From Candidatus Coatesiibacteriota bacterium (lineage in GTDB: Bacteria; RBG-13-66-14; B26-G2; WVWN01; G020348885): a stretch of 37,145 bases of DNA. The notes beneath the pieces were generated by a model. That model ran no database searches and was not told the DNA's origin. It saw nothing but the letters and a program-made list of their open reading frames with translations. A program made the position numbers and the translations under genes. Each line of letters starts with the position of its first letter. Within the stretch, counting starts at the first letter, position 1. The DNA is taken from contig CP070755.1 of the NCBI GenBank assembly GCA_020348885.1, forward strand, positions 1,067,568 through 1,104,712. Reading direction: 5' to 3'. This document shows, in pieces, positions 1 through 37,145 of the stretch.

Positions 1-4
1 CCTG

Positions 5-763
5 ATGCAATCCGAGTACTACACCGAGGAAAGTTGGCAGACGTACGATTCTGTACGGGGCGACCTTAAAGTCGCGCTGAAGTTCCTCCGGGACGACCTG
101 CGTTTCGAGGAATACTGGGCGAGCGAAATCAAACCGGTATTAGAAAAGCGTATAGCGGAAGTCGAAACGGAACTGGGAACGTACAATATCGTCCCGGCGG
201 TGGAGGAGTATCTCGGGTTTCCTATAGCGTCTAACGAGATAACCGTTTACATTCTCTACTTCGTCAAACCCCACGGCATCAGGGTTACGGGGATGCGTTA
301 CCTGTCGGACCAGGGCTATCCTGCGGAGAATTACCCAATGACGGCGGTCCACGAACTGATGCACCCACCTTACGACTGGGAAGGCGACGAAGAAATGCGT
401 ACGGCGATGGAGCGGTTCAAGGAAGACGCGTTCGTTATGGACAAGGTGGAGAACCACGATCCGTCGTTCGGTTACAACACTTTCGAAGGTTACGTAGAAG
501 AGGATTGCGTCCAGGCGTTGGATATGATTATCAACGAGAAGTTCTTCCCGGATTACGACCCGCGCGACCGCTGGAAGAAAAACGACGACGGGATGCATGT
601 CCTCGCCGCGGCGTTGTACAGTATAATGAAACAAGAAAACTACAACGAACGGGGCGAAGTATTTCGGGATTTCCTGATACGGATAGTCGAGGAAGAGAAG
701 TTGGTCCCCGGCGACGTGGAGGAAATTTATAACGGTTTTTACGAAGGATGGGACGAACAATAA
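5..763 (+). CDS. Putative HExxH (gluzincin-like) metalloprotease-related protein, possibly 5'-truncated
   Basis: I do not recognise the family by name. The 252-residue product has a HELMH motif at residues 116-120, the classic HExxH zinc site, and an acidic segment EGYVEED at about 161-167 that could supply the third ligand as in gluzincins. The chain is acidic and aromatic-rich, with no signal peptide visible from this Met. The reading frame stays open to the window edge (a CTG codon precedes the ATG), so the true start, perhaps with a signal peptide, may lie outside. A hairpin with a T-run follows at 878-898. Metal binding and peptidase activity are inferred from the motif alone; it could be a degenerate or structural relative. 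Confidence 0.6.
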   Translation: MQSEYYTEESWQTYDSVRGDLKVALKFLRDDLRFEEYWASEIKPVLEKRIAEVETELGTYNIVPAVEEYLGFPIASNEITVYILYFVKPHGIRVTGMRYLSDQGYPAENYPMTAVHELMHPPYDWEGDEEMRTAMERFKEDAFVMDKVENHDPSFGYNTFEGYVEEDCVQALDMIINEKFFPDYDPRDRWKKNDDGMHVLAAALYSIMKQENYNERGEVFRDFLIRIVEEEKLVPGDVEEIYNGFYEGWDEQ

Positions 764-877
764 CGAATTCGCGACCGGAGGGATTAGATTATTGCCGCAA
801 GTAAACACTCAACCCATTTAACGTAACCGTCGAATATAAACGCTGGTATTACCCTCCTACCTCTGCTAATATAAATA

Positions 878-897
878 CCCGCCTCGCGGCGGGTTTT

Positions 898-898
<1 letters not shown>
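878..898 (+). terminator. Rho-independent terminator-like hairpin
   Basis: CCCGCC-TCGC-GGCGGG is followed by TTTTT. It lies after the HExxH gene on the plus strand and immediately beyond the tRNA-Val 3' end on the minus strand, where the tail is the weaker TATTTATATT, so it may serve both directions. Confidence 0.6.
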
Positions 899-972
<74 letters not shown>

Positions 973-983
973 GACGCGCGGGC

Positions 984-1012
984 ATTATAACGGCGGCGGG
1001 CGGTCAAGTCAA
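984..1012 (-). promoter_or_regulatory. Sigma-70 promoter of tRNA-Val
   Basis: On the minus strand TTGACT (-35) and TATAAT (-10) are separated by exactly 17 bases. The predicted start is about 5 bases before the mature tRNA 5' end. Confidence 0.85.
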
Positions 1013-1050
1013 GTTAATAGTGGGTAAACGCATTACGCCGATAGGGTAAT

Positions 1051-2598
1051 ATGACCGGCATCGAAGACATCGTAAACGCGGTAGTAGGCTACACGGGCTG
1101 GCTGCGGTTACTAATCGCCGCCGGAAGCGCCGCGGCCGTTTTCGTCGTCGGGCGCCTTCTGTTCGCACTTCTCTTCAAACTCCTGCGGGTTCATAAGGTT
1201 ACGATAACGACGACCTTATTCTTACTCTTCGGGGCGGCCCGCGTCTTCATCGCAGTAATGAAAGCCGACCCGGCCCACATAGCTGTTAACGTCATAAACG
1301 GCCTCGTATTCATCTTCGGCGTATTTCTATTAATCCGGGTCCTCGAGGACGTGTTCATAGGGCGCAAAGTCCGAACCGACGATAAGTTCGAGTTCCCGGT
1401 AATCATCAGAGACGTAGTCCGCCTGGTTCTACTCGTCCTTGTAGTCCTCTTCGCGCTTAAGGCGTTCCTAAATTTCGAACCGACGGCCCTGGTCGCGACG
1501 AGTACAGTCGTCGCGGCGGTCATCGGTTTCGCGATGCAAGAGGTTCTGAGTAATCTCATCGCCGGTATCGCGCTCCAGATAGGTAAACCCTTTGAAGTAG
1601 GACACTGGGTCGAACTGGCCGGCCAAGAAGGCGTAGTCGTCGAAGTGAACTGGCGTTCGACTACGATAAGGACTTTTGAAAATAACTATATAACCATTCC
1701 GAACTCGAACATCGCGAAATCAGAGATATATAATTTCTCGGTCCCTACGAAGTTAGTACAACGAGCCATGACCGTCGGCGTAGACTACCGTACGCCGCCC
1801 AATAAGGCTATAAGCGTTCTTCTCGGTGCGGCTCGGGCGGCCGATGGCGTCCGGGAAAAGCCCGCACCAACGTGCCGCCTTTCGGATTACGGCGATTTCG
1901 CGATAACGTATAGGCTCAGGTTCTGGATCGGGGATTATAAAGATTACAGGGTAATAGAAGATAACGTAAAGACCAACGTCTGGTACCACTTCAAGCGGGC
2001 GGGTATCCAGATACCGTTCCCGATTCGGACCGTCGAGATGACCGAAGTGGACCGGGAGGCCGAAGCTGAAAAAGAAACGGCGGAACGGCGCGCGCGGGCG
2101 TTCGCTGTGCTCGAAGGCGTGGATATATTCTCGCCCTTGAACAAGAAGGAACTCGAGTCGTTGGCCGCCGCCGCGGAAATCCGGGTGTACGGCGTCGGGG
2201 AAACTATCATAAGGCAAGGCGACCCGGGCGAAGAGCTCTTCATAGTCGAAACCGGCCGCGTCAAATTAACCGTAGAGGACGGCGGACGGACGGTTTTCTC
2301 GAAGGAACGGGGCCCGGGCTACCTCTTCGGCGAGATGGCTCTCTTGACAGGCGAACCGAGAACGGCGACGATTAAAGCCCTCGTGGATACCGAAACCGTC
2401 GTTATCGGGAAGAACGCTTTCGAGGGTATAATCAAAAAGGACCCGACGGTCGTCAACAAACTGGTTGAGATAATCGAAAAACGCCGGATAGCGGTCGCCG
2501 AGGGGGCGGAGCCGGAAGAACCGACGCCCGCGGCCACCGAAGCGGAAGAGGATGAAGAAAGCGTCCTGGACAAGATAAAGGACTTTTTTAACCTATGA
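1051..2598 (+). CDS. MscS-family mechanosensitive channel with C-terminal cyclic nucleotide-binding domain
   Basis: This 515-residue inner-membrane protein has hydrophobic segments at about 20-45, 55-70, 80-98, 122-140 and a pore-lining helix at about 148-176. The last is rich in Ala and Gly and runs into QEVLSNLIAGIALQIGKPFEVG, the diagnostic MscS region. The MscS beta and alpha/beta vestibule follows at about 180-330 (ITIPNSNIAKSEIYN). A cNMP-binding fold occupies about 355-480, with its phosphate-binding cassette near 426-439 (FGEMALLTGEPRTA). A Glu/Ala-rich tail ends the chain. The architecture matches bacterial cyclic nucleotide-gated MscS-like channels, which are generally weakly or not mechanosensitive. 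It heads a tight run with accD (33 bp downstream) and the two sulfatase-fold genes. Ligand (cAMP or cGMP) is not decidable here. Confidence 0.93.
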   Translation: MTGIEDIVNAVVGYTGWLRLLIAAGSAAAVFVVGRLLFALLFKLLRVHKVTITTTLFLLFGAARVFIAVMKADPAHIAVNVINGLVFIFGVFLLIRVLEDVFIGRKVRTDDKFEFPVIIRDVVRLVLLVLVVLFALKAFLNFEPTALVATSTVVAAVIGFAMQEVLSNLIAGIALQIGKPFEVGHWVELAGQEGVVVEVNWRSTTIRTFENNYITIPNSNIAKSEIYNFSVPTKLVQRAMTVGVDYRTPPNKAISVLLGAARAADGVREKPAPTCRLSDYGDFAITYRLRFWIGDYKDYRVIEDNVKTNVWYHFKRAGIQIPFPIRTVEMTEVDREAEAEKETAERRARAFAVLEGVDIFSPLNKKELESLAAAAEIRVYGVGETIIRQGDPGEELFIVETGRVKLTVEDGGRTVFSKERGPGYLFGEMALLTGEPRTATIKALVDTETVVIGKNAFEGIIKKDPTVVNKLVEIIEKRRIAVAEGAEPEEPTPAATEAEEDEESVLDKIKDFFNL

Positions 2599-2631
2599 TA
2601 GCTATCCTCCTGATAAATATGGAGATACCCT

Positions 2632-3480
2632 ATGGCAGATGAAACGAGCGGCCACGCGGCGGAAAAACAGAAAACAGGTAAGATACCGGGCGGCGTCTGG
2701 ATTAAATGCAAGAACTGCAGCGAGACGGTTTTCGGCCCGGAGTTGGAGAAGAACCTGCTGGTCTGCCCGCTCTGCGATTACCACTACCCCATGCCGGCCC
2801 GGGCACGGGTCGCTATGCTCGCGGACGAGGGGACGTTCGAGGAACGCGATACGGACGTCGCGCCGTACGACGTCCTGGAGTTCGTGGACAGTAAGCCCTA
2901 TACGCAACGTATAGCGGCCATGCAGGAAAAGACCGGGCTTAAGGACGCGATACTGGCCGGCAACGCCGAGATAGACGGTATCGCCGTAAGCCTGGCTGCG
3001 ATGGACTTCGGGTTCATCGGCGGTTCGATGGGCTCGGTCGTCGGCGAGGTAATCGCCCGGACGTTTAAACGAGGCCTCGAGATAGGTGCGCCGGTCGTCG
3101 CCGCCGCGGCTTCCGGTGGCGCTAGGATGCAGGAGGGTATCGTTTCACTCATGCAACTCGGGAAAACCAACGCGGCAAGGGCAGAGTTGGCCGAAGCGCG
3201 CCTGCCCTATATCGTACTCATCTCCGACCCTACCACCGCGGGCGTAATGGCGTCGTTCGCGGCCGTCGGCGACGTGCTTGTGGGCGAACCGGGGGCGTTG
3301 ATGGGGTTCGCCGGCCCGCGGGTTATCCGGGAGACGATACACCAGGAGCTCCCACCGGGTTTCCAGCGCGCCGAGTTCCAGCGTGACCACGGGTTCTTGG
3401 ACGTAATCGCGCACAGGCACGAGATTCGGGACGTAATCGAGAAACTGATACGTTACTTCACGAGCGGCCAACCGAACTGA
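2632..3480 (+). CDS. accD: Acetyl-CoA carboxylase carboxyltransferase subunit beta
   Basis: AccD pairs with AccA to transfer the carboxyl group from biotin to acetyl-CoA, giving malonyl-CoA for fatty acid synthesis in the cytoplasm. The 282-residue product has the N-terminal zinc finger with Cys26, Cys29, Cys45 and Cys48, then the crotonase-fold carboxyltransferase core with FGFIGGSMGSVVGE and SGGARMQEG signatures, and LISDPTTAGVMASFA typical of the family. Length is normal. A GGAG lies upstream of the ATG. accA is not adjacent and not in this window. The downstream sulfatase-fold gene starts one base after the stop, so the genes are probably co-transcribed, hinting at an envelope-lipid theme for the cluster. 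Confidence 0.97.
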   Translation: MADETSGHAAEKQKTGKIPGGVWIKCKNCSETVFGPELEKNLLVCPLCDYHYPMPARARVAMLADEGTFEERDTDVAPYDVLEFVDSKPYTQRIAAMQEKTGLKDAILAGNAEIDGIAVSLAAMDFGFIGGSMGSVVGEVIARTFKRGLEIGAPVVAAAASGGARMQEGIVSLMQLGKTNAARAELAEARLPYIVLISDPTTAGVMASFAAVGDVLVGEPGALMGFAGPRVIRETIHQELPPGFQRAEFQRDHGFLDVIAHRHEIRDVIEKLIRYFTSGQPN

Positions 3481-3481
3481 T

Positions 3482-5341
3482 ATGCGCCGAACGATGGTAT
3501 TCGCCGCCGCGTTCGCGGTTTCCGTATTAGCGATAGGTTTCTTCTGGGGCGCCGCCGAAGCGCTGTTGAATTATTATAGACCGGTCGTAGGAACGCCGCG
3601 GGCATTTTACCTTCTCGAGTCGATAAACGACCGAGCATTCTTCTATACGATTATAACCCTATTGGTATTCGTGTTCGGGACGGCCGGGTCGTTTGTAGCG
3701 CAGTTTTCGTCTAAGAAAAACATCGGCTCCGGACACATCTTGGCTTTCCCCGTGTTGTTGGGAACTACGGCGGCGGTGTCCGTTAATCTTTTTTGGCTGG
3801 CCCTCTCCTTTAAGCAAATCTTCCACGGTATTAACGTTTTTAGCTCTATAGCCCTGAACAGGGCGGCGTGGGACTTAATACTCTTCTCCACGCTTTTTAA
3901 CGTCTTCGGCTTACTGCTGGTGTTCGTTTTCGTAAAAACGCGGACCCGCCGTTTTACGAAACCGATCACGTATTCGGTCAGCGCTGCGGGAGCAGCTCTA
4001 TTAATAATCCTCCAGGGGACCGCCGTGTATAAAAGCGCGAGTCGGCCGGTCCCGTCGCACTTACCAGACGTATACGTTATATCAGTGGACGCATGCAGGG
4101 CCGACTATTTCGACGGTGAAACGGCGCCCCGGCTGACCAAGTACGCGCGGAAAAACTGCGTAATCTTCGAAAACGCGCGATCACCCACGTCTTGGACGAC
4201 GCCATCGTTCGCGAGTATGTTTACCGGGCAGTATCCGGACTCATGCACCCGCGGCGGCTTTACCCTGGTCCGCGAGGTACCCACACTGGCCGAAATACTG
4301 TACCGTAACGGGTACGATACATACTTACTAACAGGCAACCCGGTTATGAGGCCGGCGCGCGGTCTCCCGCGCGGTTTTCGGTTCTTTTTCTACTGGGAAA
4401 TGTCGCCCTTACTCCATAAAACCCGCTTCTATGAAACAGGCCTGGTATATTACATTACTAGAGGATACAATATTAAAACCGGCCCCGGGGTCATTAACGA
4501 AGCGATATCCGAAAGAGCGTACGATGTTATCGAAAAAGACGGTAAGCGCCCCAGGTTCGTATGGGTCCACTATCTAGACCCGCACTCGCCTTATTACCCG
4601 AGCCCAAAGTACATTTCGGATGAATATAAGAAATACGCCGAAAACCCCGAGTTCTGCCTTTCGGACGACGTCTATAAACCCGAAAACGTACCCGCCCTAA
4701 AAGAACTCTACAGGGGCGAAGTTCGTATGCTCGACGACGAAATCCCTCCGTTAATCGACCTGATAGAATCGACCGGCGACCCGATAATCATTTTCACTAG
4801 CGATCACGGCGAAGAGTTCTACGACCACGGGAATTTCAGGCACGGAAAAACCGCGTACGAGGAAGTAATGCGCGTTCCTCTGTTTATAAAGCTCCCTTCC
4901 GGAACTCCGAGAGGCGGCCCACGTATCGGAAAGCGAAACGTTAACGCCGCGTCGATAGCGCCGACCATTCTCGAATTACTCGGGCTCCACGTACCAGCGA
5001 CCGTGCAAGTTGGCTCTCTTTTCGATAATCCGGATGATGCACCGGACATCACGTTTTACGGTTCGTTGATGCATACAGGCGGACGCACGTACGCGGCCGT
5101 CGAAGGCGACATGAAGTTTATCGCACGGAAAAGCGAACTGGAGGCCGGCGGCGAATACTACGACCTGCCCGCCGATCCCGGCGAGCTGAACCCGTTACCC
5201 TTCAACGAAACGTCCGAACGGCTCCGGCGCGCGTTAATCGAATGGGTCGAAACGAATTCCGTCGTACTAGAAGCCCAGGAGTCGGGCGAATCCGAAGTAA
5301 TATCCAAGGACGACTTCCGGGCGTTGGGATACGTGAAGTGA
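3482..5341 (+). CDS. Membrane-anchored sulfatase-fold hydrolase/transferase with Thr at the nucleophile position (copy 1)
   Basis: The 619-residue protein has four or five membrane segments in the first ~185 residues, then an alkaline phosphatase/sulfatase-superfamily domain. Visible metal and catalytic motifs are DACRAD (Asp203), SWTTPSF and TSDHGEE (Asp441, His442). The CxPxR sulfatase signature is replaced: the nucleophile position is Thr239 and the following Arg is Phe, so formylglycine maturation cannot occur. A Thr nucleophile is known in phosphoglycerol and phosphoethanolamine transferases (LtaS/EptA type), and an envelope phospho-group transfer or hydrolysis is a reasonable inference. 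The C-terminus (LGYVK) is typical of this sulfatase group. It starts one base after accD and overlaps the next gene by four bases. Confidence 0.85.
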   Translation: MRRTMVFAAAFAVSVLAIGFFWGAAEALLNYYRPVVGTPRAFYLLESINDRAFFYTIITLLVFVFGTAGSFVAQFSSKKNIGSGHILAFPVLLGTTAAVSVNLFWLALSFKQIFHGINVFSSIALNRAAWDLILFSTLFNVFGLLLVFVFVKTRTRRFTKPITYSVSAAGAALLIILQGTAVYKSASRPVPSHLPDVYVISVDACRADYFDGETAPRLTKYARKNCVIFENARSPTSWTTPSFASMFTGQYPDSCTRGGFTLVREVPTLAEILYRNGYDTYLLTGNPVMRPARGLPRGFRFFFYWEMSPLLHKTRFYETGLVYYITRGYNIKTGPGVINEAISERAYDVIEKDGKRPRFVWVHYLDPHSPYYPSPKYISDEYKKYAENPEFCLSDDVYKPENVPALKELYRGEVRMLDDEIPPLIDLIESTGDPIIIFTSDHGEEFYDHGNFRHGKTAYEEVMRVPLFIKLPSGTPRGGPRIGKRNVNAASIAPTILELLGLHVPATVQVGSLFDNPDDAPDITFYGSLMHTGGRTYAAVEGDMKFIARKSELEAGGEYYDLPADPGELNPLPFNETSERLRRALIEWVETNSVVLEAQESGESEVISKDDFRALGYVK

Positions 5342-7236
5342 GCACCGGCCGGAAAACGTGGGAGTTGATAAAAAGGGCGGCATACGCTGCCTTGACCGCG
5401 GCGGCTCTCGGTTTCACCTGGGGGTTCGTTGAAGCGGTTACGAACCGGTACTGGCCCGCCGTCGGGACATATCGAAACCCCTATTTCTTATCGTCGGTAA
5501 ACGACCGGGCCATCTTCTACGCGCTGGTCGCTTCGATTATCCTCGTTTTAACGATCGTTGGTGTAAAGGCCGTATCCCGGGTTTTCCGAGCCCGTGCCGA
5601 TTGGAACGTCGCGTTCACGACGGGCGTCTTCGCCGTGGTGTTCGCCGGCGCCGCAGCGAACATCTTCTTCCTGTTCAAGAGCGATATGGGCGTCTGGCAT
5701 TACTTCGAGGTTTTCGCCAACAAGCTCGAACCGTACCTTGAGGACAACCTTTTTCCGGGCTACGTTATAATGACGGTGACCGGTACGCTTCTGTTCCCGC
5801 TTCTCGTTACCGCGTTAAAAAGACCACGTTGGCGCCGGTTCTTCACCGCTTACGCCGTTTTCGCCGCCGGGGCGTTCGCCGTCTGCCAGGCCATCGAAGT
5901 CGGAACCGCCGCGTCCCGGCCAGTACCCGCCGAACTGCCGGACGTTTACGTCATCACGATAGACGCGTGCCGTGCGGACCGCTTCAAACCGGAAGTAATG
6001 CCGCGGTTAACCGAATACGCGCGGGAAAACTGTATAATTTACGAGAATGCGTACGCGCCGTCGTCGTGGACGGCACCCACTTTCGGTTCTTTCGCGACGG
6101 GCCAATACCCCGACGTATGTATGGTCGGCGGAATGGCCCTCGGTAACGCGCAACCGACCCTGGCAGAAGTTATGTACGAGAACGGATACGATACCTACTT
6201 CTTCACAGGTAACCCGGTGCTGGACCGGCCGCGCGGTCTCCACCGGGGGTTCGAACACCATTGGTTGTGGAGTTATTCGCCTTTGTTGGTCGCGCTTCGC
6301 TTTTACGACACCGATATGCTTAACACGCTGACTCGGGATATCAACGACCTGCGGCCGGCCGGCGAGGTCAACCGGGCAATAACGGAAAACGCTTTAGCGG
6401 TAATAGAAAAGGACTCGACGCGGCCGAAGTTTTCCTGGTTTCACTATATGGATCCCCATTGGCCATACCATCCCGAACCGCAATACGTTAAAGAAGAATA
6501 CCGGAGTTACGCGGAAGACGCCCAGTTCTGCTTCGATTTCGATAACGCCACAGAGGAAAACCTCGACATAATCGAAGAACTATATACCGCCGAGGTCCGC
6601 GCCCTCGACGACGAGGTTATAACGTTGATCGACGCTATTGAACATAATCCACGTCCCGCGTTAATTATTTTCACCAGCGACCACGGCGAGGAGTTAAACG
6701 AACACGGCTTAATCGGTGAGCACGGCAAAACGATTTATCAGGAAGTAATGCTAGTACCGTTTTTCATTAAATTACCCGAAACGGATAAGGCAAGTAGAAC
6801 TACTGTCGTATCGCGACCGGTTAACTTGCTTAACCTGGCGTCCACCATACTCGATTACGTAGGGTTCGACGCGCCGGCGTCTATACAGGGTTGGTCCTTG
6901 TTCAGCGAGAACGCTTACGAGCCGCCCGACGGAATAATCCTTTTCGGATCCTGGGTTCAAACCGACGATTATCTCTACGGGGCCGTTTTCGGTGACGCGA
7001 AGCTCATCCTCACCGAGGAAGAAACGGCGTCCGGCGGCGCCGACGGCGAATACTATAGCCTTTCGGACGACCCCCGCGAAACCGCTCCCCTGCCCTACGA
7101 CGAAACGGCCGAACGCTTACGGGAATCGTTGATTAAATGGAAAGCAGGCAACGACGCCCTGCGTAAAGCGCAGAAAGAAGGTATAATGCCGAAACCGACC
7201 GAGGTGGACCTGAAGGGGCTGGGGTACGTGGATTAA
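5338..7236 (+). CDS. Membrane-anchored sulfatase-fold hydrolase/transferase with Thr at the nucleophile position (copy 2)
   Basis: Tandem paralogue of the preceding gene, 632 residues from the GTG at 5338, chosen because it overlaps the previous stop as GTGA and restores an N-terminus aligning with copy 1. The open frame extends further upstream but that part is antisense-like and basic. It has N-terminal membrane segments to about residue 190, a conserved segment after helix 1 (VNDRAIFYA against INDRAFFYT in copy 1), DACRAD at Asp209, SSWTAPTF with Thr245 at the nucleophile position, TSDHGEE, and a KGLGYVD end. Retention of Thr in both copies argues that it is functional. A remnant matching its last codons is found after the next gene. 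The substrate is unknown. Confidence 0.84.
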   Translation: MSTGRKTWELIKRAAYAALTAAALGFTWGFVEAVTNRYWPAVGTYRNPYFLSSVNDRAIFYALVASIILVLTIVGVKAVSRVFRARADWNVAFTTGVFAVVFAGAAANIFFLFKSDMGVWHYFEVFANKLEPYLEDNLFPGYVIMTVTGTLLFPLLVTALKRPRWRRFFTAYAVFAAGAFAVCQAIEVGTAASRPVPAELPDVYVITIDACRADRFKPEVMPRLTEYARENCIIYENAYAPSSWTAPTFGSFATGQYPDVCMVGGMALGNAQPTLAEVMYENGYDTYFFTGNPVLDRPRGLHRGFEHHWLWSYSPLLVALRFYDTDMLNTLTRDINDLRPAGEVNRAITENALAVIEKDSTRPKFSWFHYMDPHWPYHPEPQYVKEEYRSYAEDAQFCFDFDNATEENLDIIEELYTAEVRALDDEVITLIDAIEHNPRPALIIFTSDHGEELNEHGLIGEHGKTIYQEVMLVPFFIKLPETDKASRTTVVSRPVNLLNLASTILDYVGFDAPASIQGWSLFSENAYEPPDGIILFGSWVQTDDYLYGAVFGDAKLILTEEETASGGADGEYYSLSDDPRETAPLPYDETAERLRESLIKWKAGNDALRKAQKEGIMPKPTEVDLKGLGYVD

Positions 7237-7295
7237 ACCGGCCCATTAGTGGATAGAATCCCCTCAGTAACTCAACGTATATAAAGTTTTATCGA

Positions 7296-7301
7296 TATAA
7301 T
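7296..7301 (+). promoter_or_regulatory. Possible -10 element for the first VOC gene
   Basis: A perfect TATAAT stands 45 bases before the ATG at 7347, but only a poor -35 (TCAACG, 18-base spacing) accompanies it. Treat as weak. Confidence 0.3.
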
Positions 7302-7346
7302 AAACTCAAAGTATCCTCTTAAGCATTCAGGCGGAAGGGATTGAAA

Positions 7347-7709
7347 ATGCACGATATATGCTACGTCGAAATCCCCTCGACCGACTTCGCGAAGTCGAAA
7401 GGTTTTTACGAAAAGCTTTTCGACTGGAAGGTTACTATCCTAGAAGGAATGAATTACGCCGCATGGGAGGCACCCGAGGGCCCGAACGGCGGTTTCAATC
7501 CCGTGAAAAAACCGTGTACGTGCGGAGAAGGGTGCTGTCTTGTTTACATCCTGGTCGAAAGCGTTGAGGTAAAGGCCGGCGAAATCGAAAGGGCCGGCGG
7601 AAAGATAATCAAGCCCAAGACCGAGGTCGCCGACTACGGCTGGTTCGCGATCTTCCAGGACACTGCGGGCGGCGTAGCCGCTATTTGGGAACCGACGAAG
7701 AAGGAGTAG
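7347..7709 (+). CDS. VOC (glyoxalase/bleomycin-resistance fold) protein, copy 1
   Basis: A 120-residue single-module VOC protein: VEIPSTDFAKSKGFYEKLFDW opens the beta-alpha-beta unit and GWFAIFQDTAGGVAAIWE closes the fold. Such small proteins usually act as dimers with a metal or small-ligand site between them. A Cys-rich insert (Cys57, Cys59, Cys63, Cys64 in PCTCGEGCC) is unusual and is retained in the paralogue at 7919, suggesting metal binding or a redox role. The ATG at 7347 was preferred to a TTG six bases upstream because GGAAGGG is then correctly spaced and the length equals that of the paralogue. Specific substrate unknown. Confidence 0.88.
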   Translation: MHDICYVEIPSTDFAKSKGFYEKLFDWKVTILEGMNYAAWEAPEGPNGGFNPVKKPCTCGEGCCLVYILVESVEVKAGEIERAGGKIIKPKTEVADYGWFAIFQDTAGGVAAIWEPTKKE

Positions 7710-7755
7710 GAAAACCGCGCGCGGGCCGGCGAAAACGGCGGACATAGTCGGTAGC

Positions 7756-7811
7756 GGCGAATACTACACCCGACGGGATTGGGCGAAAAGGGCTTGGGGT
7801 ACGTGGACTAA
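7756..7811 (+). pseudogene. Remnant of the 3' end of a sulfatase-fold gene
   Basis: The last codons read PTGLGEKGLGYVD then stop, matching the PTEVDLKGLGYVD end of the 5338-7236 gene. Just upstream GEYY is encoded in another frame, matching a GEYY in the same gene. No start or body remains. Its place between two VOC paralogues shows that a sulfatase-VOC unit was duplicated and the second sulfatase lost. Confidence 0.7.
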
Positions 7812-7839
7812 AATATCCGGTCTCGCGGTAAAAAAACGC

Positions 7840-7868
7840 TTGACAACACAACATCAGTTGAGTATTAT
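7840..7868 (+). promoter_or_regulatory. Sigma-70 promoter of the second VOC gene
   Basis: TTGACA and TATTAT are separated by 17 bases. The predicted start is about 45 bases before the ATG at 7919, which also has a purine-rich ribosome binding site (GAGGAA). Copy 2 is therefore transcribed independently. Confidence 0.85.
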
Positions 7869-7918
7869 TCGTTAAGGTCGTTAAACTCGCTCTATAAACG
7901 AAAGGAAAGGACGAGGAA

Positions 7919-8281
7919 ATGTATAACATCTGCCACGTAGAAATACCGTCTACCGATTTCGCGAAGTCTAAAGAGTTCTACGAGAAACTCTTCGGTTGGA
8001 AGGTAACTATCGAAGAAGAAATGAACTACGCGATGTGGGAGGCGCCGGAAGGCCCCGACGGCGGGTTCAACCCCGTAAAGGAACCGTGTACGTGCGAAGA
8101 GGGATGCTGCCTCGTTTACATCATGGTCGAGAGTATAGACGCGAAGGCCGGCGAAATAGAGGCGGCCGGCGGTTCGATAATCAAGCCTAAAACCGAGGTC
8201 GCCGACTACGGCTGGTTCGCGATCTTCCAGGACACGGCCGGCGGCGTAGTCGCTATTTGGGAGTCGGCGAAGAAAGATTAG
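7919..8281 (+). CDS. VOC (glyoxalase/bleomycin-resistance fold) protein, copy 2
   Basis: 120 residues, roughly 80% identical by eye to the product of 7347-7709 over the whole length without gaps. The Cys-rich insert is conserved as PCTCEEGCC, as are the C-terminal residues of the fold. Most substitutions are conservative, so both copies appear to be under selection. This copy has its own consensus promoter at 7840-7868. It converges on apt across a strong hairpin at 8343-8364. Function beyond the VOC fold is not inferable. Confidence 0.88.
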   Translation: MYNICHVEIPSTDFAKSKEFYEKLFGWKVTIEEEMNYAMWEAPEGPDGGFNPVKEPCTCEEGCCLVYIMVESIDAKAGEIEAAGGSIIKPKTEVADYGWFAIFQDTAGGVVAIWESAKKD

Positions 8282-8334
8282 AAAAACCGGGTACGATACT
8301 ACGTATAGAGGGCTAAAGATTCAACTCGGCCGGG

Positions 8335-8364
8335 AATAAAACGCGGCGGGTTAACACCCGCCGC
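8335..8364 (-). terminator. Rho-independent terminator after apt
   Basis: Stem GCGGCGGG/CCCGCCGC with a six-base loop. On the minus strand it is followed by GTTTTATT, placing it at the end of the sigma factor-apt unit; the plus-strand VOC gene also converges here. Confidence 0.75.
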
Positions 8365-8385
8365 TTCCGTCAACAGGCGTTTGGA

Positions 8386-8904
8386 TTAGTACTTAATCAA
8401 CGAAACTATATCATAGTCGGCGATTTTTTCTCGTCCGTTCAGGAACTCCAGCTCTATAATGAAGCCGAAGCTGACTACTTCGGCGCCGCACCTCTCCACC
8501 AGTTTCGCGGTCGCTAGGGCCGTCCCGCCGGTCGCGAGCAGGTCATCGGCTATCAGCACACGTTTCGCGCCGTCGAACGCGTCCCGGTGGACCTGGAGCC
8601 GGTCGGTCCCGTACTCCAGCTCGTATTCCTCCTCGTGTACTTCGGCCGGGAGTTTCCCGGGCTTTCGTATCGGTACGAACCCGGCGCCTAATAAATACGC
8701 CAACGGCGCGCCTACGATGAACCCCCGGGCTTCCACCGACGCCACCGCGTCTATGTCGACATCGCGGTATATATCGTGGAGCGCCTCGACAGCGTCGCGA
8801 AAACCGCCGTCGTCCTTCAAAAGCGTCGTAATATCTTTGAAAATTATCCCCTCTTTAGGGAAGTCCGGCACGTCCCGGATCAACGATTTCAACCTTTCCT
8901 CCAC
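8386..8904 (-). CDS. apt: Adenine phosphoribosyltransferase
   Basis: Purine salvage enzyme converting adenine and PRPP to AMP and pyrophosphate in the cytoplasm. The 172-residue product has the expected N-terminus ([21 protein letters not shown]), the family segment [14 protein letters not shown], the RKPGKLP loop and the PRPP-binding motif [14 protein letters not shown]. Length is standard. The start is GTG at 8904 or TTG at 8907; AAAGGGG upstream fits either. It lies 16 bp downstream of the sigma factor gene and is likely co-transcribed with it. Confidence 0.97.
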
Positions 8905-8920
8905 CAACGGCGCCCCTTTC

Positions 8921-9982
8921 CTACTCTTCCTCGATGTTTTCGTAAAGCAGGTCGTAGAAATCGTCTTCGCTTTCGGCTTTGGCTTTCAGGCGCTTCAAAG
9001 CCTCTTGCTCTATCTGGCGTATCCGCTCCCGGGTTACGCCCAGCTTCTCGCCGGTCTCTTTCAGCGTCCTCGGTTCCTTGCCGCCCAGCCCGAACCTCAT
9101 CTCGATTACCGCTTTTTCCCTGGTCGGCAAGGTGTTCAATAGATGCCGTAATTTCTCGGACCTCAATAAGAGGTATGTGGAAACTGACGGCGACGGCCCC
9201 GTGTCGCTTTCGATGAAGTCCGCGTAGCTGGTGTCCGAGTCCTCGCTTATCTTCGCGTCCAACTCTATCGGACGCCGTATCGCTTCGGTAATAAGCCGGA
9301 CGTGTTCCACATCCAGGTCCATCGCCTCGGCGACTTCCACTTCATTGGGTTCGCGTCCCAGATCGTGGCTCAGGTTCCGAACGGTATTGTAGTAACGGCG
9401 TATCATGTCCATCATATGAACCGGGACGCGAACGGTCCTTCCCTGGTTCATTATCGCCCTGTTTATCGTCTGGCGTATCCACCAGGTCGCGTACGTACTG
9501 AACCGGAAACCGCGTTTATAATCGAACTTCTCTACCGCCCGTATCAACCCGAGGTTCCCCTCCTCGATAAGGTCTAAAAACGCCATTCCTCGGCCTATAA
9601 AGCGTTTGGCGACGCTCACGACGAGCCGGAGGTTAGCCGCGATCATCTTATTCCGGGCTTCATCCTCGCCTTCATGCACTCTTTTCGCGAGTTCTACTTC
9701 CTCTTCACGGGTTAAAATATCGATACGGGAAATCTCTTGCAGATAAACCCTTATAAGGTTTATATTCCTCTCGGTTTCGCCGCGCAGGCGCTTTATCACC
9801 GATTTAACGCCGGCTTCGTCCGAGTCCTCTTCCGACTTGGTTTCGTCGGTGGACGCGTCGGCAGTCGGTTCGGCGTCCTCGGCTTCCGCTTCCCCACTTA
9901 TCGTCGGCTTATCTTCTTCGGAATCGGTTTTTCGGGCTTTACTTTTTTTCGCCGCCGTCTTTTTTTGCCGTTTATTCGGCAT
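8921..9982 (-). CDS. rpoD: RNA polymerase sigma-70 factor (RpoD/SigA family)
   Basis: 353 residues. A Lys-rich then Glu/Asp-rich low-complexity N-terminus (about 1-65) replaces region 1.1. Region 1.2 ([13 protein letters not shown]) is followed by region 2 at about 113-182, with the -10 recognition helix [17 protein letters not shown], region 3 at about 190-270 and region 4 at about 277-337 with the -35 recognition helix [13 protein letters not shown]. The window's promoters fit TTGACA-17-TATAAT, consistent with this type of factor. Whether it is the primary factor or a group 2 (RpoS-like) paralogue cannot be settled without the genome. ATG at 9982 has GGAG five bases upstream. Confidence 0.93.
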
Positions 9983-10065
9983 CCTTCTCCCCGCGTAGGT
10001 TATGCCTTAAACTATAGCGCATAAACCCCGCTTCGTCCGGTTATTAACACAATCCCCCGCTATTA

Positions 10066-11901
10066 TTACTCCAATACCACTACCTTCTTTACGGCGTTTT
10101 CGCCGCCCGCCGAAAGCCGCGCGACGTAAACGCCCGGCGCTACCCGTCGCCCCGCCGCGTCGTGCAGGTTCCAAACCGCGCTCCCGGCTTCCGGTTCCGT
10201 TTCGAGCACCCTGACGCTTCGGCCCTTGAGGTCATACACGACGAGTTCGGCCTGTAAGTTCTCGGGCACCGAGTACTCGAAACAGACGTCCGCTAGGGCC
10301 GGGTTCGGATAAGGCGCGGCCAGGTAGAAAGACCCCTTCTCCGAAGGTTCGACCGTTATTTCGGTCATCGCTTCCGCGACCGCCGGTCCGTTCCGCACCG
10401 CTTCGAGCGTGTACTCGTACGTAACTCCCGGCGCGACCGCGTCGTCCGCGTAAACCAACGGGCTCCTTCCGACGATAAGTTCGTCGTTCAACTTGACAGA
10501 CGCGGGCGTTACACCCACGCCCTTAATATCGACTTTCTCGGTCCGGTAAAGGTTGAACCCGATAAAGTCTTCGTCGGCCGCGTATTCCCAACGGACGGCC
10601 ACAACTTCGCCTTTCTGTATCGCGTCGAACGCTGCTATTTCTATATCGACGAACTGGCTTATGTACAACGTCGGGTCGCCTATGAGAGCCATCCCGTAGT
10701 GCCAGGGCCTCGAGTCGCCGCCGGCGTCGGCCCAGCATTCCATCCAGTAGCGGAAAGCTTCGCCGATGCTGAGATTGGACCCGAGCGGGCCGTAGAAGTC
10801 CTCGAAGTTCAGCATTGAGCCGGTCTTCGTAGACCCAATCGCAGCGAGACCGCAGTCGTCGTCCATAAACGCATACCAGCCGGCCATATAGTTGGTCTCA
10901 GTGTACCGGGCGTTCGAGCAGGCGAACAGGTTATAGAAAAGGGCCTTCGGTTTAATGTCGTAAACCTCGTAGAAATGGGTGTTATCGTACGTTTCGCCCA
11001 ACTGGAACTGGTGTAGAAGCCAGTTACTATGGGCGCAGACCTGTATGAACTCGTAATCGTCGTCAAGCCGGTCCTCGTAATCCTCGGCGTACGTAGCGTA
11101 GGGGTCGTATACTCCTGTTACGTCGTCATATGCATACATCATGGTAACGGTCCAGTCGTGACCCCAGTAAGACCAGTCGTCGTCCACATAGCAGAGGGCC
11201 CTTTCCTGACAGGGGTTGTCCCCGGCTCTGTACGCGAGGTTTTTCGCGATATAGTTTTCGATTAACCCCACCTCGGTATGGCCGTCGTAAATCAGCGGGC
11301 TCGCCGTCCAACGGCCGACGGGGATGTCGGCGAACCAGTCGCCGTCGCCGTAGTAGTGTTCGTCCCACACGCCGTCGTCGTCCTCGTCCACCCATTCGCC
11401 GTCCAAGTCCATATAAAAGAGGTCTATGGGGAAGTATTCGTAGTCCCAAACGTCCATCTCATAGAAAGGGACCGGGAGGTCGCCGACCAGGAGCGCGTGG
11501 AAGTATCCGTTCTCCTCATAGAAGTCGACCAGTTGGTTACGCAAAGCAACGTCGCTGGCCCGCATATCTACATCGGCCGTAGCCGTTACCGTAACCGCGA
11601 ACCCTTCATACTCAAGTGCCGATACGTAATCGCCCAACAAACTCGACGATATCTCGGAAAAAAGGTCGCCGTTGCATATTATCAGGTAGTATTTCCCCGT
11701 GTCCCTCGACGACTCGTAAACGGTCTCCATCGCGAACGGGCGCCCGTCGGCCCATCGGGCGTTGACCTCCTCGACAGTTTTGTAGTCCGGTTCGCCCACT
11801 AGCCGCAGCCGCGTAACGTCCTCGTAATCGGATAGGCCGTAAGCATACGTTACTACCGGGTAAACGGTTATTAAAACCAATACCGAAATCGCCGTTTTCA
11901 T
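10066..11901 (-). CDS. Secreted C25 (gingipain)-like cysteine peptidase with type IX-like C-terminal domain
   Basis: 611 residues with an N-terminal signal peptide (about 1-21). Residues ~70-415 resemble peptidase family C25: LLVGDLPVP, DIPVGRWTA (about 192-200), a catalytic-type His at 291 in CAHSNW, Cys at 328 in FACSNAR, and the closing LIGDPTLY (407-413). An Ig/fibronectin-like stretch follows (FNLYRTEK). The last ~85 residues form a FlgD/Por-type sorting domain: YPNPALADVCFEYSV, VYDLKGRSV and APGVYVARLSAGG. Gingipains are exported by the type IX system, and the C-terminal domain implies a comparable route. Thirty-two bases separate it from acyP upstream and AGGAG precedes the start. Confidence 0.85.
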   Translation of the reverse strand: MKTAISVLVLITVYPVVTYAYGLSDYEDVTRLRLVGEPDYKTVEEVNARWADGRPFAMETVYESSRDTGKYYLIICNGDLFSEISSSLLGDYVSALEYEGFAVTVTATADVDMRASDVALRNQLVDFYEENGYFHALLVGDLPVPFYEMDVWDYEYFPIDLFYMDLDGEWVDEDDDGVWDEHYYGDGDWFADIPVGRWTASPLIYDGHTEVGLIENYIAKNLAYRAGDNPCQERALCYVDDDWSYWGHDWTVTMMYAYDDVTGVYDPYATYAEDYEDRLDDDYEFIQVCAHSNWLLHQFQLGETYDNTHFYEVYDIKPKALFYNLFACSNARYTETNYMAGWYAFMDDDCGLAAIGSTKTGSMLNFEDFYGPLGSNLSIGEAFRYWMECWADAGGDSRPWHYGMALIGDPTLYISQFVDIEIAAFDAIQKGEVVAVRWEYAADEDFIGFNLYRTEKVDIKGVGVTPASVKLNDELIVGRSPLVYADDAVAPGVTYEYTLEAVRNGPAVAEAMTEITVEPSEKGSFYLAAPYPNPALADVCFEYSVPENLQAELVVYDLKGRSVRVLETEPEAGSAVWNLHDAAGRRVAPGVYVARLSAGGENAVKKVVVLE

Positions 11902-11933
11902 TTTTCTCTCTCCTATCGGAACCCTTTGGGGAG

Positions 11934-12227
11934 TCAGAACTTGACTCCGAACACGTTGAATTCTCCGGTATAATCTCCGTATAACTCCTCCGAGTCTATA
12001 ACCCGCGCGTAAGGCGGGCCTAGCTTCACTATCGTACCGACGGCCTGCACTTCGCTTAAAGGGCCCTCGATTACCGCCTTCACCCGGCCGTCGCGAAGGT
12101 TCTTGACGTACCCGGTAATATTATAACCCCGGGTCTTCTCGATAACGTAATATCGAAACCCCACCCCCTGAACGCGGCCGCCGACCGTTACCGTCAAACG
12201 TACCAGGCGTTCTTCGGCTTCGCTCAC
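11934..12227 (-). CDS. acyP: Acylphosphatase
   Basis: Small cytoplasmic hydrolase of acyl-phosphate bonds such as acetyl-phosphate and carbamoyl-phosphate. The 97-residue product carries GRVQGVGFRYY with catalytic Arg25 and GYVKNLRDGRV with catalytic Asn43, and a normal C-terminal strand. It starts at GTG, overlapping the stop of the upstream LOG-like gene as GTGA, and is therefore translationally coupled to it. The C25-like peptidase gene follows 32 bp downstream, so three functionally unrelated genes share an operon. Confidence 0.96.
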   Translation of the reverse strand: MSEAEERLVRLTVTVGGRVQGVGFRYYVIEKTRGYNITGYVKNLRDGRVKAVIEGPLSEVQAVGTIVKLGPPYARVIDSEELYGDYTGEFNVFGVKF

Positions 12228-12694
12228 CGGTTCGCCCCCAGCGCTTCGGCGGCGAACGCCACGGCGTCTTCCGGCGAAGCGGCGGTAACCACGCCCGGTA
12301 TGTCCACCGGCGCGTCCAGCGCGACGACCGGCCGCCCGAGTTTCGTCGCGAGCGCCAGTTCCGACAGGGTACCGTACCCTCCGCCAACGGCTATGACCGC
12401 GTCCGCCGATGCCGCTATTATTACATTACGGGCGTGCCCCATACCGGTCGCGATCGTATAGGTTACGTACGGATTCGCCGAGCTTTTTTCGTAAGCGGGG
12501 ACTACACCGATAACAACGCCGCCGACTTCGGACGCGCCCTTGCTCGCGGCTTCCATAACACCGCCGAGGCCACCGCAGACCACCGTCCAGCCCCGGGCCG
12601 CTATGAGACGCCCGACCCGGTAAGCTTTATCGTACAGTTCACCTTCGGCGGCCGCGGCGCCGCAGACGCCGATCTGGGCTTCGCGTTCCGACAT
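12224..12694 (-). CDS. LOG / TIGR00725-type Rossmann protein
   Basis: 156 residues with the SLOG/LOG nucleotide-binding fold: GVCGAAAAEGELYDKA at the N-terminus, VVCGGLGGVMEAASKGA in the centre, TGMGHARNVIIAASADAVIAVGGGYGTLSELALA, and VVALDAPVDIPGV. This is the small TIGR00725 group related to bacterial 'lysine decarboxylase-like' proteins. LOG enzymes cleave cytokinin nucleotides to base and ribose phosphate, but the PGGxGTxxE site here reads GGGYGTLSE, so activity is uncertain. The frame is open up to 12775, but that start would lie inside the terminator of the previous gene; ATG at 12694 with AAAGGTG upstream is preferred. Confidence 0.85.
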   Translation of the reverse strand: MSEREAQIGVCGAAAAEGELYDKAYRVGRLIAARGWTVVCGGLGGVMEAASKGASEVGGVVIGVVPAYEKSSANPYVTYTIATGMGHARNVIIAASADAVIAVGGGYGTLSELALATKLGRPVVALDAPVDIPGVVTAASPEDAVAFAAEALGANR

Positions 12695-12740
12695 ACTTTT
12701 CACCTTTAATGATATAACAAAGCGCCGAAGAAATCCAGAA

Positions 12741-12765
12741 CAAAAAGGCGGCCTTTCGGCCGCCC
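12741..12765 (-). terminator. Terminator after the 12788-13684 gene (copy 1 of six)
   Basis: GGCGGCC-TTTC-GGCCGCC on the plus strand. Read on the minus strand it ends in TTTTTG. It is one of six near-identical terminators in the window. Confidence 0.85.
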
Positions 12766-12787
12766 GTTTATTCATATCCCGATACGT

Positions 12788-13684
12788 TTAGTGATACCCT
12801 GCCTTAATCTCGCCCAGGGACGCTTCTTCCACGCTCGAGTACCCAACGGTGAACGACCAGACTTCGTCTGCCCCCATCTCATTACCCAGTCCGTCGGCCA
12901 AAGTCCCCGCTACGGTACAGGTTATCGTAGCGCCTTCGGGCAAGTCGCTGTCGGGTTCAAATATACAGATCACGTCGTTGGGATTGCTGTCGTCGATGTA
13001 AAGGGAACCGGGTATTTCAGCTCGTGTGCCGTCGTCCGCGGAGAAGTCGATACTTCCGCTTTTCACACCCTTATCGTCGTCCTTGCAGTGGAAGAATATC
13101 GACGTTTCAGGTACAGCCCAACCTCCGTCGGCCGGGTCCTGGCCGTCGACGTACGGGCCGTCCATATCGTCGTCTATTTTAACGCGGACCAACATATCGT
13201 AATAGTAATACGAAGTCCAGTTTGTACCGTCGTAAGTATACGCTACGCCGTGGTACGGGCTCGTAGTATCCAGTCCTATATAAGGTTCGTAACCTGAGTA
13301 GTACTGGATACCTACCCAGAACTTATCGCCGCCGGTTACCGTTATCTCTTCGCCGGTAAGGTCCACATACGGTGACCAGTGCCAAAAATCGCCCCCAAAA
13401 TCAAACCATTCATAACCCAGTAAGGTCCCGGGTAAATTGTAATACCCCGAATCGTCGTTCTCCCATACACCTACGGCTTTGTTCCCGTCCCCATAGACAT
13501 AAAACGAAGCGTTGATGACGTGGCAGTCAACCGGCGCTTCGAACCACTGAGCGCGACCGGCATAATCCAGCGACCAGTAGGTTTCCATCGTATCGTCGGA
13601 CTGTTGTAGAATTTGTTCCTCCCGACCGGCCAACGCGGGTGTCGCCACCGCCAACACGGCCACCAACAACAACACGTTTCTCAT
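12788..13684 (-). CDS. Exported mosaic protein A: beta-sandwich + one Ig-like domain + ASLGEIKAGYH tail
   Basis: 298 residues. A signal peptide (MRNVLLLVAVLAVATPALA) is followed by an aromatic-rich beta domain (about 20-170; ILQQSDDTME, FEAPVDCHV, DKFWVGIQY, GLDTTSP). A SbsA/Big_5-like Ig domain occupies about 172-282 (PYVDGQDPADGGW, FHCKDDDKGV, VWSFTV). The chain ends with SSVEEASLGEIKAGYH. The N-terminal domain is clearly related to that of the 21276-22562 product and the Ig domain to all family members; the second Ig domain is missing, the first joining the tail directly. It has its own consensus promoter and terminator. Surface exposure is inferred; function unknown. Confidence 0.85.
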   Translation of the reverse strand: MRNVLLLVAVLAVATPALAGREEQILQQSDDTMETYWSLDYAGRAQWFEAPVDCHVINASFYVYGDGNKAVGVWENDDSGYYNLPGTLLGYEWFDFGGDFWHWSPYVDLTGEEITVTGGDKFWVGIQYYSGYEPYIGLDTTSPYHGVAYTYDGTNWTSYYYYDMLVRVKIDDDMDGPYVDGQDPADGGWAVPETSIFFHCKDDDKGVKSGSIDFSADDGTRAEIPGSLYIDDSNPNDVICIFEPDSDLPEGATITCTVAGTLADGLGNEMGADEVWSFTVGYSSVEEASLGEIKAGYH

Positions 13685-13736
13685 ATCCCTTACCTCCCTT
13701 ATCGGTTCGATAGACCATTTACTCTACGTTTTGTTT

Positions 13737-13765
13737 ATTTTACGAAAGGCGACAAAAACGGTCAA
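13737..13765 (-). promoter_or_regulatory. Sigma-70 promoter of mosaic protein gene A
   Basis: TTGACC and TAAAAT on the minus strand are separated by exactly 17 bases, about 50 bases upstream of the start. GGGAGG precedes the ATG. Confidence 0.8.
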
Positions 13766-13788
13766 GCCTTATTAAACGACGGCCCCGT

Positions 13789-13812
13789 AAAAAAGGCGGC
13801 CTCTCGGCCGCC
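13789..13812 (-). terminator. Terminator after the 13837-15240 gene (copy 2 of six)
   Basis: GGCGGCC-TCTC-GGCCGCC with a six-base T-run on the minus strand. It lies only about 25 bases before the -35 of the next gene, insulating the two units. Confidence 0.85.
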
Positions 13813-13836
13813 TTCCCGCGCTTACTCAACCAGTGT

Positions 13837-15240
13837 TTAGTGATACCCGGCCTTAATCTCGCCCAGAGACGCCTCGTCCACGCTTACGTAACCCACGGTG
13901 AACGACCACTCGTACGGCGACGCCATCGTATTGCCCGCTATGTCGGTCGCCTGTACCGAAACGTCCACCACGTCGCCCGGGTTGAAATCGCTGACCGGGT
14001 CGAGGTCAACAGTTACGTCGGTAGTCCCGTCATCAGTTATGTTCTCTGCGACAGGTACATCTACGCCACCCACCTGAACCGAATATACGCAGTCGGCGAA
14101 CAGGCACCCGGCCGCGTTGTCCTCGATGTGCCAACCGATGTTGGTATCCGGGCCCGCGGTCCTGGTTCCGCCATCGGAGACAGTCGCTTTCGCAACACCC
14201 GTCCCGCCACCGATCGCGACGCGGGTAGCAGGTACGTAACCTCCGGTCCTGCCGCCGGTCGGGTATTCCTGCGTAATCGTGGGCGGCGTCGCGTCCACGC
14301 CAAAGGACCAGACTTCGTCGGCCCCCATCTCGTTCGTGAGGCCATCGGCCAGGGTCCCGGCCACGGTACACGTTATCGTCTCGCCTTCGGGCAGGTCGCT
14401 GTCGGGGGTGAAGGTACAGACCACGTCGTTGGGGTCGCTGTCGTCGATATCGAGCGAACCCGAAACGTCGGCCCTAGTCCCGTCGTCGGCGGAGAAATCT
14501 ATAGTCGCGCTGTCGACGCCGTAGTCGTCGTCCTTGCAGTGGAAGACTATGTCGGTGTCGGGCGCGGCCCAACCGCCGTCGGCCGGGTCCTGACCGTCGA
14601 CGTACGGCGGGTCCGCGTCGTCGTTAACGACGCCGCGAATCATCATAGCGCCGTAGCCATAAGCCGAGAAATCGGTCCAACTACTCCCGCCGAACCACAT
14701 CCAGCCTGAATATTGAGGTGCTCCCGAGTTCCCATCTTCGGGGCAGTACCAGGGGTAGCTCCCCCCGTAGCTGAAAAGAGTGATCCGGTCGCCGTTGGCG
14801 AAGAACGCGTGCTCGTCCAACACGTCGAAGACGGCCCATTCGTTATCGTACGGCCCCGAACCCGGGAACGTAACGTCGCCGCCGAAGTAGCTGTCGGTTT
14901 CGTCGGGCCGGTTGTAGGTTCCGTTCCAACCATAACAGTTCAACACTACGTCATGGGTCTGGCCGTAAGAATACGCGAATATGCTCATTTCGACGAGCCA
15001 GCAATCAAACGTTATATCGAACGAATCGCCGAACCCCGATGGGCCGCTCCAAAGGTATTGCCTACTTCCGTCGTCGTTTATCAGGTCGTGTTCGACCCGG
15101 GTTTGGGCCCCGTCGTACGGCGCGTAAATCCCCGAGCCCCCGCCGACGTCTTCGATGAGGTACGGCCCCAGCTCTATTTCCTTCGCGGCTACCGGAATGG
15201 CCAAAACCGCGACCCCTAGAACCAATAATATGTTTCTCAT
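13837..15240 (-). CDS. Exported mosaic protein B: variable N-domain + two Ig-like domains + ASLGEIKAGYH tail
   Basis: 467 residues. Signal peptide (about 1-19), a distinct aromatic N-terminal domain (about 20-205), Ig domain 1 (about 207-316; PPYVDGQDPADGGW, FHCKDDDYGV), Ig domain 2 (about 317-453; TPPTITQEYPTGG, GWHIEDNAAGC, ENITDDGTTDVTVDL, VSVQATDIAGN, WSFTV) and the tail VDEASLGEIKAGYH. From Ig domain 2 to the tail it is almost identical to the product of 15390-16787, whereas the N-terminal halves are very different, so the blocks have been exchanged or homogenised. Highly acidic and Ca-binding-like Asp clusters are frequent. Own promoter at 15293-15321. Role unknown; a cell-surface or released protein is inferred. 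Confidence 0.85.
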   Translation of the reverse strand: MRNILLVLGVAVLAIPVAAKEIELGPYLIEDVGGGSGIYAPYDGAQTRVEHDLINDDGSRQYLWSGPSGFGDSFDITFDCWLVEMSIFAYSYGQTHDVVLNCYGWNGTYNRPDETDSYFGGDVTFPGSGPYDNEWAVFDVLDEHAFFANGDRITLFSYGGSYPWYCPEDGNSGAPQYSGWMWFGGSSWTDFSAYGYGAMMIRGVVNDDADPPYVDGQDPADGGWAAPDTDIVFHCKDDDYGVDSATIDFSADDGTRADVSGSLDIDDSDPNDVVCTFTPDSDLPEGETITCTVAGTLADGLTNEMGADEVWSFGVDATPPTITQEYPTGGRTGGYVPATRVAIGGGTGVAKATVSDGGTRTAGPDTNIGWHIEDNAAGCLFADCVYSVQVGGVDVPVAENITDDGTTDVTVDLDPVSDFNPGDVVDVSVQATDIAGNTMASPYEWSFTVGYVSVDEASLGEIKAGYH

Positions 15241-15292
15241 ATACTTTCCTCCTTTGATAGTTTGATATTACGGTTTCCGATACATCTTTAGG

Positions 15293-15321
15293 ATAATATG
15301 ATAGTCGGTGGGATTTGTCAA
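15293..15321 (-). promoter_or_regulatory. Sigma-70 promoter of mosaic protein gene B
   Basis: TTGACA and TATTAT are spaced by 17 bases on the minus strand. The preceding ACGAAACGT and the downstream untranslated stretch around ATCGGAAAC are shared with the promoter at 16841-16869, showing that the regulatory region was duplicated too. Confidence 0.88.
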
Positions 15322-15342
15322 ACGTTTCGTTTCGACAACCTG

Positions 15343-15366
15343 AAAAAAGGCGGCCTTTCGGCCGCC
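15343..15366 (-). terminator. Terminator after the 15390-16787 gene (copy 3 of six)
   Basis: GGCGGCC-TTTC-GGCCGCC with a six-base T-run on the minus strand. Confidence 0.85.
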
Positions 15367-15389
15367 CGTTGATTCGGGTCCAGATGCGT

Positions 15390-16787
15390 TTAGTGATACC
15401 CGGCTTTTATCGTGCCCAGAGACGCGTCTTCCACACTCACGTAACCGACGGTGAACGACCACTCGTACGGCTCGGGCATCGTATTACCTGCCATATCGGT
15501 CGCCTGTACCGAAACGTCCACCACGTCGCCCGGGTTGAAGTCGCTGACCGGGTCGAGATCAACAGTCACGTCGGTAGTCCCGTCATCAGTTATGTTCTCT
15601 GCGACAGGAACATCCACGCCACCCACCTGAACCGAATATACGCAGTCGGCGAACAGACACCCGGCCGCGTTGTCCTCTATGTGCCAGCCGATGTTGGTAT
15701 CCGGGCCCGCGGTTCTGGTTCCGCCGTCGGAGACGGTCGCTTTCGCAACACCCGTACCACCGCCGATAGCCGCGCGGGTAGCAGGTACGTAACCTCCGGT
15801 CCTGCCGCCGGTTGGGTACTCCTGCGTAATTGTAGGCGGAGTAGAGTCGATGCCGAAGGACCAGACTTCGTCGGCCCCCATCTCGTTGCCCAGGCCGTCG
15901 GCCAGCGTACCCGGTACGGTGCAGGTTATCGTATCGCCCTCTGGCAGGTCGCTGTCAGGAGTGAAGGTGCATACCACGTCGTTGATGTCCTCGTAGTCAA
16001 TCTCGAGGGACCCTGATATTTCGCCTCGCGACTCGTCTTCTGCGGTAAACCCTACGGTATCGACGTTAATTCCCTTATCGTCGTCTTTGCAGTGGAAGAC
16101 TATGTCGGTGTCAGGCTGAGCCCAGCCGCCGTCGGCCGGGTCCTGCTCGTCGACGTACGGCGGGTCCATATCGTCGTCGATAATAACGCGGACTAAAGCG
16201 GCGCCGAATAGCACGTGGTACGCGCTCCAGTTGTTGGTGGTAAATTGCCACCAGTTGCTACCCTCCGGACCGCCGCTGCCGCCGCTGATAATGCCTTGGT
16301 CGTCGCTCGTGCCGGCTACGTTAAGGTCGTCCATGAACGGATGGAATACTTCGCCGTCGGAGAACGTTACGCCTTCGTAGGCCACGTCTATCTCGTTCCA
16401 ACCCGTGGTGCTCGGCGTGTATTCGATAGGGGCCGAGAAATAGGAATCGTTATGGTTCGGCGTCCCGCCGGAATCGCCGTAGCAATCGTGGTAATATGTG
16501 TGGCCCGAGCTTTTCAAATAGTACTTCAGCGTAGCCAGGTGGCAATCAGACGGCGCCGTGTAGGTAGAAGCCTGCCCCTTAAGACCGTAATGGCTCCAGT
16601 AATTAGTACCGTTATCGTGCGACATCTCGGTTTCCGTCCGCGATTCAAACACCCGGTACACGTCCGCCAGTGACGACGGGACGTTCTCGACTACCGACCT
16701 CACGCCGTCCGTCGTTATCTCGTACTCGACGGCGGCCGCCGGTATGGCGAGAGCCACGGCCATTAGAACTAGTAATACGTTTCTCAT
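15390..16787 (-). CDS. Exported mosaic protein C: variable N-domain + two Ig-like domains + ASLGTIKAGYH tail
   Basis: 465 residues. Signal peptide (about 1-19), an N-terminal domain (about 20-200) that shares only scattered features with its relatives (an aromatic/Gly core and YTAPSDCHLATLKYY, compare FEAPVDCHVINASFY in protein A), Ig domain 1 (about 205-314) and Ig domain 2 (about 315-450), the latter near-identical to protein B, and the tail VEDASLGTIKAGYH, the single variant with Thr for Glu. Preceded by AGGAGG and a consensus promoter, followed by the family terminator. It is most simply read as a surface protein with a variable binding domain on a conserved stalk; this is inference. Confidence 0.85.
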   Translation of the reverse strand: MRNVLLVLMAVALAIPAAAVEYEITTDGVRSVVENVPSSLADVYRVFESRTETEMSHDNGTNYWSHYGLKGQASTYTAPSDCHLATLKYYLKSSGHTYYHDCYGDSGGTPNHNDSYFSAPIEYTPSTTGWNEIDVAYEGVTFSDGEVFHPFMDDLNVAGTSDDQGIISGGSGGPEGSNWWQFTTNNWSAYHVLFGAALVRVIIDDDMDPPYVDEQDPADGGWAQPDTDIVFHCKDDDKGINVDTVGFTAEDESRGEISGSLEIDYEDINDVVCTFTPDSDLPEGDTITCTVPGTLADGLGNEMGADEVWSFGIDSTPPTITQEYPTGGRTGGYVPATRAAIGGGTGVAKATVSDGGTRTAGPDTNIGWHIEDNAAGCLFADCVYSVQVGGVDVPVAENITDDGTTDVTVDLDPVSDFNPGDVVDVSVQATDMAGNTMPEPYEWSFTVGYVSVEDASLGTIKAGYH

Positions 16788-16840
16788 TTCCTTTTCCTCC
16801 TTCTATGGTTTGGCGTTACTGTTTCCGATGCATCTTACGT

Positions 16841-16869
16841 ATTCTACTACAGATGACAGGGACTGTCAA
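16841..16869 (-). promoter_or_regulatory. Sigma-70 promoter of mosaic protein gene C
   Basis: TTGACA and TAGAAT on the minus strand with 17-base spacing. Flanks resemble the gene B promoter. Confidence 0.87.
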
Positions 16870-16890
16870 ACGTTTCGTACCGACAACCCG

Positions 16891-16915
16891 AAAAAAAGGC
16901 GGCCTTGCGGCCGCC
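16891..16915 (-). terminator. Terminator after a decayed mosaic gene (copy 4 of six)
   Basis: GGCGGCC-TTGC-GGCCGCC with a seven-base T-run on the minus strand. It now follows only the remnant at 16938-17003. Confidence 0.8.
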
Positions 16916-16937
16916 CGTTTTTCAGTTTAGGATGCGT

Positions 16938-17003
16938 TTAGCGATACCCGGCCTTAATCTCGCCCGGGGTCGCTTCCTCCACGGGCGAGGTTTACGTGAA
17001 ACC
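16938..17003 (-). pseudogene. Remnant of the 3' end of a mosaic exported-protein gene
   Basis: The minus strand reads GFT-stop-TSPVEEATPGEIKAGYR-stop, aligning with FTVGYSSVEEASLGEIKAGYH. An in-frame stop and substitutions show decay; nothing recognisable remains further upstream. The terminator at 16891-16915 sits in the expected place, so the tail and terminator outlived the gene. The rest of the 16788-17116 interval holds the gene C promoter and AT-rich sequence before the TPR gene. Confidence 0.8.
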
Positions 17004-17116
17004 GTCCGGCGTAACGTTTATTTCGGTTTTTCTACTTAAGTTAATATGGGCTTTTCAAAACGCCCCGTTCCGTAACCCGTGTGCTTAACCTATATAATCC
17101 CCGGAAGGAGTTTATT

Positions 17117-17998
17117 ATGAAACGTATTCTTATTCTAGCCGTTTCGGTTTTTACCGTGAGCGCCCTAACTGCAGGGGCTTTATCGGAGGCCGAGGAACTA
17201 AACGAGCAAGGGTTGGACTATTTCTACGAAGGAAAATACGACGAAGCCTTGGAATGCTTCGAAAAAGCCCTCGAGTTGGACCCGGAATACGCGGCGGCCT
17301 GGGACGGAAAGGGGCGCGCTTTCAACTACCAACAGAGGTACAACGAAGCGATGTGGAGCTTCGAAAAGGCCCTCGAATACGACCCCGATATGATAGACGT
17401 ATGGGTCCACAAGAGTTCCGTCCGGAACGCCCAGGGTTACTACGAGGAAGCGCTCGAGTACCTGGAAAAGGTACTGGCGGACGACCCCGACCACGTCCAC
17501 GCGTTGACGAACAAAGGCTGGTCGTATCTCGGTCTTGAGCGTTTCGACGAAGCATTGGCCCAGGTTGATAAAGGGCTGGAGTTGGACCCGGAGTTCGTAT
17601 ACGCGTACGTCATTAAAGCCTGGACGCTCCTGAACCTCGGGCGCCCGGCCGAAGCGTCCGAAAACTTCGATAACGCAATAGACCTGGACGTACTTCCGCC
17701 GGCCGAACTCACCGGCGTTTGGTTCGGCAAGAGCGCGGCTCTCACGGCGATGGGAGATTTCGAAGGCGCTATGGGTTTGTACGATAAAATCCTCGTACAG
17801 AACCCGGAAATCGCCGTGGCGTGGTACAATCGGGCGTGCCTGAAGAGCCTTTCGGGTAGGAAGGACGAAATGCTCACCGATCTCGCGCAGGCGATAGACA
17901 TGGCCCCGGAGCTCGCGGCGTCGGCTCAAACCGACGCCGACTTCGAGGCTTACTACGACGACCCCGATTTCCTTGAGTTGGTTAAACCTGCGGAGTAA
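17117..17998 (+). CDS. Exported TPR-repeat protein
   Basis: 293 residues from the ATG at 17117, chosen because GGAAGGAG is seven bases upstream and a signal peptide (MKRILILAVSVFTVSALTAG) follows; the frame opens 12 codons earlier without such support. About seven TPR units of 34 residues run from residue ~23 to ~270, with typical Y/A-x-A and P positions (YDEALECFEKALELDPEYAAAW, FDEALAQVDKGLELDPEF). The end (TDADFEAYYDDPDFLELV) matches a common C-terminus of exported TPR proteins. TPRs mediate protein interaction; a periplasmic scaffold is likely. It is the first plus-strand gene in a segment lying between mosaic-gene remnants. Confidence 0.9.
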   Translation: MKRILILAVSVFTVSALTAGALSEAEELNEQGLDYFYEGKYDEALECFEKALELDPEYAAAWDGKGRAFNYQQRYNEAMWSFEKALEYDPDMIDVWVHKSSVRNAQGYYEEALEYLEKVLADDPDHVHALTNKGWSYLGLERFDEALAQVDKGLELDPEFVYAYVIKAWTLLNLGRPAEASENFDNAIDLDVLPPAELTGVWFGKSAALTAMGDFEGAMGLYDKILVQNPEIAVAWYNRACLKSLSGRKDEMLTDLAQAIDMAPELAASAQTDADFEAYYDDPDFLELVKPAE

Positions 17999-18066
17999 CC
18001 TTACTTCGCGTAAAACCCGCTTAAAGGATATAAGGATATATTGACCCGACGGTATAAGGAGACGCG

Positions 18067-18612
18067 ATGAAACAAGAGTTCGACGGGAATATACTGAGCC
18101 CGCTACCTATCGTACTCCTCGGTACGCTAATCGACGAACGGCCGAACTACTGCGTAATCGGTTACATCTCGCCTTTCGACTTCGGGAACCACGTTTTCTT
18201 CAGCCTCTACAAAAAACGCTACACCCGCGTCGGTATCCAGGAGAATAAAACGTTCAGTGTTAACGTCCCGTCCGAAGACCTCATCGACGAGGTAAACATA
18301 TGCGGCAGCAAGTCGGGGCGGGATACCGACAAATCGATCCTTTTCGAAACGTTCTATGGAGAATTGGAAACCGCCCCTATGATACGCGAGTGCCCGCTCA
18401 ACATGGAGTGCCGCGTCACCGATATTCTCGATTACGACCCCAACGAAGGCATCGTCGGTAAGGTAATTAAATCCTATGCGAACGCCGACCTCGTCAAGGA
18501 CGATATTGTCGATATGCGAAGGGCGGGGCTTTTCGCTTGGACGATAGCCGGTGACTTCTCTTTCTACCGCCTCGGCGAGCAAATAACGTCCGAGAGCGAC
18601 GCCGAGGATTAA
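18067..18612 (+). CDS. Flavin reductase-like (FMN-binding split-barrel) protein
   Basis: 181 residues resembling the flavoredoxin/flavin reductase-like domain family: LSPLPIVLLGTLIDERPNYCVIGYISPFDF at the N-terminus, SLYKKRYTRVGIQENKTFSVNVPSEDLIDEVNICGSKSGRD in the FMN-binding part, and ECPLNMECRVTDILDYD. Members bind FMN without a Rossmann fold and act as small redox proteins or flavin reductases. AAGGAG lies six bases before the ATG. The V4R-like gene begins 46 bp downstream across a perfect palindrome, so the two may be expressed together. Partner electron donors are not visible here. Confidence 0.82.
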   Translation: MKQEFDGNILSPLPIVLLGTLIDERPNYCVIGYISPFDFGNHVFFSLYKKRYTRVGIQENKTFSVNVPSEDLIDEVNICGSKSGRDTDKSILFETFYGELETAPMIRECPLNMECRVTDILDYDPNEGIVGKVIKSYANADLVKDDIVDMRRAGLFAWTIAGDFSFYRLGEQITSESDAED

Positions 18613-18625
18613 GCGGCGTAATATC

Positions 18626-18645
18626 TTCTCGGCGAACGCCGAGAA
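18626..18645. promoter_or_regulatory. Perfect 9-bp-arm palindrome between the flavin reductase-like and V4R-like genes
   Basis: TTCTCGGCG-AA-CGCCGAGAA, ending 13 bases before the GTG at 18659. With a two-base centre it fits a dimeric-repressor operator better than a hairpin, and it abuts the ribosome binding region AAAGGA. No T-run follows, so it is not an ordinary terminator. Function unproven. Confidence 0.45.
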
Positions 18646-18658
18646 AGGAACCCGATAG

Positions 18659-19129
18659 GTGGACATAAGGAAACTGTTTACGGAATGGGCCGCGGCCCTT
18701 ATAGCGGGTTTGGACGCCGAAACGGACGACGAAACAAAAGCGCGCGTCATGGAGTATTGCGGTCGGGCCTGCGCCCTCACCTACGGGAGCATAGAAACGG
18801 CGAAAACAATCCGGAACGGCGTCAAGGAAATCGACGAGTTTTTGGACGAAATCAAACGCGTCGACGGCTTTTGGTGCGGGACGTGGGTAAGAGACGGCGA
18901 CATCGTTTACTCGATATGCGAAGATTGCGGTTGCCCTTTAGTTTTGGGCGGTTTGGTCGAACAGTCGCCGGTATTCTGTGACTGCTCCAGAGGTTGGGTA
19001 AAAGCGGTCTTCGAGGAGGTCTTCAGGGGGCCGGTCGAGGTGAAACTCGAGCAGGCCATCGGCCGGGGCGACCCGGTATGCAAGTTCGTCGTTTCTCCAG
19101 CCGGCCCTTCTAGTGATACCCCGCCTTAA
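18659..19129 (+). CDS. V4R / L-2-amino-thiazoline-4-carboxylate hydrolase-like Cys-rich protein
   Basis: 156 residues from a GTG start. The alpha-helical N-terminus with Cys34 and Cys38 leads to a Cys-rich middle (ICEDCGCPL, Cys87/90/92; FCDCSRGW, Cys107/109) and a closing FRGPVEVKLEQAIGRGDPVCKFVV, the last strand typical of the V4R/heme-NO-binding-like fold. Proteins of this sort have been annotated DUF6144 or L-2-amino-thiazoline-4-carboxylic acid hydrolase-like; the ligand is usually unknown and I cannot assign one. The final 11 residues or so (SPAGPSSDTPP) are encoded partly by antisense sequence of a mosaic-gene remnant, so the original stop was probably replaced during a rearrangement. 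Confidence 0.72.
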   Translation: MDIRKLFTEWAAALIAGLDAETDDETKARVMEYCGRACALTYGSIETAKTIRNGVKEIDEFLDEIKRVDGFWCGTWVRDGDIVYSICEDCGCPLVLGGLVEQSPVFCDCSRGWVKAVFEEVFRGPVEVKLEQAIGRGDPVCKFVVSPAGPSSDTPP

Positions 19130-19247
19130 TCTCGCCCAGGGACGCCTCTTCCACGTTCGTGTAACCTACGGTGAACGACCGCTCATAAGGCGCGGCCGTC
19201 GCGTTCCCGGCCAAATCGGCCGGCTGGACCGATACTTCGATAACCCC
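19110..19247 (-). pseudogene. 5'-truncated remnant of a mosaic exported-protein gene
   Basis: Forty-five codons on the minus strand read VIEVSVQPADLAGN ... PYERSFTVGYTNVEEASLGEIKAGYH then TAG, aligning without gaps to the end of Ig domain 2 and tail of proteins B, C and D. No start, signal peptide or promoter remains: sequence upstream is the promoter and leader of the plus-strand AsnRS-like gene. The family terminator is absent because the V4R-like gene abuts and overlaps it by 20 bases. The tail itself is intact. Confidence 0.88.
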
Positions 19248-19278
19248 GATAGCTATTAATTATGCTAATATTTTCCTC

Positions 19279-19307
19279 TTGACATATATCCTTTTTATTG
19301 TTATCTT
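19279..19307 (+). promoter_or_regulatory. Sigma-70 promoter for the AsnRS-like gene leader
   Basis: TTGACA and TATCTT separated by 17 bases. The predicted start near 19314 yields a leader of about 230 bases. Confidence 0.65.
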
Positions 19308-19542
19308 GACGTCCCAGGGACATCGAAAGTTGATCCGAAAGCGATCGACGGATATTTAACGTAATTCCAGATGTTCGCTGGGAATAAAAAAGAGACGCGA
19401 CTTAAAAGACGTGCGAACCCCCGTGCCGGCGGGGGTATCTTTTTAGTTTCGACTACAACTCCGTTAACCGGAGTAATTTTTTTGCCCGATTTTAACGGCT
19501 CCCTCCGGGGAGCCTTTCTTTAAAAAAGGAGGACGAGATACT
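19308..19542 (+). promoter_or_regulatory. Long structured 5' leader with three terminator-like hairpins
   Basis: After two small stem-loops (ATCCG/CGGAT near 19338-19358 and TTCCAG/CTGGGAA near 19366-19384) come three hairpins each followed by a T-rich run: CCCCCG/CGGGGG at 19418-19435 (tail TATCTTTTT), ACTCCG/CGGAGT at 19458-19474 (tail AATTTTTTT) and GGCTCCC/GGGAGCC at 19497-19514 (tail TTTCTTT). The ribosome binding site AAAGGAGG follows at once. This looks like transcription attenuation or a riboregulator. I could not match a known class; the T-box UGGNACCGCG element was not seen. Confidence 0.55.
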
Positions 19543-20388
19543 ATGAAAGACACGAAAGCGTATCACGAAGCGGTCGGCGGTTTACGGGCTTTTTTCGCGG
19601 CGAGAGGTTACGTCGAAGTACCGGTCCAACCAAGATTATCGATACTCGCGGCTTGCGAAGACCCGGACACTATAAGTATGTTCGAGTTCTCCGGCGAGGA
19701 ATGGCCGCTACCGCAGACCGGGCAGATGTGGCTCGAACGCGAGCTTTTGGAGAATCCCGGGTGGCCGGGCGTGTTCTGCATAAGCACGTCGTACCGAAAC
19801 GAGCCCAATCCGATACCCGGCCGCCACGACCTGATATTCCCTATGTTTGAGTTCGAGTCACAGGGCGATGTTAACGATCTGATCGAATTGGAAAGGGAGT
19901 TGTTGGTACGGACCGGCTTTTCACCGCCCATAATCCTTGAGTACGAGGACGTGTGTAGAACCTACGGCGTCGAGAGAATCGGGGCCGACGAAGAGACGGC
20001 GTTGCAGAGGGACTACGGCGACGAGGTAATAATCAAAGAATTCCCGTCCCGGAGCGACCCTTTCTGGAATATGCACGAGCTACCCGACGGGCTCTTCAGT
20101 AAAGTCGACGTCATACTCCACGGTATCGAAACCATCGGGAGCGCCCAACGAAGCTGCGACGCCGACGGGATGAGGAAGAATTTTTATTCGGTCAGCGGCG
20201 GCCGGTACGCCGAAAGACTGTTTGAGCTGTTCGGCAAAGAGAGGGTAATGCGCGAGCTGGACGACTACCTTTCTCTCGATATGTTCCCAAGGTTCGGCGG
20301 CGGAATCGGCCTGACCAGGTTGGCCAGAGCCATGAACATCATAGGAGAAGTTACCGGCAGCACGGTTGCTCAACCATCCATCGCTTAA
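19543..20388 (+). CDS. AsnRS-like class II synthetase catalytic core without anticodon-binding domain (putative asparagine synthetase-related enzyme)
   Basis: 281 residues. Class II aminoacyl-tRNA synthetase features of the Asp/Asn branch are present: motif 2 with Arg85 (FCISTSYRNEPNP ... FPMFEFES), the ALQRDYGDEVIIKEFP region matching AsnRS, and motif 3 (FGGGIGLTRLARAM, about 251-264). The N-terminal OB-fold anticodon domain is entirely missing; the protein begins at motif 1 (YHEAVGGLRAFFAARGYVEVPVQP). Archaeal proteins of this design (AS-AR) make asparagine from aspartate without tRNA, so an asparagine synthetase role is plausible; amino-acylation of another acceptor is the alternative. It is preceded by a structured leader and followed by a strong terminator, a regulated single-gene unit. 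Confidence 0.83.
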   Translation: MKDTKAYHEAVGGLRAFFAARGYVEVPVQPRLSILAACEDPDTISMFEFSGEEWPLPQTGQMWLERELLENPGWPGVFCISTSYRNEPNPIPGRHDLIFPMFEFESQGDVNDLIELERELLVRTGFSPPIILEYEDVCRTYGVERIGADEETALQRDYGDEVIIKEFPSRSDPFWNMHELPDGLFSKVDVILHGIETIGSAQRSCDADGMRKNFYSVSGGRYAERLFELFGKERVMRELDDYLSLDMFPRFGGGIGLTRLARAMNIIGEVTGSTVAQPSIA

Positions 20389-20410
20389 CGGGCCCATTAA
20401 GCGAGTATAA

Positions 20411-20462
20411 CGAGAGGTCCCGACGCCCGATAGTAAAAGGCGTACGGCTCTCGTGTTTTTTT
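20411..20462 (+). terminator. Terminator of the AsnRS-like gene
   Basis: CGAGAG ... CTCTCG encloses an inner CGCC/GGCG stem and is followed by TGTTTTTTT, 23 bases after the stop codon. Confidence 0.75.
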
Positions 20463-20782
20463 ATAAAAAACAACTCCCCACAAATCGATACGGCCGAATC
20501 TACCCAGCTGTCGTAAAAAATAAGAAAAACGGTAACGGCGCGGTTTATCCGCACCGACTCCGAGCTGGAGCCCGACCCCATTTTTCCGGCCCTCTTTATG
20601 GTAAAGGCGGAGCCTGTGGTCAGGCTTTTCGCTTCTTAAGGTAGTAAGCGGTTTCGCATTCTACGACCCACGTCGGCACTCTACTATAAATATATCAAAA
20701 ACGCTGCCGTCGTCTTAATTCACGGATTATCGAAAGTAATAAAAGAAGGACAGGCCCAAGCCTCTTCGAATATTCAACCTCG
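20463..20782. other. Intergenic stretch without a recognisable gene
   Basis: About 320 bases with A-rich runs and small stem-loops, for example AGCCTG-TGGT-CAGGCT followed by TTTC at 20611-20630 on the plus strand and GCGG-TTTAT-CCGC near 20541-20553. I looked for SRP RNA, 6S, tmRNA and RNase P signatures and did not find them. A small RNA cannot be excluded. Confidence 0.3.
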
Positions 20783-21163
20783 TTACTCGGTCTCCGGTTC
20801 TTCCGGCGCCGGTTCCTCTACGTACGGGCATGGCGGCATACCCATCATCTCCATGCCCGGGCCGTGGCTTTTGCCGTGAACCATGCCGCAAGATGGACAT
20901 TTGCCCTCTTCGAAGCCGCCGTGCATCATCTTGAAACATTTATAGCCGGTTCCGTACGGTCCCGGCTTCTCGCCGCAAGCGTACATAAACGCCCGCGTGA
21001 CCGTACACGCCGCGAGGAGCACAGCGAGGATAATTACGACGATCGCGACGACCTTTGCCAGCTTCCGCGGGCCGCCCTCGGCTCTCGCGGCCTTGAACCA
21101 CAAGATAAAGCCGAATACTACCGCCAAGAGCTCCAGACCCAGCGCGATATCCCATCCGTACAT
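20783..21163 (-). CDS. Small membrane protein with Cys/His/Met-rich C-terminus
   Basis: 126 residues from ATG at 21163 (AAAGGGGGTG seven bases upstream). Two membrane helices lie at about 7-25 and 36-55. The second is followed by a tail rich in Cys, His and Met: YACGEK, YKCFKMMHGG, KCPSCGMVHG, MEMMGMPPCP, then Pro/Glu. CPSC at 89-92 with His and Met around suggests a zinc-ribbon half-site or copper/heavy-metal binding. I do not recognise the family. It lies 3' of the terminator of mosaic gene D, with its own hairpin (GGCCCG/CGGGCC near 21212-21226) before it. Role inferred only. Confidence 0.7.
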   Translation of the reverse strand: MYGWDIALGLELLAVVFGFILWFKAARAEGGPRKLAKVVAIVVIILAVLLAACTVTRAFMYACGEKPGPYGTGYKCFKMMHGGFEEGKCPSCGMVHGKSHGPGMEMMGMPPCPYVEEPAPEEPETE

Positions 21164-21226
21164 ATACTCACCCCCTTTGCGTTTTCGTTTAACTAATAAT
21201 AACATAACGGGGCCCGAACCGGGCCT

Positions 21227-21251
21227 AAAAAAGGGCGGCCCCCCGGCCGCC
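21227..21251 (-). terminator. Terminator after the 21276-22562 gene (copy 5 of six)
   Basis: GGCGGCC-CCCC-GGCCGCC (extended by one G) with a T-run on the minus strand. Confidence 0.85.
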
Positions 21252-21275
21252 TTATAGTCTTACGTATCTATACCG

Positions 21276-22562
21276 TTAGTGATACCCTGCTTTAATCTCG
21301 CCCAGGGACGCTTCTTTTACGCTGGAGTAGCCTACCGTGAACGACCATTCGTACGCCGCGTCCATCGTGTTACCCGCGATGTCTGTCGCCTGTACCGAAA
21401 CGTCGACCACGTCGCCCGGGTTGAAGTCCGAATCAGGGTCCAGCTCGACCGTTACGTCGGTCGTCCCGTCGTCGGTGATGTTTTCGGCAACAGATACGTC
21501 GCCGCCGCCCACCTGGACCGTATAGACGCAGTCCGCGAACAAGCAGCCGGAGGCGTTGTCCTCGATGTGCCAGCCGATGTTGGTACCCGGGTCAACGGTC
21601 CTGGTTTCGCCGTCGTAAACGGTCGCTTTTGCGGCACGGTCGGACGGGTTACCTGAAACTACGCGCTTTGCCGTTGCGCCGCCTTCGCTCCGGCCGCCTG
21701 TCGGATACTCCTGGGTAATCGTGGGAGGCGTACCGTCAACACCGAAGGACCAGACCGCGTCCGAGCCCATCTCGTTGCCCAGACCGTCGGCGAGAAGTTC
21801 GTCTACGGTACAGGTTATCGTCTCGCCCTCGGGCAGGTCGCTGTCGGGAGTGAAAGTGCATACCACGTCGTTCGGGTCGCTGTCGTCAATGTCTAAAACA
21901 CCCGGTACGTCGGCCCTGGTGCCGTCGTCGGCGGAGAAGTCGATTGTCCCGCTGTCAACGCCCTTGTCGTCGTCCTTGCAGTGGAAGACTATGTCGGTGT
22001 CGGGTTGAGCCCAAGTAGTGTCGGCCGGGTCCTGCTCGTCAACGTACGGCGGGTCCATGTCGTCGTCGATTTTGACCCGGACCATCAGGTCCCAGGACGA
22101 AATAAAGTACCAGGAACTACCGTCGAACGAGTAAGCAATCCCGTGGTTCGGGCTGGTAGTATCCAACCCCAAATAAGGATAGCTTCCGGCGCTGTAAACG
22201 ATACCCACCCAGAACTTATCGCCGCTGGAAAGCGTTATCCCTTCGCCCGTAAGGTCCACGTAGGGCGACCAGGCCCAAGCGCCCGAAAAAGCATGGGAGA
22301 CCGAACCCAGTAGGGTCCCGGGCCTATCGGCGGAGTCATCCCACACCCCTACGTCTTTAGTTCCGGACCCATCACAATAGAACGAAGCGCTGACGACGTG
22401 GCAGTCGGCCGGTGCGTCGAACCACTGAGCCCACGACCAGTTATTCATAGACCAAGATATCTCCATCGTATCGTCGGATTGCTGCAGGATCGTCTCGGTC
22501 CGAACGGCCACGGCAGGCGCCGCTACCGCCAATACCGCTAAAACCAACAGTACGTTTCTCAT
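21276..22562 (-). CDS. Exported mosaic protein D: beta-sandwich + two Ig-like domains + ASLGEIKAGYH tail
   Basis: 428 residues. Signal peptide (MRNVLLVLAVLAVAAPAVA); N-terminal domain (about 20-165) close to that of protein A (ILQQSDDTME, FDAPADCHVVSASFY, DKFWVGIVY, GLDTTSPNHG); Ig domain 1 (about 168-277; PPYVDEQDPADTTW, FHCKDDDKGV); Ig domain 2 (about 278-413) like those of B and C but more diverged (TGGRSEGGATAKR replaces TGGRTGGYVPATR); tail VKEASLGEIKAGYH. It thus combines the N-domain of A with the two-Ig stalk of B/C, the clearest sign of module exchange. Own promoter at 22637-22665 and family terminator. Confidence 0.86.
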   Translation of the reverse strand: MRNVLLVLAVLAVAAPAVAVRTETILQQSDDTMEISWSMNNWSWAQWFDAPADCHVVSASFYCDGSGTKDVGVWDDSADRPGTLLGSVSHAFSGAWAWSPYVDLTGEGITLSSGDKFWVGIVYSAGSYPYLGLDTTSPNHGIAYSFDGSSWYFISSWDLMVRVKIDDDMDPPYVDEQDPADTTWAQPDTDIVFHCKDDDKGVDSGTIDFSADDGTRADVPGVLDIDDSDPNDVVCTFTPDSDLPEGETITCTVDELLADGLGNEMGSDAVWSFGVDGTPPTITQEYPTGGRSEGGATAKRVVSGNPSDRAAKATVYDGETRTVDPGTNIGWHIEDNASGCLFADCVYTVQVGGGDVSVAENITDDGTTDVTVELDPDSDFNPGDVVDVSVQATDIAGNTMDAAYEWSFTVGYSSVKEASLGEIKAGYH

Positions 22563-22636
22563 TTCCTTTCCTCCTCAGGTTGATTGAAAGAACGTTCTCT
22601 CTCTCCCGGCCCCCTACAAGCTGAGGTAACTACAAA

Positions 22637-22665
22637 ATAATATAGCGTTCTTACGGTCGAGTCAA
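22637..22665 (-). promoter_or_regulatory. Sigma-70 promoter of mosaic protein gene D
   Basis: TTGACT and TATTAT on the minus strand with 17-base spacing, about 75 bases before the start. Confidence 0.85.
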
Positions 22666-22737
22666 GCTAAAACCGCACACGTAATTAGAATAGTCAGGTA
22701 CTGCTTACGATTTTTTCCGTTATATAACGCTCACCAT

Positions 22738-22761
22738 AAAAAAGGCGGCCTTGCGGCCGCC
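22738..22761 (-). terminator. Terminator after the 22786-23301 gene (copy 6 of six)
   Basis: GGCGGCC-TTGC-GGCCGCC with a six-base T-run on the minus strand. It serves a gene outside the mosaic family, so this hairpin is a general terminator of the genome. Confidence 0.85.
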
Positions 22762-22785
22762 TAATGGCCAGTATATTTAATATAT

Positions 22786-23301
22786 CTACGCCGCCGATAA
22801 TAAGACACCGAGGAATAATAACACTACAATTAATACAAATATTACTCCCACCGCTAGGATTAATATAACAGCCACAGTAAGAACAATTATAAGAATAAAG
22901 GGAAGAAAGATTTCGGAAAAAGAACGACTTTTGATATGGGTGCTTTTATCAGACATGAACGAAGAATAGGCTTCCGGTTTCGATTTCGCCAACCCACTTA
23001 TCAAAAACGTGTGTTTTAGGGAGTCTATAAATTTTTTTATCTTCTCACGGTTTACACCTGAGTCGACGAGTGCCCACGGGACCTTCGATTCGCTGGCTAT
23101 TTTGATTATATTCTCCCGCGTAACGTCGACCGTAAGCCGAAAGCCGGGCCATTCTAACAAAGTTACGCAAATATCCGATTCGAAAATAAGAGGGGAGCGT
23201 TCCTCGCACCCTCCTAGTAGAAGAAGCGTCGCTTTAACGGCGTCGGTTATCTCTTCTTGCGAGAAGCCGTGTTGAACGGTTACTTCTTTACGTACGGCCA
23301 T
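22786..23301 (-). CDS. Hypothetical protein with C-terminal membrane segment
   Basis: 171 residues of unrecognised family. A soluble N-terminal part (about 1-110: [29 protein letters not shown], then [42 protein letters not shown]) resembles a small alpha/beta domain. A Ser/Lys-rich linker follows, and the last ~38 residues are almost purely Ile/Leu/Val/Phe, long enough for a helical hairpin. The end of the gene is markedly more AT-rich than its neighbours. AAAGGG precedes the ATG. It lies 64 bases after tRNA-Pro on the same strand, with a terminator between. Confidence 0.65.
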
Positions 23302-23330
23302 GGTACCCTTTCGCTAAAGCAACGCGGTAA

Positions 23331-23355
23331 TAAAAGGGACCCGCCCAGGGGTCCC
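23331..23355 (-). terminator. Terminator after tRNA-Pro
   Basis: GGGACCC-GCCCAG-GGGTCCC; the minus-strand tail is TTTTATTA. On the plus strand a T-run also follows, but no plus-strand gene ends here. Confidence 0.7.
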
Positions 23356-23365
23356 CTTTTTAACT

Positions 23366-23439
23366 TCGGGGCGAGAGGATTTGAACCTCCGACCCCCTCG
23401 TCCCGAACGAGGTGCGCTACCAGACTGCGCTACGCCCCG
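23366..23439 (-). tRNA. tRNA-Pro (anticodon CGG)
   Basis: Acceptor CGGGGCG pairs with CGCCCCG, discriminator A. Anticodon stem CTCGT/ACGAG-type with loop TTCGGGA gives anticodon CGG. The T arm contains GGTTCAAATCC. 74 bases, CCA not encoded. Confidence 0.95.
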
Positions 23440-23488
23440 AAATTTACCGGCGGGTTCTCTACCAACAATACCCCTGCCCGGCTACCGT

Positions 23489-23517
23489 ATTATACACGCC
23501 CGAGCGGCCGTTTTCAA
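23489..23517 (-). promoter_or_regulatory. Sigma-70 promoter of tRNA-Pro
   Basis: TTGAAA and TATAAT on the minus strand with 17-base spacing; predicted start about 43 bases before the mature 5' end. Confidence 0.8.
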
Positions 23518-23592
23518 GTCTTTTCCCGCAGGTTAGCGGTCACCTACCGGTACCCGAAGGCTATTGGAAACCGTTACCGCCGTCGGGCCGAC

Positions 23593-25236
23593 CTAAAAAC
23601 CGGCCTCTACGATAACCATCTTCCTGGCTTCCTTGAAACCGCCGGCCCTCAACTCGTAGACATAAACACCCGGCACGAGCGCTAGGTCCGCCGTTAGGGC
23701 AGTTTCCCCCGCTTCGGCCGGACCGTCGTACACCGTCGCGACCAGGCGCCCGGCTATGTCGTACACAGAAAGCGTCACCCGGCCGGCTTCGCCGGTCGTG
23801 AACCGGAACGTAACGGTCCCGCCGCTCGGGTTCGGGCGGACCGGCGCCAGGCTGTATACGCCGGCCGTCTCCGGAACCGTCGCCCGGACCGGCCCGTACG
23901 CCTCGGACGCGCCCGAGACTTCCACGGCCTCGAGCCAGTAGTCGTAAACGCCGCCCGGTTCCACGTCCCCGTCGGCGTAACGATAAGGCGACGCGCCGAC
24001 GATTAAACCGCCGTTAAGCCGCTCCCTCGCGGCGCCGGCGGACCGGTACAGGTTGAACCCGGCCAGGTCAGTCTCGTACGCGGTTTCCCACTCCACGTCC
24101 ACCGCTTTTGCGCCTACGGGCTCCGCCGTAAACGACGTCAATTCCACGCCGACGGTGTTCTCTATGAGCACGTTCATACACATCATCGCAAGGTAACTCG
24201 TAACCCAGGACTGGTCGTAGTCATCAGAGTCGTCGTCGTTGGCGGGTATGCCGCCGTCGGAGTCGCCGTCCTCGGCGGCAAGGAAGTCGGCCAGCGTCTC
24301 GAACTTGTCCCAATAGACGGCGCCGGCTCCGCCGTCGAACGCGGACCAGTGCCCCCACGCGAACCAACCCTTCCACGCGTTATCCCACCCGTAGATCGTA
24401 TCGACCGTATCGGGCAGGTACGCCGCGTACGTCGTCATCCACTCTTCACGCTCGCCCGGGTACGCCTGGAAGTACGAACGGTCCAACCCCCAGACGGTCG
24501 CGCCGCCGGACATAGCCCAGGAATGGAAACCTATCGTGGACTCGGGGTTCGATTCGGCCCACGTCTTTACTTCCTCGGCCCGGGCCAGGGCCTGCGCTTT
24601 CATCGCGTCGTCGCCTATATCCTCGGCGTATTCGTAAACGTTGCCAACGGCCCAGGCCGTACAATAGCCGTCATTCAACGAATTCAAGTCTATCGGGTTG
24701 TCGAGAAAGAACTCGGCGGACGCGATACCGTACCATTTGTAGGTATCGTCGCCGGTTACTTCCCTGTACATCCGCTCGCAGCGGGTCGCCCAGCCGCAGT
24801 TATAGACCCGGTAGTACTTGGAACCGGTATCCCAACCTTCCTCTTCGTACGCGGGGTGGTTCAAAATGTACGTCCAGGACCTGTCGGTGTACTCGTCGTA
24901 CTGGTCGTCGTCGGTCAGCTGGCGATAGCGGGACCATACCCATACGGACTCGGAAGTATTGTCGGTCTGGATGATGTCCTGATGAATAGGGTGTTCGCCT
25001 TCGCGAATCCCGCCGTAGTCGTCGCCGGGGTCCGTCACCTGCATAGTCGAGATGAAGTACGCAGCGTCGGCGAAGACCTCCAACGGATCGTACGCGCCGG
25101 TGCGGCCGCCGTAGCGCGAGTCGTACTCGTAAACCGCCGGCCCGGGGTCTTCGGCTATGAGCTCGTCCGGGACGAACTCAGTAGCGTGGGCGGTTACGGC
25201 TCCTACGGAGAGTATAATTATTAAAACGTTTCGCAT
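23593..25236 (-). CDS. Exported protein with type IX-like C-terminal sorting domain; probable helical-barrel N-domain
   Basis: 547 residues from ATG at 25236. The frame opens three codons earlier at a GTG, but GGGGTGA then sits at ribosome-binding distance of the ATG and the signal peptide begins MRNVLIIILSVGAVTAHA as in its neighbours. The region of about 40-330 is Trp/Tyr-rich with helical repeats (RSWTYILNHPAY, YRVYNCGWATRCERMYREVTGD, GYCTAWAVGNVYEYAEDIGD), reminiscent of an alpha/alpha barrel, but I cannot name the family. A fibronectin-like domain (WETAYETDLAGFNLYRS) follows, then about 80 residues of FlgD/Por type: LAPVRPNPSGGTVTFRF, LSVYDIAGRLVATVYDG, LVPGVYVYELRAGG. Own consensus promoter. 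Confidence 0.82.
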   Translation of the reverse strand: MRNVLIIILSVGAVTAHATEFVPDELIAEDPGPAVYEYDSRYGGRTGAYDPLEVFADAAYFISTMQVTDPGDDYGGIREGEHPIHQDIIQTDNTSESVWVWSRYRQLTDDDQYDEYTDRSWTYILNHPAYEEEGWDTGSKYYRVYNCGWATRCERMYREVTGDDTYKWYGIASAEFFLDNPIDLNSLNDGYCTAWAVGNVYEYAEDIGDDAMKAQALARAEEVKTWAESNPESTIGFHSWAMSGGATVWGLDRSYFQAYPGEREEWMTTYAAYLPDTVDTIYGWDNAWKGWFAWGHWSAFDGGAGAVYWDKFETLADFLAAEDGDSDGGIPANDDDSDDYDQSWVTSYLAMMCMNVLIENTVGVELTSFTAEPVGAKAVDVEWETAYETDLAGFNLYRSAGAARERLNGGLIVGASPYRYADGDVEPGGVYDYWLEAVEVSGASEAYGPVRATVPETAGVYSLAPVRPNPSGGTVTFRFTTGEAGRVTLSVYDIAGRLVATVYDGPAEAGETALTADLALVPGVYVYELRAGGFKEARKMVIVEAGF

Positions 25237-25283
25237 ATCAATCACCCCGTTTCGGATAAAGGACCTTTGAAGCGTCGTACGGG

Positions 25284-25312
25284 ATTATAACCACGCTTTA
25301 TCTACCCGTCAA
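25284..25312 (-). promoter_or_regulatory. Sigma-70 promoter of the 23593-25236 gene
   Basis: TTGACG and TATAAT on the minus strand with exact 17-base spacing. Confidence 0.87.
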
Positions 25313-25339
25313 GGACTATCGGGCTAAGCGTTAATAAAC

Positions 25340-25368
25340 TTGAGCAGGAACCACAGGAGTGTTATATT
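25340..25368 (+). promoter_or_regulatory. Sigma-70 promoter of the propeller-protein gene
   Basis: TTGAGC and TATATT with 17-base spacing, about 68 bases before the ATG at 25437; divergent from the promoter at 25284-25312. Confidence 0.75.
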
Positions 25369-25436
25369 TATACATAACTAAACGTTTAGATTATAAAATA
25401 TGCAAACCGAAACGCGGTTTTTTAAAAGGAGGGACT

Positions 25437-26360
25437 ATGTTTTCGGACGTTAACGCTAAACGCCTGTTAGCTATTTTAGCGGTCGTCTGCGCGTCCGCAA
25501 CCGCGACGGTCGCTACCGACTGGCTCTGGCAGGTTACCACGGACCCGGCCGGAGATAATGAACCTTCCTGGTCGCCCGACGGTACGACGATCGCGTTCAT
25601 GTCGAGCCGCAGTGGCAACCTCGACATCTGGACCATACCCGCCGGCGGCGGGACACCTACGCAGGTAACGACGGATACGGCCGCCGATGGGTCTGCTTCG
25701 TGGTCGCCGGACGGCACGACGATCGCGTTCAGCTCCACCCGCAGCGGCAACTTCGATATCTGGACCATACCCGCCGGCGGCGGAGCATGTACCCAAATAA
25801 CCACGGATCCGGCCTGGGATTGGTCCCCCTCGTGGTCGCCCGACGGCACGACGATCGCGTTCAGCTCCACCCGTAGCGGCAACGACGACGTCTGGACCAT
25901 ACCCGCCGGCGGCGGGACCCCTACTCAAATAACGACGGACACAGCCGACGACGGCTTCCCTTCCTGGTCACCCGACGGGACTACGATAGCTTTCGAATCG
26001 GACCGGAGCGGCAACTGGGATATCTGGACCATACCCGCCGGCGGCGGGACCGCTACCCAGATAACGACGGACCCGGCCGAGGATTATGACGCTTCCTGGT
26101 CGCCCGACGGCACGACGATCGCATTCACCTCGGCCCGCAGCGGTAACTGGGATATCTGGACCGTACCCGCCGGCGGTGGTACGGCTACGCAGGTTACTAC
26201 GGACCCGGATTACGATGGGTGGCCTTCCTGGTCGCCCGACGGCACGACTATCGCGTTCATGTCGAGCCGCAGCGGCAACACGGATATCTGGTGTATAAAA
26301 CCGGACTATGCGTCGATCGCACCGGCGTCCCTGGGCGAAATCAAGGCAACGTTTAAGTAG
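25437..26360 (+). CDS. Exported six-bladed PD40/TolB-type beta-propeller with ASLGEIKATFK tail
   Basis: 307 residues from ATG at 25437 (AAAGGAGG five bases upstream; the frame opens earlier without support). An N-terminal signal-type segment (about 9-27) is followed by six 44-residue PD40 blades, each with SWSPDGTTIAF, SxRSGN and DIWTIPAGGG. The blades fill residues ~32 to ~291 and give one complete six-bladed propeller like the TolB C-terminal domain, without a TolB N-terminal domain. The protein ends SIAPASLGEIKATFK, the same tail as the mosaic proteins although the rest is unrelated. A periplasmic or surface binding protein is inferred; blades are too alike to indicate a ligand. Confidence 0.88.
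   Translation: MFSDVNAKRLLAILAVVCASATATVATDWLWQVTTDPAGDNEPSWSPDGTTIAFMSSRSGNLDIWTIPAGGGTPTQVTTDTAADGSASWSPDGTTIAFSSTRSGNFDIWTIPAGGGACTQITTDPAWDWSPSWSPDGTTIAFSSTRSGNDDVWTIPAGGGTPTQITTDTADDGFPSWSPDGTTIAFESDRSGNWDIWTIPAGGGTATQITTDPAEDYDASWSPDGTTIAFTSARSGNWDIWTVPAGGGTATQVTTDPDYDGWPSWSPDGTTIAFMSSRSGNTDIWCIKPDYASIAPASLGEIKATFK
25530..26309 (+). repeat. Six tandem 132-bp repeats inside the propeller gene
   Basis: Units begin at 25530, 25662, 25794, 25926, 26058 and 26190 with exact 132-base periodicity; the last is slightly shortened and diverged at its end. Blocks such as ACCATACCCGCCGGCGG recur almost unchanged, so copy number could vary by recombination. Confidence 0.92.
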
Positions 26361-26386
26361 AGAGACCCGGATTTGCGCGACGAAGG

Positions 26387-26408
26387 CCTACCCGCCCGGG
26401 TAGGTTTA
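26387..26408 (+). terminator. First terminator of the propeller gene
   Basis: CCTACCCG-CC-CGGGTAGG followed by TTTATT, 27 bases after the stop. Confidence 0.65.
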
Positions 26409-26418
26409 TTACGTTTCG

Positions 26419-26446
26419 GGCCGGTCCGAAGACCGGCCTTTACTTT
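26419..26446 (+). terminator. Second, tandem terminator
   Basis: GGCCGGTC-CGAA-GACCGGCC followed by TTTACTTT. The converging minus-strand gene ends 35 bases further on. Confidence 0.65.
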
Positions 26447-26480
26447 AACGCGTCCGTAATAACCGTACCAAACGGCAAAG

Positions 26481-28502
26481 TTACTCGCTTACCTCAACGA
26501 ACCTTCGCCCCCCTCCATTATACTCATAAACCCCTTTAGTCTCCACCACCAACCGCTCCGTCCCCGTATAATCGACCACCTCGACGTACGCCCTGGGTTC
26601 CTTCTCGTCCGGCTCGAAGCGTAACTCGCCGGACCAGATAACCTCGCCGGTCGCCGCGTCGGTCTCCGCCGTAGCGATGTCGCCGATTATATGGTACTCG
26701 CCGTCGATGTAACTTAATATACGACGCGACCGGGTAATAAAGCCGCCTTCGACGGTCTCGGCCCCGTAGATTATCGCCGGGCGCCCGGCAAAGACCTCTT
26801 CGACGGTTACGACACCCACGAAACCGTGCTCGTCGTCGTAAACCTGCTTGAACGCGTCTTTTTCACGCTCGAAGACGTAAAGCCGCCGGCGCCCCGCGTC
26901 CCGGAAGAGGGCCGTCGCTTCCAACTCCAACGCGCCGTCGCCGTCGAAGTCCCCGGCGTCGAACCATACCGTCGGGTTCTCACCGTCTATAATCAACTCG
27001 TTTATAGGAATCGCCGCGCCGTTGTCCGTCACCCTCACGATATTCTCTAACTCGTCCTCGACGTCGCCGCGCCACCAACCGAACGTATCCCACCGGACGG
27101 TCTTGAGCATCCACTCGAGGCGCTTCTCCGCGTCGGCGACCGGGTCGTAGTACTCGACCATCCTGCTGGCGGCGTAGTCGCCGAACGCGCCGGTCGGGTC
27201 TACGTCGTACGCGGTCTCATAGTACTTTCGGGCTTTCTTAAAGTCCCCCTCCTGAATGTACCCGTCGGCAAGATAAACACAGGTCTGCGCTTTCTCCTCG
27301 GGCTCCCAGTCGCCTTTCAGCAGTTCCTTCACGTACCTTTCGGCGGTCTTCAAATCGGGCCCCTCGTCGCCTATAAGCGCGCCATATACGTACCATTGTA
27401 CCCGCTCGGCCCAACGGGGGTCGTCCGGGAAGTTCTCGACGCACCAGAGACAGTCGCCGGCGTCGAAAGAGAGAAAATGTACCTCAGTCCATACGCCGGT
27501 ACCCGGGTAATTCTCCCGCACCCGGTCGTATTCCTGAGCGTAAAACAGACGGACGGCTTCCGGCGGGTCGTCCGCGTACCTCGATATTTTAGCCGCGATA
27601 ACGTCGCAACCGGCCGCCACCTCGGCGTCGTCGGTGAGTGACTTCACCCTCCCCAGCATCTCCAGGGCGGCGGGAACGTCGCCGTCGTACCACAGTCGCT
27701 TCTCGTATAATATCGTATAAGCGACGTCGTCGCCCCTGGCTTCCAGCGCCGAATCGAAGCTACTGTCCGTAACCTCTTTGTAGAGTAGTTCCTCGTCGTA
27801 TAAAAAGCCCTGGCCCCACGCGTCGGCAGTACCATTTACCGAATACAGATGCGCGCCCGAGAACGCGTACTCCTCATCCGGGTCTTTCCGGGATTTACGG
27901 AGGACCAAAGCTTCAGGCCGGCCGTCGCCGTCGAGGTCGTCCCAGGTTATCTTGTTTCTCTCCTCGTGATAGTACCCGTCCTGCCACGCGGTCGAATCGA
28001 AGCCGCCGTACCACCGGGAGTAGCCCACGTCGATGACCCGTGTCGCGTCCCGTAGAGCGTGCTTCAATCCCCCGTCGTCCAAATAGAACGCGTCGTAGAA
28101 GTCGTACTCGCCGCCGAAACCGCTGCCGTACGATTCCTCGCCGAACTCCAGGACGTAAAGCGGTTCCGCGAACTCCTCGACCGCCGACAGGGTTATCTGG
28201 GTTTCTGAAAGCATCGTCGAAGGGAGGTCGTCTTTAACGTCGGCTAATTTATATCGACCGCCCTCGTGGACGACGTACAAAAGTAGGAGGTCAGATATCC
28301 ATTCTTCGGTAACCGTAACCGCCGCCAGATAACCGTCGTCGCCGACGGCTAGTTCGGCCGAGACCTTTACCATCGGTTCGGTCCAGCGATCGTCTCCGGC
28401 CAGATGCGTTTCGACGAGCTCGCCGACCGCCGCAACATCGAGAGTAGAACAAGCTGGTATAGCGCCGACCGCTAATAGGCCTATTATCAGTAAATTACGC
28501 AT
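26481..28502 (-). CDS. Putative lipoprotein with TPR-like and FG-GAP-like segments
   Basis: 673 residues. The N-terminus MRNLLIIGLLAVGAIPAC followed by STL fits a lipoprotein signal with Cys18, so membrane anchoring is likely. The middle contains DLDGDGRPEALVLRK (about 195-210), a helical TPR-like stretch around 370-460 (AQTCVYLADGYIQEGDFKKARKYYETAYDVDP), and later DFDGDGALELEATALF, both Asp-rich loops of the FG-GAP/VCBS calcium-binding kind. Overall acidic. I do not recognise an assigned family. It begins 25 bp after the stop of the 28528-29682 gene with GAGGC upstream, so the two probably form an operon; both look envelope-associated. Confidence 0.75.
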   Translation of the reverse strand: MRNLLIIGLLAVGAIPACSTLDVAAVGELVETHLAGDDRWTEPMVKVSAELAVGDDGYLAAVTVTEEWISDLLLLYVVHEGGRYKLADVKDDLPSTMLSETQITLSAVEEFAEPLYVLEFGEESYGSGFGGEYDFYDAFYLDDGGLKHALRDATRVIDVGYSRWYGGFDSTAWQDGYYHEERNKITWDDLDGDGRPEALVLRKSRKDPDEEYAFSGAHLYSVNGTADAWGQGFLYDEELLYKEVTDSSFDSALEARGDDVAYTILYEKRLWYDGDVPAALEMLGRVKSLTDDAEVAAGCDVIAAKISRYADDPPEAVRLFYAQEYDRVRENYPGTGVWTEVHFLSFDAGDCLWCVENFPDDPRWAERVQWYVYGALIGDEGPDLKTAERYVKELLKGDWEPEEKAQTCVYLADGYIQEGDFKKARKYYETAYDVDPTGAFGDYAASRMVEYYDPVADAEKRLEWMLKTVRWDTFGWWRGDVEDELENIVRVTDNGAAIPINELIIDGENPTVWFDAGDFDGDGALELEATALFRDAGRRRLYVFEREKDAFKQVYDDEHGFVGVVTVEEVFAGRPAIIYGAETVEGGFITRSRRILSYIDGEYHIIGDIATAETDAATGEVIWSGELRFEPDEKEPRAYVEVVDYTGTERLVVETKGVYEYNGGGRRFVEVSE

Positions 28503-28527
28503 AGTTGCCTCGTGTATCGGTTCAACT

Positions 28528-29682
28528 TTACTCGGGTATCTCGTCGGTCATCCTCATTAATGTCGTTTCGTCCCCCGTCGGCGTTTCGGCGCCGTCCGCC
28601 GCTTCCGTTCCTTCCTCCTGCTCTTCGGCGGGTTTTTTATCGGGTTCGCCCGAAACCTTACCTAAATACGGGTGCCACGCGTACGGGTCGAGGTGGAAGT
28701 ACGCCAGAACGTCCCGTACCGAAGCCTGGGCTTCGGCCTTGCACGTAGCCTCACCCACATACCCTACGTACCCGTCTTCGGTGTATGTGATTATTTTAAC
28801 CTTCTCAGGTTCCTCCACGGTCGTTACCGAGACGGCGAAAGACGCCAAATCCCTTATCGATATCTGGCGGGGTAAGCAAAGTTTGAAACCCTCGAAGTTG
28901 TACGATCTGTGTATCTCACGTCCGATAGCGCCCGGCAGCATTTTAGCCCCCCGGGCCGTCACGCTCCCCACAATCTCATCCGCCGCCCGGTCCTTGGTGG
29001 ACTTGGGTAGCGAGTGGTCCTTGTAGTACGCGATGTAATTTCGCTTTTCGTTTATAACCTTCTTCAGCGTATCCCGGGCTGTACTATACCGTCCGGGGTC
29101 GTATTTGTTTATCAGGTACACGAAGTTCACCGACCAGCGCAGGTCATAAACCCACGCATGCGTGTCGGCGACGCCGGTGTGAAGCGTCGGCGACGCGTAC
29201 CTGGGTAAGCCCGAAACGTCGGCGCCGTAGCCGGTACGCAAGGGCGTCCTTATTATGTCGATAATCGTCTCGGAAATCTGCACGAAACGGCCGCTGGATT
29301 CGGCGTCGGGTTTGACCAAACCCGCCTCTTTGAACGCGGCCACCTCGGCCTCGTAAAGACCGCGGAACTCCAGGTAGCCCCGACTGTGGCTTTCGGCGGA
29401 AAAAATATAGCGAGCGCGGAGGCACTTCGCCCGCGTATCGAAGTCAGGCGGGACGCATGACTCCAGCGTCTTTATCAATTCCCCCGCCTTGTCGTAGTTC
29501 CCCTGCTCGAAGTAGTAGTCTATACGGCCACAGAGCCACTCGGCATCGCTTTCGGTAAGATAATCTCCAGCGAACCGCAGCGATTTGCCGTCCACAGTCA
29601 GAGTGCGGCCCGGCGAAAACGAAAGTATGAAAGCCGCAAGCAAAGCTAATACGGCCAGCCTCTTTTTGGCCGGCGGCGACAT
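28528..29682 (-). CDS. Exported protein of unknown function, predicted leaderless
   Basis: 384 residues. An N-terminal signal peptide or anchor (about 8-27: LAVLALLAAFILSFSPG) precedes a largely helical body (for example LCGRIDYYFEQGNYDKAGELIKTLESCVPPDF, TPR-like) and a region at about 255-345 with IRDLASFAVSVTTVEEPEKVKIITYTEDGYVGYVG. The last ~40 residues are Glu/Pro/Thr-rich and disordered. No family recognised. The start lacks a ribosome binding site because the -10 box of its promoter ends six bases before the ATG, so the transcript is predicted to begin at or next to the start codon. First gene of a likely operon with the lipoprotein gene. Confidence 0.7.
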   Translation of the reverse strand: MSPPAKKRLAVLALLAAFILSFSPGRTLTVDGKSLRFAGDYLTESDAEWLCGRIDYYFEQGNYDKAGELIKTLESCVPPDFDTRAKCLRARYIFSAESHSRGYLEFRGLYEAEVAAFKEAGLVKPDAESSGRFVQISETIIDIIRTPLRTGYGADVSGLPRYASPTLHTGVADTHAWVYDLRWSVNFVYLINKYDPGRYSTARDTLKKVINEKRNYIAYYKDHSLPKSTKDRAADEIVGSVTARGAKMLPGAIGREIHRSYNFEGFKLCLPRQISIRDLASFAVSVTTVEEPEKVKIITYTEDGYVGYVGEATCKAEAQASVRDVLAYFHLDPYAWHPYLGKVSGEPDKKPAEEQEEGTEAADGAETPTGDETTLMRMTDEIPE

Positions 29683-29688
29683 CGGCGG

Positions 29689-29717
29689 ATTGTAACAACC
29701 GGCTTTCGTAAAGTCAA
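29689..29717 (-). promoter_or_regulatory. Sigma-70 promoter giving a leaderless transcript
   Basis: TTGACT and TACAAT on the minus strand with 17-base spacing. Only six bases (CCGCCG) separate the -10 from the ATG at 29682, so +1 falls on the A of the start codon. Confidence 0.75.
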
Positions 29718-29739
29718 TACTATCGGGGCGTTGGGGCGC

Positions 29740-29768
29740 TTGACAGCCCGGCTTCGCAGTGGTACTTT
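29740..29768 (+). promoter_or_regulatory. Sigma-70 promoter of the CutA-like / SAM hydroxide adenosyltransferase unit
   Basis: TTGACA and TACTTT with 17-base spacing; the start would be about 10 bases before the ATG at 29786, leaving just the GGAGG. Divergent from the 29689-29717 promoter, with -35 boxes about 22 bases apart. Confidence 0.65.
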
Positions 29769-29785
29769 CGTAACGGAGGACGCGT

Positions 29786-30103
29786 ATGGCCGATTACAAA
29801 ATCGTCGTGTTCGTACCGAACGAGAACCTGGACGCGGTCCGGGCGGCCATGGCGGAGGCCGGCGCCGGCGTAATCGGTAACTACACCTACTGCTCGTTCG
29901 CGTCTCCGGGAACGGGAACGTTCTTAGGCGGCGAGGGCGCGGACCCGGCCGTCGGCGCCGCCGGGCGACTGGAGCGAGTACCCGAGTGGCGCCTGGAGAT
30001 GGTCGTCCCGGCCGAGGTGGCCGAAGTCGTGGTGGCGGCGATGAAGGCCGCGCACCCGTACGAAGAACCGGCGTACGACGTATATGAACTGGTAGATATA
30101 TAG
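29786..30103 (+). CDS. CutA1-like / NIF3-insert (YqfO-type) domain protein
   Basis: 105 residues forming a single ferredoxin-like domain of the kind inserted in bacterial Nif3/YqfO proteins and related to CutA1: ADYKIVVFVPNENLDAVRAAMAEAGAGVIGNYTYCSFASPGTGTFLG and, at the C-terminus, AAHPYEEPAYDVYEL, which is diagnostic. Stand-alone versions are presumed small trimeric regulators or metal-binding proteins; a function cannot be assigned. GGAGG precedes the ATG. One base separates its stop from the SAM hydroxide adenosyltransferase gene, so the two are coupled. Confidence 0.88.
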   Translation: MADYKIVVFVPNENLDAVRAAMAEAGAGVIGNYTYCSFASPGTGTFLGGEGADPAVGAAGRLERVPEWRLEMVVPAEVAEVVVAAMKAAHPYEEPAYDVYELVDI

Positions 30104-30104
30104 G

Positions 30105-30881
30105 ATGGCCGGCGATATCCCGATAATCACCTTGACAAGCGACTTCGGGACCGCCGACGGTTACGTCGCGTGTATGAAGGCGGTCGTACTGGCTGGTTGC
30201 CCGGACGCCCGACTCGTGGATATAACCCACGAGATACCGCCCGGCGACGTCATACGCGGCGCGTTGATACTCGAGGCGACAGTCCCCCACTTTCCCGCCG
30301 GGGCAATCCACCTGGCGGTGGTGGACCCGGGCGTCGGGTCCGAGCGGCGCGGTCTGGCGCTGGCGTCGGGTGGGTACAACTTCATAGGGCCGGACAACGG
30401 CCTGTTCACGCCGTTTCTGGACGCACCCGGCGCCGCAGCGTACGCCCTTCCCAAGCCGGGTCCCGACGTCTCGACCACGTTCCACGGTCGGGACGTCTTT
30501 GCGCTGGCGTCGGCCCGGCTGGCCGCGGGCGCCGATATATCTTCCCTCGGGGAACTCCTGGACAACCTTGTGAGGTTAGATTGGCTAAAAGCCGAGGTCT
30601 CCGACGACGAAATCAAGGGTGAAATCATCTACGTAGACCGCTTCGGGAACTGCGTAACGTCTATAAAAGCCGACGATCTGGGAACCGACGTAATCTACAC
30701 GGTAAAGGCGGCCGGAAGGGACGTCGGACCGTTACGGAAATACTATGCAGAAGTACCGCCGGCCGAGGCACTCGCCTTAATAAATTCGATGGGGCGCCTC
30801 GAAATCGCCGTAAACGGCGGGAGCGCGGAGGAGGCGCTCGGGTTGGCGTTGGGCGATGAAGTTACTGTTCGTCTTATTTAG
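30105..30881 (+). CDS. SAM hydroxide adenosyltransferase (DUF62 / SAM hydrolase family)
   Basis: 258 residues. This family hydrolyses S-adenosylmethionine to adenosine and methionine with an activated water, and is homologous to fluorinase and chlorinase. Signatures: ITLTSDFGTADGYVACMKAV at the N-terminus, LVDITHEIPPGDV, HLAVVDPGVGSERRG, NFIGPDNGLFTPF and TFHGRDVFALASARLA. The catalytic Asp-Arg-His set corresponds to Asp74, Arg81 and His127, matching the spacing in the archaeal enzyme, and there is no fluorinase-type insertion visible. The C-terminal beta-barrel domain has IIYVDRFGNCVTSI. Probably cytoplasmic; physiological role in bacteria is unsettled. Confidence 0.94.
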   Translation: MAGDIPIITLTSDFGTADGYVACMKAVVLAGCPDARLVDITHEIPPGDVIRGALILEATVPHFPAGAIHLAVVDPGVGSERRGLALASGGYNFIGPDNGLFTPFLDAPGAAAYALPKPGPDVSTTFHGRDVFALASARLAAGADISSLGELLDNLVRLDWLKAEVSDDEIKGEIIYVDRFGNCVTSIKADDLGTDVIYTVKAAGRDVGPLRKYYAEVPPAEALALINSMGRLEIAVNGGSAEEALGLALGDEVTVRLI

Positions 30882-30891
30882 AGGTAAACCT

Positions 30892-31692
30892 ATGAAGCGA
30901 ATAATCCGCAAAACCGTTTATTTCTTAATCCTATATGTACTCGTTCCCGCTGCCGCGACGTCCACCGAAAACGGGTCTGGGTCACGCGAAGCCAACGAAT
31001 ACGCTAAAAGTATCGAAACCGCGTATTTCAACGCCAAAGAGCTAGAAGAAGCGGGCTATAACGCCGCCGCATTAGAAGCGTATGCGGAGTGCGTCGAGTT
31101 ATTCAAAGAAGCTAGCCAAGAATACGGCTCGGATATCGAAGAGTTATCCGGGTATGCAGCCGAATCCGCCTTTGAGATCGCGGAAGCGAACTTCGAAAAT
31201 TACGATCGAATACGGCTGGTTATGCCCCCAAAAACGCTCGAAACCAACCTTAGTAAACGTCTAGAGTTGTCGAAACGGCTGGTCGATTATTACCGGTATT
31301 GCGTCGATTTAGACGTACCGGAATGGACCGTAGCGGCAGAAGTGCGTATGGGCGACGTGAACTACTCTTTCGCCGAAGCGTTATGTAACGCTGAACCGCC
31401 GCCGGAAATCGCCCCCGAAAAATGGATATATCTACGGCCGGGCGACGACGACCGGATTCTATTGGAGGACATGCACAGGAACTACGTTCACTCGTTGGAA
31501 GAACAGGCTTTCCCCTTGTACGACCAGGCGCGAGCTTTCTACGCCGACGCGCTAAAAACCGCCGGCGCCAATAATATCAACGACGAATGGACCAGGCGGG
31601 CCGCCGAGATGAGCGAAGAAGCCGAGGAACGTAGTCGAATTATACGCGCTGGGGTATTTGAACGAAGAGAATTCGAAAGCGGAGATTTATAA
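30892..31692 (+). CDS. Exported helical (TPR-like) protein
   Basis: 266 residues from ATG at 30892, with GAGGT seven bases upstream. The frame opens at 30856, inside the preceding gene, without support. Signal peptide or anchor at about 7-24 (VYFLILYVLVPAAAT). The remainder is mostly helical and acidic with TPR-like periodicity (ETAYFNAKELEEAGYNAAALEAYAECVELFKEASQEYG; later YDQARAFYADALKTAG). No known family recognised. It starts 10 bp after the SAM hydroxide adenosyltransferase gene, so probably belongs to that transcript, and converges on the barrel gene with only six bases between stops. Confidence 0.7.
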   Translation: MKRIIRKTVYFLILYVLVPAAATSTENGSGSREANEYAKSIETAYFNAKELEEAGYNAAALEAYAECVELFKEASQEYGSDIEELSGYAAESAFEIAEANFENYDRIRLVMPPKTLETNLSKRLELSKRLVDYYRYCVDLDVPEWTVAAEVRMGDVNYSFAEALCNAEPPPEIAPEKWIYLRPGDDDRILLEDMHRNYVHSLEEQAFPLYDQARAFYADALKTAGANNINDEWTRRAAEMSEEAEERSRIIRAGVFERREFESGDL

Positions 31693-31698
31693 AAAGCG

Positions 31699-32481
31699 TT
31701 ATATCACCCCCCACCCAAACCCCACCAAAACCTCCACGAAGAAATCGTTGTAAGTCTTGTGGACCGGCGTGTCGAAGACGTACTCGTGGGAGTAGTACGG
31801 GTCGTATCCGTACTCCTCATGTATCTCTATAGAATAATCCCCCCCGTTCAGCACCCAGTGGGCCCGGGACCCGACGTCAAGAAACGTCCTCCCCGACAGC
31901 GGTATCTCGAGTCCGCCGCCGAAATATAACCCGAGGCTACTCACGCCCATCGTTTTATCCAGAGTATAGACGTCCGAGTAAACGAAACCAGAGCGGCCGG
32001 TCCCGGATGCGTACAGTTCCAGCGTCTGGAAGTAACAACCGGCGCCGCCGCCGAAGTACGCGCCTACGCTTCCGAACCCGCGTTTGAAGTTCGCCCCCAA
32101 AGAGAAAACGCCTATACCCGTTCTTATCTCCTTTACGTCCTCGCTCGCGGGCGCGCCGCCGCTGCGCGCGAAGTGGTAAGTAAACCCGGTCTCGATATCG
32201 AGCCACGGCTCGACGCCGAACCCGACCTTCCCCCCTATGCCCGGCGAGATACCGGCGTTCGTGCCGTTCAACGTGAAACCCATAATATCTACAAAGTCAT
32301 GGGGTCCGTACGGATTATCCTCTATCAGAAAGTCGAAATGCCCGGCCTCGGACGAACCGAGGCCGCCCAGGGGGACCGCTCCGGCGCCGTATATGGTCAC
32401 GCTCAAGGACGCGGCGAACGCAGGCGTCGCAGATAACGATAAAAAAATAACTAAGATTTTCGCTCTGTTCTTTATATACAT
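31699..32481 (-). CDS. Outer-membrane beta-barrel-like protein
   Basis: 260 residues with a signal peptide (about 1-23, cleavage after AFA). The mature part alternates Gly/aromatic beta strands (GAGAVPLGGLGSSEAGHF, PGIGGKVGFGVEPWLDIETGFTYHF, GVFSLGANFKRGFGSVGAYFGGGAGCYF, SLGLYFGGGLEIPL, FFVEVLVGFGWGVI), with an even number of likely strands and a hydrophobic C-terminal strand, as in small eight-to-ten-stranded OmpW/OmpA-type barrels. GGAGGT is eight bases before the start. The precise family is not identifiable. A stem-loop (32515-32537) sits upstream. Confidence 0.78.
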   Translation of the reverse strand: MYIKNRAKILVIFLSLSATPAFAASLSVTIYGAGAVPLGGLGSSEAGHFDFLIEDNPYGPHDFVDIMGFTLNGTNAGISPGIGGKVGFGVEPWLDIETGFTYHFARSGGAPASEDVKEIRTGIGVFSLGANFKRGFGSVGAYFGGGAGCYFQTLELYASGTGRSGFVYSDVYTLDKTMGVSSLGLYFGGGLEIPLSGRTFLDVGSRAHWVLNGGDYSIEIHEEYGYDPYYSHEYVFDTPVHKTYNDFFVEVLVGFGWGVI

Positions 32482-32514
32482 CAGACCGACCTCCGTTCCC
32501 CTTAAGTAGAAACA

Positions 32515-32537
32515 GACGTGCGTTTGTTACGCACGTC
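32515..32537 (-). other. Perfect 9-bp stem-loop upstream of the barrel gene
   Basis: GACGTGCGT-TTGTT-ACGCACGTC. On the minus strand it is followed by TGTTTCT, a weak T-run, so it may terminate the 32655-33032 transcript or structure the barrel-gene leader. Confidence 0.45.
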
Positions 32538-32654
32538 CTCGCGTTACTTGAACTACCCGGCATTTCTTACGTAAAAATTAACCGGAACCCCACTGCGCAC
32601 GGTTGCGCCGCGGAACTCCAGTATTTCAATATAATTACGAACGGATGATGGCGT

Positions 32655-33032
32655 TTATTTTCGCTTAAACAGGAAACTGGCCAGAAGCGCGAAACCTATA
32701 AGCAACAGTACTAACGGCCAAGTTAACTTCTGGCTCACGGGAGCCAAGCCGCCTAAGCCGATGAGTATTAAAACTCCCGCCCAAACGTAGTCGCCGACCT
32801 TAGGACGCGCGTACCTAACCGAAAATTCGCGCCAGAGCGCCCCCAAAAGACCGTACAATCCGGCTCCGAAGAAAACCCAACTCCAGGCGCCGGCGTAACC
32901 GATTTGCGGTAGGTAACCCATACTTTCAGCCATAAAGACCAGGCCAGCCCAGATTAACACGCCCGCCCAGTATATATCGTGTAAATGTCCTTGTTTCCTA
33001 CGTCGGTCCGTCGTTTCCGGTTCCGCGTTCAT
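32655..33032 (-). CDS. Four-helix membrane protein (DUF5668/LiaI-like)
   Basis: 125 residues. Four hydrophobic segments at about 21-37, 46-65, 81-97 and 103-121 with an internal repeat: YWAGVLIWAGLVF and YVWAGVLILIGLGGL. The chain ends FLFKRK. This arrangement resembles the small LiaI/LiaF-type transmembrane domains often placed near envelope-stress systems, though no such system is adjacent. The start has AAAGGGG about 11 bases upstream. Function unknown. Confidence 0.72.
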   Translation of the reverse strand: MNAEPETTDRRRKQGHLHDIYWAGVLIWAGLVFMAESMGYLPQIGYAGAWSWVFFGAGLYGLLGALWREFSVRYARPKVGDYVWAGVLILIGLGGLAPVSQKLTWPLVLLLIGFALLASFLFKRK

Positions 33033-33205
33033 ATAAACGTCATCCCCTTTCGTTCATTCGTTTTGATAGCGTTCCCCGTCCCCATACGTATCAACAAAGC
33101 TAAACCCCGACAGCGCAACATAATAACCGCGATGTCCCGGTGGCAGCAAGCAAAAAAGCTTACGGTAAACGGTTCATTAAACCTTCGGAGCGACTCCCCC
33201 CGCAT

Positions 33206-33805
33206 TTATTCAGCCAAGCTCCGCCACATATAAAGAGTAGCGGCGGTGCAGTACGGCTCCCACGATTCCCGAAGAGCGTCCATTTCGCCCGACGGCGAGA
33301 AGTCTTCTATCCCGTAGTTTTTCGTGATAGCATTCCTGAACCCCATATCGTCGATGGGAAAGACGTTGGGGCGGCCGAGTTGAAATATCAGAAACATCTC
33401 GGCGGTCCACGTGCCGATCCCCTTCACTTGAGTAAGATGCTCGATAACCTCTTCGTCGCTCATCTCCGGGAACTTCTCGGGGGTAATCGTACCTTCGCTG
33501 AACTTTTGCGATAGATCCTTGAGGTAACCGCTTTTTTGTTTCGAAACCCCGGCCTCGCGCAGCCGTTCGCCGGGCGTTTCCAAGATGTCGCCAGGCGCGG
33601 GGAACTCCTTACCGGCGTATATCGCCTTGAAACGCTCGAGTATCGTCCCCGCGGCTTTCCCGGAAAGCTGCTGGTAGATGATGGCCTCGGCCAGGGACCT
33701 AAAAGCGTCGCCTTCCGGCTCCAGTTCGAGCGGCCCCACCGTCTCGATTATTTCGCGCAGTACCGGGTCCTTCGCTTTGAGCGCTTCGGTAGCTTCCTCG
33801 AACAT
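33206..33805 (-). CDS. DNA-3-methyladenine glycosylase II-type (AlkA-like HhH-GPD) enzyme
   Basis: 199 residues. Base-excision glycosylase removing alkylated purines. Visible are AIIYQQLSGKAAGTILERF (about 41-60), the helix-hairpin-helix VKGIGTWTAEMFLIF (about 127-141) and the catalytic Asp in FPIDDMGFRNAI (Asp153). The N-terminal extra domain of E. coli AlkA is absent, as in the compact Mag/AlkA-like forms. No Fe-S Cys cluster at the C-terminus, which excludes the Nth/MutY branch. TTGACA lies upstream at about 33854-33859 on the minus strand with only an ill-spaced -10. Confidence 0.92.
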   Translation of the reverse strand: MFEEATEALKAKDPVLREIIETVGPLELEPEGDAFRSLAEAIIYQQLSGKAAGTILERFKAIYAGKEFPAPGDILETPGERLREAGVSKQKSGYLKDLSQKFSEGTITPEKFPEMSDEEVIEHLTQVKGIGTWTAEMFLIFQLGRPNVFPIDDMGFRNAITKNYGIEDFSPSGEMDALRESWEPYCTAATLYMWRSLAE

Positions 33806-33892
33806 AGGTACAGCCTTATCCGAACGTTAACTAGAGGTTATAGAGAAAACCTTACTTGTCAACCCGGCTACATTAGTTTAAGTATAATAGGC

Positions 33893-34921
33893 TCAGTATA
33901 AATCTTCATACCCCGGAGGGATATACGCGGCTTCTTCGGCCGCGCGGCGTACCAGCGCGGGTAAGTCCTCCTCGTTCGACGCCGACTCGTTACTCAATAC
34001 CGACGCTGGATCAGCTTCGATCCTGGCGAGAATATCCTGATACAGACCGATAATCAAAGCCAGGATGAACCGGCAGTCCGGTTCCATAGCGGGGAAGCGG
34101 GAGCGGGCCCTCGAAACGCCAGCTCGTTCAAAGCGACGAGCCCTTTGGACCACCGACGTGACCAGCTCGTCCCAGAGCCGGTCGGACGACCCCGACCGGA
34201 CCAGCGAGCGGAACTCGTCCTCGGATAACCCCGCGTCGGCAAGGTCGGACGCGGGGATGTAGATTCGACCCGTCTCGCCTATCTGCAGGTCTTTCACGAC
34301 GTCCCTCAGGATGTGGGCTAGGTAAGCGAATATTCCGAGTTCCCGACCACAGGACACGCAATCAAACCCGTCCCCCGATTCCGCCACTTCGTAACGTACG
34401 TTCCCTTCGCTCGTCCCGTCTACCGGCTGTGCGCACAGCAAGTAAATATATATCGTAGTCGGTGCCGCCGTCGCGCCTTCCGCGTATTCCAGAAAGCTGT
34501 CCCACGTCTCGAACCGGTCGTACCGAAGGTCGTAACGCATCGCGGAGATGAAATTCGACCAGGTCGAACGAGGAACCGGAAAGGCCGCCAGGGCGGATGC
34601 CAGCGCAATGTCCGACGGTTCCGGCCCGGGATTCCCCGCGTAGGCGGCTTCAATCCTGCCCTGCCAACGCTCCAGTTCTTCTTCCATCCGGGCACGCTCG
34701 CCGGCGGAAAGGGCGCCGACGTTTGGTACGTCGTCGACGAGGTCGTCGATTACGCGCATCACCGAGTACATCGCCGTAAAGGCCTCATACCGGCACCGGT
34801 CGCGGATGAACTGGCTGACTACGTAGAGGTTCGAACGGTCTTTCGCTGCGATCTCCTCGCAGGTTCGCAGCGCTTCATCAAAAGTCCCCTCGTTACCCGG
34901 AAGAGGTACCAAGCCCGCCAT
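33893..34921 (-). CDS. Squalene/phytoene synthase family protein
   Basis: 342 residues of the trans-isoprenyl diphosphate synthase head-to-head group. The first aspartate motif is VIDDLVDD (Asp59, 60, 63, 64) and the second is LRDVVKD (Asp207, Asp211), both in the expected helices; YEAFTAMYSVMRVIDD is characteristic. Members condense two prenyl diphosphates to squalene- or phytoene-type products for hopanoids or carotenoids; the product cannot be told. A CVSCGRELG segment (Cys188, Cys191) just before the second motif is unusual. No cyclase or desaturase is nearby. Confidence 0.87.
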   Translation of the reverse strand: MAGLVPLPGNEGTFDEALRTCEEIAAKDRSNLYVVSQFIRDRCRYEAFTAMYSVMRVIDDLVDDVPNVGALSAGERARMEEELERWQGRIEAAYAGNPGPEPSDIALASALAAFPVPRSTWSNFISAMRYDLRYDRFETWDSFLEYAEGATAAPTTIYIYLLCAQPVDGTSEGNVRYEVAESGDGFDCVSCGRELGIFAYLAHILRDVVKDLQIGETGRIYIPASDLADAGLSEDEFRSLVRSGSSDRLWDELVTSVVQRARRFERAGVSRARSRFPAMEPDCRFILALIIGLYQDILARIEADPASVLSNESASNEEDLPALVRRAAEEAAYIPPGYEDLY

Positions 34922-35118
34922 AAACGGCTCCCGTTTACAATAAACAGGTTATACGCTTTCCAAACGTCTCTTCGCTAGATACAAACTTAGACGGCCGATT
35001 AGCCGCCCACACCCGGATGACCGACGGGCACCCGCCAAGGAAAAACCGAAAAGAAACCCGCCTACGATAATAAATACCATCACGTTAAACGACGCTACGA
35101 AACAAACTCGTCCGTCGT

Positions 35119-36708
35119 TTAAGCCTTCGGCGCGACCGCCCGTACTTCCTCGCTCGCCATGTCTTCGTAAGCTTTAAAGTTCTCAACGAACATCGCCGCG
35201 AGCTCTTTGGCCTTCGCGTCGTACGCGTCCTTGTCGTCCCAAGTGTTCTTGGGCGTTAATACATCTTTCGGTACGTCCGGGCATTCGTCCGGTACCAGCA
35301 CATTGAAGACCGGGTCCGGCGTGAACTCCACTTTGTCCAGATTCCCTTCGAGAGCCGCCGTTAGAAGCGCGCGTGTGATGTCGATACGCATCCGCGAGCC
35401 CACTCCGTACGGCCCGCCGGACCAACCTGTGTTGACCAGCCAGCAGTTCGTATCGTGTTTAACCAGCCGTTCGCCCAGCATCTCGGCGTAGACCGTCGGG
35501 TGCCGCGGCATAAAGGGCGCGCCGAAGCAAGTGCTGAACGTGGCCTGGGGCTCGTCTATCCCCGCCTCGGTCCCGGCCAGCTTCGCCGTGTAGCCCGAGA
35601 GGAAGTGGTACATCGCGAGTTCCTTCGTCAGTTTCGCGATGGGCGGTAGTATCCCGAACGCGTCGGCGGCCAGAAAGAAGACGTTCCGCGGGTGGTCGCC
35701 AACCCCCTCGACAATGCAGCGAGGGATGTACTCGACCGGATACGTCGCCCGCGTGTTCTCGGTGATGTCGTCTGCGGCGTAGTCTATCTCCCGGGTCGCC
35801 TCGTCAACGATTACGTTCTCCAGGACTGAACCGAACCTGATGGCGTCGTATATCTGGGGTTCCAGTTCCGGGTCCAGGTTTATGACCTTCGCGTAGCAAC
35901 CGCCTTCGAAGTTGAAGATACCGTCGTCGGACCAGCCGGTTTGGTCGTCGCCTATAAGCCGACGATTCGGGTCGGCTGAAAGGGTTGTCTTGCCGGTACC
36001 GGACAGGCCGAAGAAAAGGGCCGAATCGCCGTCGGCGCCTACGTTGGCGGAACAGTGCATCGGGCATACGCTTTTGGTCGGTAAGATGAAGTTCATTATG
36101 GTGAAGATGGACTTCTTTATCTCGCCGGCGTATCCGGAGCCGATGATGACAACGCGCTTCCCCGCTATGTCCAATCCGACGAAGACCCCCGAGCGTAAAT
36201 CCCGTTTCTCGTAGTCGGTTACCATCAGGTCCGACGCGTCGAAGACCGTATATGCGTCGTCCGGCTCGAAAGCGGCGAGCTTCTCGGGGGACGGGCGCCT
36301 GAACAACGTCTGTCCGAATAGCCCGTGCCACGCCTTGTCCGAGACGACGCGGACGGGAAGCTCGTAGCGTTCATCGGCGCCGGAGTGCCCGTCGAAGACA
36401 TATAGGTCCCGATCCTTCTGGTATTCAACCGCCAGAGCCCACATATCGTCAAATGTCTCCTGCGTCGTGGGAACGTTGACCGGGCCCCACCAGATATCGC
36501 CTTCGGTGGTCGGTTCTTTGACGGTATAGCGGTCGTTAGGCGAACGACCGGTCCGCTCGCCGGTCCGGGTGACGAGCGCGCCGTTGGCGGCCAGGAAACC
36601 CTCGCCGGCGGCCAAAGCGCGTTCCATTAGCACCGCTACGGGAAGATTACGGTAGATTTCTCCGGACGTTTTGATTCCCCTCTTCTCGAGTTCGTAGGTA
36701 TCGGCCAT
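35119..36708 (-). CDS. pckA: Phosphoenolpyruvate carboxykinase (ATP)
   Basis: 529 residues from ATG at 36708; a TTG two codons earlier is the alternative, but AAAGGGG is then too close. Converts oxaloacetate and ATP to PEP, CO2 and ADP for gluconeogenesis. The kinase-1a P-loop GLSGTGKTTLS lies at about 232-242, followed by the metal-binding DPNRRLIGDDQTGW. RSPNDRY near the N-terminus is a substrate-binding segment, and MHCSANVGADGDSALFFG and GWSGGPYGVGSRM are ATP-type signatures. Length fits the ATP-dependent rather than GTP-dependent class. Confidence 0.97.
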   Translation of the reverse strand: MADTYELEKRGIKTSGEIYRNLPVAVLMERALAAGEGFLAANGALVTRTGERTGRSPNDRYTVKEPTTEGDIWWGPVNVPTTQETFDDMWALAVEYQKDRDLYVFDGHSGADERYELPVRVVSDKAWHGLFGQTLFRRPSPEKLAAFEPDDAYTVFDASDLMVTDYEKRDLRSGVFVGLDIAGKRVVIIGSGYAGEIKKSIFTIMNFILPTKSVCPMHCSANVGADGDSALFFGLSGTGKTTLSADPNRRLIGDDQTGWSDDGIFNFEGGCYAKVINLDPELEPQIYDAIRFGSVLENVIVDEATREIDYAADDITENTRATYPVEYIPRCIVEGVGDHPRNVFFLAADAFGILPPIAKLTKELAMYHFLSGYTAKLAGTEAGIDEPQATFSTCFGAPFMPRHPTVYAEMLGERLVKHDTNCWLVNTGWSGGPYGVGSRMRIDITRALLTAALEGNLDKVEFTPDPVFNVLVPDECPDVPKDVLTPKNTWDDKDAYDAKAKELAAMFVENFKAYEDMASEEVRAVAPKA

Positions 36709-36839
36709 TATCAAAACCCCTTTACTGTCGTTGGGAAAGACCTATATGACTTTTATAATTATGAACACTATAACTTACCTATGCGACCCTCGCAAACCGA
36801 AAAGCGACCGGCCGGAAGTAAACGTATCGACCGACACCG

Positions 36840-37145
36840 CTATGCGTCTAAGACGTGCGTACCCTTTTTCAACGACCTAAGTACGACCCAGATTATAGAC
36901 GCCGTACAAAGCGCGATTATCCAGGGTAAATCTAATTCGAACCTGTGCTCCGTTAACAACCCTTCCAGTATCTCCAAAAACACGTACGCCAGGACGATAT
37001 TGATGAATACGTTGTTCTCGTTGGATAATACGTTTCGAACCGAGAAGCGAACAACCGGTCTCTCATTACCTTTTAGCCAGGGGATGAACGCAGGTGTATG
37101 CGCGGCCCTGCTTTCCCAGGTCTTCCCGAACTTTTCCCGCAAGAA
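36840..37145 (-). CDS. Hypothetical membrane protein, truncated by the window end
   Basis: At least 100 residues, with the frame open to the window edge; a TTG at 37142 is not a convincing start. Two hydrophobic segments are visible (NNVFINIVLAYVFLEILEG and LPWIIALCTASIIWVVLRS), followed by a short basic end (LKKGTHVLDA). No family recognised. The 131 bases between its stop and pckA contain only AT-rich sequence that may hold the pckA promoter (no convincing -35/-10 pair seen). Confidence 0.6.
   Translation of the reverse strand, partial: FLREKFGKTWESRAAHTPAFIPWLKGNERPVVRFSVRNVLSNENNVFINIVLAYVFLEILEGLLTEHRFELDLPWIIALCTASIIWVVLRSLKKGTHVLDA

Follow-up and report, generated by a model that had tools for sequence, protein, structure and literature searches.

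Tail-bearing genes in the window

The stretch of DNA analyzed here, termed the window, spans 37,145 nucleotides (G000:C1:1067568-1104712) of a single-contig 2.6-Mb Candidatus Coatesbacteria genome. Genes and gene remnants within it end in the same short C-terminal motif, called the tail, and two genes for exported proteins carry in its place a type A sorting domain of the type IX secretion system (T9SS). The features are listed below.

10066..11901, minus strand: exported protein with a T9SS type A sorting domain (TIGR04183) in place of the tail; comparison
12788..13684, minus strand: tail bearer, Big_5-type Ig protein with signal peptide, end ASLGEIKAGYH (tail codons 12791-12823)
13837..15240, minus strand: tail bearer of the same Big_5-type Ig family, end ASLGEIKAGYH (tail codons 13840-13872)
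15390..16787, minus strand: tail bearer of the same Big_5-type Ig family, end ASLGTIKAGYH (tail codons 15393-15425)
16938..16983, minus strand: remnant, tail codons only (ATPGEIKAGYR), with a 3' flank resembling the end of the 12788 gene
19110..19244, minus strand: remnant, final 44 codons of the Big_5-type Ig family, end ASLGEIKAGYH
21276..22562, minus strand: tail bearer of the same Big_5-type Ig family, end ASLGEIKAGYH (tail codons 21279-21311)
23593..25245, minus strand: exported protein with a T9SS type A sorting domain (TIGR04183) in place of the tail; comparison
25437..26360, plus strand: tail bearer, TolB-like (PD40-repeat) propeller with signal peptide, end ASLGEIKATFK (tail codons 26325-26357)

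The pattern G-x-I-K-x-x-[FY]-x-stop matches seven times in the window and never in 100 dinucleotide shuffles. These are the seven tails of the initial annotation, with minus-strand stops at 12788, 13837, 15390, 16938, 19110, and 21276 and the plus-strand copy at 26334-26360. Two of them had been described as decayed copies; their tails are present, and the extent of each is corrected here to tail codons plus ~40 bp of 3' flank only at 16938 and to 44 codons at 19110. The position of these Ig-family gene ends between intact genes suggests repeated duplication and loss in the array. The tail had also been said to occur on two unrelated architectures, the Ig family and the propeller, which is correct for the window. 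Because all non-propeller copies are one homologous family or scraps of it, the window alone provides only these two independent architectures, a number that the genome raises to 21.

Sequence and boundary of the tail

Genome-wide counts were obtained by pattern searches and from sampled stretches. G-x-I-K-x-x-[FY]-x-stop has 53 matches in the genome, all 53 at the ends of open reading frames, versus 0 for the reversed pattern. A relaxed pattern, with no stop and an S/T-like codon required, has 88 matches versus 7 in the control, and reading these in frame yields ~24 extra tails that stop 0-14 residues past the aromatic residue (0 to 9 in some bearers, 14 in one). Strict and relaxed searches together give ~77 tails, compared with only ~5-6 chance internal matches in annotatable reading frames. 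The motif is thus not mostly internal or cytoplasmic, and its bearers are enriched in signal peptides. Two extra residues past the aromatic (-FAE, -YAE, -FTE, or -FAQ) are found at L123, L109, L111, and L122, mostly in the Big_5-type group, and appear to be a group-specific variant of the tail.

The consensus over the genome is [IV]-x-P-[AT]-S-[LF]-G-x-I-K-A-x-[FY]-[RK]. It is wider than the ASLGxIKAx[YF]x consensus proposed initially, and the number of residues after the aromatic varies. Invariance of G, I, K, and [FY] is no independent evidence because these residues were preset in the search pattern; the independent positions are S at -8, P at -10, A at -2, and the basic last residue. Serine, absent from the first search pattern, is found in 52 of the 53 tails, proline in 39, and alanine in 40.

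When each of 21 families is given one unit of weight, conservation is at background level upstream of position -13 before the aromatic, and the rise in information content sets in with the block [NS][IV]x-P-[AT]-S-[LF]-G-x-I-K-A-x-[FY]-[RK]. Such an abrupt start argues against a longer shared C-terminal domain, and none was found among the bearers: conservation is confined to ~14 residues. The codons of the tail are mixed, with six for serine (from both codon families), three for isoleucine, and two for lysine. Selection on the protein is therefore indicated, and recent copying of DNA does not explain the tail.

In an AlphaFold2 model built from 8 sequences (mean pLDDT 55), the final strand spans 274-279, and residues 281-298 are unstructured and of low confidence. 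This weak model is no more than compatible with a free tail end. An amphipathic helix was considered and rejected, as the hydrophobic moment fails to separate helix from strand; given this and the low-confidence end of the model, no fold is claimed for the tail.

Bearer proteins

Signal peptides, called by a simple heuristic, are present in 52 of 62 complete bearers of at least 100 amino acids versus 60 of 213 background reading frames from a 240-kb sample (Fisher p about 1e-15). The count rises to 55 of 62 if the start is sought further in, and several exceptions are broken genes whose signal peptide sits in an upstream fragment.

Stripped of signal peptide and tail, 69 cores group into 21 clusters (BLASTP E<1e-4). 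The families are extracellular in kind and include PD40 and NHL propellers, Big_5 Ig domains, DNRLRE/CBM96, lamin tail, Cleaved_Adhesin, and choice-of-anchor J and R (Pfam, NCBIfam); one bearer is Omp28-like with a score below the curated cut-off. Among the families listed for 46 bearers (25 of 35 from Pfam and 25 of 34 from NCBIfam), no model covers the tail. In the product of a 42-codon reading frame (L125:89-214, minus strand; G000:C1 about 1804490), the tail comes almost immediately after a signal peptide (MSKKIAIIVAVILGLTLVGLVAASTVQDTSMGSIKAEFADVE); this product appears to be a minimal bearer with no passenger domain.

Apparent exchange with the type A domain

T9SS type A domains occur at 57 places in the window's genome. 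None of 40 type A proteins examined there carries the tail, and the Pfam families listed for 46 tail bearers (25 of 35) do not include PF18962. In one bearer (L187:4611-7082), FN3-like domains share up to 48% identity with those found ahead of type A domains. With the two ends mutually exclusive and a related core carrying either, they look interchangeable. Type A ends of the same genome read ...GVYVYKL...KKMVV and have no residues in register with ...SLGxIKAxFK; neither motif B nor motif D precedes the tail, judging by conservation over the 21 families. The tail lies outside the type A family because both tested defining features fail, namely the profile match and the ~70-80-residue domain with motifs B, D, and E, although it could function in a similar way.

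A C25 peptidase with a type A domain (L183:527-3226, plus strand) partially matches the PorU sortase model, below its cut-off, and is a candidate T9SS sortase of this genome from sequence.

Distribution and association with type IX secretion

The tail pattern is present in 14 of 14 Coatesbacteria genomes, with 2-53 matches each. In one Coatesbacteria family, threonine-tryptophan often replaces the serine-leucine pair, and the aromatic is the last residue of many proteins. A TWGxIK-type ending in other candidate phyla provided a lead that was tested by search. Across 386 genomes, TWGxIKxx[FY] has up to 19 matches per genome, and up to 18 outside Coatesbacteria, with the control near zero. On inspection of 30 such loci, 23 proved to be genuine C-terminal tails and 7 to be chance matches; most of the 23 sit on proteins that are evidently exported. 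At least two matches to this W-form were found in 17 sampled families, 16 of them outside Coatesbacteria. WOR-3 was rejected as a tail phylum, its 120 genomes being at background save for a few single TWG/SWG ends. A contig labelled WOR-3 (L052; NMUJ01000052.1) encodes a Coatesbacteria-type Ig protein with the tail and is likely misbinned.

SprA was found in 146 of the 386 sampled genomes, in 96 of ~258 sampled families (37%), and in 14 of 14 Coatesbacteria genomes. All 17 families with at least two W-form matches have SprA, versus 96 of ~258 overall (hypergeometric p about 2e-8, computed before allowing for phylogeny, the families not being independent). Similarly, verified tails lie in SprA-positive genomes in 22 of 23 cases versus 2 of 7 for chance matches (p 8e-4). 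The exception, G238, has a true tail and no detected SprA; given its 24 type A domains, SprA may have been overlooked there. Type A domains are present in all 26 tail genomes tested. Many SprA-positive genomes of the sample have no tail, and no tail gene was found near sprA in 20 genomes examined. At L134, L267, L269, and L276, from different families, sprA lies beside genes that by eye resemble LptF/LptG-type permeases.

A single-copy orthologous tail protein of ~130-165 amino acids is found in 11 genomes of about 10 families (L255:7034-7435, L256:6336-6764, L257:6903-7331, and L263 about 7862-8390 among its loci). It consists of a signal peptide, one domain that is FN3-like by eye, and the end ...TWG[SA]IKA[MLI]FR. 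In 4 of the 11 genomes it adjoins porD: G136, G186, and G459 have it directly downstream, and in G429 it is one gene away. The assignment of PorD rests on Pfam DUF4835 (above cut-off), NF052317 (below its equivalog cut-off), and TBLASTN. PorD is a T9SS component that binds PorW and is required for full T9SS efficiency in Porphyromonas gingivalis (PMC8754138). The linked tail protein is possibly an unrecognized T9SS accessory protein.

Proposed function and alternatives

That the tail is a real portable tag on exported proteins is nearly certain, and a sorting or attachment function of some kind is probable. Since the motif is not mainly internal or cytoplasmic and belongs to no longer domain, the sorting or anchoring signal of the initial annotation is upheld as the best reading; the recognition by machinery that it also proposed is still something that we infer. 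T9SS had been set aside there only for the absence of a FlgD/Por fold, and the data now point to it. Co-occurrence, gene neighbors, and exchange of ends give roughly even odds that T9SS serves the tail. The tag recurs in many related phyla with T9SS and thus has the appearance of a hitherto undescribed C-terminal label that addresses proteins to the cell surface.

A far-reaching reading, with a probability of about 0.45, is that the ~14-residue [IV]xPx[ST][WLF]GxIK[AS]x[FY][RK] routes exported proteins through T9SS or onto it in many non-Bacteroidota phyla, in parallel to the type A domain and with its own recognition partner. In the favored explanation, held at roughly even odds, the tail would be a short linear address signal ending Sec-exported proteins. 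After Sec export and removal of the signal peptide, the passenger would fold in the periplasm and leave its tail accessible. A component working with the SprA translocon, for which a PorV/PorQ-like barrel or a periplasmic adaptor are candidates, might then bind the G-x-I-K and aromatic residues. In this way the passenger would reach the cell surface or become attached to it, with the tail serving in place of a folded type A domain.

Several other explanations can be weighed against this T9SS-directed signal. The tail could mediate attachment at the surface or in the periplasm and be recognized by a separate machinery or receptor whose phyletic range only coincides with that of T9SS. The many T9SS genomes without the tail, the lack of clustering of tail genes with sprA, and the absence of any resemblance to type A domains fit such an arrangement; however, tail and type A domain swap on a related core, the single-copy bearer adjoins porD, and SprA is present in 17 of 17 tail-rich families, making it unlikely. 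Very improbable is a minimal relic or extreme short form of the type A domain that keeps only the motif E region with its lysine. In type A domains, the C-terminal 13 residues, which include a conserved lysine, are important for secretion; GFP can be exported with just 22 residues of HBP35 (PMC10202324); and type A domains shortened to 43-55 residues exist in Prevotella intermedia (PMC11969387). This origin would nonetheless have to accommodate type A ends of the same genome that share no in-register residues with the tail and the absence of motifs B and D before it.

A quality-control, retention, or degradation tag on periplasmic proteins, read by a PDZ-type protease or chaperone, would likewise be a short linear motif at the extreme C-terminus of Sec-exported proteins, but it is very improbable for bearers from extracellular-type families and for a tail that replaces a secretion domain on related cores. 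A functionless tail, made of gene ends spread through duplication and shuffling as the tandem paralogs and gene-end remnants of the window might suggest, is at odds with the mixed codons of its conserved residues and is close to refuted by the same residues recurring across phyla on unrelated proteins.

If the T9SS-directed signal is correct, T9SS, or a partner of it, reads a minimal signal, and a linear tag exists beside the type A domain in many phyla. The surface proteins of many uncultured phyla would become predictable from sequence, and the tail would be a very short portable tag for surface display.

Comparison with known sorting signals

No prior description of the tail was found in the open-access literature, subscription papers and preprints being outside that scope. 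LPXTG, PEP-CTERM, and GlyGly-CTERM are likewise short portable C-terminal tags recognizable from sequence alone. Their motifs must be followed by a hydrophobic helix and a basic end, whereas the tail has neither: in agreement with the initial annotation, bearers stop 0-14 residues past the aromatic with no hydrophobic stretch.

According to a recent review, T9SS signals occur only in Bacteroidota and are folded C-terminal domains (PMC10202324). The tail has neither the fold nor the motifs that known T9SS signals use to bind PorV and SprA (PMC10994853, PMC11969387). Type B (TIGR04131) and type C (ChiA-like) domains are alternative T9SS signals beside type A (PMC10202324); they comprise ~100 residues with motifs of their own, compared with ~14 residues for the tail, and no TIGR04131 or ChiA-type match is among the NCBIfam families listed for 46 bearers (25 of 34). 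The shortened type A domains of Prevotella intermedia resemble the tail as a shortened T9SS signal beside long ones in one genome; they form three strands and keep motifs B, D, and E, of which the tail has none (PMC11969387). The nearest known signals are these short domains and types A, B, and C, all folded and at least ~43 residues long (PMC10202324, PMC11969387). Unlike the tail, with its ~14 residues and other conserved positions, the type A domain (TIGR04183 / PF18962) is a folded unit of ~70-80 residues with motifs A-E, including D (GxY). Both are portable C-terminal elements of Sec-exported, mostly beta-structured proteins and occur many times per genome; the same genomes host both, and related cores carry either end.
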